Assembly (NCBI RefSeq): GCF_009766105.1
Contig: NZ_LMUH01000013.1
Coordinates: 336,346 to 400,345, forward strand
Direction: 5' to 3'
Length of the DNA stretch: 64,000 bases
Source of the DNA: Granulicella sp. S156
GTDB taxonomy: Bacteria; Acidobacteriota; Terriglobia; Terriglobales; Acidobacteriaceae
This document shows, piece after piece, positions 1 to 64,000 of the stretch (the stretch's first letter is position 1; every line of letters begins with the position of its first letter). Both the position numbers and the translations under genes were made by a program. The notes below the pieces were generated by a model, which worked only from the letters and a program-made list of their open reading frames with translations, did not search any database and was not told the DNA's origin.

Positions 1-735
1 GCAGTTGCGGTCAGATTGGAGGTGTCGGTCACGGTGAGCGAAACGGTATACGTCCCGAGTGCCGTATAGGCGTGGGTTGGACTGACGCCCGTCCCGGTTG
101 TGCCGTCGCCAAAGTTCCATGCGTAGGTAAGGGTTTCCCCCCGAGGATCGTTCGACTTACTTCCACTGAAGCTAATGATGGTTCCAATACCACCTGTGTA
201 GGGTCCTCCAGCATTCGCCGCAGGAGACAGCCCTGCAATGGTGGCCGTGGTGGAAGCGGTAGCGGTCAGATTGGAGGTGTCGGTCACTGTGAGTGACACG
301 GTATAAGTCCCGCCAGCCGTGTAGGCGTGGGATGGGCTGATGCCCGTCCCGGTTGTGCCGTCGCCGAAGTTCCATGCGTAGGCAAGGGTTTCCCCCTGGG
401 GATCACTCGATCCGTTTCCACTGAAGTAAATGACAGCTCCAATGCCGCCTGTGTAGGGCCCTCCGGCGTTCGCCACCGGGGGTTGCGCTGCAACGGTGGC
501 CGTGGTGGAGGCGGTAGCGGTCAGATTGGAGGTATCGGTGACGGTGAGTGAAACGGTATAAGTCCCGGGCGCCGTGTAGGTGTGGGATGGACTAACACCT
601 GTCCCAGTTGTTTTGTCGCCGAAGTTCCATGCGTAGGTAAGCGCTTCGCCCTGAGGATCGCTCGATCCGTTTCCACTGAAGCTGAGAGCAGTCTCGGTCT
701 TGCCGGTATAAGGTCCCCCAACGTTCGCCGTTGGG
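1..735 (-). repeat. 255-bp tandem DNA repeat encoding PKD domains (3 copies in window)
   Basis: The same sequence recurs with an exact period of 255 bp (for example the block at 71, 326 and 581), corresponding to 85 codons. Copies differ by scattered substitutions only. The near identity at DNA level indicates recent duplication, and copy number may vary between strains. Confidence 0.9.
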
Positions 736-840
736 GCCTTAGGTGTTGAACCAGAGCCAGATCCGTTTCCAGGTCCGCAGCCGCACAAGATGGCAGCCAC
801 ACAAAGAGACGAGGAAAACCATAGAGCAAGCTTGCGCATG
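1..840 (-). CDS. PKD-repeat lipoprotein (3' part outside window)
   Basis: The open frame starts at ATG 840 and runs off the left edge without a stop, so at least 280 residues are present and the C-terminus is missing. The N-terminus MRKLALWFSSSLCVAAILCG is a signal peptide ending in a lipobox (LCGC), so the protein is probably lipid-anchored. After a short Gly/Ser linker come three PKD (polycystic-kidney-disease) immunoglobulin-like domains of 85 residues. Each has the family hallmarks: a PxANAGGPYTG-type first strand, FSGNGSSDPQGE, the core YAWNFGDG, SHxYTAxGTYTVSLTVTD, and a linker TSNLTATASTTATVA. Such arrays normally act as spacers or adhesion modules in surface proteins, and the catalytic or binding part may lie downstream. 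The call is firm for domain type; function is unknown. Confidence 0.85.
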
Positions 841-1055
841 GAGAGCACACCTTGGAAGGGCATTGTCGGCCCAGTGTACATCTAGTGCAGTTCTATAGAG
901 GTGTACTAGTTTGAACGCACTTCGCCTATGCGGAGGGCAGAATCCCACCGCATCCATCTAACGTTCTTGTGACAACCGGAAAGATCAACACACCATGCCC
1001 ACGGAAAGGCCGTGGAACCGGCGCGCCTGTACCGCGAGCAATTGTGGGAGCGCCT
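841..1055. other. intergenic region between PKD lipoprotein and HU gene
   Basis: No convincing gene is seen. It must hold the promoter of the leftward lipoprotein gene, but I could not assign clear -35/-10 boxes. Confidence 0.5.
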
Positions 1056-1077
1056 GGGGACAAAGTGATCTGTCCCC
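1056..1077 (-). terminator. hairpin downstream of HU gene
   Basis: Arms GGGGACA (1056-1062) and TGTCCCC (1071-1077) pair perfectly around an 8-nt loop, 6 bp past the HU stop codon. It can act as an intrinsic terminator, although no T-run follows. The sequence also resembles the short GGGGACAG palindromes found as dispersed REP-like elements in many genomes. Confidence 0.55.
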
Positions 1078-1083
1078 GGCCGT

Positions 1084-1437
1084 CTACATCGCAGGAGGAT
1101 GATGTGGGTCGATGGGGAGTTCGGTCTCTTTGGCCTTGGAACCACGCGCGGACTTCTTCTCGCCCGGATTCACAAGATCGCGGAGATCTTTGCTCGGCTT
1201 GAAGTAGGGAACGCGCTTGGCCGGGACCGAGACGGAGGCTCCGGTCTTCGGATTACGTCCCGTACGCGGCTTGCGCTGGCGCGTGCGGAAGCTGCCAAAT
1301 CCACGAACTTCGACCTTGTCGCCAGATTTGACGGCCCCAATGATCGAATCGAAGAGTGTGTCGACGATGACCTCGCCATCACGGCGGGTAAGGTCACCGA
1401 GGGCTATGACGTGGTCGACGAGTTCGGCTTTGGTCAT
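1084..1437 (-). CDS. HU/IHF-family DNA-binding protein
   Basis: A nucleoid-associated protein of 117 aa that bends DNA as a dimer. The sequence begins MTKAELVDHVI, followed by the conserved ALGDLTRRDGEVIVDTLFDSI helices, GDKVEVRGFGSF, the DNA-embracing arm with RNPKTGA, and VPYFKPSKDLRDLVN. These are the diagnostic HU/IHF blocks over residues 1-90. A basic Lys/Arg/Ser tail of about 25 residues extends beyond the usual 90-95 aa length. I chose ATG 1437 because GGAG lies 8 nt upstream and the family starts there; a longer frame from 1476 adds 13 unconserved residues. It stands alone upstream of SppA on the same strand. Confidence 0.93.
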   Translation of the reverse strand: MTKAELVDHVIALGDLTRRDGEVIVDTLFDSIIGAVKSGDKVEVRGFGSFRTRQRKPRTGRNPKTGASVSVPAKRVPYFKPSKDLRDLVNPGEKKSARGSKAKETELPIDPHHPPAM

Positions 1438-1504
1438 GGCGAGGGCTCCGGGTGTTATAAGAACATCGACGTACATCGTATGCCGACGGTTTCAGTTTAT
1501 GCCA

Positions 1505-2548
1505 TCACTTCCAAAGAAAGTAGAAGCCAGGGGCACGATCCAAAAGTTTTGAGGGGTTTGGGAAGAGATCATCCGTACCGTCGGTGAGCAGCGCGGCTAT
1601 TCCGCGCTTGTCCTTGGAGGGGCGCACGATACGCGGCTCGCCATTAATGCCAACCGAGCGCGCCGTGTCGATCAGGGCAATGCGGAAGCCGCCCTGCTGG
1701 TCGATGAGCCCCAGCGGGAGGGCCTGTTCCCCGGTCCAGACCTGGCCTGTGGCCAGCGGCTTGATCTTGTCGTCGGTGGTGTGGCGGCCGGTGGCGACGT
1801 CATGGATGAACTGGCCGTACATATTGTCGACCAGCGATTGGAAGTAGGCCTCTTCCTTAGGGGTAAGATCGCGGGTCGGGTCGCCGGCGTCCTTGAGCTC
1901 GCCCGCATGGATGACGACATTCTTCATCTTGGCCCAGCGCAACAGGTCGCCATAGTTGGTCCACTCCATAATTACGCCGATGGATCCGACGACTGAAGCT
2001 GGGTTGGCATAGATCTTGTCGCAGGCCGAGGCAATGTAATACGCACCGGAGGCTCCCACGCTTTCAACCGAAGCAATAATCTTCTTGTGTTTCTCCTCCC
2101 GGATGCGCAATACCTCGTGATAGATCTCCTGAGAGGCCGCTGCACCGCCGCCGGGCGAGTCGATATGCAGGATGATGGCCTTGACGCTGTCGTCATCGCC
2201 GAACTTCTGGAGCTGCTTGTCGACCTTATCGGCATCGAGAATCACGCCGGAGACATCGATGACCGCGATCGCATCGGAACCGACGAAGCTCGAGGCGCCG
2301 TCCGTGTCATTGCCGAGAGACTTGGCGAGCGACGCAAAGGTAATGCAAAGCGCAATGATGATGACCGCAGCGATGCCTCCAATAATGGAGACCCAGAACC
2401 AGCCGGACCGGCGCGGAGCAGGCGGAGGCCCCGGCGGAGTCGAAGCTCCATAGGCAGCGCGGGTAACCGGCTGTCCAGCGGGCTGGTCGAAGCTTCCGGT
2501 GCTGTACGGAGCGGGTGGCGGCGGCTGTTGTGGGAAATCTTCCGGCAT
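1505..2548 (-). CDS. sppA: signal peptide peptidase SppA (36-kDa type)
   Basis: A membrane serine protease (family S49) that degrades residual signal peptides and membrane protein fragments; 347 aa, the length of the short SppA class with one protease domain. Residues 1-47 are Pro-rich and cytoplasmic, 50-72 form a single transmembrane helix (WFWVSIIGGIAAVIIIALCI), and the S49 fold follows. The predicted nucleophile is Ser167 in VGASGAYYIA and the general base is Lys219 in GELKDAGDP, giving the Ser/Lys dyad of this family; HIDSPGGG (128-135) is the conserved oxyanion-region motif. No good ribosome-binding site is seen before ATG 2548. The gene is 67 bp upstream of HU on the same strand and could be co-transcribed. 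Confidence 0.92.
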   Translation of the reverse strand: MPEDFPQQPPPPAPYSTGSFDQPAGQPVTRAAYGASTPPGPPPAPRRSGWFWVSIIGGIAAVIIIALCITFASLAKSLGNDTDGASSFVGSDAIAVIDVSGVILDADKVDKQLQKFGDDDSVKAIILHIDSPGGGAAASQEIYHEVLRIREEKHKKIIASVESVGASGAYYIASACDKIYANPASVVGSIGVIMEWTNYGDLLRWAKMKNVVIHAGELKDAGDPTRDLTPKEEAYFQSLVDNMYGQFIHDVATGRHTTDDKIKPLATGQVWTGEQALPLGLIDQQGGFRIALIDTARSVGINGEPRIVRPSKDKRGIAALLTDGTDDLFPNPSKLLDRAPGFYFLWK

Positions 2549-3045
2549 GATGGGGAGTGTAGCAGGAAGCAGGAACCATGAAGTAGCGCAAAGGAAACAA
2601 CAAACAGCCCTTCACCGCATTAAAGAGGCCATATTTAGCCTTAAAAGCCGTCGCGACCGCTGCGTCTCCCTTTGCGTAAGCGCTTTTGCAGGCATTTTGG
2701 AGCCACACCGCTCCCCCGCAACACCCTGCGCTGTTTCCTGTTTCCTGTTCGCTGTTTCCTGCCTCACCTGCATCTGCGATAATTTTCAAACGGCAAGATA
2801 TCAAAGAGTCAAATAGGGATATCGAAACGTCAAATAGATAGCGTATGATTGGGCGCGGATTTACGACGTCTCCTCTGCTGTAGGCTGGAGCATTTCCCTA
2901 GGTGTGTACACCGAAAGTAAAGATCTATACGCCGTTTTTCCTAAAACGGCACTCGTAGAACTTATCCGGTTCACAGTAATAGGAAAAATGCTTTAAAGGA
3001 AGAGCACGAATCGGGCCGACAAGCGAAGAAGGGTATAGAGACAAC
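2549..3045. other. 497-bp intergenic region between divergent sppA and GT2 genes
   Basis: No protein-coding gene is supported. The stretch holds short reiterations of a TTTCCTG motif around 2735-2765 and a pair of 20-bp direct repeats (2797-2837, listed separately). The remainder must contain the two divergent promoters. Confidence 0.5.
2797..2837. promoter_or_regulatory. pair of 20-bp direct repeats, candidate operator
   Basis: GATATCAAAGAGTCAAATAG (2797-2816) and GATATCGAAACGTCAAATAG (2818-2837) match at 17 of 20 positions with a 21-bp period, i.e. two helical turns. That spacing suits a dimeric regulator binding one DNA face. They lie about 210 bp before the GT2 start and 250 bp before sppA. 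Confidence 0.4.
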
Positions 3046-3852
3046 GTGGCACATCCGGCATTAAGCATCGTCATTCCGGCGTACAACGAGCACGCACGCA
3101 TCGAGGGCACCCTCGAGCGTGTGATGGCCTGCGTGCAGGCCCGCGGCTGGGACGCCGAAGTGCTGGTCGTCGACGACGGCTCAACCGACGAGACGGTGCC
3201 CATCGTGCAGCACTGGATGGAGAAGTACGACCGACTGCACCTGGTGAAGAACCCGGGCAACCGCGGCAAGGGCTACTCGGTACGCAACGGTCTCCTGCAG
3301 GCCGCGGGCGACATTGTGATGTTTACCGACGCCGACCTCTCGTCGCCGATGGAAGAGGCCGAGCGTCTCATGGCAGCCATCGACGCCGGAGCGGATGTCG
3401 CGATCGGCTCGCGCTGGCTCGACAAGCAGAAGCAGACGGTGCATCAGCCGCTGTATCGCCGGTTCTTCGGGCGATGTTTCAACAAGGTCACGCGGCTGGT
3501 CATGGGACTGCCCTTCAAGGACACCCAATGCGGCTTCAAGGCCTTCAAGCGCGAAGCCGCGCAGACGATCTTCCGGCTGCAGACGATCGAGCGCTGGGGC
3601 TTCGACCCAGAGATCTTATTTATTGCTCAGAAGCTACGCTACAAGATCGTCGAAGTACCAGTAACCTGGGGCCACGACGAGCGCAGCCGCATCAGCTATC
3701 TAAAAGACGGCATGAAGATGCTGGAAGAGATGGCGGAGATCCGCGCAAACTCCGTGCGCGGACGCTACGACGAAGCGATCGCCGCGATGAAGGACACCAG
3801 CAAGATGGTGACCCCTCAGGTAGAACGCGTCGAGCATGTCGAAGTACGGTAA
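3046..3852 (+). CDS. GT2 glycosyltransferase, dolichyl-phosphate beta-glucosyltransferase type
   Basis: A 268-aa GT-A fold glycosyltransferase expected to transfer glucose or a related sugar from a nucleotide sugar to a polyprenyl phosphate at the cytoplasmic membrane. Visible motifs are the N-terminal SIVIPAYNE, VVDDGSTDET (nucleotide binding), the NRGKGYSVRNG loop, FTDADLSSP (DxD metal site), and DTQCGFKAFKR and ERWGFDPEIL blocks typical of the dolichyl-phosphate glucose synthase subgroup. No C-terminal membrane helices are seen, unlike GtrB-type enzymes. The start is GTG 3046 with a weak GAG 5 nt upstream. The exact donor and acceptor cannot be read from sequence. No glycan cluster surrounds it. 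Confidence 0.85.
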   Translation: MAHPALSIVIPAYNEHARIEGTLERVMACVQARGWDAEVLVVDDGSTDETVPIVQHWMEKYDRLHLVKNPGNRGKGYSVRNGLLQAAGDIVMFTDADLSSPMEEAERLMAAIDAGADVAIGSRWLDKQKQTVHQPLYRRFFGRCFNKVTRLVMGLPFKDTQCGFKAFKREAAQTIFRLQTIERWGFDPEILFIAQKLRYKIVEVPVTWGHDERSRISYLKDGMKMLEEMAEIRANSVRGRYDEAIAAMKDTSKMVTPQVERVEHVEVR

Positions 3853-3917
3853 CGCAGTTTACTACCGTTGTACTCCCATTAAAGACACTTACTTGATTTC
3901 CTGAAATGGTCACGTTT

Positions 3918-3951
3918 CGATAACGGCACGTGTTTACCCGTGCCGTTATCG
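3918..3951. terminator. 13-bp perfect inverted repeat after GT2 gene
   Basis: CGATAACGGCACG (3918-3930) and CGTGCCGTTATCG (3939-3951) form a perfect stem with an 8-nt loop, 66 bp past the GT2 stop and 19 bp before the next start. No T-run follows, so it may terminate inefficiently or work as a regulator site for the following gene. Confidence 0.5.
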
Positions 3952-3969
3952 GGGTAACCTAAAGCCATC

Positions 3970-4914
3970 ATGATTCCAAGCCTGCGTCCCCGAACCCGTC
4001 GTCGCGCAATCATCATTGCTGCCGCAAGTCTTGCCTTCGTCGCTGCACAGTGTGCAACGGCAGTCTTCGCCCAGGCAAAGCCCGCAAAGGAAACCGAAGA
4101 TCTACAGCACTGGCGCAAGTCCTACGCCGATAACCTAATGAAGCGCGATGGTTGGCTTGCACTAGTTGCGCTGGAGTGGCTGCAGGATGGCGATAGCTCT
4201 GTGGGGTCTGCAGCGGACAACAAGATCAAGCTGAAGCACGTGCCGGCGCATCTCGGCATACTGCGTCAGCACACTGGACACGTGGAACTTCTCTCGCCGC
4301 AAGAGGGCGCTTCGCCTTCCGTGCTGTTGGATGGCAAGTCGACTGCAGGAGTAGTCAATGCCGATGATTCGGACCACCCCTCCGTTATCACCAGCGGCGA
4401 CGTGCAGATGACAGTCATTCACCGAGGAGATCGCTACTACCTGCGAGTGAAAGATGCCTACTCGCCAACGCGCCTGCACTTTCATGGCCTGAACTGGTAC
4501 GCCGAGAACCCCGCACTCCGTGTAACAGCGAAGTGGGTGCCGTATCCGTCGCCAAAGACGCTGCGAATCGTGAACGTACTCGGCCAGACGAACGAGGAGC
4601 CGTCACCGGGCTACGCCGAGTTTCAGCTCGACGGCCAGACGGTGAGGCTGGAACCAACGGTGGAAGGCGATAGCCTGTTCTTCGACTTCCGCGATACCAC
4701 CAGCAAGACCACGACCGATGGCGCTGGAAGATTTCTGAACACGGCGTTGCCCAGCAACGGAGTCCACACAGCGGGCACGGTAGTGATCGACTTCAACTAC
4801 GCGCATAATCCGCCATGCGGGTACACGCCTTACGCCACTTGCCCGCTGCCGACCGAGTCCAACCGCCTGACAGTGGCGATTCCAGTTGGAGAGAAACGCT
4901 ACGGCGAGGAGTAA
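3970..4914 (+). CDS. exported DUF1684 protein
   Basis: A 314-aa protein with an N-terminal signal peptide (about residues 1-35, RRRAIIIAAASLAFVAAQ then AVFAQ). The body matches the DUF1684 family: an HWRKSYADNLMKRDGWLALVALEWL block near the start, an FHGLNWYAENPALRVTAKWVPY core, and the conserved C-terminal FNYAHNPPCGYTPYATCPLPTESNRL ending. The biochemical role of the family is unknown; the conserved Cys and Asn-Pro-Pro-Cys region could form a site. No Shine-Dalgarno is obvious before ATG 3970. It faces the convergent regulator gene at 4926, only 11 bp away. Confidence 0.8.
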   Translation: MIPSLRPRTRRRAIIIAAASLAFVAAQCATAVFAQAKPAKETEDLQHWRKSYADNLMKRDGWLALVALEWLQDGDSSVGSAADNKIKLKHVPAHLGILRQHTGHVELLSPQEGASPSVLLDGKSTAGVVNADDSDHPSVITSGDVQMTVIHRGDRYYLRVKDAYSPTRLHFHGLNWYAENPALRVTAKWVPYPSPKTLRIVNVLGQTNEEPSPGYAEFQLDGQTVRLEPTVEGDSLFFDFRDTTSKTTTDGAGRFLNTALPSNGVHTAGTVVIDFNYAHNPPCGYTPYATCPLPTESNRLTVAIPVGEKRYGEE

Positions 4915-4925
4915 CGCAGGCTTTG

Positions 4926-6317
4926 TTAAGCCGGAAGCTTGGAATAGATTCTGCTCGCAATAATGCTTGCCTGCGGAGCGTTCGAGCCGAAGCTTCTGGT
5001 CTCAATCAGTAACTCGAAAGGCTGCAGGGTGCTACCACCGGCCTCGGCTTTTTCAAGGACTGGCAGCATCTCGTCACGATTGAAGAGCACGTCCGTGGCC
5101 GCCTGAGTTCCGGCCATGGTCATCCCCTCAACAATCAAGACCCACCCGGTATTGTTCAAATTCGGAACCAGCGCAACCACGGCATACGTCCGATGCGATG
5201 GTTGCTCTGCGTCATTGGTATAGATCGGAAGCTCCCCTTGGTTTGGGTGCTTATTAATAATGACGGAAGCGTTTGGGCGCGGTTCATAGTTGAATTCGAA
5301 GTTGAGGCTCTTCTGGAAGAGCTCTACCCAGGGATTGGAAAAGGTGGACCCCATAAGAATGGCGTTGGAGCCTTTCAGGTCCTCCATGTGGAGTTCGCGC
5401 GCGTATCGAACGACGAAGCGAGCGGGGTCTACTGCGTCTACTCGCGAATATCTCAGAACAGCATCGAGATCGGCGACGCTGGTGTAACGCTGCGCATCAA
5501 GATCCGCCATATTTCGCGCATCGATCTTGAAGGAGCTCTTCGTGGAAAGATAGTCTCGATTGATGTACTCGGAAAGATGAACGGTATGGCCGGTCAAATT
5601 CTGAAACATAACAATGCCATCATCGGACGGAACTAGAAAAGTCTGGTGTTCCTTGTCGAAGACCTGCGCCCAAAGCTGGTGATAGGGATCTCCCTGTATG
5701 GAGTGAGCTCGTCTCAGTGTTCTCCATACGAAACCTCCGCATACCAGCAATAAGAAGAGAACACACACAGCATACAAACGCACACGATAGCGCGGAGCAT
5801 CGAGGGCCACAGGTCTGCTGCCGTCGCCTACCGATAACGGTCTCGGTTCATCAACCGCATGCGCTTGCATCGGGGTTGGCTCAGCAGGATGATTCGCAGA
5901 AAATACAGGGACATACTTCCCGACGGGGATACTGATCCGCAGGCTTTCGGATCTCCCCTCCTCTTCGAAGTAGTGTTCCAGGCGCCGACGCAGTTGACGC
6001 GCATAGTTGCGAACAATATTGTCTTCCGCGGAGTTGTATCCCGGTTTTCTGACGAAGACGTGCACCCCAATCTGGTGCTCGCTGATTTCGTCCACTCTTC
6101 CACTTAGCGCACGGTCGCACACGTAGAGCAAAAACTTGGACAGCAGGGCAGATTTAGCAAAGCTCTTGCTGGCCGCAATACGCTGGGCGAGCTGCCAACG
6201 CAGATCGTCTTCCAGACACAAAGAGGACCATACCGGTTCGTAGTGCGCTGGGGGCTCTAGCACCGCGCTCTTTGGGAAGGATTCCGAGTGTGAGGTCCAA
6301 TCAGTTCGCTGCTCCAA
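4926..6317 (-). CDS. membrane-anchored winged-helix regulator (CadC/ToxR-like architecture)
   Basis: A 463-aa protein. Residues about 40-145 carry a conserved block (SKFLLYVCDRALSG, EHQIGVHVFVRKPGYNSAEDNIVRNYARQLRRRLEHYFEEEG, ISIPVGKYVPVF) that I associate with an acidobacterial/planctomycetal family of putative DNA-binding domains resembling OmpR-type winged helices. A single transmembrane helix follows at about 180-200 (RLYAVCVLFLLLVCGGFVW), and residues 205-463 form an exported domain of unknown fold. The topology, cytoplasmic DNA-binding head and periplasmic sensor, is that of CadC/ToxR regulators. TTG 6317 is the upstream-most start and is not well supported by a ribosome-binding site. 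The gene is divergent from the TonB receptor at 6863, which is the natural target. Confidence 0.6.
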   Translation of the reverse strand: MEQRTDWTSHSESFPKSAVLEPPAHYEPVWSSLCLEDDLRWQLAQRIAASKSFAKSALLSKFLLYVCDRALSGRVDEISEHQIGVHVFVRKPGYNSAEDNIVRNYARQLRRRLEHYFEEEGRSESLRISIPVGKYVPVFSANHPAEPTPMQAHAVDEPRPLSVGDGSRPVALDAPRYRVRLYAVCVLFLLLVCGGFVWRTLRRAHSIQGDPYHQLWAQVFDKEHQTFLVPSDDGIVMFQNLTGHTVHLSEYINRDYLSTKSSFKIDARNMADLDAQRYTSVADLDAVLRYSRVDAVDPARFVVRYARELHMEDLKGSNAILMGSTFSNPWVELFQKSLNFEFNYEPRPNASVIINKHPNQGELPIYTNDAEQPSHRTYAVVALVPNLNNTGWVLIVEGMTMAGTQAATDVLFNRDEMLPVLEKAEAGGSTLQPFELLIETRSFGSNAPQASIIASRIYSKLPA

Positions 6318-6776
6318 GGTAGTGTCCAGTATTTTGTGGTGACGATCGGGCTAAATAACGATCGGTTGACCAGCCGTGACAGTGAGGGAAGCGATCTTCC
6401 CGCAGTGTCACGAAGCGGCTGAGAGTCTCTCTAGATCTCGGTGAGCTTTCATTTCGCAGCCAGATTCCCAGGGGGCTGGCACAGCCCGTTCAGCGCGGCC
6501 TCTTCCTTCGCAACCGCGTGATGGATCGTCTTCAGGTCGGCGACCGCTTTGGCGCGCTCCCATTTCGATCTCCTCTCCTTCATCTGGAAGGGCCGGTCAA
6601 ACAATTTGTTCGACACCCTCTCCTCAAAATCCCCTCACCGCGAAGGTTACTGGATTTTGAAGAACAACAGGTAAAGGGATTTCCTGTGGTCCGGCAATCC
6701 TGTTTATGAGTAGCGCATCCACTGTAACGCTTTTGTAAACAATTGAAAAGATTATGCGGTTCTCAGAAAGACACCC
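6318..6776. other. intergenic region between membrane regulator and TonB receptor
   Basis: About 460 bp before the direct-repeat site. A 42-codon frame on the minus strand (6451-6579, starting MKERRSKWERAKAVADLKTI) looks protein-like but matches nothing I recognise and may be the remnant of a degraded element. Promoters of both divergent genes must lie here. Confidence 0.4.
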
Positions 6777-6797
6777 GTGTAAACCCGGTGTAAACCC
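6777..6797. promoter_or_regulatory. two GTGTAAACCC direct repeats, 11-bp period
   Basis: GTGTAAACCC occurs at 6777-6786 and 6788-6797, one helical turn apart, 66 bp before the TonB receptor start. OmpR/CadC-type winged-helix proteins characteristically bind tandem direct repeats, so this is a candidate binding site for the divergent membrane regulator. Confidence 0.4.
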
Positions 6798-6862
6798 CTT
6801 GCGCATGCGCTGTAGAGACGAAGAATAGTGAGGGTCAACTGCAAAATTTTAGGAGGCTCCAA

Positions 6863-9800
6863 GTGTTAACGCTCAAAGACACTACTTCACCGCTCTCTTC
6901 CTTCACGAAGGCCAGAATGCTCTTATTCGCCAGCATGCTGTGTCTTCTGGCGTTCGCGGCAGGTCCTCTTTCAGCACAGATTGATACCGGCGGAATCACC
7001 GGAACAGTAATGGACCGCTCTGGCGCGGTCGTACCCGGTGCCACCATTACGCTGACGAACGATGCGACTGGGATCGTAAGCTCAACCCAATCCACGTCGA
7101 CAGGCACCTACTCCCTGAACGCCATCAGGCCTGGAACGTACACCCTGCGCGGGGAAGCACCGGGTTTTCAAACCTTTGTCGACAAGGGCCTGGAGGTTCA
7201 CCTGCAGAGCACCCTGACGATCGACGTCCCACTCGCTCCTGGCGGAGTGAAGCAGCAGATCACCGTAACGGCGGCAGCCCCCCTGCTGCAGGCGGAAAAC
7301 GCCGCGATTGGTCAGACGATCAACAGTCAAACGGTCAACGATCTCCCGCTGAACGGCCGCAACTGGGATTCTCTGGCGCAACTTTCCGCTGGGACCACAA
7401 CCGCTCCGGTGGGCCAACCCAGCGGCAACTCGGGAACCACGGGGAGCGCTTACTTCTCGGTCGACGGCGTCAACCTATGGCAGAACGACTTCCGTCTGAA
7501 TGGCATCAATGACAACATCGAGGTCTATGGCGGCTCCTCGGTGAACAGCAACGCAGCCATTACTCCGCCACCGGACGCCATCCAGGAGTTCAAGTTGCAG
7601 AATGGCAACTTCAATGCTGAGTTCGGACACTCTACCGGAGCCGTCATCAATGCCGCGATCAAAACCGGAACCAACCAACTACACGGAGACGTGTGGGAGT
7701 ATCTCCGGAATACCGCCCTCGACGCGAACGTCTTTTTCAAAGCTACGCCAACCAGCCCCGTACCTCCGTATCACCAGAATCAGTTTGGCGGAACCCTGGG
7801 TGGCCCAGTCGTTATCCCAAAGATTTACAACGGCAGGGACAAGACCTTCTTCTTCGTGGACTACCAGGGAAATCGGATCGTACAGCCGGTGCCCGCAACC
7901 AGCACAGTGCCTACCGCGAGCATGATCAGCAGTGGATTCCAGAACCTGCAGGACCTCATTACATACAGTGGTGGAACCACAACCGACTCCCTGGGCCGAA
8001 CCTTTTCTCATGGAACCATCCTCGACCCAGCCACCACACGCGCTGTAACCAAGGGGGCAGTAGACCCGGTAACAGGGCTGACGGCAACCGCTACCGGATA
8101 CGCGCGCGACCCGTTCTATACGGGAAGCATCGCCGGCAGAACGAACTACGTTGGTCTAACCTCTCAATTGAACGTTCTTCCGGCCAGCCGTATCGATCCC
8201 AATGCAGTCAAGCTACTTGGACTCTATCCAGCGCCAACCGTAAATGGGGTGCTGGCAAACAATTTTGCCTGGACCCCAAGCCAGGATGAAACGGATAACT
8301 CCTTCGACATAAGGATTGATGAGACGATCAACTCCAAAAACACTCTCTTTGGTGTGTATGACCGAAGCCTCATCACCAGATCCGTTCCAGCCAGTCTGCC
8401 TGGGTTGGCTGTAGGCGAAACCGGCGGCAGGAACGACAGCTTTCCCGCTTATGCCTTCGCCGTGGGCTACAACACTGTATTTACCCCTACGCTGGCTAAT
8501 GAAATGCACGTTGGCATGGTCCATGCCGATAAATTTCAAAGATCCGTCTATGGAGATACCTTCGGCATTCCCGCGACTTATGGTATCGGCGGCGTGCCAC
8601 AGGTTACAGACAACGGCGGCATCCCTCCCATCACCATCAGCGGCCTGACTCATATTGGAGTAGGCAATTACACCCCGACGATTCAGACGGTCTACAGCAT
8701 TGAAGGGTCGGACAGTATAACCAAGGCTCTTCGCAATCACACCTTCAAGGGCGGCATCCAGGTCGATGATCTGATAGCGAACATCTCACAGCCGCCTCAG
8801 GGACGAGGGAACTACACCTTCAATGGACAATACACCGATGTTCCCAACGCCAATCAGAGCCTGAATGGCATCGCGGATCTGCTTGTGGTTCCCGAGGCCT
8901 CGACAGTCTCAGGCGGCGTCAACAATGTGGGTGGTCTAGCTACCTTTGGGGGCTCGAATGTCTCCTCGACCGATGATCAACGCTGGTATACGGGAGCGTT
9001 CTTCCAGGACGACTGGAAAGTTACTCCCAACCTGACATTGAATCTTGGTCTTCGCTGGGATTACTTCACTCCGTATGCGGAGGTGAACGGCAGGCAGGCG
9101 AACTTCATCCCCACCGGCGGCAACGGCAACACCGGAACCTACTCCATGTCGACGAAGGGTTGCCAGGTAGCCAGGTCCACTGCATTCAATGCATTGCTGG
9201 CAAGCAGCAATATCACGCTTGCCTGTGTTCCTGGGCTTACCTTGGGACAAGCGCAGAAGACTAACTTTGCTCCAAGAGTTGGTTTTGCGTATCGAGTTAC
9301 ACCGAAGTTGGTTATACGGGGTGGCTATGGACCGTCCTATGGCGCGCTGGGCAATCTCGGCTACGGCGGAACGTTGGGCACTAACTATCCGTTCGTCTAT
9401 ACCTCCACCTTCAACAGTCCTGATTCCCAGCATCCGTTGGTGCTTCCCAACGGCCAGACAGCGACTCTTGAGAACAGTCTCTCCTCCATCAACATCCAGG
9501 ACCCTACGATCAATAGTGGCTTGGGATTGAACTTGTACGGACGCCAGCAGAACTTTCAGACTCCGTACGTTCAAACCGTAAACTTAACCATCCAGGATCA
9601 ATTCACGAATCACGACTCTGTCCAAATCGGATACGTGGGAACGATGGGCCGCCATCTGGACAATCTGGGATATAACAACTCTCCTAGTGAGATTCTTCCT
9701 GTGGGCGCCAATGCCCAAAACTACATTCCATTTCCCAATTTTGCTCGGAATGCAACCTATGAAACTACCAACGCAACGAGCAGTTACAACGCACTGCAGG

Positions 9801-10534
9801 CAACCTATCAGCATCAACTGAGTTATGGATTGACTCTACTTGCCAACTACACCTGGAGTAAGTGTTTGACCGATCAACACACCCAGGCCGAACAGAATCA
9901 ACAGTACAGAGCGGAATGGCTTCCTGGCTTCGGCATCAGCGCGGACTACGGCCTGTGCGATACCGATGCGACCAACGTAGTTCATCTCTCTGGTTCCTGG
10001 GCATTGCCCGTCGGCCGGGGGAAGGCGTTCCTGAGTAACACAAACCGCGGCATAGATGCTGTCTTCGGAGGATGGGCAATCAACTTCATTTATGGCTATC
10101 AGGGTGGTCAGCCATTTACGGTCACTTGCCCAGTCACAACCTCACCTGGCTTTACCTGCTTTGCGCCTGTAGCTCAGGGCCAGAATATGTATGCTGGTCA
10201 ACATAACTATCACCAATGGCTGAACCCGGCCGCATTTATACAGCCTGCTCTAGCCACTACTCTGGGCCAGTCTGACTACTCTGTTCTCGGCGGTAGTGCG
10301 CAACAGGCTCGCGGACCCGGGTACCAAAACCTGGACTCCTCCGTCTTCAAGTACTTCAACTTTACGGATACGGTTCGGCTGCAGTTTCGGGCTGAGGCGT
10401 TCAACACCACCAATACGCCTCAGTTCGCTCAACCGGGAAGTCTGAACTTCCTCACTCCGAATACCTTCGCCTCCATTACCAGCACCAGGAACAATCCCAG
10501 GCTGCTACAGTTGGCGTTGAAGTTGTCCTTCTAA
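6863..10534 (+). CDS. Oar-type TonB-dependent outer-membrane receptor
   Basis: A 1223-aa outer-membrane beta-barrel expected to import a large or scarce substrate energised by TonB. It starts at GTG 6863 with a perfect AGGAGG (6851-6856) 6 nt upstream. A signal peptide (cut after LSA, about residue 38) is followed by a carboxypeptidase-regulatory-like domain (about 40-125, ITGTVMDRSGAVVPGATITL, GTYTLRGEAPGF), a plug domain containing DLPLNGRNWDSL and the VDGVN motif, then a barrel ending in the aromatic LALKLSF typical of BAM-inserted proteins. Length and order match the Oar-like family abundant in Acidobacteriota. No SusD-like partner is present. The substrate is unknown; the downstream GH92 and GH27 genes suggest a plant or fungal glycan. 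Confidence 0.92.
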   Translation: MLTLKDTTSPLSSFTKARMLLFASMLCLLAFAAGPLSAQIDTGGITGTVMDRSGAVVPGATITLTNDATGIVSSTQSTSTGTYSLNAIRPGTYTLRGEAPGFQTFVDKGLEVHLQSTLTIDVPLAPGGVKQQITVTAAAPLLQAENAAIGQTINSQTVNDLPLNGRNWDSLAQLSAGTTTAPVGQPSGNSGTTGSAYFSVDGVNLWQNDFRLNGINDNIEVYGGSSVNSNAAITPPPDAIQEFKLQNGNFNAEFGHSTGAVINAAIKTGTNQLHGDVWEYLRNTALDANVFFKATPTSPVPPYHQNQFGGTLGGPVVIPKIYNGRDKTFFFVDYQGNRIVQPVPATSTVPTASMISSGFQNLQDLITYSGGTTTDSLGRTFSHGTILDPATTRAVTKGAVDPVTGLTATATGYARDPFYTGSIAGRTNYVGLTSQLNVLPASRIDPNAVKLLGLYPAPTVNGVLANNFAWTPSQDETDNSFDIRIDETINSKNTLFGVYDRSLITRSVPASLPGLAVGETGGRNDSFPAYAFAVGYNTVFTPTLANEMHVGMVHADKFQRSVYGDTFGIPATYGIGGVPQVTDNGGIPPITISGLTHIGVGNYTPTIQTVYSIEGSDSITKALRNHTFKGGIQVDDLIANISQPPQGRGNYTFNGQYTDVPNANQSLNGIADLLVVPEASTVSGGVNNVGGLATFGGSNVSSTDDQRWYTGAFFQDDWKVTPNLTLNLGLRWDYFTPYAEVNGRQANFIPTGGNGNTGTYSMSTKGCQVARSTAFNALLASSNITLACVPGLTLGQAQKTNFAPRVGFAYRVTPKLVIRGGYGPSYGALGNLGYGGTLGTNYPFVYTSTFNSPDSQHPLVLPNGQTATLENSLSSINIQDPTINSGLGLNLYGRQQNFQTPYVQTVNLTIQDQFTNHDSVQIGYVGTMGRHLDNLGYNNSPSEILPVGANAQNYIPFPNFARNATYETTNATSSYNALQATYQHQLSYGLTLLANYTWSKCLTDQHTQAEQNQQYRAEWLPGFGISADYGLCDTDATNVVHLSGSWALPVGRGKAFLSNTNRGIDAVFGGWAINFIYGYQGGQPFTVTCPVTTSPGFTCFAPVAQGQNMYAGQHNYHQWLNPAAFIQPALATTLGQSDYSVLGGSAQQARGPGYQNLDSSVFKYFNFTDTVRLQFRAEAFNTTNTPQFAQPGSLNFLTPNTFASITSTRNNPRLLQLALKLSF

Positions 10535-10551
10535 AATCGATCGGTCACCAT

Positions 10552-10584
10552 GAGATGGAACGCACGCAACGTGCGTTCCATCTC
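10552..10584 (+). terminator. intrinsic terminator after TonB receptor
   Basis: A 15-bp perfect stem (10552-10566 with 10570-10584) with a 3-nt loop begins 18 bp after the receptor stop codon. Confidence 0.75.
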
Positions 10585-10680
10585 GCTTCCGTTGGGCGCC
10601 GTGGGCATGGTGATTGAGTCTACCGGACATGCCATGCAAAAATGGACCGGGTTGAATATGCCGGAAAGGTTTCTATCTTA

Positions 10681-12975
10681 ATGAACAGTGCGCAAATGTT
10701 CCATCGGCTGCTGCAGATATGTAAACGGATTCATAGTCTTTGGAGCGTACTGCCGCGCCGTACCATTTATGTCCCTGCATTTCTTGCTTTGTGTACTCTG
10801 GCAACCTCGGCCCAGGCCGATCCTGTTGATTGGGTCAATCTCTACATTGGCACAGGCAGTGGGCCTATCGGCTACGGTGGCACGATGCCGTTCGTCACCA
10901 CTCCATTCGGCATGACAGATTGGACACCGCAAACTCGTCAGAACAAACTGAGTGTCGTCTCCTACAAATACGAAGACACATCGATCTCAGGCTTTGTAGG
11001 CACCCATCAGCCGGCAATCTGGATGGGCGATTACGGCTATGTAACTCTGATGCCGGAGATCGATGGCCTCAAGACAACTCCGGACGACCGCAAGCTCGCC
11101 TTCAATCACAAGGATGAGATCGTACGGCCGGACTACTACTCGGTCTGGATGGACGCAGATCATTCGCGCAGGATTCGCACGGAGATGACGGCTACCGAAC
11201 GCTGCTCTTATCTGCGTTTCACTTTTCCTGCCAACGCTTCCTCCACTGTCATTGTGGAAGCATCACGCCCTGGCATTGCAGGGTTTGCGCATGTGGACGC
11301 TGCTGCGCAAGAGATCACCGGCTACAACCCGGACCGCATAGACTCCGGCTTGGGTCCCTTCAAGCTGCCAAACTTCAAGGGCTACTTCGTCATTCAGTTT
11401 CGCAAAGCATTCAGCGGATCAGGCCTCTACGGGCCAACGGCGCAGGACCCCGGACTTGCCACTGGCGCTTACGCAAAATTTAAAACGACCGAAGGAGAAA
11501 TTGTCGAAGCCCGGGTAGGCACATCGTTTATCAGTATCGATCAGGCACGCCAGAACCTTAAGGCTGAGATTCCTGTCTGGGACTTTGAAGCGGTTCGCAA
11601 CTCGTTACGTGCAACCTGGAACGACAAGCTGGGACGCATCACGGTCGAGGGCGCCACTGACGACCAACGCAGAATCGTCTACACCGGCCTCTATCACGCG
11701 CTGCTCTATCCTCGTATCTTCTCAGAGCAGGGTCGCTACTATAGCGCCTTTGATGACACGGTGCATAAAGGCACGTCCTACACGGCATATTCCATTTGGG
11801 ATACCTTTCGTGCGGAGCACAGCCTGCTTACGCTCATGGCTCCCGAGCGCATCGATGGCATGATCGGTGCGCTTCTGCAGAACTATCAGGAAGGTGGATG
11901 GATGCCGAAGTGGCCGAATCCTTCCTACACCAACATCATGATTGGGACTCATGCTGACTCATTGGTCGCGGAGGCAATCAACAAACACTTCAAAGGCTTC
12001 GACTACAACCTTGCATGGGACGCTGTCTACAAGGATGCGATGACGCCGCCGGACGGCGATACTACACGCCGCTGGGCCGATCGCGAACCGCACACTCCTT
12101 ACGAGGCTCGTGCCGGCCTTACGTACCTGAAAGAACTGGGATATATTCCGGTGGATCATACGGCGGAGTCGGCTTCAAGCACGTTGGAGGACTCGTACGA
12201 CGACTGGTGCGTGGCTCAAGTAGCAAAAGCACTCGGCAAAACCAGCGACTACCAGTTCTTTCTCAAACGATCTCTCAACTATCAACATCTCTTTAATAAA
12301 GAGACCGGCTTCATGCAGGCGAAGCATGCCGACGGATCGTGGGCTGGCCTTGATGAAGGCTGGACCGAGGGGAATAAGTGGGTCTATACCTGGGCCGTCA
12401 TGCATGACATTCCTGGGCTCATCCAACTGATGGGCGGCAGAGAGAAATATAACGCTGAGCTCGACGAACACTTCAGCGGCGGTCATAACGTTCACAGCAA
12501 TGAGCCCAGTCACCATTACGGTTATTTGTATGACTACAGTGGGCAACCCTGGAAGACTCAGGCCAAGGTGCGGGAGATCGCCACTGCAGAGTATGCCAAT
12601 CTCCCCTCAGGCATAGATGGCGACGACGATTGCGGGCAGATGTCGGCCTGGTATATCTTCACCGCGCTCGGCTTCTATCCCGTCAACCCTGCCTCGGGGG
12701 ATTACATGATCGGCAGCCCACTCTTCACGAAAATGACATTGCGGCTCGCCAATGGAAATCACTTCACCGTAGACGCGGTGAATAACTCTTCGAAGAACGT
12801 CTACATCCAGTCGGCAACGTTGAATGGCAAGCCACTCACGATTCCAGTGATCCGTTATGAAGACATCCTGGCCGGTGCTTCGCTCAGACTGGTGATGGGA
12901 CCCTCTCCATCCCACTGGGGCGCCGATTGGACGCCAGCGCCGCTATCGGAATCGCTGTCTCACCTCGACAGATAA
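10681..12975 (+). CDS. secreted GH92 alpha-mannosidase
   Basis: A calcium-dependent exo-alpha-mannosidase family enzyme (typically alpha-1,2) removing mannose from glycoproteins or fungal/yeast mannan. The protein has 764 aa from ATG 10681; an upstream in-frame ATG at 10642 would add 13 residues and neither start has a strong ribosome-binding site. A signal peptide ends near ATSAQA. GH92 hallmarks are the N-terminal VNLYIGTG and GGTMPFVTTPFGMTDWTPQ, SIWDTFRAEHSLLTLMAP, GGWMPKWPNPSYTNIMIGTHAD, WVYTWAVMHDIPGLIQLMGG, NEPSHHYGYLYDY, and the C-terminal IDGDDDCGQMSAWYIFTALGFYP, which carries family catalytic acids. The full family length is present. It probably works extracellularly or in the periplasm with the neighbouring TonB receptor. 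Confidence 0.93.
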   Translation: MNSAQMFHRLLQICKRIHSLWSVLPRRTIYVPAFLALCTLATSAQADPVDWVNLYIGTGSGPIGYGGTMPFVTTPFGMTDWTPQTRQNKLSVVSYKYEDTSISGFVGTHQPAIWMGDYGYVTLMPEIDGLKTTPDDRKLAFNHKDEIVRPDYYSVWMDADHSRRIRTEMTATERCSYLRFTFPANASSTVIVEASRPGIAGFAHVDAAAQEITGYNPDRIDSGLGPFKLPNFKGYFVIQFRKAFSGSGLYGPTAQDPGLATGAYAKFKTTEGEIVEARVGTSFISIDQARQNLKAEIPVWDFEAVRNSLRATWNDKLGRITVEGATDDQRRIVYTGLYHALLYPRIFSEQGRYYSAFDDTVHKGTSYTAYSIWDTFRAEHSLLTLMAPERIDGMIGALLQNYQEGGWMPKWPNPSYTNIMIGTHADSLVAEAINKHFKGFDYNLAWDAVYKDAMTPPDGDTTRRWADREPHTPYEARAGLTYLKELGYIPVDHTAESASSTLEDSYDDWCVAQVAKALGKTSDYQFFLKRSLNYQHLFNKETGFMQAKHADGSWAGLDEGWTEGNKWVYTWAVMHDIPGLIQLMGGREKYNAELDEHFSGGHNVHSNEPSHHYGYLYDYSGQPWKTQAKVREIATAEYANLPSGIDGDDDCGQMSAWYIFTALGFYPVNPASGDYMIGSPLFTKMTLRLANGNHFTVDAVNNSSKNVYIQSATLNGKPLTIPVIRYEDILAGASLRLVMGPSPSHWGADWTPAPLSESLSHLDR

Positions 12976-12999
12976 AGCACGACGTACGCTTGGGTAATA

Positions 13000-13043
13000 A
13001 AAGTCATGGGGCGAGCCGGATATCCGGCTCGCCCCATGACTTT
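13000..13043 (+). terminator. 44-bp perfect palindrome after GH92 gene
   Basis: Two 22-bp arms (13000-13021 and 13022-13043) are exact reverse complements without a spacer. In RNA the centre would open to a small loop, giving a very stable hairpin flanked by A-rich and T-rich ends, so it could terminate on either strand. Confidence 0.8.
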
Positions 13044-13331
13044 AACCGCCGCCTGCGGGGTGAATATGAAAGGTATTCTGCATAAAAATCACACCCTTAG
13101 CCTGCAGCTTCTACAAAGCATTCTTCCAGGCGCATTTTAAAAGTTGAAAATTGCCACTTTCGTCGTTTCCGGAGTACAGTAGTGCCGCACTAAAAGTGTT
13201 TTTTCATCCTTAAAAATGTTTGTCTTTTGCTGGCAGCCGTATTTCGACGGTCGATTTCACGCCGAAGGCTGTTTCGCAAAGGCGCTCGCTATGAGGGTGA
13301 AGAGGCACAAACTCCTATGAGGTAAGCGACG
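13044..13331. other. intergenic region upstream of GH27 gene
   Basis: AT-richer 288-bp spacer. It presumably contains the GH27 promoter; no clear box pair or operator was recognised. Confidence 0.45.
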
Positions 13332-15497
13332 ATGCCAACGACACCTTCCCCCGCTGCAACTCGGGCCGTTCATAACCACTTAACCCATCGCAGAGCATGG
13401 ATCTCCATGTCTTTGTTTCTTCTTGCAGTTTTAATCTCGCCGGTGGCTGCTCTTTCCCAGGTGAACGGTTTAGGGAACAGGCCCTATCTTGGTTGGAGCA
13501 CCTATAGCCAGCAGACGATTGTGCCTTCCAGCACCGTAATGAATGAGCAGAATATTCTTGCGCAATCCGATGCAATACGTTCTTCCGGACTGGGAGCTCA
13601 TGGATTCCAGTACATCAACCTCGATGCGGCCTGGAATGGCGGTAACGATCAGTATGGACGTACTCTCTGGAGCCCAACCGAGTTCCCGACATTCCTGGAG
13701 ATGATCAAACACATCCATGCCAATGGGCAAAAGGTTGGCATCTATATGAACCCAGGTATCAGTACGTCGGTGGTCGCTGCCAATCTCCCAATTCTAGGCA
13801 CGCAATATCACGCGCAGGACATTATTGTGACCCCGGCCACTATCGCCAATGCCTTTGGCGGTGGAGACAAGATCGATTACACCAAGCCCGGTGCGCAGGA
13901 GTACATCAACTCCGTCATCGATCTTTATGCATCGTGGGGTATCGACTTTATCAAACTTGATGCCGTTACTCCGGGCTCCTACAACGACAATCTCAACATC
14001 AACAACATCCCCGACGTGCAGGCGATGTCGAAAGCAATTGCGCAGAGCGGCCGTCCGATCTGGCTTACGCTGTCCTGGGCTCTTGATGAGGACTACATCA
14101 GCGACTGGCAGCAGAATTCGAATGCACGACGCATCGAAGGTGACGTTGAATGCGAAGGAGACTGCCCGAACCTGACAGAATGGCAGCGTGTACTGCTTCG
14201 TTTTTACGATCTGATCGGATGGGAGAACGTCTCAGGTCCCACTCTCGGCTGGAACGATCTCGACTCGCTGGAGGTCGGCAACGGAACCACGGACGGCATT
14301 ACGGATACGGAACAACGGACCGCGATGACCCTGTGGGCGATGGCCAATGCTCCGCTTTCGCTTGGGGGTGATCTGACGAAGCTGACCAGCTATGGCGAAA
14401 AGCTACTTTCCAACGATGAAGTCCTCGCCGTCGATCAGTCCGGTCATCCGGCAAAGCAGGTTACGGGAGGCTATACCCCCGTGTGGGTCTCCGATCTCGG
14501 CAATGGTAGCTATTACGTCGCGATCTTTAATCTCAATGCCTTTCCCACCCGCGTAACCGTGAACTGGAACGATCTCGGCTTCGCCGGTGCGCTCGAGAGG
14601 AGAGACCTCTGGAACCACACTGAACTCGGACCTGGATACGGATACTTCTCCGATGTGCTGCCAGGACATGGAACGCGCTTGTTCAAGGTAAAGGCTGCCG
14701 GCCATGCCCCGGCATCTCCATCGCAGATCTATGGGGCAGAGACGGCAACGCTGTTCGGAGGCTCTCAGCTCTCGCAATGCTCCACCTGCGCGAGCGGCTA
14801 CAAACTGACCTATCTCGGCATTGGAGCGGCCAACTATGCCGTCTTCAATGTGAAGGCTGATAAGGCGGGTGTGTACCGGATGGAGGTCGACTCCATGACG
14901 AATGGCACTCGCTCGTTCATCATCGGGGTGAATGACGATCCCAACATTACGTTGAATCTGAGTGGAGGAAGTGGCAATATTCCTTTCAGCAGTACTATTC
15001 CGGTTCGTCTGCAAAAAGGCATGAACACCATTGAGTTCGGCAATCCTGCGAGCTATCCGCCGGATCTCGACCGCATCGTCATCAGCGGTGATGGCCATGA
15101 GCCGTATCCGGAGGCCACCACCTATGAAGGCGAACTGGCCACGCTTGGCGGAACCGCTAGCCAGGGCTACTGCTCTAACTGCTCCGGCGTCTCCAAGGCT
15201 GGTAATATCGGAGGCTCCCCACAGAGCACCGTGACCTTCACCACGGTGAATGTGCCGGTGGCGGGAGTCTATCAAATGGAGGTTGACTACCTGACCAGCG
15301 GTCCACGATCGTTCTTCGTCTCCATAAACAACGGCGCTGCAAACGAACTCGATCTGAACGGTACCAGTTTCAGCACACCGCAAAGCACTGTTATCAAGGT
15401 GACGTTGCAGGCAGGTGCCAATCAGATCCAGTTCAGCAACCCAGATAACTACGCTCCTGATCTGGACTCCATCACCATCTCACCCACCGTCTTCTGA
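13332..15497 (+). CDS. secreted GH27 alpha-galactosidase-like enzyme with two C-terminal beta-sandwich modules
   Basis: A 721-aa retaining glycosidase of clan GH-D, expected to release terminal alpha-galactose (some GH27 members act on other alpha-linked sugars). ATG 13332 is preceded by GAGG about 10 nt upstream; a signal peptide spans about 20-42. The TIM barrel (45-370) includes LGWSTY, YINLDAAW, KVGIYMNPG, the predicted nucleophile Asp210 in IDFIKLDAV, and acid/base Asp271 in RRIEGDVE. The antiparallel C-domain ends near 455. Two further repeats (about 464-590 and 597-718), each with VYxMEVDxxTxGxRSFxxxxN and a PDLDxIxIS ending, look like CBM35/CBM6-type carbohydrate-binding sandwiches. 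It is isolated between two terminators. Confidence 0.88.
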   Translation: MPTTPSPAATRAVHNHLTHRRAWISMSLFLLAVLISPVAALSQVNGLGNRPYLGWSTYSQQTIVPSSTVMNEQNILAQSDAIRSSGLGAHGFQYINLDAAWNGGNDQYGRTLWSPTEFPTFLEMIKHIHANGQKVGIYMNPGISTSVVAANLPILGTQYHAQDIIVTPATIANAFGGGDKIDYTKPGAQEYINSVIDLYASWGIDFIKLDAVTPGSYNDNLNINNIPDVQAMSKAIAQSGRPIWLTLSWALDEDYISDWQQNSNARRIEGDVECEGDCPNLTEWQRVLLRFYDLIGWENVSGPTLGWNDLDSLEVGNGTTDGITDTEQRTAMTLWAMANAPLSLGGDLTKLTSYGEKLLSNDEVLAVDQSGHPAKQVTGGYTPVWVSDLGNGSYYVAIFNLNAFPTRVTVNWNDLGFAGALERRDLWNHTELGPGYGYFSDVLPGHGTRLFKVKAAGHAPASPSQIYGAETATLFGGSQLSQCSTCASGYKLTYLGIGAANYAVFNVKADKAGVYRMEVDSMTNGTRSFIIGVNDDPNITLNLSGGSGNIPFSSTIPVRLQKGMNTIEFGNPASYPPDLDRIVISGDGHEPYPEATTYEGELATLGGTASQGYCSNCSGVSKAGNIGGSPQSTVTFTTVNVPVAGVYQMEVDYLTSGPRSFFVSINNGAANELDLNGTSFSTPQSTVIKVTLQAGANQIQFSNPDNYAPDLDSITISPTVF

Positions 15498-15528
15498 TGG
15501 TGTTTTTCAGGAAGCTCTTAAGGAAAAA

Positions 15529-15561
15529 GCATGCCGGGTATCGAATAGATACCCGGCATGC
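15529..15561 (+). terminator. intrinsic terminator after GH27 gene
   Basis: A 14-bp perfect stem (15529-15542 with 15548-15561) with a 5-nt loop lies 32 bp past the stop codon. Confidence 0.75.
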
Positions 15562-15801
15562 CTATGTCTTCGCCCAATATCTGTCCTGGGATGAATCTAC
15601 GATTCGCGAATTATGGTCGATATTCGCCCAAGCTCTATGTTTTTCGCACCTGGCCTAGCGGCAAAAAAGACGAGTTTACGGCAAACTCCAACAGAATCGA
15701 CTAAAAGGACGCATGCTGCTTCACCCCATACCAGCCCTGCCTGCCAATGACGAGTGGGAAGACGTGCGAAAATAAGCGGTTGTCATTAGGTTTTGTGAGG
15801 T

Positions 15802-16737
15802 GTGTGGTTGTTACGGTCTTTCTTTATTGCCTTGTCGACGAATAAGGCGTTTCGTGCATTTTCTGAGCGGTCGGCGATGGGGCGGCGAGTGTCGCGGCGT
15901 TTTGTCGCGGGTATGAGCGTCGAAGAGGCGATTGCCGCCACAGAGCAGCTAAACGCCGAGGGCATAGACGCGACGCTAGACTCGCTCGGCGAGAGCGTGA
16001 TGCTGGTATCGCAGGCTGAGGAGAGCGCCGCGATCTATCATCGGCTGCTGGATGAGATAGCCGCCCGCGGACTGCGGGCTAACGTCAGCGTGAAGCTGAC
16101 GCAGGTGGGTATGGACATCGGTGGCCATGGTGCTGGTCCTGAGCTGGCAGAGCGCATCGTCGGCGAGATGGTGGAGCACGCAGCGGCGATGTCCAACTTC
16201 GTGCGTATCGATATGGAAGGCTCCGACTACACCGAGGCCACAATCGCAATGACCGAGCGTCTGCACGCGAAGTGGCCGAGCGCTGTGGGAACGGTGCTGC
16301 AGGCGTATCTCTTTCGCACGGCGGACGACATCGAACGGTTAGTCGCGCAGGGAATTCGAATTCGTCTGTGTAAGGGCGCGTACAAGGAGCCGGTAGAGAT
16401 CGCGTTTCCTGCAAAGCAGGATGTCGATGCGAACTACGTCAAGCTCATGAAGCGAGTTGCTACCAGCGGCGTCTTCTGCGGGATTGCGACGCATCACGAG
16501 ACGATCGTCGCCGAGATGGAACGGTTTGTCGCCGAGACAGGACTCGACAAGCGCGCGTTCGAGTTCCAGATGCTCTACGGTATACGCCGCGACTTGCAGC
16601 GAAAACTGGTGGCCAGGGGATTCGGCGTGCGCGTGTATGTGCCGTTCGGAACGGAATGGTACCCATACTTCATGCGGCGGCTGGCAGAGCGACCAGCGAA
16701 TGTGTTGTTTTTAGCGAAGAACTTCTTCAGGAATTAG
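15802..16737 (+). CDS. monofunctional proline dehydrogenase
   Basis: An FAD-dependent enzyme oxidising L-proline to pyrroline-5-carboxylate at the membrane; 311 aa, the usual length of the stand-alone PRODH class. The (beta/alpha)8 barrel shows NVSVKLTQVG, VRIDMEGSDYTEATI, GTVLQAYL, RIRLCKGAYKEP, IATHHE, FEFQMLYGIRRDLQ, and the C-terminal YVPFGTEWYPYFMRRLAERPANV that closes the proline site. GTG 15802 has GAGG only 1 nt upstream; TTG 15808, two codons later, is 7 nt from the same GAGG and may be the true start. No pyrroline-5-carboxylate dehydrogenase lies nearby. Its stop overlaps the convergent DUF3106 gene by 4 bp. Confidence 0.93.
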   Translation: MWLLRSFFIALSTNKAFRAFSERSAMGRRVSRRFVAGMSVEEAIAATEQLNAEGIDATLDSLGESVMLVSQAEESAAIYHRLLDEIAARGLRANVSVKLTQVGMDIGGHGAGPELAERIVGEMVEHAAAMSNFVRIDMEGSDYTEATIAMTERLHAKWPSAVGTVLQAYLFRTADDIERLVAQGIRIRLCKGAYKEPVEIAFPAKQDVDANYVKLMKRVATSGVFCGIATHHETIVAEMERFVAETGLDKRAFEFQMLYGIRRDLQRKLVARGFGVRVYVPFGTEWYPYFMRRLAERPANVLFLAKNFFRN

Positions 16738-17486
16738 TGGGGCTGTGGCGGCGGACCTGAGTCATAAGGCGGCGGCATCAGCGGTTCGACCTGCATCAGG
16801 CTATTCAGCGTGGCGCGTTGGGCATCCGTGAGGTGGTTGAAGCGATCGGAGTTTAGCACGGCCTGGCGTTGGTCCGGGGTGAGTTCGCGAAGTCCGCGGA
16901 AGGTGCGGGCGACGTAGACACGCTGATCCGGTGGGAGCGTGTTCAACTGCTTCATGGCGCTGGTGTACTGATTGCGTTGCGCGGGAGTTAGGTGTTCCAC
17001 CCACTCATTGGTTTCGAGCAAACGCTGACGTTTTTCCGGTGTCATGGCATTAAGACGCTTTAGCTGGTCGCGCATGTGTTGCTGCGTCTGGGGTGGTAAG
17101 TCGCGGAAGCCCGGCTCCTTTTCCAAGGCCTGCTGCTGCTGTTCGGGCGTCAGGTTCTTGTGTTGATTCATCCACACAGGCAGATGCACGCCGTTAGACT
17201 TGGCCGCATTTGGCGGCCGACGCTCAATGGGCGCGGAAGCGCCGCTAGGGTGCTGTGTGGCGGAGCCGTTCCCGGCTGGCGTGCCATTCTGCGGGGCAGA
17301 AGACCGGAAAGCTGGTTCGGACGACGCTGGCGAAGAAAAATGAGCGGGAGCGGGGGGAGAGACATGCCGCCCCTGCGCCAACGCAGCACCTGACAAGCAT
17401 AAGACGATGCTTGCGAGCGTTGTGCCAGCGCGAGTTGGAAGCAAACAGTTCATTCGGTTATGAGACAAGCGGCGAACCGTGGCCAT
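16734..17486 (-). CDS. exported DUF3106 protein
   Basis: A 250-aa protein with an N-terminal signal peptide (RAGTTLASIVLCLSGAALAQ), a low-complexity Ser/Pro/Ala linker to about residue 100, then a DUF3106 region made of repeated short helices: LTPEQQQQAL, FRDLPPQTQQHMRDQL, MTPEKRQRLLETNEWVEHLTPAQRNQY, LPPDQRVYVARTFRGLRELTPDQRQAVL, LTDAQRATLNSL. The repeated L(T/P)PxQRxxx pattern resembles periplasmic metal or stress sensors such as CpxP/ZraP by shape only. Function is unknown. ATG 17453 (MNCLLPT) is an equally possible start; neither has a clear ribosome-binding site. It may relate to the sigma/anti-sigma pair just upstream on the same strand. Confidence 0.75.
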   Translation of the reverse strand: MATVRRLSHNRMNCLLPTRAGTTLASIVLCLSGAALAQGRHVSPPAPAHFSSPASSEPAFRSSAPQNGTPAGNGSATQHPSGASAPIERRPPNAAKSNGVHLPVWMNQHKNLTPEQQQQALEKEPGFRDLPPQTQQHMRDQLKRLNAMTPEKRQRLLETNEWVEHLTPAQRNQYTSAMKQLNTLPPDQRVYVARTFRGLRELTPDQRQAVLNSDRFNHLTDAQRATLNSLMQVEPLMPPPYDSGPPPQPH

Positions 17487-17610
17487 CTTTGGTCACGGTT
17501 CGCACAGTTCGTCTGTCTATTTCACCTGCCGGAATCTGAGGGATGCTGAACGCTCTCCATCATACCGAAAACTGCCTATGACACGAGAGAGAGGGAAAAC
17601 ACGGCCAGCC

Positions 17611-18153
17611 TTAGGTTGTAGGTGGCGTATCGTCGTCCTCTGAGCCGGACATGTCGAGCAGTTGACCCATCTGCTGCTCGGCCTGGACATTGTTGTCAAG
17701 CACCTTGAGGTCGTCGACTGCGGCGGATGAAGCTGTGGCAGTCGCAGCACCGTGAGTGTTGTAGAGTCCGACGAATGTTCCGCCCCCGCCAAGTAAAAGC
17801 AGAAGTCCGAGAGCTCCAGCAAGAGCTGGACGAAAACTCCGCCCAGTGCCGAACAATACGAAGGAGCGCAGACGCTCGATAAATCCCTCGGGCGCGGTGG
17901 CCTGGGCCTCTCGCAGCCGTGCATGCAGCTTGGAATCGAAGTAGGGAGAGGGCTCGGGCGCAGTGAACTCGTCCAGCAGGGCAAAGGTGGAGCGCAACTC
18001 GTTCAACTCAGTGCGGCACTCAGCACAGGACTCGAGGTGTGACTCGAGTTCGGGATGCGCAGCCGCAAAACCCTCTTCAAAAAGGAGATCGGGGAGGTGC
18101 GAGCGGCATGTCTTGCAATCGGAATCGGTTTTACGAATCATTTCGTTAATCAT
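17611..18153 (-). CDS. putative anti-sigma factor with zinc-finger (zf-HC2) domain
   Basis: A 180-aa single-pass membrane protein beginning MINEMIRKTDSDCKTC. HLESCAECRTELNEL is the HxxxCxxC motif of anti-sigma zinc-finger domains, with an earlier Cys pair CKTC. A hydrophobic segment (PALAGALGLLLLLGGGGTFVGL, about 115-137) should span the membrane, leaving an acidic exported tail ending SEDDDTPPTT. I chose ATG 18153 because a GGGGGG-rich ribosome-binding site precedes it and the zinc-finger family starts there; a longer frame from 18273 would overlap the sigma gene. It lies 112 bp downstream of the ECF sigma gene on the same strand, the normal arrangement for a sigma/anti-sigma pair. Confidence 0.8.
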   Translation of the reverse strand: MINEMIRKTDSDCKTCRSHLPDLLFEEGFAAAHPELESHLESCAECRTELNELRSTFALLDEFTAPEPSPYFDSKLHARLREAQATAPEGFIERLRSFVLFGTGRSFRPALAGALGLLLLLGGGGTFVGLYNTHGAATATASSAAVDDLKVLDNNVQAEQQMGQLLDMSGSEDDDTPPTT

Positions 18154-18265
18154 CTCAGCCCCCCTTAGCAGGGTTGTGTTGCTGTCATGTCGATGCCCGG
18201 TACGCCGGAATAAAGCAACGGCTCTTGGTTCGACGATATCTCTGCCCGTTTTGTTCCATAACGGG

Positions 18266-19105
18266 CTAAACAAAATCCTTTAGTTTCTCGCGTAATGTCT
18301 GGTACGCGCGGAAGAGGAGCGACTTGGTCGCGGACTCGGAGAGTTTCAGGACCTCGCCTATCTGCTTGTAGTCCATGCCTTCATATTTGTGCATAAGAAC
18401 GGCGGTCTGTTGCCGTTCTGGAAGCGCCAGCACGTGCTGGCGAATGGCGTTCATGCGCTCGCGACGAAGCATGTTGGCTTCAGCGGAGGGCGTAGAGTCG
18501 GCAACGTCGGGCGTTGTGCCGGTTTCGGTGTCCGTCTCGTCCAGATAAACCGTCGAAGCCGATCTTTCGTGTCGCGTGTCGCGAGCATGGTTGACCCCGA
18601 GGTTCGTCGCAATGCGGTACAGCCAGGTGCTGAAGCGGGCCTCAGCGCGGTAGGTCTCGCGCGAACGGTAGATACGAAGAAAAACCTCCTGCGCAAGCTC
18701 TTCGGCAACGGCCTGATTATGCACCATGCGGAACATGAAGTGAATGATCGGCTTGCGGTACTTCGCGAGCAGGATATCGAAGGCCGCCATGTTGCCGGAC
18801 CGCAACTCCAGCATGACCTCGGCATCGGAGAGCAGTGAGAAGTCCCCGCGTGCTACGGCTGCGGCCCGGGAGTGAGCCTGTTCGGGTGTCAGAGCTTCTA
18901 CGCCAAAGGGACGGTCCACCAACAAGTGCGAGTCTTGCGGTGCATTCAGGAGTCCGGGATGGATCGCAAGCGTTCCCATGTCTTCTGTAACCCCATCTTC
19001 CGCCTCAGGTTGCGCGAGATCGTCGGATTCCGCAGGGAATTGCGGATCGTCGGCCTCTATGCGAGATTCTGCGGGAGGAGTCACGGATGTTCGAGAAGAC
19101 TTCAT
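18266..19105 (-). CDS. ECF-type RNA polymerase sigma factor with long N-terminal extension
   Basis: A 279-aa sigma-70 family protein. Region 2 (about 105-172) shows AFDILLAKYRKPIIHFMFRMV, AEELAQEVFLRIYR and ARFSTWLYRIATN; region 4 (about 210-275) shows LPERQQTAVLMHKYEGMDYKQIGEVLKLSESATKSLLFRAYQTLREKL. A linker of about 40 residues separates them. The first 85-90 residues are acidic and low-complexity, unlike ordinary ECF factors, which begin near region 2. The annotated ATG 19105 has no ribosome-binding site, and ATG 18979 is an in-frame alternative that would remove half the extension. It is probably held by the anti-sigma factor encoded downstream and released by an envelope signal. Confidence 0.88.
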   Translation of the reverse strand: MKSSRTSVTPPAESRIEADDPQFPAESDDLAQPEAEDGVTEDMGTLAIHPGLLNAPQDSHLLVDRPFGVEALTPEQAHSRAAAVARGDFSLLSDAEVMLELRSGNMAAFDILLAKYRKPIIHFMFRMVHNQAVAEELAQEVFLRIYRSRETYRAEARFSTWLYRIATNLGVNHARDTRHERSASTVYLDETDTETGTTPDVADSTPSAEANMLRRERMNAIRQHVLALPERQQTAVLMHKYEGMDYKQIGEVLKLSESATKSLLFRAYQTLREKLKDFV

Positions 19106-19162
19106 CAGGGTGTAATTGTATCTTTTGGCTCACGAAGTTAGACGCGACAGAAGGAATCGTGG

Positions 19163-19191
19163 TTGGCGCACCGGGATAGCAATGCTATGCT
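19163..19191 (+). promoter_or_regulatory. sigma-70-like promoter for tRNA-Val
   Basis: TTGGCG (19163-19168) and TATGCT (19186-19191) are separated by 17 bp, placing a start site about 45 bp before the tRNA. Confidence 0.5.
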
Positions 19192-19241
19192 GGAGGTCTG
19201 GGGCCGCTGCGGTGGGCGTATGGTTCTGGATGCACGATGAC

Positions 19242-19316
19242 GGGCGCATAACTCAGCGGTAGAGTGCCACCTTCACACGGTGGAAGTCGTAGGTTCGAAT
19301 CCTGCTGTGCCCACCA
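19242..19316 (+). tRNA. tRNA-Val (anticodon CAC)
   Basis: A full cloverleaf is visible: acceptor GGGCGCA pairing with TGTGCCC (one G-U), D-arm with ACTCAGCGGTAGAGT, anticodon stem CCACC/GGTGG closing the loop TTCACAC (anticodon CAC, reading GUG), and T-arm GTAGGTTCGAATCCTGC. The discriminator A and CCA are encoded (19313-19316). No integrase or duplicated 3' end was seen nearby. Confidence 0.96.
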
Positions 19317-19712
19317 TATAAATCAACAACTTACATGTCCTGTGCGGGGAAGTTGTTACTCCCGGTTGCTCCACTAGAATTCTAAGTTATTGAATTTATT
19401 GGCGATAGATCGATTCAGTGTGTCTGCAAATCACAGGTGGTAATTCTTCTGCTTCCTCAGGGAAAAGTGCTTGAACCAGGCGTTGCTGTGTGGAGGTGGC
19501 AGAGCACATCCTTAAATATGTTTGACGACTACTTCTTTACGAGCTTAATCGTCACCGGGGTTGAGCCGATACATAGCGCAGAGCTTCACCTATAAGAAAT
19601 CAATATCGGAGCTGTGACATCGCAGGAGTCAGGAAGCGAGCGTCGCACGGAGTTTAGTGGACATCGCGCAGACCGGGGGGGTGTTGATCAGATCGGTCAC
19701 CTGCAAGCCAAA
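19317..19712. other. 396-bp spacer between tRNA-Val and LacI gene
   Basis: No supported gene. It is the 3' side of both neighbours; I see no clear terminator hairpin or att-like repeat. Confidence 0.45.
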
Positions 19713-20780
19713 TCAGGTTCTCTTTTGTACACTTCTGGGTCGCCTTTTCATCGACGAACTACCCATCGCCGCCTCCGGCGGAGGTGCCACCGAATGTCTC
19801 AGGTTCAATACTGTTTCCAGAACGATATGTTTTGCGGGACCGATGTCGCCTTCCCTGCGGTCGAGCAATAGGCGGGCTGCTGTCGCACCAAGTTGGTAGC
19901 CCGACTGGGAAACAGACGAGAGGGGAGGATTCGTGGTTTCGGCCAAGTCCAGATCATCGAAGCCCATGATGGAGACGTCGTTAGGACAACGGAGGCCTGC
20001 TTCGTGGACGGCGAGTAAGGCTCCCAACGCAATCATGTCGTTGCCGGCGAAGATCGCAGTTGGGCGTGGAACCAGGCCTAGCAAAACAAGAGTCTTGGCG
20101 TGTCCGCCTTGCTTGTCGTAGCGGGTCTCCTGAGTGTAGTCCGAGGATAGGTGAAGTTTGGCTTCCTTCATGGCGCGTTTGAATCCGACAAGACGCTCTT
20201 TTGCATTGGTAAAGTGCAATGGCCCTGTGATCGTTGCCAGTCTGGTGTGCCCCAATTGAAGCAGATGCCGAGTCGCGTTGTAAGCTCCTGCCTCGTTATC
20301 TGCAGTGACGCTGTCCCCGCTCCAGTTTTTTGGGAGCCGGTCCACGCAAACAACGCCGGTACCCGCTCGCCGGTAAGACTCCGCTTGCGCGGTAAGATCG
20401 CTGAAATTCGATGGGATGACGATGAGCCCGGCAGGTAAATAGGTCCGCAACTCATTCAGATGGATTATCTCTTTGGCGTGATCGTTATCAGTGTTGCAGA
20501 GGAGCAGACGATATCCGTTTGAGAATGCCATATCTTCCGCACCGCGAACGACTGCGGGAAAGAAAGGGTTTGTAATATCGGGAATAATCATCCCGATCAT
20601 GTTGGTTGTGTCGCGTCGCAGGCCGCGCGCCAACTGGCTAGGCTGATATCCAGATGCCTTCACAGCCTCAAGGACACGCGTGCGCTTCGGCTCTCGAACC
20701 TTGGCGGTATTGTTGAGTACATGCGAGACCGTACCTAGTGAGACGCCTGCCATCTTGGCGATCTCATGCATGTTGGCCAT
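19713..20780 (-). CDS. LacI/GalR-family transcriptional regulator
   Basis: A 355-aa repressor. The N-terminal helix-turn-helix MHEIAKMAGVSLGTVSHVLNN and hinge helix PSQLARGLRR are followed by a periplasmic-binding-protein-like sensor (MIGMIIPDITNPFFPAVVRGAE, ADNEAGAYNATRHLLQLGHTRLATITG, PTAIFAGNDMIALGALLAVHEAGL, SIMGFDDLDLAETTNPPLSSVSQ), which normally binds a sugar or sugar phosphate. The C-terminal 30 residues are basic and unusual. GGAG lies 10 nt before ATG 20780. It is divergent from the TonB receptor at 21044, and a perfect 16-bp LacI-type palindrome sits at that receptor's ribosome-binding site, so local control is very likely. Confidence 0.92.
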   Translation of the reverse strand: MANMHEIAKMAGVSLGTVSHVLNNTAKVREPKRTRVLEAVKASGYQPSQLARGLRRDTTNMIGMIIPDITNPFFPAVVRGAEDMAFSNGYRLLLCNTDNDHAKEIIHLNELRTYLPAGLIVIPSNFSDLTAQAESYRRAGTGVVCVDRLPKNWSGDSVTADNEAGAYNATRHLLQLGHTRLATITGPLHFTNAKERLVGFKRAMKEAKLHLSSDYTQETRYDKQGGHAKTLVLLGLVPRPTAIFAGNDMIALGALLAVHEAGLRCPNDVSIMGFDDLDLAETTNPPLSSVSQSGYQLGATAARLLLDRREGDIGPAKHIVLETVLNLRHSVAPPPEAAMGSSSMKRRPRSVQKRT

Positions 20781-20908
20781 GACGCATTCTCTCCGTTAGG
20801 TTTTAGGAGTTTGGTCGTAAGAGACCGAGATCCAGAGACCTTAGCTTATACCACCTCTAGCCAACAGAATAAACCGCTTCCCACATTCACAAATTTGGTA
20901 GGAGATAT

Positions 20909-20921
20909 GAGGTCATACCAC
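20909..20921. promoter_or_regulatory. GntR/FadR-type operator, copy 1
   Basis: GAGGTCATACCAC fits GAGGT-N3-ACCWC, a form of the GGT-N3-ACC operator core used by FCD-type GntR regulators. The same pattern occurs at 30258 and 34021. It lies in the LacI-TonB divergent promoter region. Confidence 0.55.
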
Positions 20922-20973
20922 AATTATGATCTGTTTATAATCAAATACATATGGTGACTCCAAAATTTATCTC

Positions 20974-20979
20974 TTGACA
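20974..20979 (+). promoter_or_regulatory. -35 box upstream of TonB receptor
   Basis: A consensus TTGACA is present; the matching -10 (around 20996-21002, ATTACC-like) is poor, which would suit an activated or repressed promoter. Confidence 0.35.
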
Positions 20980-21016
20980 TTTTGCATCTCTAGTCATTAC
21001 CTTCATCGACGTTCTA

Positions 21017-21032
21017 TTTGAAAGCTTTCAAA
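21017..21032. promoter_or_regulatory. LacI-family operator palindrome
   Basis: TTTGAAAGCTTTCAAA is a perfect 16-bp palindrome with a central CTTTC/GAAAG pattern typical of LacI/GalR operators. Its last bases overlap the Shine-Dalgarno AAGGAG of the TonB receptor gene, so a bound repressor would block transcription just before the start codon. Confidence 0.65.
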
Positions 21033-21043
21033 GGAGTCGCAAG

Positions 21044-24000
21044 ATGAAGATTTTTTGTCCGATCAGATCTCTGCTCGTCTCTGTCCTCGCCGTAGGGATG
21101 GGCCATACTTTCGGGCCTTCCCTGATGCCGAGATATTTCGTGAAACGACGCGTGTTGATCTCCATGCTCTTTGTCCTCTTGCTTTCTTTAACCGGAGAAT
21201 CGTGGGCGCAGTTTGCGCAGCGCGGAGGTCTCGCTGGCACTGTGTTCGATTCGACCGGTGCCGTAGTTCCCGGAGCGCAAATCACCCTGCTAGATTTGGC
21301 TCAGAGGCAGGAGCGGAAAATCAATGCCGATACGGCGGGCCACTTTGAGTTCGACAACCTCACCGCCGGTCAATATCAGTTGACTGCGACTTTGACGGGG
21401 TTCCAAACCGCAAAGTCGGAACCGATCACCGTCAACATCGGTGGCAGTGCTCATTTCGATTTCAAGCTGTTCCCAGGATCCACGACCGAATCCGTTACCG
21501 TGACTGCACAGGAGGGTGGGGTCGACACCGAGCGAGCCAGTATCGGTACCGACGTCTCTACGCAGCAACTCGAGGAACTCCCCCTCAATGGCCGCAACTT
21601 CACATCCATCGCAGCGCTCACGCCGGGAGTGAGCACCTATCCGCAGGCGAATGTGAACACGCAAGGTACCTATGCTGTGGGCGCGATGTTCGCCGTCGGA
21701 GGTACGCAATTCACAGTGGGTGGCGCCTTTGAAGGGTCTCGCGACGGAGGATTCTATGTCAACGGTGTGAATATCAACGACAACTATGAGAGCAGTATCA
21801 GCTTCGAGCCTTCTGCCGAAGCGCTTGGTACCGGAACAATTCAAGTCGCAGATTTTTCAGCAGCCGTAGGCCACGATATCTCGGCGCTGACGATGCAAAC
21901 CAAAGGTGGCTCCAGCAAATTTCATGGTGAAGCTTACGACTTTATCGAGAATGACGCGCTGAATGCGGTAAACCCATGGACGAATGCCAATGCGATTATT
22001 ACGGGGGCGCCATCCGCTAAGCCGACGCTTCGTCGCAACCAATTTGGAGGCAACCTGAGTGGTCCTATTTTTATTCCTAAACTGCTCCCAGAACTCAAGC
22101 AACGATTGTTCTTTTTCGCCAACTACGAAAAATTCATTGAACATGATGGGAATGCGCTCGTGACCGCCTCAGTTCCTTCCGCAGCGGAGCGTACTGGCGA
22201 CTTTAGCGAGTTGCTAGCTCCTAATCAAAATCCACTTCAACTCTACAATCCGTTCTACACCACCTATGACCCCGTTACAGGCCTAAGTTCTCGGCCCGCG
22301 ATTGCGGGCAACCGTCTCGATTTGGCAACACGGCCAAATGGTGCTCCTCTTCTAGATCCAGGCGCACTCGCTATCCAGAACGCGCTCTGGCCGTTGCCGA
22401 ATGTTCCAAACACTCCGAGCAACGAGGTTAATTATGTCTCAACCCAGGGATCGGGGATCTCTAGCTATCACTTCGACACTCGGTTTGACGCCAAGATAAC
22501 CGCAAATGATTCCATTTTTGTAACATGGTCAAAGTCAAGCGGAGGGAATACGATTACGGGTGGTATCCCGCCCTATCAGGTCCACGACTTCACGAATCAA
22601 GATCAGGCATATCTCATAACGGCAAACTACGTACATATTTTCACACCGCATCTCACGAACGAATTCATCTTTGGAGTAGGCGATGGTTCGTTGATCACCA
22701 TAAGCTCGAGCGAGCAAAGCTTCCTGAATAGCGCAAGCAATCCTTTGAATACACAGTTTCAAAACACTGGCACAGGTGTAACGAAAGGTATTTTCGCTAT
22801 CGACGTTGGCAACTACGCGACTCCAGGCACAGGTGAGGTGTTTCATGACGAGAACAAGTCCTATCAAATATCCGACAATGTCGATTTCGTAAAGGGGCGA
22901 CACACTTTATCCGCCGGCATGAATTATTTCCGGAAGAGTGAGATCGACTGGGACGTTCAACGAAATGTGCAATTTGGTGGATTTAGTAGTGGAGGTGGTG
23001 CCCAAAGTTATGCCGGCGGCGATCCCATGGCGGACCTTGCAATGGGACTTCCAAGTAGTATGGACGTCCGATATACCGTCCAGGGTGGCAGCCCCACAGC
23101 GCCAGACTATAACATCATTTTCCCATATTGGGGCTTTTATGCGAATGACAAATTTCGCATCAATCCGAAGCTGACGATATCTGCTGGCTTGCGCTATGAC
23201 TTGAGCATTCCGGACTATACACCTAACCCGAGTACGGCCCCTTGTTGCGCAATCTACACGTCAACACCCGAGGGCGGTGTACTCGAATACCCCGGTATTG
23301 CCGCTGGCTTGTCGAATCGTTACCTCAAAGCGCCCAAGCTCGACTTCGCTCCTCGACTCAGTATCGCCTATAGTCCTACGCCATCCACCGTTATCCGTGC
23401 GGGGTACGGTATCTTCTATGACACCGGAGCCAGTCAGGTTTCTAACAATCTCGGGAACGCGATCTATGGAACCTCTGCGTCAGTTAATTACAACGTCAAC
23501 AACGTCACACTAGGTGCGTTGCCTGACACGCCAGTATTAAACCTGTCGAACATCTTCCCGGCACCCTTGACGACGACGTTGGGAACATTTCCGGTGTCCA
23601 CAGCGGTGGGGCAAGGATATGAAGGTGACGGACAGTGGAGCCAGGTCACCTATTACGATCAGAAGTCGACTCCGTTGCCCTACTATCAGCGAATGCTCTT
23701 CGATGTCCAACAGCAAGTAGGAGGGCACAATGTTTTCACGGTCTCCTATGTCGGAGCGCAAGGCCGGAAGGGGCAGAACGAGGTAAACACCAACCTTCCC
23801 GCCTATCAGACAGGCTGGACCTATGGTGGGGGCGTTCAAGATTCTACTTTCAACGCAGCACGTCCCAATAATTCCGGTAGGTTCGGTGACATTTTTGTTA
23901 TTCGACCGACCATCAATTCGTTCTATAACGCCGCAATATTCCAGTTCCAGCGCTCCTTCAGCCGAGGTGTTCAGATTACGAGCAGCTACACCTGGGGGAA

Positions 24001-24733
24001 GACGGTCTCCGACTACCCTGTTGTCAACAACCTCGCCACGAACGCGTACCCGTTTTATGGTGGCGGCGGTCTCGAGTATCCAAATCTAAATAGCCGTGGT
24101 GAGTCGACTCAGTCTCATCGCAATCGCATGGTGATCAGTGGGATCTGGGCACCAGAATACGGGAAAAACTGGTCGGCCTTCGCGAGGGTTCCTCTCACGG
24201 GTTGGCGAATTAGCGGTATTGCCACATTTGAATCCGGCGATGCTCTAACCGTATCTAACGGCGGCCCGAACCAATCTTGCCCGGCGGCTGACAGTGGCAC
24301 CCCTATGTGCCCCACCGGCTTCGGTTCCAGCGCACAGGACGGAGCTTCGTTCGATGGGCAGTATGGGGCTGCATTCGATCAGCTAAATATATCGGGCAAT
24401 CCCAATATTGGTCATGGCCAGAAGAGTCTTTCAAAGCAGTTCAACACGTCGGTGTTCTCAGTTCCTCCTATGAACGTCCGCGGAAACTCAGGATTCGGCA
24501 CGGTTCGAGGTCCCGGACAGGAGAGGCTGGATCTTTCTCTCGCGAAGACGTTCCCCTTGTATAAGACCCTTCATCTCGAGTTCCGGGCAGATGCCTTCAA
24601 CGCTCTGAACCACTCGCAGTGGAACAGTGTCGTGACCACGTACCCGAGCGGAAGTGCGCAATATCCGTTCGGTTCGGTGAACGGGGCCGGGGATGCCCGC
24701 ATTGGCCAGGTAGCGGCGAAGCTGATCTTCTAA
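21044..24733 (+). CDS. Oar-type TonB-dependent receptor of the pentose-type locus
   Basis: A 1229-aa outer-membrane receptor. AAGGAG (21031-21036) lies 7 nt before ATG 21044. Two hydrophobic stretches occur near the N-terminus (about 6-22 and 36-52, the latter ending ESWAQ), so cleavage probably follows the second; ATG 21125 is a possible alternative start directly before it. A carboxypeptidase-regulatory-like domain follows (LAGTVFDSTGAVVPGAQITL, GQYQLTATLTGFQ), then a plug with LEELPLNGRNFTSI and YVNGVNINDNYE, and a barrel ending AAKLIF. As first gene after the LacI operator and upstream of the permease and ribokinase genes on the same strand, it should import the substrate of the locus across the outer membrane. 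Confidence 0.92.
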   Translation: MKIFCPIRSLLVSVLAVGMGHTFGPSLMPRYFVKRRVLISMLFVLLLSLTGESWAQFAQRGGLAGTVFDSTGAVVPGAQITLLDLAQRQERKINADTAGHFEFDNLTAGQYQLTATLTGFQTAKSEPITVNIGGSAHFDFKLFPGSTTESVTVTAQEGGVDTERASIGTDVSTQQLEELPLNGRNFTSIAALTPGVSTYPQANVNTQGTYAVGAMFAVGGTQFTVGGAFEGSRDGGFYVNGVNINDNYESSISFEPSAEALGTGTIQVADFSAAVGHDISALTMQTKGGSSKFHGEAYDFIENDALNAVNPWTNANAIITGAPSAKPTLRRNQFGGNLSGPIFIPKLLPELKQRLFFFANYEKFIEHDGNALVTASVPSAAERTGDFSELLAPNQNPLQLYNPFYTTYDPVTGLSSRPAIAGNRLDLATRPNGAPLLDPGALAIQNALWPLPNVPNTPSNEVNYVSTQGSGISSYHFDTRFDAKITANDSIFVTWSKSSGGNTITGGIPPYQVHDFTNQDQAYLITANYVHIFTPHLTNEFIFGVGDGSLITISSSEQSFLNSASNPLNTQFQNTGTGVTKGIFAIDVGNYATPGTGEVFHDENKSYQISDNVDFVKGRHTLSAGMNYFRKSEIDWDVQRNVQFGGFSSGGGAQSYAGGDPMADLAMGLPSSMDVRYTVQGGSPTAPDYNIIFPYWGFYANDKFRINPKLTISAGLRYDLSIPDYTPNPSTAPCCAIYTSTPEGGVLEYPGIAAGLSNRYLKAPKLDFAPRLSIAYSPTPSTVIRAGYGIFYDTGASQVSNNLGNAIYGTSASVNYNVNNVTLGALPDTPVLNLSNIFPAPLTTTLGTFPVSTAVGQGYEGDGQWSQVTYYDQKSTPLPYYQRMLFDVQQQVGGHNVFTVSYVGAQGRKGQNEVNTNLPAYQTGWTYGGGVQDSTFNAARPNNSGRFGDIFVIRPTINSFYNAAIFQFQRSFSRGVQITSSYTWGKTVSDYPVVNNLATNAYPFYGGGGLEYPNLNSRGESTQSHRNRMVISGIWAPEYGKNWSAFARVPLTGWRISGIATFESGDALTVSNGGPNQSCPAADSGTPMCPTGFGSSAQDGASFDGQYGAAFDQLNISGNPNIGHGQKSLSKQFNTSVFSVPPMNVRGNSGFGTVRGPGQERLDLSLAKTFPLYKTLHLEFRADAFNALNHSQWNSVVTTYPSGSAQYPFGSVNGAGDARIGQVAAKLIF

Positions 24734-24800
24734 GTGGTCGTACCCTGGTAGGCATGGACCAGGGTGCGACCGTTACATTTGTTTCGCTGAAGGGGAATGT

Positions 24801-25790
24801 ATGTATCAGCCGGAAACTTATTTCATCGCCCTCGCACTTATGCTGACAAGCATGTTGTGCTGGGGGTCATGGGCAAACACCGTGAAGCTTTGTCCCGGGT
24901 ACAGGTTTCAATTGCTTTACTGGGACTTCATCCTAGGATTGCTTGCTGCAGCGATTGTGTGGGGTTCAACTCTCGGAAGCCTTGGAACTGTGGGCAGATC
25001 TTTCTATGCGGACATCGCTCACTCTGGCGCGCACCCGATACTCTTCGCCATGGCGGGCGGTGCTATCTTCAACATCGCTAACCTGCTGCTAGTCGCCGCG
25101 ATCGATATCGCAGGTCTGGCAGTGGCGTTTCCTATTGGCATAGGCCTGGCGCTTGTTGCCGGCGCCATCAGTAGTTACATCATCTCGCCCAAAGGAAATC
25201 CTCTTCTCTTATTCGGTGGCATCGCATTTGTTACAGCGGCCATCGTATTCGATGCCGTAGCCTACAGGCTGCGCGAAACAGAACGCCCTGCCATGAGCCG
25301 TCGCGGCATCGTCATTAGTTTGATCGCGGGACTTCTGATGGGTATGTTCTACCCCTTCGTCTCGAAAGCAATGACAGGAGAGGGCGCGCCCGGGCCCTAT
25401 GCCGTGCTGCTATTCTTCACGATCGGCGTGGCGGTTTGCGCGATTCCGGTGAACTATTTCTTCATGCGCTTTCCACTCGATGGCCGTGAACCCGCGTTGA
25501 TGCGGGGTTATTGGCGAGCGCCCGGCGCCTGGCACTTCTGGGGCGTCGTGGGGGGAGCGATCTGGTGTACGGGGGCGATGGCCAATTTTGTGGCTTCACA
25601 GGCCCACATCGTAGGACCCGCCGTCTCCTACTCGATCGGGCAAGGTGCCACCATGATTTCAGCGTGCTGGGGTGTCTTCGTTTGGCACGAATTCAGTGGC
25701 GCTCCATCTCGTTCAAAAAATATTCTGATCTGGATGTTTATCTTTTTTCTGTGCGGCTTGACGGCGGTCGCTTGTGCCCCGATCTTTTGA
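24801..25790 (+). CDS. drug/metabolite-superfamily sugar permease (GRP/RhaT-like)
   Basis: A 329-aa inner-membrane protein with about ten hydrophobic helices, beginning MYQPETYFIALALMLTSMLCWGSWANTVKL. The SMLCWGSWANT motif and the internal IDIAGLAVAFPIGIGLALVAG and GPAVSYSIGQGATMISACWGVFVWHEF blocks resemble glucose/ribose-porter (GRP) and RhaT-type sugar uptake carriers. Close relatives are usually labelled multidrug DMT permease, but the context argues for sugar uptake. An AAGGGGA ribosome-binding site precedes ATG 24801; it lies 67 bp after the receptor gene and 36 bp before ribokinase, so an operon is likely. Confidence 0.78.
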   Translation: MYQPETYFIALALMLTSMLCWGSWANTVKLCPGYRFQLLYWDFILGLLAAAIVWGSTLGSLGTVGRSFYADIAHSGAHPILFAMAGGAIFNIANLLLVAAIDIAGLAVAFPIGIGLALVAGAISSYIISPKGNPLLLFGGIAFVTAAIVFDAVAYRLRETERPAMSRRGIVISLIAGLLMGMFYPFVSKAMTGEGAPGPYAVLLFFTIGVAVCAIPVNYFFMRFPLDGREPALMRGYWRAPGAWHFWGVVGGAIWCTGAMANFVASQAHIVGPAVSYSIGQGATMISACWGVFVWHEFSGAPSRSKNILIWMFIFFLCGLTAVACAPIF

Positions 25791-25826
25791 TAGCAACCCT
25801 GCAACGTTATTTTGAGGAGAAACGCA

Positions 25827-26792
25827 TTGTCCGCGCAAAAGCCAATTGTCGTCGTCGGCAGCATCAATACAGACTTGGTATCGGTCACTAAGAGAATTCC
25901 TGTTGTGGGTGAAACTGTCACCGGATCCGACCTTCAGAATCATCCCGGTGGAAAGGGCGCGAATCAAGCCGTCGCTGTAGCTCGGCTTGGCTACCCCGTG
26001 CGACTCATCGGACGCTTGGGGAATGATACGTTCGGTGCTGTCCTACGAACTCACCTTGAGGAGGCGGGCGTCGACGTAACCGGTGTCTCTACAAGTGATG
26101 GTGCTTCAGGCGTGGCCATGATCGCGGTCTCGGAACAAGGAGAAAATAGCATCGTGCTAGCGCCCGGTGCTAATTCTAAGGTCACTCCTGAGGATATTGA
26201 TGCAAACATCTCAATTCTGAGAAGCGCTGGCATGGTTCTGGCTCAGCTTGAGATACCACTGGAGACCGTTGAGTACCTGGCCAGCATCTGCGCGCGAGAG
26301 AATGTGCCTCTGATTCTCGACCCGGCGCCCGCGAGGGATCTGTCGCCGGACATCTTCAAAAATATTGCATGGTTTACTCCGAACCAGACCGAAGCTGCTT
26401 TCTATCTTGGAGACAAACACTCCGAATCAAATTCACAGCCACCCGCCGAAATGGCAAGAGTCTTCCTTTCCAATGGCTGCCGTGGGGTTGTCCTGAAGAT
26501 GGGGGCCCATGGGACCTATCTCGGGACGCAGGCTGGCCTGGGCAGCTTGGTTCACGCGTTTTCTGTCAATGCGATCGATACTACGGCTGCCGGCGATGCG
26601 TTCAATGCTGGCTTCGCTACCGCGCTCATGCTGGGAAAGTCTCCGTTGGACAGTGCGGTTTTCGCTGCCGCGGTCGCTGCCATTTCAGTAACACGTATGG
26701 GAGCTCAGCCTTCCATGCCCAGCATGTCAGAGGTAGAGGCGTTCATGAAAGACGAATCGCTCCAAGTTGCGCGTGAAGTTGTTCAACGGTAG
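25827..26792 (+). CDS. rbsK: ribokinase-family (PfkB) sugar kinase
   Basis: A 321-aa ATP-dependent kinase expected to phosphorylate D-ribose (or a related pentose) at O5. It has the N-terminal VVVGSINTDLV, the substrate-binding NHPGGKGANQAVAVARLG, LAPGANSKV, LILDPAPARDL, WFTPNQTEA, and the C-terminal DTTAAGDAFNAGF anion-hole signature with the catalytic base Asp257. These are the ribokinase-subfamily forms of the motifs, but PfkB substrate calls from sequence are never certain. The start is TTG 25827, 7 nt after GAGGAG; the upstream in-frame TTG 25812 lies before that ribosome-binding site. Confidence 0.87.
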   Translation: MSAQKPIVVVGSINTDLVSVTKRIPVVGETVTGSDLQNHPGGKGANQAVAVARLGYPVRLIGRLGNDTFGAVLRTHLEEAGVDVTGVSTSDGASGVAMIAVSEQGENSIVLAPGANSKVTPEDIDANISILRSAGMVLAQLEIPLETVEYLASICARENVPLILDPAPARDLSPDIFKNIAWFTPNQTEAAFYLGDKHSESNSQPPAEMARVFLSNGCRGVVLKMGAHGTYLGTQAGLGSLVHAFSVNAIDTTAAGDAFNAGFATALMLGKSPLDSAVFAAAVAAISVTRMGAQPSMPSMSEVEAFMKDESLQVAREVVQR

Positions 26793-26883
26793 TTGTCTTT
26801 CGGAAGTTACTAGACATGACGACCGTATCTTCTATGTTCACGCACAAGTGGTCACAATTTACTCGCCCGAAAGGAAGTACGAA

Positions 26884-29106
26884 ATGAAGGCTGAATTCCG
26901 AACAATGTTGCGCATTGCCGGCCCGTTGCTTATTAGTGCTGCCTTCGCGGCAAACTCCTATGGACAGCATCCACCTCCACAGGGGCCACTGCTTGCTTCA
27001 CCGTCGTGCTTAACGATGGCTCCCGTGTGGATGGGAGGCTCCGCGCCTTGCACCGAGTCCACACATCGTGACTGGATCGCCAATATTACGCACTGGCGCA
27101 ATGAGCGCCACATCTATATCGGGTATGACGGATTCCGCTACGCGCTGCCTCAGCTTCAATGGGCTCAACATAGCTTTATTCAACCGCAGATGATGGTGCA
27201 GGACCGCTACTTCTATGATCCTGTCGCTGGCAAATATACCGTTGACCGCTATCTTGATGACCTTGAGAAGCGTTACGGTGGCATCGATGCCGTACTGGTT
27301 TGGGCAGTTTATCCAAACGCGGGCATCGACGATCGCAACGAACATGATATGGCGCGCTCCATGCCCGGCGGTGTGGAGGGGTTGAAGCAGATGGTCGCGG
27401 ATTTTCATCGTCGCGGCGTGAAAGTTCTGTTTCCTATGATGATGTGGGATCAGGGAACCAGAGACCCGGGAACAGACTGGCCGACGGCATTTGCGGAATT
27501 TATGAAAGAGATTGATGCGGACGGAGTCAATGGGGACACGCAGGATGGAGTGCCGTTGGCGTTCTCTCTCGCTGCTGAAAAAGTCGGCCATCCGCTCGCG
27601 TTTGAGCCAGAACGCGGCCCCGCCGATGAGGGGCTTGCCTGGAACGTGCTTACCTGGGGCCAATACCAATATACGTTTGTTCCTGCGGTGGACAGGTATC
27701 GCTGGCTTGAACCCCGCCACCAGGTCAACATTCAGGGACGCTGGGATCGCGATAAAACGGACGCTCTGCAATACGCCTTCTTCAACGGCGAAGGCTGGGA
27801 AAGTTGGGAAAACGTCTGGGGTATTTGGAACGGAGTTACTCCTCGCGACGGAGAGGCAACGCGTCGCGTGGCAACCATCGAGCGCGCGGTGGCTCCTTTT
27901 TTCGCCAGTCAAGGCTGGGAGCCGCTCTATCCGATGTTGAGGTACGGTGTCTTCTCAAGCCGCTGGCCGCTTGGCGACCAGACAGTGTGGACCATCGTGA
28001 ACCGCAATGAATATGACATCGAAGGGGCCCAGATGACGATGCCCTACAAGCAGGGTATGCGTTACTACGATCTCTATCACGGCGTCGAACTGAAGCCGGA
28101 AATCAAAGGCGAACAAGCTATACTTTCCTTTCCGACTGAAAGTCACGGCTATGGAGCGATCTTCTCAACTTCCGGTGAGCTGGACTCCAGGCTGACAGAA
28201 CTCATGGTCAAGATGAAGGCGATGACAGCGAAGCCGTTATCGGCATACTCGCACGAGTGGCATTTTCTGCCACAGCAAATGGTCGCTATCGAACCTTCGC
28301 CACGCGCCGCATCCGCCCCTGAAGGAATGATCCGCATCGAAGGCGCACAGTATACTTTCCGCCTAGAGGGCCTGGAGATCGAAGGCAGCGACGATGTTGG
28401 GGTAGATGTCCAGTATCCCTGGGAAGACAGCCCTCGTCGTTTCCATGAACACACGATGCAGATCAAGCCTTATTTCATCGATAAGTACCCAGTGACCAAT
28501 GCGGAATTCAAGAAGTTCCGCGATGCTACCCACTATCAGCCCAAGGACAGTCTCAATTTCCTCAAGGACTGGAAAGATGGTTCCTACCCCGATGGATGGG
28601 CGAACAAGCCGGTAACCTGGGTATCGATCGAAGATGCGCGAGCATATGCGAAATGGGCTGGGAAACGGCTTCCCCACGAGTGGGAGTGGCAGTATGCTGC
28701 GCAGGGCAACGATGAACGCAGGTTCCCCTGGGGAAACTGCGACTGGCTTGCTTCGCGCGGAGGTGGGGCGGGTGCCTGCGCTTCCGATAGTAGCGCTCTG
28801 GCGCCAGCTCCTGACAAGGGGCGTACGATACTTCCTCCGAGCGATGTGGATGCGCATCCCCATGGAGCCAGCCCGTTTGGTGTCATGGATATGGTCGGAA
28901 ATGTATGGCAGTGGACCGACGAGTATGAAGACGAGCACACTCGCGCCGCCATTGTTCGCGGGGGCAGTCACTATCAGCCGCAAGGCTCAATCTGGTACTT
29001 TCCTCAAGCCTATAGAAATGACCAACACGGCAAGTTGTTGCTCATGGCTCCTAGTTACGATCGTTCGGGAACCGTAGGGTTCCGAACGGTCAAGGATGCA
29101 CAGTAG
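26884..29106 (+). CDS. secreted fusion: TIM-barrel glycosidase-like domain plus formylglycine-enzyme-fold domain
   Basis: A 740-aa exported protein from ATG 26884 (AGGAAG 8 nt upstream); a longer frame from 26767 would overlap ribokinase. After a signal peptide (ends ANSYGQ), residues about 40-330 look like a (beta/alpha)8 hydrolase: DAVLVWAVYPN, LKQMVADFHRRGVKVLFPMMMWDQGT, EIDADGVNGDTQDG. An all-beta segment follows to about 440. From about 445 to 740 lies an FGE-sulfatase/C-type-lectin-like fold: YFIDKYPVTNAEFKKF, KPVTWVSIEDARAYAKWAGKRLPHEWEWQYAAQG, MDMVGNVWQWTDEY, IVRGGSHY, TVGFRTV. The cysteine pair of true formylglycine-generating enzymes is not visible in the C-terminal part, and no sulfatase is encoded nearby, so this is probably a carbohydrate-acting or ligand-binding protein. 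A terminator follows. Confidence 0.7.
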   Translation: MKAEFRTMLRIAGPLLISAAFAANSYGQHPPPQGPLLASPSCLTMAPVWMGGSAPCTESTHRDWIANITHWRNERHIYIGYDGFRYALPQLQWAQHSFIQPQMMVQDRYFYDPVAGKYTVDRYLDDLEKRYGGIDAVLVWAVYPNAGIDDRNEHDMARSMPGGVEGLKQMVADFHRRGVKVLFPMMMWDQGTRDPGTDWPTAFAEFMKEIDADGVNGDTQDGVPLAFSLAAEKVGHPLAFEPERGPADEGLAWNVLTWGQYQYTFVPAVDRYRWLEPRHQVNIQGRWDRDKTDALQYAFFNGEGWESWENVWGIWNGVTPRDGEATRRVATIERAVAPFFASQGWEPLYPMLRYGVFSSRWPLGDQTVWTIVNRNEYDIEGAQMTMPYKQGMRYYDLYHGVELKPEIKGEQAILSFPTESHGYGAIFSTSGELDSRLTELMVKMKAMTAKPLSAYSHEWHFLPQQMVAIEPSPRAASAPEGMIRIEGAQYTFRLEGLEIEGSDDVGVDVQYPWEDSPRRFHEHTMQIKPYFIDKYPVTNAEFKKFRDATHYQPKDSLNFLKDWKDGSYPDGWANKPVTWVSIEDARAYAKWAGKRLPHEWEWQYAAQGNDERRFPWGNCDWLASRGGGAGACASDSSALAPAPDKGRTILPPSDVDAHPHGASPFGVMDMVGNVWQWTDEYEDEHTRAAIVRGGSHYQPQGSIWYFPQAYRNDQHGKLLLMAPSYDRSGTVGFRTVKDAQ

Positions 29107-29124
29107 TCAGTTCAATCAAGCTAA

Positions 29125-29171
29125 AAACACGAATGAGGACGCAGGCTTTCGCTGCTCCCTCATTCGTGTTT
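29125..29171 (+). terminator. intrinsic terminator closing the 21-29 kb gene run
   Basis: 14-bp arms (29125-29138 and 29158-29171) pair perfectly around a 19-nt loop, 19 bp after the stop; the right arm ends in TTT. Confidence 0.75.
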
Positions 29172-29304
29172 CCAATCCTGGCTTTGCTATGCGCAAAGCT
29201 GGCCGCACCACGAGCAATCAATCGAACGAGCCGTCACTCCTGGTGAGTACGTGATTGACACCCATCCTTTGCCCTAACTCCTAGTGCTAGAAAGGAACCT
29301 GGAC

Positions 29305-30147
29305 TTAGGCGTATTCGGCCGTACCGCTCGCATCTGCAGATTGCTCTTGTTCGGATTTCGCCTCTTGGGTATCGGACTCGGAACGGATTACATGTTTTTG
29401 AACGTCTAGCGCCGCGAGGAGATGCGCACGCATCGTCTGTCTGGCCCTTCTCGCATCGCGATTTACGATGCATTCCAGCATTTCATTGTGTGCGGGCATT
29501 ACTCGTTCGACTAGCCCGCTCTCCTCTGCAACTAGCTTGCGAATCCCAACCAGGAGGTCCTGGATAGAGTCGAGCAACAGCGTGAGTAGCGGATTATGCG
29601 CCGTTTGAGCAAGACGTCGATGAAAGTCAGAGTCCTTGGCCGCAAAGAGCAAGGGATTTGCTTTTGCAGATTTCATCTCCTCTAAGATGCGACGAAGATC
29701 TTGGATATCTTCTTCCGAAGCATGCTCTGCCGCTAAGCCAATATTCTCCACCTCCAGGAGAGATCGAACCTGATGCAAGTGATTGAGGCTGACATCTCGA
29801 CCCCAGGAGCGAAGAAACAGATTCAATGGCGCGACCATCTCTTCGTGAGTCAATGCGCGAACCGTAGTGCCTACCCCGTGGCAGGTTTCAAGCAATCCCT
29901 TTGCTGAGAGGACGCGCACAGCTTCTCGTAAGACGGTGCGACTAACACCCAGACGCTCAGCGAATTCTCTTTCCGGGGGCAGTTTTGTGCCAACAGCTAG
30001 GCGCTCTGAAAGGATTAGTTCCTGGATTTTTTCAACAACCCTGTCGACCAGTGCGCTCTTGTTGCCAACTGTACCGAAACGAAGTTTGGGTACTCGCTTT
30101 AATGCTGAATTTGTCATTCGCTGATCCGCATCATCATTTGCCATCAT
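29305..30147 (-). CDS. GntR-family regulator, FCD (FadR) subfamily
   Basis: A 280-aa regulator. The winged helix (about 30-100) shows DRVVEKIQELILSERLAVGTKLPPEREFAERLGVSRTVLREAVRVLSAKGLLET; the all-helical FCD ligand domain (about 120-250) shows LHQVRSLLEVENIGLAAEHA, DSDFHRRLAQTAHNPLL and MPAHNEMLECIVNRDARRARQTMRAHL, including the Asp and His residues that usually bind a metal. FCD ligands are commonly sugar acids or other small carboxylates. The C-terminal 25 residues are an acidic tail. The start is uncertain (ATG 30147, 30144 or 30117). The gene is divergent from 30651, and a GGT-N3-ACC operator with extra half-sites lies between, suggesting autoregulation and control of the locus. Confidence 0.92.
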   Translation of the reverse strand: MMANDDADQRMTNSALKRVPKLRFGTVGNKSALVDRVVEKIQELILSERLAVGTKLPPEREFAERLGVSRTVLREAVRVLSAKGLLETCHGVGTTVRALTHEEMVAPLNLFLRSWGRDVSLNHLHQVRSLLEVENIGLAAEHASEEDIQDLRRILEEMKSAKANPLLFAAKDSDFHRRLAQTAHNPLLTLLLDSIQDLLVGIRKLVAEESGLVERVMPAHNEMLECIVNRDARRARQTMRAHLLAALDVQKHVIRSESDTQEAKSEQEQSADASGTAEYA

Positions 30148-30239
30148 AGAGTCTTCTCAAGCCAAGTCAAGCAAAAGTGGTAGGAGGTCTGACAGTAGAG
30201 AAGTCGCTTCCGAAGGTTTCATGCCTTACATTGTCTTCA

Positions 30240-30274
30240 TATTGAGGTATGAGGTAAGAGGTCGTACCTCAATA
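30240..30274. promoter_or_regulatory. GntR/FadR-type operator, copy 2, with tandem half-sites
   Basis: The core GAGGTCGTACCTC (30258-30270) is a perfect palindrome of the form GAGGT-N3-ACCTC. Two more GAGGTA half-sites precede it, and TATTGAGGTA (30240-30249) with TACCTCAATA (30265-30274) makes a wider inverted repeat. It lies in the divergent region between the GntR gene and the ADP-ribosylglycohydrolase gene. Confidence 0.65.
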
Positions 30275-30650
30275 TAAAGTATTTGTAATCAATATTTAAT
30301 AGATTTAATTGACATATATGTATGGCATGATCTACTATTCGACCGATTTTGCAACTCATCTAGCTTTCATGTTGAAGCCGGTTATGTATTGGGGAGACAT
30401 GTAGGTACAACCGGAAGAGGTGGGCATCGAACATTGTCCGCGGGTGTGCTCCCAATCACAGCTCGACTGTCCGCACGTGATGGGCTCAGATCGAAAGCGC
30501 ACCGCGGACCGCAAGGCATGCGCAAACTATTGAAGGGTACTGTGTCCAGCTTGAGGGTTGTCCAAGCAGAGGGCCAAGTCATGATCCTTGCCAACCTCAT
30601 CTGGCGTAACCCACAACCTCTTGATCTAAGTTTCAAAGGGAGATATATCG
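30275..30650. other. AT-rich promoter region before ADP-ribosylglycohydrolase gene
   Basis: The first 80 bp are markedly AT-rich. The rest has a continuous plus-strand frame (30389-30661) with no family resemblance, which I treat as non-coding. An AAGGGAG ribosome-binding site precedes ATG 30651. Confidence 0.4.
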
Positions 30651-32369
30651 ATGAATACTAATTGGTGGAGCACAACAATTGTTTCCGCGCTTACGGCTGC
30701 GCTTGCCTTGAATATGGGGATATTTCCGCCTGTAACCCACGCAAGCGAAGTGCAAAAAGGACGCCTGGTCATCTCCCAGTCGGAGTACTTGGACCGCGTC
30801 AACGCGATATGGATGGGCCAGATGATTGGCCAATTGACTGGCTTGCGTTTTGAACATAAGACGGCCTCCGTGCTTAGTCACACCCCTCTGGTTCATGGAC
30901 GGGGATTCGCAGAAACCGACGATGATTATTACTACGAGATGGTGGCAATCCGAGCCTTCGAAAAGTACGGAATCAATCTCACGGTGGAGAAGCTAGGAGA
31001 CCAGTGGCTCGAGAATAGCGCGGGCTCCTGGGGGTCCAGCGCGGAAGCACTTGGCTTGCTTAGGCAGGGAATGAAGGCCCCGGATACCGGAAACCCGCGC
31101 TACAACAAATTGTGGTGGACCATTGGGCCGGAGTTCAGCAGCGATGTCTATGGCACTCTTGCTCCGGGTATGCCCAATGTCGCAGCCGAGATGGCTCGTC
31201 GGTTGACTCATGTAAATGGCTATGCCGAGGGAACGGACGGCGCCGTATTCATCTCTGGCATGATCAGCCTGGGCTTTGTCGAGACAGATACCAAGACTAT
31301 CATTCGCAAAGCCGCAAGCTTGATATCGCCTTTGTCTCCGTATCGTCAGTCTCTGGATATGGTGATTTCCATGGCCGACGCAGGAAAGTCGCCGGAAGAG
31401 ATATCTCGTGTCATCAATGAGCGCTGGGGTATCGAATATCCGGCGACCAACAATGCAGTCGTGAACGGATCGATAGTAGCTATAAGCGTATGGTTCGGAA
31501 ACGGCGATTTTGCAAAGACGGAAAACCTTGCGTTTACCATCGCCGATTATGCGGATACCGACTGCAACGCAGCGAATGCCGCGTCCGTCATCGGTGCGAT
31601 GCATGGAATGGCCGCGATGCCAGCGGAGTTGGTGGCTTCTTTCAATGATCGGGTTCAGGGCGCTACCATGGGCGGCGTTGCCCTAACGCCGCCGGTTGAC
31701 GAAAGCATCCGGGTCCTGGGAGATCGGACGGCAAAGATTGGGGAGAAGATTCTTCTCGCGCACGGAGCTAAACTCGAGGGCAATAACCTTGTCATTGCTA
31801 TACAGCAACCCGTCACCCAGGCGCCCGAGTTGTTCAAACTGTCTGACTTTACCAAATGGTGGGGCCCGGAATGGTCTCTGGAACGAGCTGGATTTGGCGG
31901 AGGTACCGGGGGAATTAGAGGAATCCGCGGCGCCACTTTCTTAAACGGAGATATCCTGTCGGTCTTTCCCCGAGATGAGGTGCGCGGAGCGCTTCTGCGT
32001 CAGACAGTTAAACTAAGCGACAGCCCTTCACTCGATTTCGACGCGGGCGTCGACCCTGGCCGAACCTGGCACTTGCAGGTTTATGTCAACAACGACAGAG
32101 TCCTCGACAAATTGATAGAAGGTCCAGCGCCGACGCACCCAATGCGAGAGCCCCCAATCGTGATGCCGATGGGGGGGGCACCACCGGGGATACATATTGA
32201 TGGGCCTCCGGATACGAAGACAATTGACGCAGCGCGCCACTGGGAGCACATCCATCTGGATCTGAGCGCGTATAAGAAACAGTCGGTCGTCATCCGGCTT
32301 TATGACCTCATTCTGGTACCAGGTCACGAAGCAGGAAATTCGTACTGGAAAAAGCCTCAACTTCAATAG
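30651..32369 (+). CDS. secreted ADP-ribosylglycohydrolase-family protein
   Basis: A 572-aa protein with a signal peptide (about 1-32, ending THAS). Residues 40-385 have the all-helical ADP-ribosylglycohydrolase (DraG/ARH) fold with the metal-binding acidic motifs in place: ETDDDYYYE (TDDD at 89-92) and YADTDCNAANAASVIGAMHG (Asp302 and Asp304). True ARH enzymes cleave the N- or O-glycosidic bond of ADP-ribose; secreted family members probably act on other ribosyl or glycosyl compounds. A beta-rich C-terminal domain (about 400-572) may bind carbohydrate. Its position beside ribokinase and pentose-phosphate genes suggests it releases the sugar used by the locus. This is inference; the natural substrate is unknown. 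Confidence 0.75.
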   Translation: MNTNWWSTTIVSALTAALALNMGIFPPVTHASEVQKGRLVISQSEYLDRVNAIWMGQMIGQLTGLRFEHKTASVLSHTPLVHGRGFAETDDDYYYEMVAIRAFEKYGINLTVEKLGDQWLENSAGSWGSSAEALGLLRQGMKAPDTGNPRYNKLWWTIGPEFSSDVYGTLAPGMPNVAAEMARRLTHVNGYAEGTDGAVFISGMISLGFVETDTKTIIRKAASLISPLSPYRQSLDMVISMADAGKSPEEISRVINERWGIEYPATNNAVVNGSIVAISVWFGNGDFAKTENLAFTIADYADTDCNAANAASVIGAMHGMAAMPAELVASFNDRVQGATMGGVALTPPVDESIRVLGDRTAKIGEKILLAHGAKLEGNNLVIAIQQPVTQAPELFKLSDFTKWWGPEWSLERAGFGGGTGGIRGIRGATFLNGDILSVFPRDEVRGALLRQTVKLSDSPSLDFDAGVDPGRTWHLQVYVNNDRVLDKLIEGPAPTHPMREPPIVMPMGGAPPGIHIDGPPDTKTIDAARHWEHIHLDLSAYKKQSVVIRLYDLILVPGHEAGNSYWKKPQLQ

Positions 32370-32370
32370 A

Positions 32371-32436
32371 TGTCATCCCGAAAAGGGATGACATGCACTA
32401 TGTGATCGGCGGCATGATAGTCTATGCCGCCGATCA
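32371..32436 (+). terminator. two consecutive hairpins after ADP-ribosylglycohydrolase gene
   Basis: TGTCATCCC/GGGATGACA (32371-32393) with a GAAAA loop is followed by a 13-bp stem (32403-32415 with 32424-32436). Together they separate the gene from glycerate kinase. Confidence 0.7.
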
Positions 32437-32496
32437 CTGATTAGCAGTCCGCTCTAGGATGCACGAGCTTCCCCGGGTGGCTCAAGGAGCAATTTC

Positions 32497-33936
32497 GTGG
32501 CCGCACCCAATGAATTTGAAGTTCGGCATGCAGAGGCAGCGGAAATCTTTTTTGACGCACTGAAGGCATGCGACATCGCATCTTCCTTCGATCGACGCAT
32601 CCGATTTGAGGGAGATGTATTGCATCGTCTGGCGGCTGATGGCACCAGTTCGTCGACGATAGATATGAATAATTTCAAACAGATCTTTGTCGTGGCTCTG
32701 GGCAAGGCGGCGGGGCCGATGCTAGACGCGTTGTTGGATCGTATGAAGCGACGAACGGGGCTTGGTGGAATCTATTGTTCGAACCAACCTCCGAAAGGCG
32801 AATATAGCGAGATCCAGTTTTTTGAGGGTGGCCACCCGGTCCCGAATGAGGCCTCGTTTGCCGCGGCACGTGCGGCCCTAACACTCCTGAAAACAGCACA
32901 GAAAGACACGTTGATCTTCTTTCTAATTTCGGGAGGTGGATCTGCGATGTTCGAACTGCCACTAGACTCGCAGATCACGCTAGAGGAGACAATTACGTTT
33001 TATCAAGTTCTGCTCGGTTCGGGTGCTCCAATCAACGAGATGAACACCCTGCGAAAACACTTCTCCGCCGTTAAAGGTGGACGGTTGGCGCTGGCTGCAC
33101 GGGAAGCCACCAAGGTTAATCTACTGTTGCCTGATGTACCTCTGCAGTCGCTAGACGCGCTATCTTCTGGCCCAACATTCCCCAATAGGTCGACTTTGGT
33201 GGAGGTGCGCGAGTTGATGGATCGGTATGCTTTGGTCCCCAAACTTCCCGAATCAGTGCGCAGGTTTTTTGATAGGCGAGACCCTGTGGCTGGGCTTTCC
33301 CAGAATGAGGGTTTCTTATCATGCTCTCTGAGCAATGAGGGGGAAGAACTCACGCGACCTCCGGAGCCAAGCCCTTCTTTAAGCGATAGCGATGAAGTGT
33401 TGCGGGATTCGTGGTTCGAGATACTGCTTTCGAGCCATGACTTGTTAGAAAATGCCCGCGCAATCGCTGAGAAGGCCGGCTATTACGTGGTTGTGGACAA
33501 CACCTGCGACGATTGGGATTATGCAGAAGCGGCTCGCTACTTACTGGATCGCTTTCATGCGCTACGTGGAAGGTACCCACGATTTTGCTTGATCTCAGTG
33601 GGAGAAGTTACGGTGACCCTGAAGGAGAGGCCCGGCTTCGGCGGGCGAAATCAGCAGTTTGTGTTGCAGTGTGCTCTAGAACTGGATCGACATCAAGGAC
33701 AGCGGCTTATTGTTCTGAGCGCGGGCTCGGACGGAATAGACGGGAACACTCAGGCGGCAGGAGCAATCGCGGACGTGACGACGGTTGCACGTGCGCACGC
33801 GCTAGGTTATGACGCTGAAGCATCACTGGCGGCATTCGACGCCAGCCCGCTCTTCGCTGCGCTAGGTGATTTGGTTGTTACGAAATCCACTGAACAGAAC
33901 CTGAGGGATCTCCGGCTTTTGATCGGCGAATTCTGA
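32497..33936 (+). CDS. glycerate 2-kinase (DUF4147/MOFRL family)
   Basis: A 479-aa type II glycerate kinase converting D-glycerate to 2-phosphoglycerate with ATP. The start is GTG 32497, 7 nt after AAGGAG. The N-terminal DUF4147 domain shows VVALGKAAGPMLDAL, EGGHPVPNEAS, FLISGGGSAMFELP and GAPINEMNTLRKHFSAVKGGRLA; the C-terminal MOFRL domain shows ISVGEVTVTLKERPGFGGRNQQF and VLSAGSDGIDGNTQAAGAIAD. Both nucleotide and glycerate motifs are intact. An insert of about 50 residues around 270-320 is unusual. With the hydroxypyruvate isomerase and dehydrogenase downstream it completes a route from hydroxypyruvate to glycolysis. Confidence 0.9.
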   Translation: MAAPNEFEVRHAEAAEIFFDALKACDIASSFDRRIRFEGDVLHRLAADGTSSSTIDMNNFKQIFVVALGKAAGPMLDALLDRMKRRTGLGGIYCSNQPPKGEYSEIQFFEGGHPVPNEASFAAARAALTLLKTAQKDTLIFFLISGGGSAMFELPLDSQITLEETITFYQVLLGSGAPINEMNTLRKHFSAVKGGRLALAAREATKVNLLLPDVPLQSLDALSSGPTFPNRSTLVEVRELMDRYALVPKLPESVRRFFDRRDPVAGLSQNEGFLSCSLSNEGEELTRPPEPSPSLSDSDEVLRDSWFEILLSSHDLLENARAIAEKAGYYVVVDNTCDDWDYAEAARYLLDRFHALRGRYPRFCLISVGEVTVTLKERPGFGGRNQQFVLQCALELDRHQGQRLIVLSAGSDGIDGNTQAAGAIADVTTVARAHALGYDAEASLAAFDASPLFAALGDLVVTKSTEQNLRDLRLLIGEF

Positions 33937-34020
33937 GTCCATATCAAGATTGTTGTTACGGATCTTCAAACTCTTCAATCATTGTCGATATTTCGCATGC
34001 GTCTTATTGGTGTGAGGTAT

Positions 34021-34033
34021 GAGGTAATACCAC
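34021..34033. promoter_or_regulatory. GntR/FadR-type operator, copy 3
   Basis: GAGGTAATACCAC matches GAGGT-N3-ACCWC and is preceded by another GAGGTAT half-site (34014-34020), the same layout as copy 2. It lies in the 331-bp gap before the RpiB-like gene, which begins the run of isomerase, epimerase, MFS and transketolase genes. Confidence 0.6.
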
Positions 34034-34267
34034 TATGTTATAGTGTTGAAAATAAACATTTTGATAGTGATGTTTTGACACTAATACATTGTATTGATTA
34101 GTATTCACGAATTGTAGGACACCCGGAAACTTCCAACCGGATTTTTGCGCCGCTCAGAGCTCCTAACGCGCCGAGACCCAATGGGCGAAGTGTTCGTTTG
34201 AGGAGCCGCCCGAAATTGGATGAGTTTTCGGTGTCTATGAAGTGTAAGACCAGAAAGGTCGGTACCT
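34034..34267. other. AT-rich leader before RpiB-like gene
   Basis: Continues the promoter region after operator copy 3. No gene or clear hairpin was recognised. Confidence 0.4.
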
Positions 34268-34780
34268 GTGACGGACAAATCCGCAATTTGGATAGGAAGC
34301 GACCACGGTGGTTTTGAACTGAAATCGCAAATTGCCGAACATCTCGAGAAGAAGGGAATTGCGGTTCACGACGTTGGCTGCCACTCGGAGGAGATCGTCC
34401 GCTATCCCTATTATGCTGCACAGGTCGCCGAAGCCATTGTGAAGAAAGAAGCGAGCCGAGGAATCCTGATTTGTTCAACCGGAATCGGGATGAGCATCAT
34501 CGCTAATAAGTACAAAGGAATTCGGGCGTCACTCTGCACAAGTGTGCATATGGGCAAGATGACCCGAGCGCATAACGATTCGAACTTGCTTTGTCTTGGC
34601 GGAAAAATTACTGGGGTGCCAGAGGCATTGGAAATTCTCGATGCGTGGCTCGCGACACCTTTTGAGGGCGGCCGCCATGAGATTTCGCTCGGTCTAATCG
34701 GCGAGGCCGAGAGGGCAATCTCGAATTGCGGAATGTGGGAGCCGGTGGATCCGATGAGCGATCCCGAGAAACAGACATGA
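34268..34780 (+). CDS. RpiB/LacAB-family sugar-phosphate isomerase
   Basis: A 170-aa aldose-ketose isomerase. It shows the RpiB signature IGSDHGGFELK, YPYYAAQVAEAIVKKEASRGILICSTGIGMSIIANKYKGIRASLC and the ARAHNDSN-type HMGKMTRAHNDSNLLCLGG. The general base position (usually Cys in ICGTGIGM) reads ICSTGIGM, retaining Cys one residue earlier in the conserved block. Relatives convert ribose 5-phosphate and ribulose 5-phosphate, allose 6-phosphate, or tetrose phosphates, so the exact sugar is open. The start is GTG 34268. The C-terminus is about 20 residues longer than E. coli RpiB. It is preceded by GntR operator copy 3. Confidence 0.85.
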   Translation: MTDKSAIWIGSDHGGFELKSQIAEHLEKKGIAVHDVGCHSEEIVRYPYYAAQVAEAIVKKEASRGILICSTGIGMSIIANKYKGIRASLCTSVHMGKMTRAHNDSNLLCLGGKITGVPEALEILDAWLATPFEGGRHEISLGLIGEAERAISNCGMWEPVDPMSDPEKQT

Positions 34781-35022
34781 AAAGAAAGGTCCTCCGAATA
34801 AGCCACTCTTTTCTACTCCATTTTGATTCCGGCGCATAGCGCGGAATAACAGAGCGTCGAAATGCTCTCACGCCTTCGGCAATAGCTTCCTATGGTGTCA
34901 GCTGATCTCACGGCTCTAAAGACCGAACATAGGTACAGAAAGCAGTCCTCGATCCATCGATAACAGGAGTCAGTGACGATCCAGATCATGAGCAACGAGA
35001 AAGTCGCAACAGGAGATTGGCA

Positions 35023-35868
35023 ATGAAAATTGGGTTAGCTGTTTCAACGAAAGACGCGCTCCCAAGTGCATATGTTGTATACCGCGACGACCTCGGCAGC
35101 TGTATCGATCGCTGCGCTGAACTGGGATACGACGGGGTTGAGCTTGCGTTACGTGACGCGTCACAGGTGGATGTGCAACGAATAAAGCAGCGACTGGCGG
35201 CGACTGGCCTCGAAATTCCTTGCATTTCAACCGGTCAGGTTTTCGCAGCAGATCACCTTTATTTCACACATCCTGATGGAGCGGTTCGAACTCGTGCCAT
35301 CGAACGAATCATTGACATGATCCGTCTTGCGTCAGAGTTCAATGCGAAGGTGAACATAGGTCGAGTCCGCGGTACGATTCACTCCGAAGACACCCTCGAC
35401 GCGGCCAGCCGACGTTATATCGACTGTGTCTGCCAGTGCGCTTATATCGCCGAACCACTTGGTGTGGAGTTACTTGTGGAACCCGTGAATCGATATGAAG
35501 TGAACTTCATCAACAATTGCGCTCAAGGCATTGAGCTTATCCGCGAATCAGGTCTGCGATGCGTGCGGTTGATGCCTGACACCTTTCACATGAACATCGA
35601 AGATGCATCGTTTCGCGATGCGTTCCTGGCAGCTCGCGACTTCATAAGCTATGTTCACGTAGCCGATTCAAATCGTCTTGCACCAGGATGGGGACACGTT
35701 CCGCTCGACGAAATCTTTCAGATCCTCGGCGAGATTGGCTACAACGATTGGATAACGGCTGAAATATTACCTGAACCCAATCCAGACGCGGCCGCACGGC
35801 AGGCGATTAAATTTCTGCGTTCCCGATTTTCCCGAGACGTTATCCCTCTGGCCACTACCGTCGCCTAA
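35023..35868 (+). CDS. TIM-barrel sugar (phosphate) isomerase/epimerase
   Basis: A 281-aa protein of the xylose-isomerase-like/AP-endonuclease-2 superfamily, which includes L-ribulose-5-phosphate 3-epimerase and D-tagatose 3-epimerase. Candidate metal ligands are visible in order: Glu in LLVEPVNRYE, Asp in RLMPDTFHMNIED, His in YVHVADSNR and Glu in ITAEILPEPN. ATG 35023 is 7 nt after AGGAG; an upstream TTG at 35017 is within that spacing and unlikely. With the kinase and RpiB-like gene it could interconvert ribulose and xylulose (5-phosphate). The exact substrate cannot be assigned. It precedes an MFS carrier gene by 72 bp. Confidence 0.82.
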   Translation: MKIGLAVSTKDALPSAYVVYRDDLGSCIDRCAELGYDGVELALRDASQVDVQRIKQRLAATGLEIPCISTGQVFAADHLYFTHPDGAVRTRAIERIIDMIRLASEFNAKVNIGRVRGTIHSEDTLDAASRRYIDCVCQCAYIAEPLGVELLVEPVNRYEVNFINNCAQGIELIRESGLRCVRLMPDTFHMNIEDASFRDAFLAARDFISYVHVADSNRLAPGWGHVPLDEIFQILGEIGYNDWITAEILPEPNPDAAARQAIKFLRSRFSRDVIPLATTVA

Positions 35869-35940
35869 AGAATTCGAACCCCGCCAAGCCGAAATGCGCC
35901 TGCAAAGCCTCTCAACCCCGTATCTACTTAGAGAAACCCA

Positions 35941-37233
35941 GTGATATCGAAACGCATTCCGAACCTACGTTGGTGGATCGCCGGGTTACTCGCTACTGCG
36001 AGCGCGCTAGCCTATGTGGACCGGCAGACTCTGCCCGTGGTCATCGGAGAGATTCAAAAGACCATACCCATCACAGATCAACAATACGGCAACTTGCAGT
36101 TTATGTTCCTCCTTGCGTATGGGGTGATGTACATCGTTGGCGGCAAGCTCACGGACATGTTAGGAGCGCGTTGGGGGTATTTCGTCATCATCGTATGGTG
36201 GTCGGCGGCCAATCTTATGCAAGGAGCAGTCTCGAGCGTATTTGGCTTGGGAATTGGACTCTTCTTGCTGGGGCTCGGCGAAGGCGGGGCCTTTCCTGCG
36301 GCGGCCAAAGCTATCGCTGAGTGGTTTTCGGCGAAAGAAAGATCATTGGCCTTTGGGATCTTCAATGCGGGATCCGGTTTCGGCGCCACGATCGCGCCGC
36401 CTTTGATTGCGGTGATTGTGCTGCGGTTAAATTGGCGCTGGGTATTTTTCATCACCGGTGCAACGGGGTTCGCCTGGGCGGTCTGTTGGCTCGGACTGTA
36501 CTATCCTCCAGCGCTGCATAAAAGACTTACAGATCCCGAACGAGACTTTCTAGCTGAGGCCATTCCCGCAAAGATGGTTGGGAGCCCCTCCTTGTCTTGG
36601 ACTGACCTCCTTCGTTTGCGGCAAGTCTGGGGCCTAGTAGCAGCCAGATTCTGCTCCGACTCGGCATGGTTTTTCCTGATCTTTTGGTTGCCCAAATATC
36701 TGGCCGACGTACGCCATCTAAATATCAAGTCAATCGGATATTTCGCTTGGATTCCTTACGCCCTAGCTAGTTTAGGCAGCTTGCTGGGAGGGTGGTTATC
36801 GAGCTACCTCGTCAAGCGCCGGCTCTCCGTTGATGCCTCGCGAAAAATATGTCTGGGCATTAGCGCTGCCTGCATGCCCCTGTCACTTTTGATCACTGTA
36901 TCGCCATTGTCCGTCACAATTGTCTTCTTCAGTCTGGCGATGCTTGGCCATCAGTGTTGGTCCACGATCATGCAGACCCTTACGGCGGACATGTTCCCTT
37001 CATCCAGTGTCGGCTCTGTTGCGGGTTTGATTGGTGCTGCAGGAGCTTTCGGCGGGATGCTGTTCAATATCTTCGCAGGCGCGCTGCTCACTGCATATCA
37101 CAGTTACACCATCGTCTTTGCCATCACGGGTTTATTGCACCCACTAGGATTCATCATCATTCTGCTGGTTGTGCGCAAGATCACACCCGTTATCAACCCC
37201 AAGATTTACGAAACGAAGGGAATTCCAATTTAA
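35941..37233 (+). CDS. MFS transporter, anion:cation symporter (ExuT/GudP-like) type
   Basis: A 430-aa major-facilitator protein with twelve predicted helices. The N-terminal ALAYVDRQTLPVVIGEIQ and YGNLQFMFLLAYGVMYIVGGKLTDMLGARWGY, GLFLLGLGEGGAFPAAAKAIAEWFSAKERSLAFGIFNAGSGFGATIAPPL and the WRWVFFITGATG block are characteristic of the ACS family, whose members carry hexuronates, glucarate, galactonate or other sugar acids. This suggests that a sugar acid, perhaps glycerate-like or a pentonate, is also a substrate of the locus. The start is GTG 35941. It is followed by the split transketolase genes on the same strand. Confidence 0.88.
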   Translation: MISKRIPNLRWWIAGLLATASALAYVDRQTLPVVIGEIQKTIPITDQQYGNLQFMFLLAYGVMYIVGGKLTDMLGARWGYFVIIVWWSAANLMQGAVSSVFGLGIGLFLLGLGEGGAFPAAAKAIAEWFSAKERSLAFGIFNAGSGFGATIAPPLIAVIVLRLNWRWVFFITGATGFAWAVCWLGLYYPPALHKRLTDPERDFLAEAIPAKMVGSPSLSWTDLLRLRQVWGLVAARFCSDSAWFFLIFWLPKYLADVRHLNIKSIGYFAWIPYALASLGSLLGGWLSSYLVKRRLSVDASRKICLGISAACMPLSLLITVSPLSVTIVFFSLAMLGHQCWSTIMQTLTADMFPSSSVGSVAGLIGAAGAFGGMLFNIFAGALLTAYHSYTIVFAITGLLHPLGFIIILLVVRKITPVINPKIYETKGIPI

Positions 37234-37285
37234 GACTATGGCCGTTGACGACAAAGATAAATGGAAGAACCGAAATGAGGATGAC

Positions 37286-38182
37286 ATGAATGGATACACA
37301 TCTGAGCCATCGAGGAAACTGTACGCGTACGGAACAAGGCACACTCCCGAAATGATCCGAGACTTGTCCCTGCGTGCTTATGAGTATCGAACTCATGTCC
37401 TCCGCATGGTCTACGAGCGCAAGAGCGGTCACATTGGCGGAGCGTTTTCGATTGCGGAGATTCTGACGGCTCTCTACTTCCACCAACTGCGATTGGACCC
37501 TGAAAGGCCAGGGTGGGATGACCGCGACCGACTAGTGTTTTCAAAAGGCCACGCGTGCGCGATGCTTTATACGGTTCTTGCCCACCGCGGGTACTTCCCA
37601 GTAGCTGAACTGAGTACATTTCGCGCATTGAACAGCCGTCTGCAGGGTCACCCGGAACCAGCGAAAACTCCTGGAGTGGAGGTTGCTGCCGGGCCTCTGG
37701 GCCACGGCGTTGCCATAGGGGCCGGAATGGCGCTGGCCGCCCGCATAGCGGGGTCTCGCCGCAAGACCTATGTCGTTTTGGGCGATGGCGAACTCAACTC
37801 TGGGGTGATTTGGGAAGGCCTAATGGTGGGAGCCAAGTTCGGCTTGGACAACCTCACAGTCATCGTCGACTATAACGGCGTTCAGCAAACCGGAATGACG
37901 AAAGATGTAATGCCGACCGAACCGATTACTGATAAGTGGGCTGCTTTCAACTGGCACGTAATCGAGATTCACGGGCACAATATGGCCGCAATTTTGGACG
38001 CTCTCGATCTCGCGGATGAGATTCACGGACGACCGGTAGTAATTATTGCCCGCACCACTAAAGGCAAGGGAGTCAGTTTTATGGAGCACCTGCCACAGTG
38101 GCATGGGGGGATTCCGAGTGAGCAGCAATTCGAACAAGCGTTAGTCGAGTTGCGAGAAGGAGTTGAGCAATGGCAAGCCTGA
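37286..38182 (+). CDS. transketolase, N-terminal (TPP-binding) subunit
   Basis: A 298-aa protein equal to the first half of transketolase. It has the substrate His in KSGHIGG, FSKGHA, GPLGHG and the thiamine-diphosphate motif GDGELNSG with the closing Asn (GDG 166-168, YNG 196-198). I chose ATG 37286, 5 nt after GAGG; frames from 37238 or 37169 extend back into the MFS gene or lack a ribosome-binding site. It overlaps the C-terminal subunit gene by 13 bp, indicating translational coupling. Split transketolases are found in several catabolic operons (for example for apulose 4-phosphate or other ketose phosphates), so this is probably a pathway-specific enzyme. Confidence 0.92.
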   Translation: MNGYTSEPSRKLYAYGTRHTPEMIRDLSLRAYEYRTHVLRMVYERKSGHIGGAFSIAEILTALYFHQLRLDPERPGWDDRDRLVFSKGHACAMLYTVLAHRGYFPVAELSTFRALNSRLQGHPEPAKTPGVEVAAGPLGHGVAIGAGMALAARIAGSRRKTYVVLGDGELNSGVIWEGLMVGAKFGLDNLTVIVDYNGVQQTGMTKDVMPTEPITDKWAAFNWHVIEIHGHNMAAILDALDLADEIHGRPVVIIARTTKGKGVSFMEHLPQWHGGIPSEQQFEQALVELREGVEQWQA

Positions 38183-39180
38183 TTAGAAACCCATTTGGCC
38201 AGCCCATCATGATGCGTAGGGCCTACGGCGATGCCTTGGTGGCACTGGGACACGCTCGCAAGGATGTGGTCGTGTTGAGTGCCGACGTTAGCAGTTCGGA
38301 CTACAGCAACATGTTTGAGCAGAGTTTCCCTGATCGTTTCTTCAACGTTGGGATCGCTGAGCCGGCACTTGTAGATGCTGCGGTTGGATTAGCGAACAGT
38401 GGGTTAGTTCCCATCGTGAATACCTTTGCTTTCCTAATCGCGACGCGAGCTTTGGAGATGGTACGGACTCACCTATGTTATGGCCAAGCCAACGTCAAAC
38501 TAGCAGGAGCATACGCTGGGCTGTCTGACTCCTTCGACGGGCCTACGCATCACTCCATCACGGATATCGCTATCTTTCGTAGCCTCCCGCGAATGACTAT
38601 CGTCGTGCCTGCTGACTCGTTATCTGTGACGAAGCTATTGCCGCAGATAGCAGCATGGGAAGGGCCGGTCTACCTCCGGTTATGTCGCAACGAAGTGCCG
38701 CAGATCCACACGGATGATTGTGACCCGCAGATAGGCAAGGGGATCACGTTGGTCGATGGCGATGACGCCACAATTATCGCGTGCGGTGTGCTGGTAGCTC
38801 GATCACTTCAGGCGGCCGAAGTACTACGCCACGAGGGAATTAGCACGCGTGTCGTAGACATGCACACAATCAAGCCGCTTGATGTTGAGTTGGTCGAATC
38901 CTGTGCGCGTGAAACGGGTGCGATCGTCACTGCGGAAGAGCACACTATTGTCGGCGGTCTCGGGGGTGCCATCGCAGAATGCCTTGCAGACGTTTGCCCC
39001 GTTCCGGTGGAGAGAGTGGGCCTTGATGACACATTTGCCGAATGTGGACCCTATCTTGATCTCTTGGATAAATATGGGATGAGCGTAGAAGCGATCGTTG
39101 GCGCGGTTCGCCGCATCCTCAATAGAAAGTCAGCAAGCAGGAAACTTGAGAACCATTCGGAGGCGACCCAAAATGCCTAA
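38170..39180 (+). CDS. transketolase, C-terminal subunit
   Basis: A 336-aa partner of the preceding protein, carrying the pyrimidine-binding and C-terminal domains. FFNVGIAEPALVDAAVGLANSG holds the catalytic Glu64 that activates thiamine diphosphate across the dimer interface; GAYAGLSDSFDGPTHHSITDIAIFRSLPRM and VVDMHTIKPLD, TAEEHTIVGGLGGAIAE are standard for the family. It starts within the end of the N-subunit gene and its own end overlaps the next gene by 8 bp, so three consecutive genes are coupled. The C-terminal tail after 320 is unconserved. Confidence 0.92.
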   Translation: MASLIRNPFGQPIMMRRAYGDALVALGHARKDVVVLSADVSSSDYSNMFEQSFPDRFFNVGIAEPALVDAAVGLANSGLVPIVNTFAFLIATRALEMVRTHLCYGQANVKLAGAYAGLSDSFDGPTHHSITDIAIFRSLPRMTIVVPADSLSVTKLLPQIAAWEGPVYLRLCRNEVPQIHTDDCDPQIGKGITLVDGDDATIIACGVLVARSLQAAEVLRHEGISTRVVDMHTIKPLDVELVESCARETGAIVTAEEHTIVGGLGGAIAECLADVCPVPVERVGLDDTFAECGPYLDLLDKYGMSVEAIVGAVRRILNRKSASRKLENHSEATQNA

Positions 39181-39967
39181 ATTTGCAGCCAATCTTTCGA
39201 TGATGTTCAACGAGGTGCCGTTTCTTGAGCGGTTCGCCGCCGCGGCCAATGCGGGATTTACAGGTGTCGAATATCTGTTCCCCTATGAGTTTCCTACAGA
39301 ACTCATAGCGGCGGAACTCAAGACAAATGCTTTGGAAAACATACTGTTCAACCTGCCTCCGGGAGACTGGGCGTCAGGAGAGCGCGGTACAACCTGTCTG
39401 CCGGGTCGTGAAGAAGAATTTCGTGCTGGGGTAGCGACCGCAATTGAATACGCGAAAACCTTGAACACTCCGAGGCTTCACGCCATGGCGGGTGTTGTGC
39501 CGCAAGGGATCAATCCAACGGACGCTAAGGCCGCGTATGTCGCCAATCTCAAGTTCGCTGCAACTGAACTTGCGAAGCATAACTTAACCCTTTTGATTGA
39601 AGCTATTAATACACGCGATATTCCGGGTTTCTTTCTTAACACGCAAGCCCAGGCGTTTGACATTCTTCAGGAAGTAAACGCCGAGAACCTGATGCTGCAG
39701 ATGGATCTCTACCATATGCAGATCATGGAAGGCGACTTGGCTATCAAGCTCAGCAAGTATGCCGCACGATGCGGCCATGTACAGGTGGCTGGGGTGCCTA
39801 AGCGTAACGAGCCGAACACCGGTGAGGTTCACTATCCGTTTCTCTATGACCATCTAGATGCGATCGGTTATAGCGGCTGGATTGGATGCGAGTATCGTCC
39901 GGCGGCCAATACGACCGACGGTTTGAGCTGGTTCAACGAGATGCCGACCCTCAAAAGACAGAAGTAA
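39173..39967 (+). CDS. hyi: hydroxypyruvate isomerase (Hyi family)
   Basis: A 264-aa TIM-barrel isomerase interconverting hydroxypyruvate and tartronate semialdehyde. It resembles E. coli Hyi along its whole length: KFAANLSMMFNEVPFLERF, GFTGVEYLFPYE, NLPPGDWASGERGTTCLPGREEEFR, LLIEAINTRDIPGFFL, QMDLYHMQIMEGDL, HVQVAGVPKRNEPNTGEV and WIGCEYRP, with the metal-binding Glu, Asp, His and Glu residues intact. A related enzyme, 2-oxo-tetronate isomerase OtnI, belongs to the same family and is the main alternative, but its partners OtnK and OtnC are not here. ATG 39173 has GGAGG 9 nt upstream; a longer frame from 39098 lies within the transketolase gene. Confidence 0.87.
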   Translation: MPKFAANLSMMFNEVPFLERFAAAANAGFTGVEYLFPYEFPTELIAAELKTNALENILFNLPPGDWASGERGTTCLPGREEEFRAGVATAIEYAKTLNTPRLHAMAGVVPQGINPTDAKAAYVANLKFAATELAKHNLTLLIEAINTRDIPGFFLNTQAQAFDILQEVNAENLMLQMDLYHMQIMEGDLAIKLSKYAARCGHVQVAGVPKRNEPNTGEVHYPFLYDHLDAIGYSGWIGCEYRPAANTTDGLSWFNEMPTLKRQK

Positions 39968-39991
39968 CAACGACCTAAGGAGAACAACGCT

Positions 39992-40891
39992 ATGGCTGAA
40001 ATCAGATTTATTGGTTTAGGCATTATGGGTGGTCCGATGTGCCGGAACCTGTTGAAGGCTGGACACAAAGTGGTCGTCTACAACCGTTCTCCCGGCGCCA
40101 TCGATCGCCTCGTTGAACTCGGAGCTGCACGTGGCGAATCCTCACGCGATGTCGCCGAGAGATCAAGCATAGTCATCACGATGATGCCTGATGGACCTGA
40201 GGTAGAAGAGGTCATTCTCGGTACTTGTGGCGTCCTTGAAGGAGCAAAGCCCGGCTCGACGGTAATTGATATGAGCTCGGTCAATCCGCTTATTTCACAA
40301 AAAATAGGTGCGAGTTGTGCGGCTAAGAAAGTCCGATTCCTAGATGCCCCGGTCAGTGGCGGAGAACCGAAAGCTGTTGATGGAACACTCGCAATCATGG
40401 TTGGAGGCGAAGCATCTGTATTCAAGGAAGTGGAGCCGGTACTGCTAGCCATGGGATCTAGCGTTACGCTCACAGGACCTATTGGCGCTGGGAACTTCGC
40501 CAAGCTGGCCAATCAGATCATTGTGGCTTGTAATATCGCCGCCATGGGGGAAGCATTCGTGCTGGCTACACGAGCGGGATTAGATCCCAATATTGTCCTC
40601 GACGCCATCAAAGGCGGCTTGGCAGGGAGTACCGTTCTCAATGCCAAAGCTCCTATGGTGATCAGCCGCAACTTTAAACCAGGATTTCGAATTCGGTTGC
40701 ATCAAAAGGATCTTCGAAACGCCTTGCAAGCTGCCGAGTCGATGAAGGTCAGTCTGCCACTTACCAGCGCAATACAGCAGATTTTGATTGCGCTCATGAA
40801 CCAAGGGAAGGGTGATTTAGATCATTCCGCGATTGTCACATTTGTCGAAGAGATGGCGGACATTCAAATTACACAACCGGCGGTTGGATAG
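39992..40891 (+). CDS. beta-hydroxyacid dehydrogenase, tartronate-semialdehyde-reductase-like
   Basis: A 299-aa NAD(P)-dependent dehydrogenase of the HIBADH family. The Rossmann motif FIGLGIMGGPMCRNL is followed by NRS (31-33), a pattern usual in NADPH-preferring members. DAPVSGGEPKAVDGTLAIMVGG (118-139) binds substrate and Lys171 in GNFAKLANQI is catalytic. Directly downstream of hydroxypyruvate isomerase it most likely reduces tartronate semialdehyde to D-glycerate (GlxR/GarR role), feeding the glycerate kinase at 32497. A different 3-hydroxyacid cannot be excluded. An AAGGAG lies upstream of ATG 39992. Confidence 0.87.
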   Translation: MAEIRFIGLGIMGGPMCRNLLKAGHKVVVYNRSPGAIDRLVELGAARGESSRDVAERSSIVITMMPDGPEVEEVILGTCGVLEGAKPGSTVIDMSSVNPLISQKIGASCAAKKVRFLDAPVSGGEPKAVDGTLAIMVGGEASVFKEVEPVLLAMGSSVTLTGPIGAGNFAKLANQIIVACNIAAMGEAFVLATRAGLDPNIVLDAIKGGLAGSTVLNAKAPMVISRNFKPGFRIRLHQKDLRNALQAAESMKVSLPLTSAIQQILIALMNQGKGDLDHSAIVTFVEEMADIQITQPAVG

Positions 40892-41570
40892 CGTAAGAGG
40901 CGCCATCTCAGCATGGTCTGCCGATAGACGACGATAATGGTTAGTTTTGCCAATGGAATCTCCAATCGTAGATGAGTGTGCATATTTCAAATCCGAGCGA
41001 GAAAAAGCACTCGGAGCCTGTGCATATCTTCCCAAAATGCGAATGCGTCTCAAATCTGGCGGAGATCGATCTGAAGGCAATCACAACCGGAATCGTCTCG
41101 TGTCCCAACTGCGATTGATCCGGGCCGATTGAAATCTGGGTGACGGACGGCGAAGATTTATTTTGACCCAATGGATATTTGCCACAAAAATGCCACAAAG
41201 CCACAGCACACCATGTGGGCGTGGGTTGGTACGTGGGGAACCCAACCTGGCTTAGCTTTTTTCGGCCCATTCTCAACCGTCCCTCAGATCGCTGTGCCTG
41301 TCTCTTTGTAATGATTTGAACTTGCGAATAGATCTCAAGTTTGAATCGGATACTTGGATGACGCGTGAGCTCCTGAACCACCTTTATGTTCTCTTCATTT
41401 GCGAAGTTACCGATGACCTCCTCGGAACTCATGGGATGTCGTCAGAATGGCGCATCCATGAGTCCAGTCATGATTAGGTGATTTGTCGATCGGAAAAGCG
41501 GACAGCTAGTGGTGAGGCAAAGTCATAAAAGGTTCCTCCAGATCTGAAGCTTCGTAAGGCTCAGCGGCAT
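40892..41570. other. 679-bp spacer between the pentose-type locus and TonB receptor 3
   Basis: The neighbouring genes converge here. A minus-strand frame at 40941-41432 has no recognisable domain and biased composition, so I consider it non-coding. No clear terminator was identified. Confidence 0.4.
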
Positions 41571-44500
41571 TCAAAATGTGAGACGTCCGCCGAGCTGAAT
41601 GATTCGCGAAAAACCTAGCTGAGAAGTAACAGCGCCCGCCGTTGCATTGCTTGCTGCGGGAGTGTAGGACGCCGATGTGAGGCTGCTGCTACTAAACGTG
41701 AGGATATTCCCGGGCTGACCGAACTCCGGGGTATTGAAGACATTGAGGGCCTCGGCGCGGAACTGGAAGTTCACCCTTTCCGTTACCTTGAAGTCTTTGT
41801 TGATCGAAAGGTCCGAGTTATTAAATCCCGGCCCATAGCAACTCAGCGTACGCGGAGCATTGCCATACGTGTAAGGAAGCGCAGGGGAGAACGCATTCAG
41901 ATTAAAATATGGTTTGTTGAGGCCAGGCGATCCCCCGAGACGGCTCTGTGGTCTGCCTGAGTAGCAGGGATTCGCTCCGGGAAGTAGGTTGGGACGCTGA
42001 TTTGTTCCACCGACCCCTGTTGTTCCGAATGCTCCGGCACTGAGATTCGTCTGCACAACAGGCAGCGGACCACCGTTCTCCACGATCGTCTCATCGTTGA
42101 TCTGCCATCCCCCAATGAGTCCATTCACAAACCGATTCGCGCCGCCGAAGACCTTCTTCCCGCGTCCGATCGGCAGATCGTAGGAAGCGGCCAGGGTAAA
42201 GCGGTTAGGCATGTCGTTGGTCGCACGAGAGTATTCCGCGTTTGTGTTGTAGTTGTCTTGCGGTCCAGGAGAGCTTGAACTCGGATTCGGATTGAGCGTG
42301 TTGAGTCCAGCAACGGGCGAGCCATACAGATTGTCCCAGTTCGAAGACCAAGTGTAAGCGGCCAGTACGGTCAACCCTCTGCGAAAACTCTTCTGGATCT
42401 TTACATCCAGCGCGTTGTATTGGCTTCGTCCAATACTCTCGGTTACCGTCACAGCCTGAAACTGGGGAAATGGCAGTAAGGTTTGGCCTTTTGCCACTGT
42501 CGGCTGCGCGATGATGCCGAAGGGAGTTGAGGGGTAGCCTCCAACGGTCTTCGCATAGTAGGGATTGGTGACCTTCGCCGACAGGTTCGTCGTTCCGCCC
42601 GCATACGAAGCCAGCACGTTATCCGGGATCTGGTTAATGTTCACCGGGTCCGGAAAGTTGCGGGAGTGGGCTCCGACATAACCGATCTTGAGAGCGATGC
42701 CGCTCGGAAGTTGTTGTTCCACATCCAGCGAATACTGCTCCACAAACGGATAGCGCAAGCCGAAACTTGAAACTGCTACAGAGCCTCCGACGCCAGTCAA
42801 CGGCCCAAGTGAGGTTCCCGTGGGCGCCAGGAGTTGTGCGTTGAACGGGTTGGAAAGATAGGCATTCGCCCCTACCGCAACCGGCCCCGTGGCGTTGCCG
42901 GGAGCATAGCTTGTGGTCTGCGTGAAGCCGGTAGACGCAGGCGTGAGTCCTACCGCCGCGTAGAAGACACCGAAGCCGGCACGAACGACAGTGCCCGGTT
43001 GAACTTCGTAACTCACCCCGGCGCGAGGCGAGAACTTCGTGTGGCTAAGGTCCCCTGAGTGCTTCGAATAGCCATCTAGTCCCGCAAAGGCAAGAGCGCC
43101 ATGGGTCGCGATATCTCCGTTGGCTCCGGGAAAGGAGTATGCGACATTTGGGTCGAAGCCAACGGTGTATCGATTGTTGGATTCGCTCTGCCCTTGTTCG
43201 TATTCGTAGCGCAGTCCCAGGTTAGCGGTCAGTTTCTCCCCCAGGCGAACATCGTCCTGAACATAGGCTGCATGATAGTGCTGATTCATGTTGAGTCCTA
43301 CCGCATTGATCTGAACACTGGCGGTTGATGGAAGGCCAAGTAACAGGTCGGCAATTGCATTCGGTCCATTGCCACTACTAGGCGCTCCGCCACTCTGGGT
43401 CGTGTATTGCCCATCGAAGGTAAACGAGCCATTTCCGTTCGTCTCCGGGGAGGAGAAAGATGTGAGGCTGCGAAACACGTATCCGGTCTTGATGTTGTGT
43501 TTGCCTATCGTCTTGGTCAACCCTACGATCAAATTGCGTGATGTCTGAATAGTCGGTCCGGTGTTGGCTGCGCCAAGCGATGCTGCCTGTGTTACGTTCG
43601 CCAGGGTGATAGTCGGAAACGTCTTCGACTGCAGCTGATCTACATATCCAGCAGGAAAGCCTGTGCCGCCAAATCCGTTCGTCTGATTGAAGCCATTGCT
43701 ATATTGCGGGTCCGTTGAATAATAGCGGTTGAATCCATAGCCCACGGTCAGAAGTGTGGTCGGATTGAGAGTAACTATATTGTTCACGGCCGTCGCATCG
43801 ATATATCGAGTCAACACCCCTTGACTTGCGGCAACGGTTTGTAAAATGCTCCCGTTTGGCTCCTGCGTTGCAAGATGAACATAAGAAGCCGCAGCGGACC
43901 ACCACGGGGCGAAAGCATGGTCGAGCTTTCCGACATACTCGTCGCCGCGCGTCTTGTAGTCATCAGATCCAAAGTAGTTCGCATGGCTACCGTCGTAGGC
44001 CTGGCTCGTGGTTGGAAGCGGAAATGAGTTCACGATCGCCTGCCCGATGGGATTGATGTAATTAGCGGGAATCACGTTGGGCTTGGAAACACCATTGATT
44101 GTTCCAGAGAGAACCGCGGTCCGATTACCATTCACAAAGGGCTGGGTTGGATCATAAAGCGGTAAACCGATATCTGCGCTGAAGTCGCCGGCCCGTTCCG
44201 CAACCGTCGGAACATAGTACTGGGTAGTTGTGCTCACGAAGGGTTGAGCCTGCCGATAACCTTCTTCCGTTACCCAGAAGAAGGTGTTCTTCAGATAGCG
44301 ATTCTTGTTGCTGAATGGCAGTGGGCCGCCAAAGGCGCCAGCGTATTGGTACGTCGTGAAATTGGGCCTCGGAGCTGGCGGAGATTGAGAGACTCCCGAA
44401 CTATTCGTGTATTGGTTGTGATTATTGAACCAGGTATTGGCTGCCCAATCAGTCTGCCGGGTGAGGCCAAATAGCACACCGTGATATGTGTCTGTACCAG

Positions 44501-45263
44501 ACTTCAACGATGTATTGAAAACTCCTCCGCCAGTTCGACCCATTTCGGCGTCATACGTGTTCGCCTGCACCTTCACATTGGATACAGCCTCAATGGAAGG
44601 AACAAATGTAACGCCTCCAGTTGATGTCGAGATTGGAATTCCATCGACGACATAACTATTTGCGCCGATCGGAGCTCCGGACACCGATACGGAAGCCGTG
44701 CCGTTTTGATCTTCGAAACGCACGAAACGGGGATCACCTACCGGCGTCACATTGTTGTCCAGCTTGTCGAGGATGAATGGATTGCGTCCCAGGTTTGGCA
44801 GATCCTGGACCTGCTGCTCGGAGAAAAGCTGCCCTCCGGAAGCGGTCGCAGTGTCGATCAGAGGCTCTGCAGCCGAAACATTCACCGTCTCACCTACCGT
44901 ACCCACCTCAAGCTTCTCGTCAATCGTCGCTGTCGCACCGAGCTCGATGACGACATCCTTTCTCTCAGTCTTTTTGAAGCCCGAAGTCGAGATTGCGATT
45001 GTGTACGTCCCGGGATCTACCGCAGTAAAGAAGTAGGCCCCTGACGCGTTCGAACGAGTAGAACGGTCGAGATGAGTTTCCGAGTTGATTAGCGAGATGA
45101 TGGCATCAGAGACTACAGCTCCTTGAGCATCCGTCACACGTCCTCGCACACTCCCATAGTTTGTCTGAGCATGTACAGATAGAGTACTAGCCATAAATAG
45201 TGTCAAGATGCTGGAGCGTACAGCAATATAGATACCTGGTTTCCAATGAACAGCTTTTAGCAT
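41571..45263 (-). CDS. Oar-type TonB-dependent outer-membrane receptor
   Basis: A 1230-aa receptor from ATG 45263, preceded by GGAG 6 nt upstream; the frame stays open to 45443 but the added 60 residues are not signal-peptide-like. The signal peptide (about 1-32) ends LSVHAQ. Then come a carboxypeptidase-regulatory-like domain (GSVRGRVTDAQGAVVSDAIISL, GTYTIAISTSGFKK), a plug with VQDLPNLGRNPF and SYVVDGIPIS, and a long barrel ending IQLGGRLTF. The plug motif DLPNLGRNPF differs from the NGRN form of the other two receptors and fits another Oar subgroup. No regulator or hydrolase neighbours it on the same strand, so the substrate is unknown. Confidence 0.92.
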   Translation of the reverse strand: MLKAVHWKPGIYIAVRSSILTLFMASTLSVHAQTNYGSVRGRVTDAQGAVVSDAIISLINSETHLDRSTRSNASGAYFFTAVDPGTYTIAISTSGFKKTERKDVVIELGATATIDEKLEVGTVGETVNVSAAEPLIDTATASGGQLFSEQQVQDLPNLGRNPFILDKLDNNVTPVGDPRFVRFEDQNGTASVSVSGAPIGANSYVVDGIPISTSTGGVTFVPSIEAVSNVKVQANTYDAEMGRTGGGVFNTSLKSGTDTYHGVLFGLTRQTDWAANTWFNNHNQYTNSSGVSQSPPAPRPNFTTYQYAGAFGGPLPFSNKNRYLKNTFFWVTEEGYRQAQPFVSTTTQYYVPTVAERAGDFSADIGLPLYDPTQPFVNGNRTAVLSGTINGVSKPNVIPANYINPIGQAIVNSFPLPTTSQAYDGSHANYFGSDDYKTRGDEYVGKLDHAFAPWWSAAASYVHLATQEPNGSILQTVAASQGVLTRYIDATAVNNIVTLNPTTLLTVGYGFNRYYSTDPQYSNGFNQTNGFGGTGFPAGYVDQLQSKTFPTITLANVTQAASLGAANTGPTIQTSRNLIVGLTKTIGKHNIKTGYVFRSLTSFSSPETNGNGSFTFDGQYTTQSGGAPSSGNGPNAIADLLLGLPSTASVQINAVGLNMNQHYHAAYVQDDVRLGEKLTANLGLRYEYEQGQSESNNRYTVGFDPNVAYSFPGANGDIATHGALAFAGLDGYSKHSGDLSHTKFSPRAGVSYEVQPGTVVRAGFGVFYAAVGLTPASTGFTQTTSYAPGNATGPVAVGANAYLSNPFNAQLLAPTGTSLGPLTGVGGSVAVSSFGLRYPFVEQYSLDVEQQLPSGIALKIGYVGAHSRNFPDPVNINQIPDNVLASYAGGTTNLSAKVTNPYYAKTVGGYPSTPFGIIAQPTVAKGQTLLPFPQFQAVTVTESIGRSQYNALDVKIQKSFRRGLTVLAAYTWSSNWDNLYGSPVAGLNTLNPNPSSSSPGPQDNYNTNAEYSRATNDMPNRFTLAASYDLPIGRGKKVFGGANRFVNGLIGGWQINDETIVENGGPLPVVQTNLSAGAFGTTGVGGTNQRPNLLPGANPCYSGRPQSRLGGSPGLNKPYFNLNAFSPALPYTYGNAPRTLSCYGPGFNNSDLSINKDFKVTERVNFQFRAEALNVFNTPEFGQPGNILTFSSSSLTSASYTPAASNATAGAVTSQLGFSRIIQLGGRLTF

Positions 45264-46016
45264 GTTTTCTCCAACGTCTTCCGATTGCAATGCTGTTTGC
45301 GCCAAAGAGAGACATCTCGTCCCCAAACGGGCGGTTCCCGGTATGAAGGCACGCAGTGTTTCTCGGTCCGTTCGTTGGCCGGTAAGATAACGACTCAACA
45401 CGTGTCTACAGAGCAGGCCCACTATGCGGGGCAAGCGGGCCACAGAGATATGGGAATCAAACGAGTAGCTTGTGGATCAAGCCATCAACGACACACATGC
45501 CCTGTCCCACCAGTGAGGAGATTGGAAGCTGGGACAACAATAACGGCCTTGTACGAATATTCGGCGCATCTCAACCAATCACATAGCACGATGATCATCT
45601 CGCCCGATATCAGGAGAGAAACGTGGACTCAGCTAACGAGTGAATTATTTAGGAGTGGAGAGTGATAACCCTGAACACTGTTGAGCCTGAATCAGGCCGC
45701 CAGTATCCGGATGTGGCTCAGCGTCAACTGCTCTCCGGAGACGGAAGAGCAACAACGACAAGTAAAGAATGGTTGAGGAGCCATGTATGGAAAGATATCT
45801 GGTGGCGGGCTTAAGGTCAAGATCAGAATGACTAACATTAGTCTCCAGCGTGACGCGATGGGCGATCTCTCCAATGCCAACTTTAGTTATCCAAGGTGGA
45901 GAAACTGCGTTACAACATGCGATCGATATAAAGAGTGCTCTGTAGATGATCGATTTCGTGCATTAAAAATGCGGGTATACCTTTTCGAAAGGTCAATGCC
46001 CTGAGTCTCTCCTCGA
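45264..46016. other. intergenic region upstream of TonB receptor 3
   Basis: About 750 bp. It contains the leftward receptor promoter (not resolved) and one small plus-strand frame with a ribosome-binding site, listed separately. The rest shows no gene. Confidence 0.4.
45662..45814 (+). CDS. possible small protein (50 aa), unrecognised
   Basis: GTG 45662 follows AGGAG (45651-45655) by 6 nt and opens a 50-codon frame rich in charged and aromatic residues, with a C-terminal HVWKDIWWRA. I do not recognise it. It could be a true small gene, a decayed fragment, or chance. Confidence 0.2.
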   Translation: MITLNTVEPESGRQYPDVAQRQLLSGDGRATTTSKEWLRSHVWKDIWWRA

Positions 46017-46205
46017 TTGACGCCCCTTCGGCTGATAGATAGCATCTACACATGGTTACAGTTCATAACTCCCGCGATTGTTGTCGTTTGTATTCTGTGG
46101 CGGGCGGAGCGTGGATACATTTCATCCGGAGTCATTGACTTCAGTCGACTTGCATAGCGATCTTCAAATCCCGCTCAGGCTTGGTGCCGGGTGGGTTTTC
46201 TTTTT
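46017..46205 (+). ncRNA. candidate small RNA C (promoter to terminator)
   Basis: TTGACG (46017-46022), a 17-bp spacer and TAGCAT (46040-46045) form a good promoter; a G/C-rich stem (46170-46174 with 46191-46195, further pairs inside) followed by an interrupted T-run to 46205 forms a terminator. The predicted transcript is about 155 nt with no coding frame of note. Architecture and length equal candidates A and B, but sequence similarity is limited to short blocks such as ATTGTTGT near the 5' half. It could also be a leader attenuator of the gene at 46289. Confidence 0.45.
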
Positions 46206-46288
46206 AACCTGAACCCGATGAGGTGAGCTTCCTCATCTTGCCGCTTGCAGTGTTCTTGTGTTTTTCTGAATCGCGCTCTGGAGGGTTC

Positions 46289-48160
46289 ATGCAGCGTTTC
46301 TCTTTCTTCGCCCTGGCAGTTTTGCTCGTCGGGTCCACGGTAGCTGGAGCCCAGCTTCCTACGCACGCCTCGAACGAGCAGATCTTACGCGCGATTCATC
46401 AAGCGAACGACCTACTTAACGTGAGCGAGCAGGCGTGGGTGGATAAGGCTTATTGCTACAACTGCCATCACGAGGCGATCAAGTTCCGGCTGGATCGCCT
46501 GGCAACGGAGCATGGCATTGCGGTCGACCGTGCCGCGGCGAACACGAATCTGCGGAAGACGCTTGGCCTGAAGAGTATCGAGGCGATCGGAAGCCTGGAC
46601 TATGCAGTGCAAGGTACCTATTTCGTCGATGCGCCGATCGTGGATGGTATCCAGCTGACCTCGCTTCATGATCTCGGTGTGCCGGGAAACTTATATCTGG
46701 CTGCATACGCGAAGCGAGTGGAGCGCTTACAGACACCCGCAGGCTACTGGGTAACTTCGGATCGGCGGCCTCCTGAGTCTGAGAGCTATTTCAGCGCCAC
46801 CGCCTATGCAATTGAGGCAATTCGCGACTACTTGCCGACGCGGATCGCAGTGGAAAAACGAAAGGTCATAGGGCGGGCGAAGCAGTGGTTGCTTACGGCA
46901 GCCCCGCGCGGGACCGAGGATGAGAGTATGCAGCTATTCGGCCTAAAGTCCTCGGATGCTTCGCAGAAGGAGATTGAGCCGATTGCAAGGCGGCTGATCA
47001 AAGAGCAGAGAGAGGACGGCGGATGGGCACAGATTCCAACGCGTGACAGCGACGCGTATGCCACAGGGCAAGCACTGGTCGCTCTGAATGAGTCCAGGGC
47101 TTTGAACGTAAAGGACCCCGTATACCGGCATGGGGTTGAATATCTCCTTAAGACGCAGGCTAAAGACGGTTCATGGCATGTAAAGACACGGCTGGTCGCT
47201 CCGGTTGAGTTGAGTCCGCCTCCCTTTGATTTCAAGTTTCCTTATGACGACGACTATGTAATCTCTGTTTTCGGTACGGAGTGGGCCACTCAGGCGCTCT
47301 TGTTGACCCAGCCGAAGGTGAATGTGACAGTGCCACTCTACACGGCATCGGACGACAGTGGGCTCTTTCCTACTGGCCCTCAACCGGACAACACATGGAT
47401 TGAGTCGGCACTCTTCGGTACCACGCAGGAGTTGAAGACACTGCTCGACAAGGGACTAAGCGCAAATGCCACGACACCGGGAGGAACTCCTCTACTGCAA
47501 TTGGTGGCGACCGATGCTGGGAAGACGAAGTTGGTTCTGGAGCGCGGCGCGGCGGTGAACACCCGAACAAAGAATGGCTTTACAGCACTGACCGTGGCGG
47601 CGAACTATCGCGGGACAACTGAGGTCGTGCGAACACTTCTCGATCATGGTGCTACGGTTGCTCGTGGGACGACTGACACAAGTGTTCCTTCGCCGCTATT
47701 CCTTGCTGCGGGCACCGGTGAGATCGAGAAGGCGCAGTTGCTGATCGCCCATGGCGATGGAGTCAACGAGAAATGGACGCGCCGGGGTGGAAGTTACTCC
47801 CCTTTGATCAATGCGATCGACATGGGCGATGCGCCGATGGTGCAGTTTCTAATCGACTCAGGCGCAGATATACGCGAGCGTGATCTGCGCGGACTGACTC
47901 CGCTGTCACGGGCAGTCCTCTCGAACTACAAGGATGTCGTGGCAATCCTGATTGCCAAGGGAGCAGACGTGAACGCTCCTGATGGAATCGGACTTACACC
48001 TCTGCATTATGCTTCGATGGTGGACTATGGAGAGACGGCGATTGTGCAGCAGTTACTCGCTGCCGGTGCGAAGCGCGACGTTAAAGATCCGGAGGGACAT
48101 ACTCCGGTACAGCTCGCGGAGAAGTTTCACTACGTGAAGTTAGCATCCGCTCTACGGTGA
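46289..48160 (+). CDS. exported heme-c motif / alpha-toroid / ankyrin-repeat fusion protein
   Basis: A 623-aa protein from ATG 46289 (GGAGG 4 nt upstream; a GTG at 46223 is less likely). The signal peptide ends VAGAQ (about 21). CYNCH at 56-60 is a cytochrome-c type heme attachment motif. Residues about 70-345 contain repeats of the squalene-cyclase/prenyltransferase alpha-toroid kind (AGYWVTSDRRPPESESYFSATAYAI, EDGGWAQIPTRDSDAYATGQALVAL, TQAKDGSWHV). Residues about 369-620 form ankyrin repeats (ELKTLLDKGLSANATTPGGTPLL, NGFTALTVAANYRGTTEVVRTLLDHGA, GLTPLHYASM, EGHTPVQLAEKF). The combination suggests a periplasmic scaffold with an electron-carrying head. No enzymatic residues of cyclases (DXDD) are evident. 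Function is unknown. Confidence 0.75.
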   Translation: MQRFSFFALAVLLVGSTVAGAQLPTHASNEQILRAIHQANDLLNVSEQAWVDKAYCYNCHHEAIKFRLDRLATEHGIAVDRAAANTNLRKTLGLKSIEAIGSLDYAVQGTYFVDAPIVDGIQLTSLHDLGVPGNLYLAAYAKRVERLQTPAGYWVTSDRRPPESESYFSATAYAIEAIRDYLPTRIAVEKRKVIGRAKQWLLTAAPRGTEDESMQLFGLKSSDASQKEIEPIARRLIKEQREDGGWAQIPTRDSDAYATGQALVALNESRALNVKDPVYRHGVEYLLKTQAKDGSWHVKTRLVAPVELSPPPFDFKFPYDDDYVISVFGTEWATQALLLTQPKVNVTVPLYTASDDSGLFPTGPQPDNTWIESALFGTTQELKTLLDKGLSANATTPGGTPLLQLVATDAGKTKLVLERGAAVNTRTKNGFTALTVAANYRGTTEVVRTLLDHGATVARGTTDTSVPSPLFLAAGTGEIEKAQLLIAHGDGVNEKWTRRGGSYSPLINAIDMGDAPMVQFLIDSGADIRERDLRGLTPLSRAVLSNYKDVVAILIAKGADVNAPDGIGLTPLHYASMVDYGETAIVQQLLAAGAKRDVKDPEGHTPVQLAEKFHYVKLASALR

Positions 48161-48164
48161 GATT

Positions 48165-48181
48165 GGCGGAACGCCTTTTTA
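48165..48181 (+). terminator. short hairpin with T-run after ankyrin fusion gene
   Basis: GGCG-GAA-CGCC is followed by TTTTT, four bp after the stop codon. The stem is short, so termination may be partial. Confidence 0.5.
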
Positions 48182-48294
48182 CATTCGCTGAGCGAAGTGC
48201 TGTGGTCTATCGGGCGCTCATTGCCCAATATCCATATCAGTCAACTTTCCGTTGTGTCCCTGACTTGAGCAAATTATTCAACTGCTGGGCATCT

Positions 48295-48330
48295 ATGCCT
48301 GACAACAACGAGGACAAAGCATATGCCTGA
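48295..48330 (+). other. 11-codon leader frame overlapping metN start
   Basis: ATG 48295 encodes MPDNNEDKAYA and stops at 48330, eight bases inside metN. Its first codons (ATGCCTGAC) duplicate the metN start, so it may be a local duplication or a translational coupling leader. Confidence 0.25.
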
Positions 48331-49444
48331 CGACGCAAGATCTTTTCCCCAACTCGATCATCGGGAGATCTCGGTTCCAACACCGCCTCCGGCCGTGTTG
48401 CTCGAGAACCTCACGAAACGTTACCAGCAAGGCTCCAATTGGTCGAATGCGCTCTCTGGCATTAGCCTGAGCGTATCGAAAGGTACGATTCAGGGCATTA
48501 TCGGCTTCAGCGGCGCAGGCAAAACCACACTACTGCGGTGCATCAGCCGTCTGGAGCTTCCTGATGAAGGAAGAGTACTGATTGATGGAGCTGACTTGGC
48601 CAATATGAACGGGACGCAGCTACGATCTGCCCGGCGCCGGCTCGGCGTGGTCTTCCAACAGCTTCATCTGTTTCGTTCGCGTACCGTGGCACGGAATATC
48701 GCTCTGCCTCTGGAACTTGCTGGATCGAGTCCAGAGGCAATCGACGAACGAGTGACGGAGTTGCTCGCCTGGTTTGGTCTGCAGACAAAAGCGGACGACT
48801 ACCCATCGCAGCTTTCCGGCGGACAACAGCAACGAGTCGCCATCGCCCGCGCTTTGGCGACGAAGCCGGCAGTCCTCCTAAGCGATGAGCCCACCTCTGC
48901 GCTCGATCCGGAGACGACTGCATCTGTGCTGGAACTTCTGCGCCGGGTCCGCGATGAACTTGGAGTAACGATCCTTCTTATTACGCACGAACTCAGCGCT
49001 GTCCGAGCAATCTGTGACCGCGTCGCTGTGCTCGACCAGGGCGCTATCGTCGAGGAGGGGCCTGTCGAAGAGGTGTTGCTGCGTCCTGCTAGCAGGACGA
49101 CACAGCGCCTGTTGGGACGCAACTTGGGTGTCGAACATCTGGCTGAATATCTGGGCGGAAAGACAGCACACCAGGACTCGATCTTCCTGGAATTGCAGTT
49201 TCTAGGCCAGAGTGCTACGAGCCATGTCCTTTCGACCCTGGTTCGCACCATCGATGTCACCGTGAACATTCTGCGCGCCGATATTGGAGCACTGAACCGG
49301 TCAACCTATGGTTTGCTCGTTGTCGAACTCAGTGGTGCGACGGGAACGCTGGAACAGAGCATAGGATTTCTCGAAGCGCATGGAGCTGTCGTGACACAAA
49401 TTGATCCCTGGTCTGAAGCAGAAACAAATGGGAGGCCGGAGTGA
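48323..49444 (+). CDS. metN: methionine ABC transporter ATP-binding protein
   Basis: A 373-aa ATPase driving D/L-methionine uptake. Walker A is GFSGAGKTT, the signature LSGGQQQR, Walker B VLLSDEPTSALD, and the switch His sits in LLITHEL. The C-terminal NIL domain (about 290-365, ELQFLGQSATSHVLSTLVRTIDVTVNILRADIG) is the methionine-sensing regulatory domain specific to MetN. A 30-residue N-terminal extension precedes the usual start. GAGGA lies 9 nt before ATG 48323. The stop overlaps the permease gene by 4 bp, showing tight coupling. Confidence 0.93.
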   Translation: MPDDARSFPQLDHREISVPTPPPAVLLENLTKRYQQGSNWSNALSGISLSVSKGTIQGIIGFSGAGKTTLLRCISRLELPDEGRVLIDGADLANMNGTQLRSARRRLGVVFQQLHLFRSRTVARNIALPLELAGSSPEAIDERVTELLAWFGLQTKADDYPSQLSGGQQQRVAIARALATKPAVLLSDEPTSALDPETTASVLELLRRVRDELGVTILLITHELSAVRAICDRVAVLDQGAIVEEGPVEEVLLRPASRTTQRLLGRNLGVEHLAEYLGGKTAHQDSIFLELQFLGQSATSHVLSTLVRTIDVTVNILRADIGALNRSTYGLLVVELSGATGTLEQSIGFLEAHGAVVTQIDPWSEAETNGRPE

Positions 49445-50955
49445 AAGAGCTACTGCAACTGCTTTGGGAGCCTACCTTGCAGACCATTGCGATGGTCGCA
49501 GTATCTGCGTTGATCAGTGGAGTAGGTGGGACCGTACTTGGCGTTTTGTTGGTCGTCACGGAGCAAAGCGGTGTGTTGCCAGCGCCGTGGTTGAACCGCT
49601 TCCTGAACACACTCACAAACATCGGCCGCAGCATCCCCTTCATCATTTTGATGGTCGCCATTATCCCTTTCACTCGTTGGGTCGTGGGGACATCGATTGG
49701 AACGACGGCGGCGATGGTGCCGCTGGTGGTTGGAGCCATCCCTTATGTCGGACGGCTGGTGGAAGGTGCGCTTCGCGAGGTGAACCGCGGCGCGATTGAA
49801 GCGATCCTCACGATGGGTGCTACCCCGTGGCAGGTCATCCGCAAAGCATATCTGCCAGAGGCAGTTCCCGCGCTAATTCGAGCTTTCACCGTAGTCACGA
49901 TCACTCTGGTCAGCTACTCGGCGATGGCTGGTACGGTGGGTGGCGGAGGCCTGGGTGATCTGGCTATTCGCTATGGCTACCAGGGATTTCGTCTCGACAT
50001 CATGGTGGTAACAGTCATTGTGCTGATCATGATGATCCAGGGGATTCAGTTTTCAGGCGATATCCTCGCGCGGCACTTCGAACGCACCGGGAAAGCTGGC
50101 GCAATAGGAGCACTGCAGCGGCAACGCTGGTGGAAGATACCTCCTCGATATCTTCCTGTAGTGCGTTGGGGGACTCTCGGTATCCTTCTAGTTGGAATAC
50201 TTGCGACTGTTCTTCATGTGCACTCGGCGGTACTCCACAAGCCTCTGCGCGTCGGCGTAAATCCTATTCCACACGGAGAGATTCTCCAGGCGGTGATGCC
50301 GATTTTGGAGAGGGAAGGGATCCACGTGCAGATCATCTATTTCAGTGACTATATCCAGCCAAATCTGGCATTGGCCTCAGGGGATATCGATGCGAACCTC
50401 TTTCAACATGTCCCTTTTATGGACCGCTTCAACCGGGACCACGGTACGAATATCATCGCGGTGGCCAAAATCCATATCGAACCACTCGGACTCTATCCTG
50501 GGCGCATAAAGACGCTCAGCGCATTGCCTGATGGTGCAATCATTGCGATTCCAAATGACCCGGTCAATTTGGGGCGAGGGCTACTTCTGCTGCAGTCCGC
50601 AGGATTGATTAAGCTGCGCACTGGAACCAATACGAACACAACGCTTGAGGATGTCTCTCAGAACCCAAAGCATCTGAAGATCAGCGAGCTCGAGGCGGCA
50701 CAGTTGCCGCGTTCGCTTCGCGATGTCGACGCCGCTGTGATCAATACGAACTATGCTTTGGCAGCAAAGTTGAATCCGCTCAAGGATGCGATCTTCCTGG
50801 AAAACTCTGCATCTCCCTATGCCAATGTACTGTCCACTGTGCCCGGAAAAGCAACCGATCCCCGCATCCTTGCTTTGGTGAAGGCATTACAGAGCCCTAT
50901 CGCTCGGCAATTCATTCAACAAAAGTATCAGGGCGCAGTCCTCCCGGCATTCTAG
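49441..50955 (+). CDS. methionine ABC transporter permease fused to substrate-binding protein (MetI-MetQ)
   Basis: A 504-aa fusion. Residues 1-215 are a MetI-type permease with five or so helices and the coupling-helix EAA-like motif AILTMGATPWQVIRKAYLPEAVPALI. After a linker and one more membrane helix (about 244-262, WGTLGILLVGILATVL), residues 270-504 form an NLPA/MetQ-type binding protein (LRVGVNPIPHGEILQAVMPILEREGI, FSDYIQPNLALASGDIDANLFQHVPFM, AIIAIPNDPVNLGRGLLLLQSAGLI, DAAVINTNYALAA). In most bacteria MetQ is a separate lipoprotein. GTG 49441 overlaps the metN stop. Both domains are complete, so the fusion should be functional, with the receptor permanently tethered on the outer face. 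Confidence 0.93.
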   Translation: MKELLQLLWEPTLQTIAMVAVSALISGVGGTVLGVLLVVTEQSGVLPAPWLNRFLNTLTNIGRSIPFIILMVAIIPFTRWVVGTSIGTTAAMVPLVVGAIPYVGRLVEGALREVNRGAIEAILTMGATPWQVIRKAYLPEAVPALIRAFTVVTITLVSYSAMAGTVGGGGLGDLAIRYGYQGFRLDIMVVTVIVLIMMIQGIQFSGDILARHFERTGKAGAIGALQRQRWWKIPPRYLPVVRWGTLGILLVGILATVLHVHSAVLHKPLRVGVNPIPHGEILQAVMPILEREGIHVQIIYFSDYIQPNLALASGDIDANLFQHVPFMDRFNRDHGTNIIAVAKIHIEPLGLYPGRIKTLSALPDGAIIAIPNDPVNLGRGLLLLQSAGLIKLRTGTNTNTTLEDVSQNPKHLKISELEAAQLPRSLRDVDAAVINTNYALAAKLNPLKDAIFLENSASPYANVLSTVPGKATDPRILALVKALQSPIARQFIQQKYQGAVLPAF

Positions 50956-51041
50956 GCAACTATAGGATGAGAGGTGAATAAGTGAACACTTTCGGGATAT
51001 AAGGTTTCAGCTGTCGCTTCGACGCAAGACCTGGCTATTGA

Positions 51042-51228
51042 TTGACAACTTATTAGTGCGGTAGTAAGTTTCGATTATGCGATTTATTCCCAGAACATAT
51101 TGTTGTTCGTCCTGCATCTCCGCTGGGGAACGGGAAAATCGTGTTCAACCGACTCGTATGTGATCGCATAGATCCATATCGTGGTTGACAGACCCGCCCA
51201 GTGACTCTTCCGGAGCGGGTTTTCTGTT
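51042..51228 (+). ncRNA. candidate small RNA A (promoter to terminator)
   Basis: TTGACA (51042-51047), 17 bp, TAAGTT (51065-51070) make a strong promoter; the terminator stem ACCCGC/GCGGGT (51192-51197 with 51215-51220) is followed by TTTCTGTTT. The predicted transcript starts near 51077 and is about 150 nt. It is clearly homologous to candidate B: shared blocks include ATTCCCAGAA, TATTGTTGTTCG, GCATCTCCGCTGG, GGGAAA, ATCGTGT and ATGTGATCGC, in the same order, and both carry a GATCG...GATC hairpin before the terminator. No coding frame is shared. It precedes the thioredoxin-fold gene at 51499 by about 270 bp. Confidence 0.6.
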
Positions 51229-51498
51229 TAAGTCGACCTCAAAATCTCATCGCCTTTCGCAAGGGATACGAGGATCTATCCCGCACTTCGAGAACGGTCT
51301 TCGGGTAATTCCCGGCCAGCCTGGGCATTTCGTGTTCCAAGTTTTCGCTAAGCGGCATATGCGTTCTTAAGGATGAGCTTTCCGTCCCCAAGAACTAGTT
51401 TGCTGTCGCGAGTTTGCAAATGTGGAAGCACACAGGAGTCACAGCCGAGCCGTCAAGAGCAGTAGTTCACGATCATCCACCAGAAAGGAATTCATCCA
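51229..51498. other. spacer between small RNA A and thioredoxin-fold gene
   Basis: 270 bp with no supported gene; it should contain the separate promoter of the gene at 51499. An AAAGGAA ribosome-binding site lies at its end. Confidence 0.4.
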
Positions 51499-52884
51499 GT
51501 GAGAATAATTTCGCGAAGTATAGGTCTCGCCCTCATTCTTGCAGCCTTCGGTTCATCCGGAGCCGTTGCTCAATCTAGCGATACGCAGCTGCCCATCGAC
51601 GGACGCTGGGATGCCAGCCTCATCAATAATGGGCCGGCGGTCCCGTTTCGGCTCGACATCGCAGGATCGGGACCAACGCTTAGAGGTACTTTCTACGATG
51701 GTTTCAAGCCCTATGAGGAAACGACCAATGCGTCGTACCAGGACGGCATACTTACGCTAAAAGCCGAGCACTATCTCACGACCATCACCGCGACCCTGAA
51801 GAACGGAGAGCTTGCCGGTGACGTGGTCTTACAGGGCCCAGGATTTCACATCAACTATGGTTTTGAAGCGACTCGTCATGCGGACTCGACGGTAAAACTT
51901 GAAAATGTGCCTTCCATTGCGGGAGTGTGGGAGCTTCCACTTGCGTCTACAAGTTCGAAAGGAGAGAAATCTTTCCATCTCATCGTGAGGCAAAATGGAG
52001 CAGATGCCGAAGCATCGATCCTTCGCATTGATGGGGATACCGGAGCCTACAGCGGTACCTACAAAGACGGCAAATGGATTCTGAGTCACTTTGATGGATC
52101 GCGCCCTGGCGTGATTGAAGTTTCCGCTAAGAAAGATGGAACACTGGAAGTAGTCCAACATAACGAGGCTCTCAAGAGAGCTATCGAAGGAGACAGCCCT
52201 GAGACAAAAACCGCGAGTGCGAGTGCCGGTCAGTATGACGCAGCGCCGAGTGCGGCTGTCACCGGTGATAGGCTTATTGCCTATCGCCCGGAAGTGGCTC
52301 GCGCCAAAGGCTTTCCTGAACCCGACAACTTCGATACCCACACAACCATCCGCAATGCGAATGAGAAGTTCGCCTTCAGCTTTCCCGATGCCAGCGGCAA
52401 GCTAGTCTCCAGCGATGATCCGCGCTTCAAGGGCAAAGTGGTTCTTGCGATCGTGACCGGCACCTGGTGCCCTAACTGCCACGATGAAGCACGCTTCCTC
52501 GTTCAACTCGACAAGAAGTACCGTGACAAAGGTCTGGCAATCGTAGCTCTCGACTTCGAAGAACCCGAGGAGCAGGGCAATCTTACCCGCGAGCGTGCCT
52601 TTGTGAAGGAATATGGCGTCAAATACACCTACTTGATCGCAGGAGCCCCTTCCGAAATGTGGGAGAAGGTTCCTCAAGCGGTCAATCTGAATACTTGGCC
52701 GGCAACCATCTTCGTGGGACGGGATGGTCTCGCTAAGGGAATCCACTCCGGCTTTGCCTCTCAGGCCAGCGGCGAATTCAATAGTCAACTACAAGAGGAG
52801 TTCACGGCCAAGATCGAAAAGCTTCTCGCAGAAAACGCGACGAGCCAGAGTGCATCTGCTGCAGTGTCGCCTTTGAAGCCCTAG
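51499..52884 (+). CDS. exported thioredoxin-fold (TlpA-like) protein, paralog 1
   Basis: A 461-aa protein starting at GTG 51499. A signal peptide (ends GAVAQ, about 25) is followed by two related beta-rich regions (about 30-130 and 140-230, with GRWDASL/FRLDIAGSGPTLRGTFYDG and AGVWELPL/FSGTYKDGKW-like strands), then a thioredoxin fold (about 280-440) with the active site TWCPNCH (Cys324 and Cys327) and the cis-Pro region NTWPATIFVGRDG. TlpA-like proteins reduce periplasmic disulfides or act in cytochrome c maturation. It is closely related over its whole length to the protein at 59487. Low-complexity linkers flank the domains. Partner proteins are not obvious, but several c-type heme proteins are encoded within 10 kb. 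Confidence 0.85.
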   Translation: MRIISRSIGLALILAAFGSSGAVAQSSDTQLPIDGRWDASLINNGPAVPFRLDIAGSGPTLRGTFYDGFKPYEETTNASYQDGILTLKAEHYLTTITATLKNGELAGDVVLQGPGFHINYGFEATRHADSTVKLENVPSIAGVWELPLASTSSKGEKSFHLIVRQNGADAEASILRIDGDTGAYSGTYKDGKWILSHFDGSRPGVIEVSAKKDGTLEVVQHNEALKRAIEGDSPETKTASASAGQYDAAPSAAVTGDRLIAYRPEVARAKGFPEPDNFDTHTTIRNANEKFAFSFPDASGKLVSSDDPRFKGKVVLAIVTGTWCPNCHDEARFLVQLDKKYRDKGLAIVALDFEEPEEQGNLTRERAFVKEYGVKYTYLIAGAPSEMWEKVPQAVNLNTWPATIFVGRDGLAKGIHSGFASQASGEFNSQLQEEFTAKIEKLLAENATSQSASAAVSPLKP

Positions 52885-52914
52885 TAGTACCGCTGGTCTA
52901 GCAGCGCAGTATAG

Positions 52915-52953
52915 GAGGGATGCTCGGTCGAGCCCGGCCAGCGAGCATCCCTC
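52915..52953 (+). terminator. intrinsic terminator after thioredoxin-fold paralog 1
   Basis: A 12-bp perfect stem (52915-52926 with 52942-52953) is followed by TTTGTTT. Confidence 0.8.
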
Positions 52954-53049
52954 TTTGTTTGGTTTGAATCGCGTCGAGAGCATTGGCACGTGCCGCCTTC
53001 AACTCAGCCCAATTTGCGAGCCAATGATTGCCCTTGACCACGACTCGCC

Positions 53050-53121
53050 GCGGTCTGCCCGGCCTCTTTTATTCCGTTTTTGCCGCTGATCAACTGATAC
53101 AAAAGAGGCAGGGCAGACCGC
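53050..53121. repeat. long interrupted inverted repeat upstream of M1 peptidase gene
   Basis: GCGGTCTGCCC (53050-53060) pairs with 53111-53121 and CCTCTTTT (53063-53070) with 53101-53108, separated by a 2-nt internal mismatch, around a 30-nt loop. It ends 40 bp before the M1 peptidase start. It could be a 5'-UTR structure, an upstream terminator, or a MITE-like fragment. Confidence 0.5.
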
Positions 53122-53161
53122 TCGATCCAACTGGCAATTTCCATTCGACAAGAAAGAGGAC

Positions 53162-55255
53162 ATGTTTGTGAACACTGTGCATCGAATTGCATCCTTTTTG
53201 CTGGCCATTCTTCTGTGTGGCACTTTCGCAAATTCAGCCGTTGGGCAGGCTTCGCCATCTTCGCATTCCACGTATGATCCGCGCGTCACATTTGCTCCGT
53301 TGGCGCTGCCCGACCCAGCCACTCAGTATCGCTCCGTCTCCGGCGCGCCGGGCGCATCTTATTGGCAGAACGCGGCCGATTACGTGATGCACGCTACGCT
53401 CGACCCCGTCGCCAAAGTTCTTACCAACGACGAAGTCATCACCTATACCAACAACTCATCTGACTCCCTCGACAGCCTCTGGATTTACCTTGAACAGAAC
53501 ATCTATCGAAGGGATTCCCGCTCTAACAATCTCGGCAATACCGGCTTCGCTCGTCCACCCCGTGCCGGCCAGACCGGCCCTCCACCGCCTGCTCGCGGAG
53601 ATAACCATACCGAAGGTATAGTGTTCGACTCCGTCGAGGTTGGCGTTGTTGCCGCAACAACTCGCTGGTCCAAGGCCGACTACATCGTTGACGACACCCG
53701 TATGCAGGTACGGCTTGGCACGCCCTTGAAGCCACACGGCGCACAGTTACGCATTCACATCAAATATCACTACGCGATTCCTGGCATTTGGGGAGGACGC
53801 ACATCCTGGGGAGCAGCAGAGCATGGCGAGATCTATGACATTGCTCAGTGGTATCCCCGTATGTGCGTCTACGATGACCTTCACGGGTGGGACACGCTCC
53901 CCTACATTGGCGCGGAATTCTATCTCGAATATGGCCACTTCGACTACTACGTCACCGTTCCCTGGAACTTCATCCTCGCCGGTTCCGGCGAGCTCGTAAA
54001 TCCGGCCGAAGTTCTCACCAAAACCCAGATAGATCGTCTCGAGCAGGCTCGCCACTCCGATAAGACGGTCTATATCCGCACCCCGGAAGAGACAACCGAT
54101 CCCGGTAGCCGTCCTAAACAGAGCGGCACACTTACCTGGCACTTCCAGATGGATCACACTCGCGACGTAGTCTTCACCGCTTCGCCCACGTTCGTATGGG
54201 ATGCCGCGCGAATCAACCTCCCGGCTAAAACCGATGTAGGTGATGATCCGCCCAACTCGCTCCCCGTCGGCAAAATTCCCCTCGCGATGTCCGTCTATCC
54301 CGTCGAGAGCGTTGGCCAGGAAGGCTGGTCTCGTTCCACTGAATATGTCAAGGATTCTGTAGAAGAGTTTTCCCGTCGCTGGTATCCCTATCCTTGGCCT
54401 GCAGCCATCAACGTGGCGGGCTTTTCTACCGGCATGGAGTATCCCGGCATCGTCTTCGATGGAATACACGACCAGAGCAAGATCCTCTTTTGGATTACCG
54501 CTCATGAGATCGGACATGACTGGTTCCCAATGATTGTTGGTTCCAACGAACGCCGCTGGGCCTTCATGGACGAAGGCTTCAATACGTTCATTGATATCTT
54601 TGAGTCCGACGACTTCGAACACGGTGTCTACGGCCCCAAGCGCGATAGCGAATACTCCGCGGGTGGAGAACCGTCAGACACGATCCTCAAAGTTTTAGAC
54701 AATCCCGACGCGCCCAACATTCTCACTCGCGCCGACGGCTTCACCGGGGCTCTCGGTCACCCAGTTCAATATTTCAAAGGGGCCTATGGAAATGTGCTGC
54801 TCCGCGAGCAGATTCTCGGCCCTCAGCGTTTTGATTACGCCTTCCGTCGCTATATTCGGGAGTGGGCTTACAAACATCCTTCTCCTTCCGATTTCTTCCG
54901 CACCATGGAGAACGAAGGCGGTGAAGACCTCAGCTATTTCTGGCGTGGATGGTATATGCACAACTGGACCCTCGACTTGGCCGTTGAGTCCGCCAAGTAT
55001 GTCAATGACAATCCAAAGGAAGGTATCGCTGTCGTAGTCTCGAATCTACGGCCGCTGGTTCTTCCTGCCACGCTTCAGGTTGCCTATAAAGATGGCACTA
55101 CAGCTCGTATCCGTATCCCAGCGGAAGCGTGGCTTTCCAAAGGCACCGGCACCTTTATCTTCAAAGAGGGAAAGCCCGTGGACAACATCACCGTCGATCC
55201 GGATCATCTCCTCCCGGATGATGACCGCAGCAACAATGTACTTAAAATGCCATAG
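53162..55255 (+). CDS. exported M1-family zinc metallopeptidase
   Basis: A 697-aa aminopeptidase-like protein. The signal peptide ends SAVGQ (about 29). An N-terminal beta domain resembles the M1 bowl (VMHATLDPVAKVLTNDEVITYTNNSSDSLDSLWIYLEQN). The catalytic site is H448-E-x-x-H452 with Glu471 eighteen residues later in MDEGFNTF; the exopeptidase GxMEN motif appears as TGMEYPG, a divergent form seen in M1-like family members. It should cleave peptides in the periplasm or outside the cell. AGAGGA precedes ATG 53162. The C-terminal all-helical domain is shorter than in full aminopeptidase N. It stands alone between hairpins. Confidence 0.88.
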   Translation: MFVNTVHRIASFLLAILLCGTFANSAVGQASPSSHSTYDPRVTFAPLALPDPATQYRSVSGAPGASYWQNAADYVMHATLDPVAKVLTNDEVITYTNNSSDSLDSLWIYLEQNIYRRDSRSNNLGNTGFARPPRAGQTGPPPPARGDNHTEGIVFDSVEVGVVAATTRWSKADYIVDDTRMQVRLGTPLKPHGAQLRIHIKYHYAIPGIWGGRTSWGAAEHGEIYDIAQWYPRMCVYDDLHGWDTLPYIGAEFYLEYGHFDYYVTVPWNFILAGSGELVNPAEVLTKTQIDRLEQARHSDKTVYIRTPEETTDPGSRPKQSGTLTWHFQMDHTRDVVFTASPTFVWDAARINLPAKTDVGDDPPNSLPVGKIPLAMSVYPVESVGQEGWSRSTEYVKDSVEEFSRRWYPYPWPAAINVAGFSTGMEYPGIVFDGIHDQSKILFWITAHEIGHDWFPMIVGSNERRWAFMDEGFNTFIDIFESDDFEHGVYGPKRDSEYSAGGEPSDTILKVLDNPDAPNILTRADGFTGALGHPVQYFKGAYGNVLLREQILGPQRFDYAFRRYIREWAYKHPSPSDFFRTMENEGGEDLSYFWRGWYMHNWTLDLAVESAKYVNDNPKEGIAVVVSNLRPLVLPATLQVAYKDGTTARIRIPAEAWLSKGTGTFIFKEGKPVDNITVDPDHLLPDDDRSNNVLKMP

Positions 55256-55282
55256 CAGCCGCGAGGCATTGGCAGGCATGCG

Positions 55283-55326
55283 GACAAGAAGAAGCGGCGA
55301 ATTTACATGCGCCGCTTCTTCTTGTC
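55283..55326 (+). terminator. intrinsic terminator after M1 peptidase gene
   Basis: A 17-bp perfect stem (55283-55299 with 55310-55326) with a 10-nt loop lies 28 bp after the stop. Confidence 0.8.
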
Positions 55327-55797
55327 TTCATGCAGGTCGTTTCCTCAGCAAACACGGCAATTGATTGCAGAATCAGGACAATTGCGCTATCGTCGAGCAA
55401 ACGCGATGTTGACGAAAATTCCAACGCGGCTCTCCCTTTGTTGTCCCTGCCTGGGCTAACATCTCTCGTCCTTGGCACCATACTTTCCATTTGGTGATGT
55501 CAACCCATCCATAGCACGATTGTGCCTTCGCGATAGGTGGATTTAATCTCTCCGTCCATTCCAGGAACGATATGCCGTATTTCATTCACCCTTCGGTCGA
55601 TTCCCCCGTCTACCAATGCCATCTCGTGTGTTGTCCAGCGGCTTTCTGCTAATCCTTTTCCTTGCGCTAGCAGCGAACGCATAGGGATCGCGACCACGAG
55701 TATTGACTTCAGTGACCTGGATCGGTTTCCGCCATAAGTCGTTGTGCAATGCTCCACTTTATTCAGCAAATACAAATAGACGTAAACCAACAACTCA
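55327..55797. other. 471-bp spacer before CHRD gene
   Basis: No supported gene on either strand. It presumably carries the CHRD gene promoter; no specific site was assigned. Confidence 0.4.
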
Positions 55798-55810
55798 AAG
55801 GAGAAGTGAA

Positions 55811-56254
55811 TTGAAAAAGTTAAATAGTTTGATTCGAACCGTTGTTGCAGCCTCGACCCTGGCGTTTGTGTCAATCGCAGCGCACGCCGCAACGATTACC
55901 CTGAAGGCTGACCTGAAAGCCTCTGCAGAAGTTCCTGCCAAAGATAGTACTGGTACAGGGACTTTGACCGCTACGCTAGATACTGACACCAATGAGTTGA
56001 AGTATCACATCGAGTTCAGTGGATTGACCGGCCCTGTTGTCGCAGCGCATTTTCATGGACCGGCAGCTGCGGGGACGAATGCGAAACCGCAGATTCCGAT
56101 CAAGACCAGCCCTCTCGCAAGCCCTATTGATGGGAAAGCGACCATAACACCGGAACAAGCGAAGGATCTGGTGGATGGTAAGTGGTATTTCAACCTTCAT
56201 ACGTCGGCAAACCCCGGAGGAGAAATACGCGGCCAACTTGTGAAATCCGAGTAA
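55811..56254 (+). CDS. small exported CHRD-domain protein
   Basis: A 147-aa protein starting at TTG 55811, 7 nt after AAGGAG; the frame remains open upstream but without conservation or signal. The signal peptide (LIRTVVAASTLAFVSIAAHAA) is followed by a single CHRD domain: LKASAEVPAKDSTGTGTLTATLD, LKYHIEFSGLTGPVVAAHFHGPAAAGTNA, and the C-terminal LVDGKWYFNLHTSANPGGEIRGQL. CHRD domains were named from the BMP antagonist chordin and occur in many exported bacterial proteins of unknown role; the HFHG and NLHT histidines could bind metal. It is flanked by hairpins and is probably monocistronic. Confidence 0.88.
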   Translation: MKKLNSLIRTVVAASTLAFVSIAAHAATITLKADLKASAEVPAKDSTGTGTLTATLDTDTNELKYHIEFSGLTGPVVAAHFHGPAAAGTNAKPQIPIKTSPLASPIDGKATITPEQAKDLVDGKWYFNLHTSANPGGEIRGQLVKSE

Positions 56255-56262
56255 TGGCCCAA

Positions 56263-56303
56263 AACACGGTGCGTAGGTTGCCTCGGTGCTTACGCACTGT
56301 GTT
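56263..56303 (+). terminator. hairpin after CHRD gene
   Basis: Arms at 56263-56275 and 56291-56303 (AACACGGTGCGTA with TACGCACTGTGTT) pair with one G-T, 8 bp after the stop. Confidence 0.6.
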
Positions 56304-56502
56304 CATTTCGAGGGCTGTCTTCTCCCGCCGCTCGCGCTGTATTCAGCATGAGGAGGTCGGTAGTCCTGTGACTTTGGTGCATTGTTCTTCTTCGCGGGCT
56401 CATTCACACTTTCGGTTGCGTGCGTAGGTTTGGGCACGGAAGGGATGCCAGAGGTCGGGCTCCGTCATGGTCCACCCCAAAATGAATTCAGGAAGGAATA
56501 GC

Positions 56503-56958
56503 ATGAATGCTCGCTACGCAATGATTCTCATTTTGGGCTGCGCCATATTTTCAATTGGCATAGGTGCCGCATCTCAAAGCCCAGGCAGTACCAAAGCGAC
56601 AAGCGATGCAGGTCCTTCCTCAAAAGCTGCACATCCCAAGCCAACGAACCTGAAGGTATTGCCGAAGAATCTCACCGGAGACGATATCGATAAGCTGATG
56701 CATCGGTATGAAAAGGACTTGGGTGTGCCGTGCGGATACTGCCATGAAGAGAATCCGCAAACCAAGCAGATCGACTTCGCATCCGACGAGAATCCAATCA
56801 AAGAGACGGCGCGGTCCATGATCTCGATGACCAATGACATCAACAACAAATACCTTGCACAGCTTGGGGATAGGCGGTATGCCGAACCTCTTACCTGCGG
56901 CAACTGTCATCAGGGACAGGTGCAACCTCCAACTTTTGAACCGAAGCCACAGAGATGA
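56503..56958 (+). CDS. small exported di-heme c-type cytochrome
   Basis: A 151-aa protein from ATG 56503, with AGGAAGGA just upstream; the frame extends to 56467 but the signal peptide (MNARYAMILILGCAIFSIGIGAAS) begins here. Two heme-c attachment motifs are present: CGYCH (77-81) and CGNCH (132-136), separated by a helix with NPIKETARSMISMTNDIN. The LTGDDIDKLMHRYEKDLGVPCGYCH layout resembles one half of the tetraheme photosynthetic reaction-centre cytochrome subunit, a fold often seen alone in acidobacterial proteins. It should carry electrons in the periplasm. It is followed by a DsbD-alpha-type gene. Confidence 0.88.
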   Translation: MNARYAMILILGCAIFSIGIGAASQSPGSTKATSDAGPSSKAAHPKPTNLKVLPKNLTGDDIDKLMHRYEKDLGVPCGYCHEENPQTKQIDFASDENPIKETARSMISMTNDINNKYLAQLGDRRYAEPLTCGNCHQGQVQPPTFEPKPQR

Positions 56959-57043
56959 GTGTTGTGATGGCCGTTCCTTGTGCTCGGCAGAGATAGAAAC
57001 ATACAAGATTGGAATTGAAATGATGATAGAAAGGGCAGCTCGT

Positions 57044-57541
57044 ATGAAGTTTCTACGAATTAGTTTTGGCCTTGCTTTGGGTCTGTTCCTTTGTACCGCT
57101 GGTGCTGCGCAGGCCCCGGTCCAGCCGGTGCAATGGGAAGGGTTGGCGGTACCGAAGACGCCTGTAAAACATGGAAGCAGGTTCGCGGTTGAACTGTCTG
57201 CGGAAATTCAAAACGGCTGGCACGTCTACGGTCTCGAGCAGGTTCCTGGCGGCCCAACGCCGCTGCGTGTAGCCCTGGAGGAGAATGATGCGGTCCAGAT
57301 CGCCGGTACTACGTCAGGCACAACTCCGATAAAGAAACAGGACCCAAGCTTTGAACTAGAGACCCAGTTTTATACGCAGTCATTCACGGTGCACATTCCC
57401 TTGCAGGTGAAACAACATTCAGCCACGGGCAAGCAATCAATCCCGGTGAGCGTTCGATTTCAGGCATGCAGCGACCGAACTTGCCTGCCCCCGAGAACTG
57501 CTCACCTATCCATACCGATTGAGGTTCTTGCTGGCACCTAG
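57044..57541 (+). CDS. stand-alone DsbD N-terminal (alpha) domain protein
   Basis: A 165-aa exported protein (signal MKFLRISFGLALGLFLCTAGAAQA). The body matches the DsbD-alpha immunoglobulin-like domain: VKHGSRFAVELSAEIQNGWHVYGLEQVPGGPTPLRV, FELETQFYTQSFTVHIPLQV, and VSVRFQACSDRTCLPPRTAHLSIPI, whose Cys pair (CSDRTC) corresponds to the redox-active cysteines that pass electrons to periplasmic partners. The membrane beta and thioredoxin gamma domains of full DsbD are missing. ATG 57044 is chosen (AAAGGG upstream); ATG 57020 and 57023 are alternatives. The missing modules could be supplied by another membrane reductase and by the thioredoxin-fold proteins nearby. Confidence 0.82.
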   Translation: MKFLRISFGLALGLFLCTAGAAQAPVQPVQWEGLAVPKTPVKHGSRFAVELSAEIQNGWHVYGLEQVPGGPTPLRVALEENDAVQIAGTTSGTTPIKKQDPSFELETQFYTQSFTVHIPLQVKQHSATGKQSIPVSVRFQACSDRTCLPPRTAHLSIPIEVLAGT

Positions 57542-57587
57542 CGGAGGAGGACGCGCAGTCTAACTCCCTCAGGTCGCAGCCTTGCGT

Positions 57588-57772
57588 TTGACAAATTGGA
57601 CAACTATGCATAGATTCGCTGTTATGGTAACTATTCCCAGAATGTATTGTTGTTCGCCAAGCATCTCCGCTGGCATATGGGAAATCGTGTGTACCTCTAA
57701 CTGATATGTGATCGCCAACGATCCGTACCGTTATCGATAACCCGCTCGCCAGCATTGCTGGAGCGGGTTTCT
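57588..57772 (+). ncRNA. candidate small RNA B (promoter to terminator)
   Basis: TTGACA (57588-57593), 17 bp, TAGATT (57611-57616) make the promoter; the terminator is AACCCGCTC/GAGCGGGTT (57739-57747 with 57761-57769) with an inner CCAGC-ATT-GCTGG stem and a TTTCTTGTTT tail. The transcript should start near 57623 and be about 150 nt. It shares promoter spacing, several ordered sequence blocks and length with candidate A 6.5 kb upstream, consistent with duplication together with the thioredoxin-fold genes. No Shine-Dalgarno-led reading frame is seen inside. Confidence 0.6.
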
Positions 57773-57812
57773 TGTTTGAGTGCGCGGTCATACTGGATCG
57801 TTATCTCTGTTG

Positions 57813-57848
57813 AAGCCCGCCAGCCTGACTGTAGCGGGCTTTCCTTTT
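57813..57848 (+). terminator. second terminator downstream of small RNA B
   Basis: AAGCCCGC (57813-57820) pairs with GCGGGCTT (57834-57841), followed by CCTTTT. It lies about 45 bp beyond the first terminator and 38 bp before the next gene, so it may catch readthrough or attenuate that gene. Confidence 0.65.
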
Positions 57849-57886
57849 GGCAGAGGCGCATTTCCAGAAGTTCTAATCCTTGACGC

Positions 57887-59449
57887 ATGGGGCAGTTTAT
57901 CGTTGTGAAATCTCAAGATCCAATTCGAACAGGGATCGATGTTAATGATCCAGAGCTTCCTTCTTTGTGGGTGGGCGCAGGCCAATCCGCGCAAACGGTG
58001 ACGAGGACATCGAAGCCGATCATGTCAGCGGTGCACCGACTTGGTCTGGTCTCAGCAATATTTGTGGCACTCGCCGCTGCAGGTCTCGGTTGGCTGGCTC
58101 TGCGTGCTTATGGACAGATCGCGGTGCGGAATCAAGGGTATGTGCCCTATAGCGATGCGCCGATCAACTACCGATCAGAGGATCTAAGTGATCCGGTGGC
58201 CAAGCTGCAGCAACGGTTAGATCAAGGTAAAACGGCGTTGCTGTATGAACCCGAACACGGTTATCTCAAATCCGTACTGAATCTGTTGAAGGTACCTGTC
58301 GATTCGCAGACGCTGGTTTTCTCCAAGACAAGCTTTCAATACAAGAAAATTTCCCCAGAGCATCCTCGAGCCCTCTATTTCAATGACGACGTTTATGTCG
58401 GCTCGGTCCATGAGGGGAAAGCGATTGAAATAGTCTCCTTCGATCCAATGCAAGGGGCTATTTTCTATCTTCTTGACGAACATAAGGTAGAGAAACCTAC
58501 CTTTCAGCGAGCGGAACTGGACTGCACGCAATGCCATATTGCTGCGGGTACACGTGGAGTTCCCGGAGTGTTGTTGCGGTCTATCTATCCTACGACCACG
58601 GGGACCCAGGCGCCCAGTAGCAAATCTTTCATTACGGATCAAGACAGTCCGTTCAAGGATCGCTGGGGAGGGTGGTACGTTACCGGCAAGCTTGCTGGAG
58701 CGTCCCATATGGGCAATGCTGTTGTCGTCGACAAGCCAGCGACGGAACAATCGGACCAGGCTACTGTCAATAATCTGGTCGCACTCTCAAAACCGTTCGA
58801 TACTTCAACCTATCTGTTACCCGACAGCGATGTTGTGGCCCATCTTGTATTGGCACATCAGACGCAGATGCACAACCTGATCACGTTGACGAACTATAAG
58901 ACGCGGCTTGCTCTTTACGCGCAAGCTACGCAGAGCAAGGGCTCCGGTGTGCCGGCAGACACGTCCTTGCCGGAGAATGTGCGGCAGCAGTTCGAGCGGC
59001 CAGCGGAGCAGTTGCTGCGCTACATGCTTTTCGTCAACGAAGCACCCCTTTTCAGCGCGGGGTCTGGGAGTGTTGAAGGATCGTCCACATTTGCAAAAGA
59101 GTTCACTGAGCGGGGCATACGAGATCGGAAAGGGCGTTCGCTGCGCGACTTTGATCTGCAGACCAGAATCTTCCGGTATCCCTGCAGCTACCTCATCTAC
59201 TCCGAGTCCTTCGACACCTTACCCGAACCAGCCAAGGGATATATCTATCATCGCTTGCTGGAAATTCTGACAGGGCAGGATCAAAGCTCGGATTTCGCGA
59301 AACTGTCGGGAGAAGAGCGCCGAGCGATTCTTGAAATCTTGCTGGCAACCAAGCCCGGATTACCAGAGGAGTGGAGAGACTACGCCAAATCCAACCACCT
59401 CCACATTCAGATAGCAGGAAAGCGTTCTCGTTCCAGTTCACAAGGATAA
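57887..59449 (+). CDS. membrane-anchored mono-heme c-type protein
   Basis: A 520-aa protein with one N-terminal transmembrane helix (about 52-72, LGLVSAIFVALAAAGLGWLAL) and a large exported part. CTQCH at 213-217 is a heme-c attachment motif in ELDCTQCHIAAGTRGVPGVLLRSIYP. Flanking blocks such as YEPEHGYLKSVLNLLKVPVDSQTLVFSKTSFQ, RALYFNDDVYVG, and the C-terminal LRDFDLQTRIFRYPCSYLIYSESFD recur in uncharacterised acidobacterial and planctomycetal cytochrome-like proteins. ATG 58022, just before the helix, is an alternative start; neither has a convincing ribosome-binding site. The stop is 37 bp before the second thioredoxin-fold gene, so they are probably co-transcribed. Confidence 0.8.
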   Translation: MGQFIVVKSQDPIRTGIDVNDPELPSLWVGAGQSAQTVTRTSKPIMSAVHRLGLVSAIFVALAAAGLGWLALRAYGQIAVRNQGYVPYSDAPINYRSEDLSDPVAKLQQRLDQGKTALLYEPEHGYLKSVLNLLKVPVDSQTLVFSKTSFQYKKISPEHPRALYFNDDVYVGSVHEGKAIEIVSFDPMQGAIFYLLDEHKVEKPTFQRAELDCTQCHIAAGTRGVPGVLLRSIYPTTTGTQAPSSKSFITDQDSPFKDRWGGWYVTGKLAGASHMGNAVVVDKPATEQSDQATVNNLVALSKPFDTSTYLLPDSDVVAHLVLAHQTQMHNLITLTNYKTRLALYAQATQSKGSGVPADTSLPENVRQQFERPAEQLLRYMLFVNEAPLFSAGSGSVEGSSTFAKEFTERGIRDRKGRSLRDFDLQTRIFRYPCSYLIYSESFDTLPEPAKGYIYHRLLEILTGQDQSSDFAKLSGEERRAILEILLATKPGLPEEWRDYAKSNHLHIQIAGKRSRSSSQG

Positions 59450-59486
59450 GCAACTTACCCGGATTTAACTAGAAAGGAATAATGAA

Positions 59487-60890
59487 ATGAAATCAATATC
59501 AAGAAGTGCTTGCTTCGCAGTTATTTTCGCGAGCTTTGGCGCAACCATCGCCGTGGCCCAAACCACCCCCGCGGCTGGCTCCCTGGAAGGGCGCTGGGAC
59601 GCTAGCCTTAACAGCCATGGCACGGTCATTCCATTTAGGCTCGACATCTCCGGATCCGGTCCGACGTTGAAAGGCACCTTCTATGACGGTTTCCAGCCGT
59701 ACGACGGTACGACCAGCGCATCTTTTCAGGATGGCAAGCTCGTACTCAACGTCGAGCACTACCTCACGACAATTACGGCTACGCTGAAGGACGAGCAGCT
59801 CACGGGGAACGTCGTGACGCAATCGCGGGGCCCCGCCACGGAATATGGCTTCCTGGCTACCCGGCATGTGGCATCGACAGCTGCAACTGTCGATGCGCCG
59901 TCTATAGCAGGTTCATGGATCATCCCGCTTGATAGCCCTTCTTCCAAAGGCGAGAAGGCTTTCCGGTTCATCGTCGAGCAACATGGTGCGGACGTCGCAG
60001 CGTCGATTCTCCGTGTCGATGGAGACACCGGTGCTTACAGCGGCACCTACAAAGACGGGAAATGGGTGCTCAGTCACTTCGACGGCTCACGTCCGGGAGT
60101 CATCGAAGTGTCTTTGACGAAAGATGGCACACTCGAAGTTCTCCAGAACAGTGGGCGCGCTAAAAAGGCCGTCGCGCAGAATGAAGCCAGTGCGGGCAGC
60201 TCCCAAACAGTGGGTGCCAGCAATACGAAGTCGTATGGTGACGAGACGGCCGACAGCCGCTATGCCACGAAACTGATCGCATACCGTTCCGAGGTGGCAA
60301 CAGCCAAGGGGCTTCCGCAGCCCGAAAACTACGATACCCATACAACCGTGAGGGACCCGAATGAGAAATTCACCTTCAACTTCCCGGACGTGAATGGAAA
60401 GCTGGTGTCGAGCGATGACCCTCGCTTCAAGAACAAGGTTGTGCTCGCTATTGTGACAGGCACCTGGTGCCCGAACTGCCACGATGAGGCGCAGTATCTC
60501 GTAAAGCTCGACAAGAAATATCGTGACAAGGGCCTCGCAATCGTCGCTCTTGACTTCGAAGAACCGGAACAGCAGGGAACCTTGGCCCGTGAGCGCGCCT
60601 TCGTGAAGCAGTACGGGGTGGAGTACACCTATCTGATCGCAGGCGCGCCGTCTGATATGTGGGAAAAAGTTCCTCAGGCGGTTAACCTCAACACCTGGCC
60701 GGCAACTATTTTCGTTGGCCGAGATGGGTTAGTGAAGGGAATCCATTCTGGATTCGCCTCTCCTGCTAGCGGTGAGTTCAACCAGCAGTTGCAGGATGAG
60801 TTCACCGCGAAGATAGAACAACTTCTCGCTGAGAAAGCTGGCCAAAACGTCACGGCTGCTGCAACGACTCCAGCCAAGCCCGGCGAATAG
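59487..60890 (+). CDS. exported thioredoxin-fold (TlpA-like) protein, paralog 2
   Basis: A 467-aa protein closely related along its whole length to the one at 51499. The signal peptide ends IAVAQ (about 24). Two beta-rich regions (GRWDASLNSHGTVIPFRLDISG and AGSWIIPLDSPSSKGEKAFRF onward) precede the thioredoxin fold with TWCPNCH (Cys328 and Cys331) and NTWPATIFVGRDGL. AAAGGAA lies upstream of ATG 59487. Unlike paralog 1, it follows a c-type heme protein gene, which suggests thiol reduction linked to that heme protein (holding the CXXCH thiols reduced, or receiving electrons). A perfect terminator follows. Confidence 0.85.
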   Translation: MKSISRSACFAVIFASFGATIAVAQTTPAAGSLEGRWDASLNSHGTVIPFRLDISGSGPTLKGTFYDGFQPYDGTTSASFQDGKLVLNVEHYLTTITATLKDEQLTGNVVTQSRGPATEYGFLATRHVASTAATVDAPSIAGSWIIPLDSPSSKGEKAFRFIVEQHGADVAASILRVDGDTGAYSGTYKDGKWVLSHFDGSRPGVIEVSLTKDGTLEVLQNSGRAKKAVAQNEASAGSSQTVGASNTKSYGDETADSRYATKLIAYRSEVATAKGLPQPENYDTHTTVRDPNEKFTFNFPDVNGKLVSSDDPRFKNKVVLAIVTGTWCPNCHDEAQYLVKLDKKYRDKGLAIVALDFEEPEQQGTLARERAFVKQYGVEYTYLIAGAPSDMWEKVPQAVNLNTWPATIFVGRDGLVKGIHSGFASPASGEFNQQLQDEFTAKIEQLLAEKAGQNVTAAATTPAKPGE

Positions 60891-60922
60891 CTCGATCTCT
60901 GGAAGTTATCTCGAAGCCAAGG

Positions 60923-60958
60923 CTTTGCCCGTCAGGGCATCTTCCCTGACGGGCAAAG
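60923..60958 (+). terminator. intrinsic terminator after thioredoxin-fold paralog 2
   Basis: A 15-bp perfect stem (60923-60937 with 60944-60958) with a 6-nt loop lies 32 bp past the stop. Confidence 0.8.
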
Positions 60959-61025
60959 TTGTAGGTGCCCACTTCCAATGCTTTTTTTTGAGTTGTCCGG
61001 GCCGAGATTTCTGTCCGCCTTGATT

Positions 61026-61928
61026 TCAGAACGCCTGCCGATCGAGCCAATGGATAATGTCTGTTTCGAGAGCGATGCGGTGGTCGCTGAAGGGGTGATC
61101 CGTTTTGATTGGGATATGTTCGGATTCCGTGCTTCCGTCTTGTTTCAAAACCTGAAGCAATGCTTCGCTGTTTGGGCCAGTGCCATCGTCCGCCGTGATG
61201 AGCAGAATTGGGCGCTTTCCAATCGCGGGAGCTAGCGTGATAAAGTCCCACTCCGCGCGGTGGTCGAAGATCTCTGCGCCAAGTGCCGCCGGTGTTGTGC
61301 CCGCAAGGGGGAGGAGGTCGGCCGGGTCTACTTTGCTCACATAGAGACCCACTGCTTTATCTTTGTCTTCTGGCTTTAGCTCTGCGAAACGATGGCCAAG
61401 CGAGGCAGCAGAGATCAGAACGGCTGCCCTGACCTTCGGGTTATGTGCAGTTGCTGAGATTGCCGCGAAGCCGCCCATGGAGTGCCCAATAAGAATGATG
61501 CGGGTTGTATCTACGCGATATTTTGCGGCAATTTCAGGTGAAGTAATCCAGTCTACCTGCGCATCGGCATCTTCGATCACATGGGTGAAGGAGAAATCTC
61601 CCTTGACACCCCAACTGCCGCGGTAGTGTACCGCAAGAACATTGTAGCCAGCTCGGCGAAGAGCCTGCGCGAGGTCAAGGTTCTGCTCGTAACCGGGGAA
61701 GCCGTGATACAGGATGACCGTGGGGTGCGGGCCAGCGCCAGCAGCAAGGTACAGAGCGCCAAGTAGCTGTACCCCGTGCGAGGGCACTGCGATTTCAACT
61801 AGTGCAGCTGGGCGTTTCTGATCTACGGGTGGGTCAGAAGCGATTGACGAAGGACTCTGGGCTGAGAGAGTTGTCGCGGTAAGTAGTGTGGCCGCTAAGA
61901 AAAGGGATCTCATGACTCTATGTTTCAC
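61026..61928 (-). CDS. exported alpha/beta-hydrolase (dienelactone-hydrolase/peptidase-like)
   Basis: A 300-aa protein with a signal peptide (ends TLSAQ, about 24). The alpha/beta-hydrolase fold is shown by TVILYHGFPGYEQN (oxyanion loop), the nucleophile elbow GHSMGG with Ser150, a later acidic strand LLITADDGTGPNSEALL, and the His in DHPFSDHR. The catalytic triad is therefore complete. An unusually long insertion ELKPEDKDKAVGLYVSK forms the lid. Substrate is unknown; relatives include acyl-ester hydrolases and prolyl-oligopeptidase-like proteins. It is on the same strand as, and 63 bp downstream of, the DOPA-dioxygenase-like gene, so an operon is likely. Confidence 0.85.
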   Translation of the reverse strand: MKHRVMRSLFLAATLLTATTLSAQSPSSIASDPPVDQKRPAALVEIAVPSHGVQLLGALYLAAGAGPHPTVILYHGFPGYEQNLDLAQALRRAGYNVLAVHYRGSWGVKGDFSFTHVIEDADAQVDWITSPEIAAKYRVDTTRIILIGHSMGGFAAISATAHNPKVRAAVLISAASLGHRFAELKPEDKDKAVGLYVSKVDPADLLPLAGTTPAALGAEIFDHRAEWDFITLAPAIGKRPILLITADDGTGPNSEALLQVLKQDGSTESEHIPIKTDHPFSDHRIALETDIIHWLDRQAF

Positions 61929-61991
61929 TCCATGTGGTCAAAGGTGCGTCTTGAAACGGTTGGTACTGATGGTGGAACGGATCTCTCAGCG

Positions 61992-62780
61992 TCAGATCTC
62001 CAGTTTTACGGTGGGTGTCACGTTCGGAAGGATCTTTTCAACGAGCGCCTTGCCCTCCTTGTCGCGCGGTGCTTTCAGGTTGTAGGCATTTACGGGCTGC
62101 GAACGGTTGACCCAGAGCGTGTAGTAGAGATGGTCTGCACGTGGATCGTCGGTGTTAGGGTGTACCAGCGTTGTAAGTCCCAGGCTATTGAGTTGCAGCC
62201 ACGGCACGATAACAGTCAGCAGGTCATTGGTAAAGCCGAAGTAGAACGATGGCGTTACATGCGGACCGCGTGGCTGTAGATTCCAGTCTCCAAGTTCGAC
62301 AGGGAACCGCTCGCCGGCCCACCGGCGAATCCGAACGGCCTTCTCATAGGAATCCTGATCGAAATAAAAATGGGCGTGGTAGCTCTTGATATCGGTGTAG
62401 GGGCGAGGTTTTTCCGGAAGACCGTTCTCTGTTCCCGGCCATAGCCCCTTGGGTTGTATCGTAGGCTGTTTCAAGGTGTCATAACCCCATTCGCTGACAC
62501 CCGTGTCTTGGGAAACGTAAGGCTTGATGGTTCCGTTGAGCGCAAGAAAAGCAGCGGAGGGAGTGGAAGCAGGAGGGGCAGAAATTTCAGGCTCCTCGCC
62601 ACGAGCGGGTTCCTCTCCGAGCGTGAGGCCGACTGCAGCGGCGCCAGCGCCGAAGAGAAATGAGCGGCGAGTGGGGGCAAGCCAATCTGCCCATTGTTGG
62701 TCGATTTCAGTGTTTTTAACGATCCGCTCATTTGGATCTACCTGGAATTTATCTCCATTAATACGATATTCGTCGCACAT
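61992..62780 (-). CDS. Tat-exported DOPA 4,5-dioxygenase-family protein
   Basis: A 262-aa protein from ATG 62780 (AAGGAG 7 nt upstream; ATG 62786 is too close to it). TRRSFLFGAGAAAVG at 37-51 is a twin-arginine signal preceded by an unusually long hydrophilic n-region. Residues about 128-250 match the DOPA 4,5-dioxygenase family: DIKSYHAHFYFDQDSYEKAVRIR (His135 and His137), FPVELGDWNLQPRGPHVTPSF, WLQLNSLGLTTLVHPNT and DHLYYTLWVNRSQPVN. Family members cleave catechol rings using iron held by His residues; most bacterial members are small and cytoplasmic, so an exported form is unusual. The aromatic substrate is unknown. Confidence 0.8.
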   Translation of the reverse strand: MCDEYRINGDKFQVDPNERIVKNTEIDQQWADWLAPTRRSFLFGAGAAAVGLTLGEEPARGEEPEISAPPASTPSAAFLALNGTIKPYVSQDTGVSEWGYDTLKQPTIQPKGLWPGTENGLPEKPRPYTDIKSYHAHFYFDQDSYEKAVRIRRWAGERFPVELGDWNLQPRGPHVTPSFYFGFTNDLLTVIVPWLQLNSLGLTTLVHPNTDDPRADHLYYTLWVNRSQPVNAYNLKAPRDKEGKALVEKILPNVTPTVKLEI

Positions 62781-63500
62781 CTTCATTCTCCTTTTTGGGA
62801 AATATTTGTGCCGTCGACGGCGATGCTTTTACCGGGAGTGTGAGGACGAAGTCGGTTCGATGAACGCGCTAGCCCAGACACACACCAGGACCGAGGTGGG
62901 CAGGTTAGGCAGCTTCAACTTAGATGGGGATAAAATGGCTGGGAACGTGTCAGCTACCGCGTCTGCAATTTCATTTTTTCCACCTGGAAGATCCCCATCG
63001 TTGAGATAGAGGTGCTTCCGCTTGAAACCGCCAATGTCAGATGCAACAACAATAGCGTGACGTGGTGGAAAGAACCATATTCAAAACTATATTCCCCCTT
63101 TGCAATGAACGACTATCCTCTAGAAATATATTTCGCCACGAACTCCGTCAGGCGTAGGGATCGCAGCACTTTTGATATTGCAAAAGCTGAGATTCCCTAT
63201 CTGTCTATCTACCGCTGGTAGTCTTCTATAGAACTGGTCATGCTTGAATGCGTTGAAGTCCTCAATTTTGAGTTCGAGTCCTCTTGAGTTGTGGAAGCGA
63301 ATGTTCTTTTGGATCGTGAGGACAACGTTTTCTATGCCCGATTCGTAGAGCACTCAGTGCTTCGCATCGCGAGGTTGGCTGAGAGCTTCCTCCAAAAGAG
63401 TGACGTGTTGAATGCCGGCTTGCCATTTTGGTCGGCATTACGCGGTACACTTTCGATTCCGTTTAAATAGAGAAGATGACGTGGTTTAGAGGGAGCAACA
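62781..63500. other. intergenic region upstream of the last gene
   Basis: 720 bp between divergent genes, with several short frames on both strands but none with a domain or ribosome-binding site I would trust. Both flanking promoters must lie here. Confidence 0.4.
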
Positions 63501-64000
63501 GTGCTACTACACAACATAACGGCGAAGAGACTTCTGGCGTGTGGGCTAGCTATTGCCTGTCTCGTGTTTGGCGCATGGTTATGGCTTGAACGGCGTCATG
63601 TGAATAGCGTGGTACCCTCACGTTCCTATCAGTTGGTGGCCGGACGGATGGATGAATGGAAGGCAGTCGGGGGGATGTGGGAAGTTGACAATGGCGTCAT
63701 CCGCGATAACTCCACCGAACGAGGTGCCAAGCTCCTAACCGGCTCTAACGACTGGAGGAACTACACACTGAACGCCGACATCAGGTTTGACGGAGAGGGC
63801 GCCGATATGGGGGTGATCATCCGATCCAATGATGAAAAGGAGGGTGTAGACACATATAACGGGTACTTCGTAGGTCTTCGCAATTTGGATGGAACCATTG
63901 TGATTGGGCGCTCGGATTATGGATGGATGGAAGCGCGTCCTTTGCCAATACCGGGTGGCGTTCATCCTTCCGTCTGGTATCGGCTCCGAGTGACGGCATA
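63501..64000 (+). CDS. membrane-anchored protein with a LamG/DUF1080-like exported domain (3' part outside window)
   Basis: An open frame from GTG 63501, preceded by GAGGGAG, runs off the right edge (166 complete codons). Residues 10-30 form a membrane helix or signal anchor (LLACGLAIACLVFGAWLWL). The rest looks like a concanavalin-type jelly roll of the LamG/3-keto-disaccharide-hydrolase (DUF1080) sort: WKAVGGMWEVDNGVIRDNSTERGAKLLTG, WRNYTLNADIRFDGEGADMGVIIRSND, YNGYFVGLRNLDGTIVIGR, WYRLRVTA. In acidobacteria such a domain can head a sensor kinase or cyclase, so the missing C-terminus decides the function. Confidence 0.65.
   Translation, partial: MLLHNITAKRLLACGLAIACLVFGAWLWLERRHVNSVVPSRSYQLVAGRMDEWKAVGGMWEVDNGVIRDNSTERGAKLLTGSNDWRNYTLNADIRFDGEGADMGVIIRSNDEKEGVDTYNGYFVGLRNLDGTIVIGRSDYGWMEARPLPIPGGVHPSVWYRLRVTA

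Follow-up and report, generated by a model that had tools for sequence, protein, structure and literature searches.

We propose that each of three short units (A, B, and C) in a 64,000-nucleotide stretch of the Granulicella sp. S156 genome, which we will call the window, acts as a ribosome-mediated transcription attenuator, sensing the supply of cysteine and controlling genes for sulfur acquisition. Judging from the sequence, this is very probable. A leader on the minus strand (with its ATG at 45784) is a probable, less certain, fourth member.

Short Cys-Cys ORFs between promoter and terminator

Units A, B, and C have a common plan: a -35 box TTGAC(A/G), 17 bp, a -10 box TAnnnT, an ATG, a short ORF, and an intrinsic terminator. 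The ORF has 26–28 codons, with tandem cysteine codons (TGTTGT) at codons 9–11. As placed in the sequence, the ATG lies 6–7 nt 3' of the -10 box in A, B, and C, and 6–8 nt when their relatives are included, and it opens an ORF with in-frame Cys-Cys. The features are:

45692-45784, minus strand: fourth leader ORF (probable) MAPQPFFTCRCCSSVSGEQLTLSHIRILAA; -35 TTGACC at 45820, -10 TATCTT
46017-46045, plus strand: unit C promoter (TTGACG, 17 bp, TAGCAT)
46052-46138, plus strand: unit C leader ORF MVTVHNSRDCCRLYSVAGGAWIHFIRSH; Cys-Cys codons at 46079-46084
46096-46113, plus strand: unit C candidate antiterminator strand (approximate); the best pairing is 8 nt past the Cys codons, closer than in A and B
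46170-46205, plus strand: unit C intrinsic terminator
51042-51070, plus strand: unit A promoter (TTGACA, 17 bp, TAAGTT), from the sequence and a motif scan; kept in the syntenic ortholog
51077-51163, plus strand: unit A leader ORF, predicted to be leaderless, MRFIPRTYCCSSCISAGERENRVQPTRM; Cys-Cys codons TGTTGT at 51101-51106
51123-51134, plus strand: unit A candidate antiterminator strand CTGGGGAACGGG, about 15 nt past the last Cys codon and complementary to the 5' arm of the terminator
51192-51229, plus strand: unit A intrinsic terminator
57588-57616, plus strand: unit B promoter (TTGACA, 17 bp, TAGATT)
57624-57704, plus strand: unit B leader ORF MVTIPRMYCCSPSISAGIWEIVCTSN; Cys-Cys codons at 57648-57653
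57669-57681, plus strand: unit B candidate antiterminator strand GCTGGCATATGGG, beginning about 14 nt past the Cys codons
57740-57776, plus strand: unit B intrinsic terminator

A preliminary description of this DNA had given the promoters, terminators, and coordinates of A, B, and C, and these are as stated when the sequence is re-read. It overlooked the short ORF inside each unit, and also the minus-strand copy at 45784. The ordered blocks that it found to be shared by A and B are real, and they are pieces of that ORF: TATTGTTGTTCG encodes Tyr-Cys-Cys-Ser, ATTCCCAG lies within codons 4–6, and GCATCTCCGCTGG extends into the candidate antiterminator strand.

The strict motif has five matches in the window, four of them with Cys-Cys ORFs. 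Sixty order-1 Markov simulations gave a mean of 0.37 matches, and none had Cys-Cys. Generic scans for promoters and terminators alone were not above shuffles (9 versus a mean of 10.0, and 11 versus 12.6). We looked for a terminator at the minus-strand leader (45692-45784) and found none.

Units A and B share 73% identity over 150 nt (BLASTN, E = 5.7e-14). With A as the query and E ≤ 0.001, BLASTN found only B in its own genome and one ortholog among 100 other genomes. Five weaker matches to A in its own genome were set aside: four (L003, L005, L006, and L007) were judged on inspection to be chance, and L004 was left out. The preliminary description also noted that C has little sequence identity with A and B; indeed, a model trained on A, B, and one ortholog (R1) gives C just 8.9 bits (E = 0.86). 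Of two further models that were both trained without C, R2 picks up C (E = 0.011), the third place in its own genome outside the training set, while R3 missed both C and the minus-strand unit in its own genome (E ≤ 10). The R3 searches of the genus, family, and class used filters that lose weak members. A short motif pattern with two mismatches allowed matched in 56 of 396 genomes of the phylum; we judged most of these matches to be background, as they are scattered and almost all carry two mismatches. We rank low the idea that the shared blocks are a transposon end, given that A has a syntenic ortholog (L008) and that BLASTN of its own genome gives just A and B.

Across the window and 43 loci (509,551 bases), we found 55 short ORFs that fit the strict leaderless pattern, and 54 of these have Cys-Cys within residues 4–18; the remaining one ends in CCGCC. 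Most of the 43 loci were chosen with Cys-Cys models, so these 55 ORFs are not an unbiased sample. Counting A, B, C, and relatives, there are 59 distinct leader peptides with contiguous cysteine codons (one leader, L181, is counted with two starts), and the first cysteine of the pair is at codon 7–13. Outside of Cys-Cys, the peptide is poorly conserved. Between A and its ortholog, 13 codons of the ORF changed, 9 of them non-synonymously and 4 synonymously (the stop is counted as synonymous). We discarded a similar count for B and L199, given the indel between their ORFs.

Genes behind the leaders

The preliminary description placed each of A, B, and C before a gene for an exported redox or heme protein, and indeed the gene downstream of each encodes an exported redox protein or an exported protein with a heme motif (CxxCH). 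The genes behind the window's leaders, and the transporter genes between C and A, are:

41571-45443, minus strand: outer-membrane beta-barrel protein, behind the minus-strand leader (Pfam OMP_b-brl_4 and CarboxypepD_reg)
46223-48160, plus strand: exported protein with a CxxCH motif and ankyrin repeats, behind C
48323-49444, plus strand: MetN-like ATPase (Pfam ABC_tran and NIL; the best NCBIfam model is MetN, below its cut-off)
49441-50955, plus strand: MetI-MetQ-like fusion (Pfam BPD_transp_1 and NlpA lipoprotein; the best NCBIfam models are MetI and MetQ, below their cut-offs)
51499-52884, plus strand: exported TlpA/ResA-like protein, behind A (Pfam AhpC-TSA/Redoxin; NCBIfam thiol-disulfide models below their cut-offs)
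57887-59449, plus strand: 520-amino-acid protein with a CxxCH motif, behind B, followed by a TlpA-like paralog (59487-60890)

The methionine-type importer genes (48323-50955) are on the same strand as the gene linked to C, and unit C may drive them. The 520-amino-acid protein (57887-59449) has no match in Pfam or NCBIfam. Leaders at L199, L202, L205, and L207 have a gene order similar to the surroundings of B, and TlpA-like proteins also follow leaders in relatives.

Some relatives of these leaders precede genes of sulfur assimilation. At L123, the leader is followed by a CysD-like ORF and then by CysN and CysH, both of which score over the NCBIfam cut-offs. At L195 and L196, leaders precede NIR_SIR enzymes, members of the nitrite/sulfite-reductase family, and at L124 the leader precedes a YeiH-type protein, a NIR_SIR-like protein, and the N-terminal domain of CysG. 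The NIR_SIR enzymes behind leaders would be sulfite reductases; for those of L195 and L124, nitrite-reductase/NirA models outscore sulfite-reductase models, with all of them below cut-off. Other leaders precede sulfatases (L118 and L194), a 1-Cys peroxiredoxin (L183 and L185), or outer-membrane barrels and TlpA-like redoxins. From these associations, we infer a sulfur role for the window's own genes. We found no cysteinyl-tRNA synthetase among the scanned downstream proteins.

We also selected the NIR_SIR and PAPS_reduct loci of the genus by their proteins alone, blind to leaders. A Cys-Cys mini-ORF lies at -720 to -570 in 20 of 28 NIR_SIR loci, an interval that was fixed after the results of an earlier scan had been seen; other intervals gave 3/27, 1/27, 1/27, 3/28, and 0/28. 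A laxer mini-ORF scan placed one at -350 to -200 in 12 of 24 PAPS_reduct loci, against 0–2 among 22–24 loci in other bins. Over both sets, counts at other positions are 0–5. If a strict promoter is required, the numbers are 10 of 30 for NIR_SIR and a single locus among 24 for PAPS_reduct, and this last match is probably chance. For homologs of the TlpA-like gene, 71 of 79 had no Cys-Cys leader in the locus examined.

The preliminary description read the units as small RNA genes with transcripts of about 150 nt that may regulate in cis or act in trans. One reading in its line is free-standing regulatory RNAs of about 150 nt that act in trans. The units are indeed discrete, from promoter to terminator, and their structures are stabler than those of shuffled sequences (z = -2.8 and -3.1). 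But what stays constant in the promoter-bearing members is an in-frame Cys-Cys ORF whose ATG is where transcription is expected to start; the remaining RNA sequence diverges, and Cys-Cys mini-ORFs recur 5' of sulfur-assimilation genes that were chosen regardless of leaders. Although the units resemble Rfam families such as 6S and Acido-1 in being short RNAs that end in a terminator, no Rfam family matches them at gathering score, and none matches A or B at E ≤ 10. (Unit C has one chance-level match to a miRNA, with E = 9.1; over the whole window, the gathering score is reached just once, by a tRNA at 19242.) We consider free-standing trans-acting RNAs to be highly improbable, and trans action is unnecessary to explain the data. 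The suggestion of cis regulation of the downstream genes stands: both the anatomy of the units and their association with genes support it. As a kind of element, "small RNA family" was wrong.

We also considered that the Cys-Cys nascent peptide might sense a metal (copper or zinc) or thiol stress, instead of Cys-tRNA, and control redox and heme genes. Cys-Cys could bind metal, and redox or heme-motif proteins lie behind A, B, and C. Against this, little else is conserved in the peptide, relatives precede CysN/CysH, NIR_SIR enzymes, and sulfatases, and some leaders are 12-codon ORFs ending in CCCCR or CCCSR. We think metal or thiol sensing very unlikely.

Terminators and the proposed mechanism

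An intrinsic terminator lies between the leader ORF and the gene in 26 of the 39 leaders scanned, A, B, and C among them. For the other 13, no terminator was called, and these must operate in another way. Pairing of the candidate antiterminator with the terminator's 5' arm has p = 0.058 for A, 0.008 for B, and 0.040 for C. (In an earlier run, with a longer arm for A, the figures were 14 of 1000 shuffles for A and 55 of 1000 for C.) The best-pairing strand begins 13–17 nt past the Cys codons in 13 of the 26 terminator-bearing leaders, including A and B, and outside that range in the other 13, including C at 8 nt. Just 10 of the 26 have p ≤ 0.05, and one of those 10, L049, is spurious, caused by a second terminator. 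In three held-out loci that were located via the downstream protein (L199, L202, and L249), the strand begins at 14, 15, and 15 nt, with p = 0.006, 0.003, and 0.129. Furthermore, coding strands favor their own terminator arm over the arms of other leaders: with 13 sequences, p = 0.006, and with two reduced sets, p = 0.011 and 0.021. Covariation of the antiterminator in fixed columns was not above shuffles (81.9% paired versus 80.9%); the 81.9% does exceed slid versions (28–48%), and the members differ in register. A 1:2 (anti-antiterminator) pairing, which would allow terminator formation in the absence of a stalled ribosome, has p = 0.037 for A and 0.077–0.98 for the other 12 leaders, which gives it little support in general.

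Might the ORFs instead be a family of genes for functional, cysteine-rich micropeptides with no regulatory role? Each short ORF does have its own promoter and terminator. But the peptide is poorly conserved (9 of the 13 codon changes in A are non-synonymous, as above), the ORF is complementary to the arm of its own terminator, and the leaders are associated with sulfur-assimilation genes, all of which make a micropeptide family extremely improbable.

In the attenuation that we propose, transcription would begin at or adjoining the ATG, and the mRNA would therefore be leaderless. A ribosome would translate the short leader peptide, with its tandem cysteine codons near codon 9. If Cys-tRNA is plentiful, then the ribosome would move on, the terminator would form about 150 nt downstream, and transcription would end; the RNA of about 150 nt would be this terminated leader. 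If Cys-tRNA is scarce, the ribosome would stall on TGTTGT, and the coding stretch from about 15 nt past the Cys codons, just outside the stalled ribosome, could pair with the 5' arm of the terminator. RNA polymerase would therefore read into the downstream genes. The start site, the stalling, the response to cysteine, and the read-through are what we infer; the promoters, the ORFs with their Cys codons, the terminators, the complementarity, and the gene associations are present in the sequence. Under this reading, the window's four switches would govern a single sulfur-scavenging island: an outer-membrane receptor, exported TlpA-like and heme-motif proteins, and perhaps an importer of the MetNIQ type.

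Our confidence is evenly divided on a wider reading: that the Acidobacteriaceae run much of their sulfur acquisition (outer-membrane import, sulfatases, sulfate reduction, and thiol redox proteins) gene by gene with protein-free, leaderless Cys-Cys attenuators, and that the terminator-bearing form is a new design with the antiterminator inside the leader ORF. If so, the leaders would mark the 520-amino-acid CxxCH protein, the TlpA-like fusions, and the outer-membrane barrels, which are unannotated, as parts of sulfur scavenging. The proposed attenuators themselves give a functional lead, sulfur scavenging, for protein families (exported redox, heme-motif, and outer-membrane) on which annotation is silent. 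They also put a name to a regulatory signal in soil bacteria of a group whose predicted attenuators, in the passage cited, hardly ever have an assigned function (PMC2965389). The terminated leader RNAs or peptides might additionally act in trans, as reported, in the text cited, for peTrpL of Sinorhizobium (PMC7298713). Among the papers listed in our searches of the open literature, we found no earlier description of these leaders.

Comparison with known systems

A classical trp-type attenuator has a leader ORF with tandem codons for the amino acid that is sensed, and its antiterminator and terminator are mutually exclusive. The acidobacterial units share the tandem-codon leader ORF, here for cysteine, and a predicted antiterminator that excludes the terminator. 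They differ in that they are predicted to be leaderless, the antiterminator strand is inside the coding sequence, and 1:2 pairing is not established.

The uORFC-8-2 motif is found 5' of cysS in Rhodobacterales, where ribosome-mediated attenuation was proposed (PMC8632094). As described in the part cited, it too has a uORF with two tandem cysteine codons and then an intrinsic terminator. But its cysteines are at codons 14–15 and are mainly UGC, cysS is its sole target, it belongs to Alphaproteobacteria, and those passages do not mention a leaderless start. In our leaders, the first cysteine of the pair is at codon 7–13, and we found no cysS-type target among the scanned downstream proteins.

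The leaderless polycysteine short ORFs of mycobacteria are reportedly the subject of Canestrari et al. 2020, Mol Microbiol 114:93. These ORFs attenuate downstream genes according to cysteine supply, as the cited passages describe it (PMC9031893, PMC9094748, PMC13236596), and the case in M. smegmatis is there termed translation attenuation (PMC13236596). Our best reading is that the acidobacterial units may work in this mode, with a terminator and antiterminator added, as cysteine-responsive attenuators of a sulfur regulon. As far as those accounts go, both systems have a leaderless short ORF (predicted, in our case) with contiguous cysteine codons 5' of sulfur genes. The differences are that ours are in another phylum and that many of them carry an intrinsic terminator with an overlapping antiterminator, whereas the candidate cysteine leaders of Mycobacterium cys operons have no obvious terminators, in the passages cited (PMC1262725). 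Relative to the targets given in those accounts, the acidobacterial leaders add the outer-membrane barrel, the TlpA-like proteins, and the 520-amino-acid CxxCH protein. The units suggest that leaderless cysteine attenuation also occurs outside Actinobacteria.

A short reading frame with tandem Cys codons in three units

Three units of the window run from a promoter to a terminator, just as the preliminary description had laid them out:

46017-46205 (+), unit C
51042-51228 (+), unit A
57588-57772 (+), unit B

A and B are 73% identical across 150 nt (E 5.7e-14). A syntenic ortholog of A from the same genus (79% identity) is also flanked by MetI-MetQ-like and TlpA-like genes. Comparing the window with Rfam, as had been suggested, yielded one tRNA as the only match at gathering score, and nothing at E <= 10 across A or B. 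R1, a covariance model built on A, B and the ortholog, picked up more members in the genus. The units had been taken for an RNA family. Side by side, what the members have in common is a short reading frame, not RNA sequence. This leader frame has about 12-40 codons, with tandem Cys codons, mostly TGTTGT, close to codon 9; the previously noted block TATTGTTGTTCG encodes Tyr-Cys-Cys-Ser. In members with a recognizable promoter, the -10 box is followed 6-8 nt later by the ATG. Transcription should begin there, so the mRNA would be leaderless.

Among the 12 matches to R1, G001 lacks a Cys-Cys ORF. Match d (L050; C4:832733-832883 (-) of the strain's own genome) has the ORF MNITHPNYCCSAMYRSGTRRTAIYISS and a terminator without a recognizable promoter, and is perhaps a decayed copy. 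Unit C has the same plan as A and B. It was recovered at E 0.011 by the second model, R2, whose training set did not include it, and was missed in the search with the third, R3. A minus-strand ORF at 45784, ahead of an outer-membrane barrel gene, is a probable fourth leader. Elsewhere in the genome, two divergent Cys-Cys leaders lie about 80 nt apart (C23:643948 and 644037; 7074 (+) and 6993 (-) of L191), and similar pairs occur in L112, L113, L179, L189 and L190.

We scanned strictly for at least 5/6 of TTGACA, a 16-18 nt spacer, TAnnnT, and an ATG 6-8 nt below. The window has five such places: four are Cys-Cys ORFs and the fifth encodes MMRISE (30134 (-)). Sixty order-1 Markov simulations averaged 0.37 places, with no Cys-Cys ORF. 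The window plus 43 loci (509,551 bases) contain 57 strict leaderless starts and 55 short ORFs. CC falls within residues 4-18 in 54 of these ORFs, and the remaining one ends in CCGCC. Since CC models picked most of the 43 loci, the comparison with other doublets can only be indicative. Leaders use TGT and TGC 177 and 53 times, versus 7 and 22 times in 13 window genes; the models used to find the leaders may explain part of this preference.

Terminators and a candidate antiterminator

A terminator was called in 26 of 39 leaders. In 13 of the 26, by plain count, the coding strand that pairs best with the terminator's 5' arm starts 13-17 nt past the final Cys codon, which is just outside the footprint of a ribosome stalled there. 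The distance is 15 nt in A, 14 in B, 13 in G015a, 15 in G007a and G014a, 16 in G015b, and 17 in G027, G007b and L102; in C it is 8 nt, outside this range. Against shuffled sequences, the pairing has p = 0.058 (A), 0.008 (B) and 0.040 (C), and p reaches 0.05 in 10 of the 26, of which one (L049) is an artefact. For three loci found later via the downstream protein, the distances are 14, 15 and 15 nt (p = 0.006, 0.003 and 0.129). Both strands are altered in L202 (CTGACG and CGTCAG) and in L249 (CTGCCGA and TCGGCAG), in place of the pair CTGGCG and CGCCAG. Furthermore, each coding strand favours its own terminator arm over those of the other members (p = 0.006; in reduced sets, 0.011 and 0.021). 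Speaking against the antiterminator, fixed-column counting gave no covariation above shuffles, and a 1:2 (anti-antiterminator) pairing was looked for and not established. A second terminator-like hairpin lies just behind B and ahead of the gene for a 520-aa protein, at 57813-57847 (+) (core 57822-57840).

The best reading of these sequences is that the units are putative cysteine-responsive transcription attenuators. A ribosome stalling at the Cys codons would free the antiterminator, and RNA polymerase would then reach the downstream genes. The 13 leaders lacking a called terminator probably act by translation coupling or Rho; eight of them carry three or four consecutive Cys.

Genes behind the leaders

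Genes behind leaders in the window and fetched loci (L-numbers), assigned by family search unless marked "by eye"
TlpA/redoxin-like (AhpC-TSA): window gene behind A, L119, L121, L122, L126, L178, L182, L184
Outer-membrane barrels (OMP_b-brl_4): window minus strand, L109, L110, L111, L118, L120, L181
Sulfatases: L118, L194
NIR_SIR enzymes: L195, L196
CysN and CysH: L123 (over cut-off; CysD-like ORF between leader and CysN, by eye)
YeiH-type protein: L124 (then a NIR_SIR-like protein and CysG N-terminal domain), L188
1-Cys peroxiredoxin: L183, L185
Metallo-beta-lactamase fold: L116, own genome
No family: 520-aa CxxCH protein behind B; counterpart in L113
Other targets, by eye only: L108, L112, L114, L117, L125, L179, L186

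MetN-like and MetI-MetQ-like genes sit between C and A (NCBIfam names below cut-off). Other features of note are:

49441-50955 (+), a single gene fusing a MetI-like permease to a MetQ/NlpA-like lipoprotein domain
51499-52884 (+), the TlpA-like gene
57887-59449 (+), the 520-aa CxxCH protein, without a match in Pfam and NCBIfam searches; its gene is preceded by a Cys-Cys leader and followed by a TlpA-like gene, with similar order in L199 and L202
61992-62786 (-), by eye resembling the DOPA-dioxygenase-like protein that follows a Cys-Cys leader in L180; the strict scan found no leader here

In L118 (G024:C2:830000-846000), two leaders, of the CCC and CCCC types, surround a four-sulfatase cluster and an outer-membrane barrel gene.

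For L195 and L124, nitrite-reductase/NirA models of NCBIfam score 359 and 367 bits and sulfite-reductase models 201 and 199 bits, all below cut-off. The solved chain nearest to L195, 1zj8, is labelled probable ferredoxin-dependent nitrite reductase NirA; this mycobacterial enzyme was later identified as a sulfite reductase. For several genomes of the genus that carry PAPS_reduct genes, a single NIR_SIR place is listed, and its enzyme would then have to serve sulfate assimilation. We infer that the NIR_SIR enzyme behind the leaders is a sulfite reductase.

We also chose loci by protein alone. Across 28 genus genomes, 30 of 52 listed NIR_SIR places were fetched; two of these, L301 and L303, had flanks too short for use and were left out. 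With no promoter required, a CC mini-ORF starts 720-570 nt before the domain in 20 of 28 loci, an interval fixed only after inspecting them; other intervals gave 3/27, 1/27, 1/27, 3/28 and 0/28. In regular bins, 18 of 28 have one at -650 to -500, versus 0-5 elsewhere. The 20 include the own-genome copy (L285; GTG start). The strict promoter definition holds at 10 of 30 loci. At 24 PAPS_reduct loci, a CC mini-ORF, often very Cys-rich, lies at -350 to -200 in 12, versus 0-2 of 22-24 in other bins; these and the NIR_SIR loci stem from related genomes, and the counts are not independent. The single strict pass among PAPS_reduct loci is probably chance. In the own genome, a GTG-start ORF VEVMCIAGCCCPRPFGCC (C15:574782 (-); L310, -330) upstream of a CysD-type PAPS_reduct gene is likely a further leader.

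Among 79 TlpA-like loci, eight have a CC leader: within 1200 nt upstream in two (of 76 with enough flank), about 1.8 kb upstream and ahead of the 520-aa gene in four, and elsewhere in two. The other 71, including proteobacterial and most acidobacterial homologs, have none. Contigs labelled Proteobacteria contain homologs of the window's TlpA-like protein (54-65% identity), and the loci fetched from them have no leader; this suggests that the gene moved by itself.

Distribution and known systems

R3 matched 9 of 12 chosen genus genomes (E <= 1), 21 of 200 family genomes (E <= 0.01), and 12 of 250 class genomes (E <= 0.001), a set that includes members of the window's family; all 12 belong to that family. 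These counts are lower bounds because of search filters.

The mechanism proposed for these units resembles that of the leaderless polycysteine ORFs of mycobacteria (PMC9094748, PMC9031893, PMC13236596) and that of uORFC-8-2, upstream of cysS (PMC8632094).
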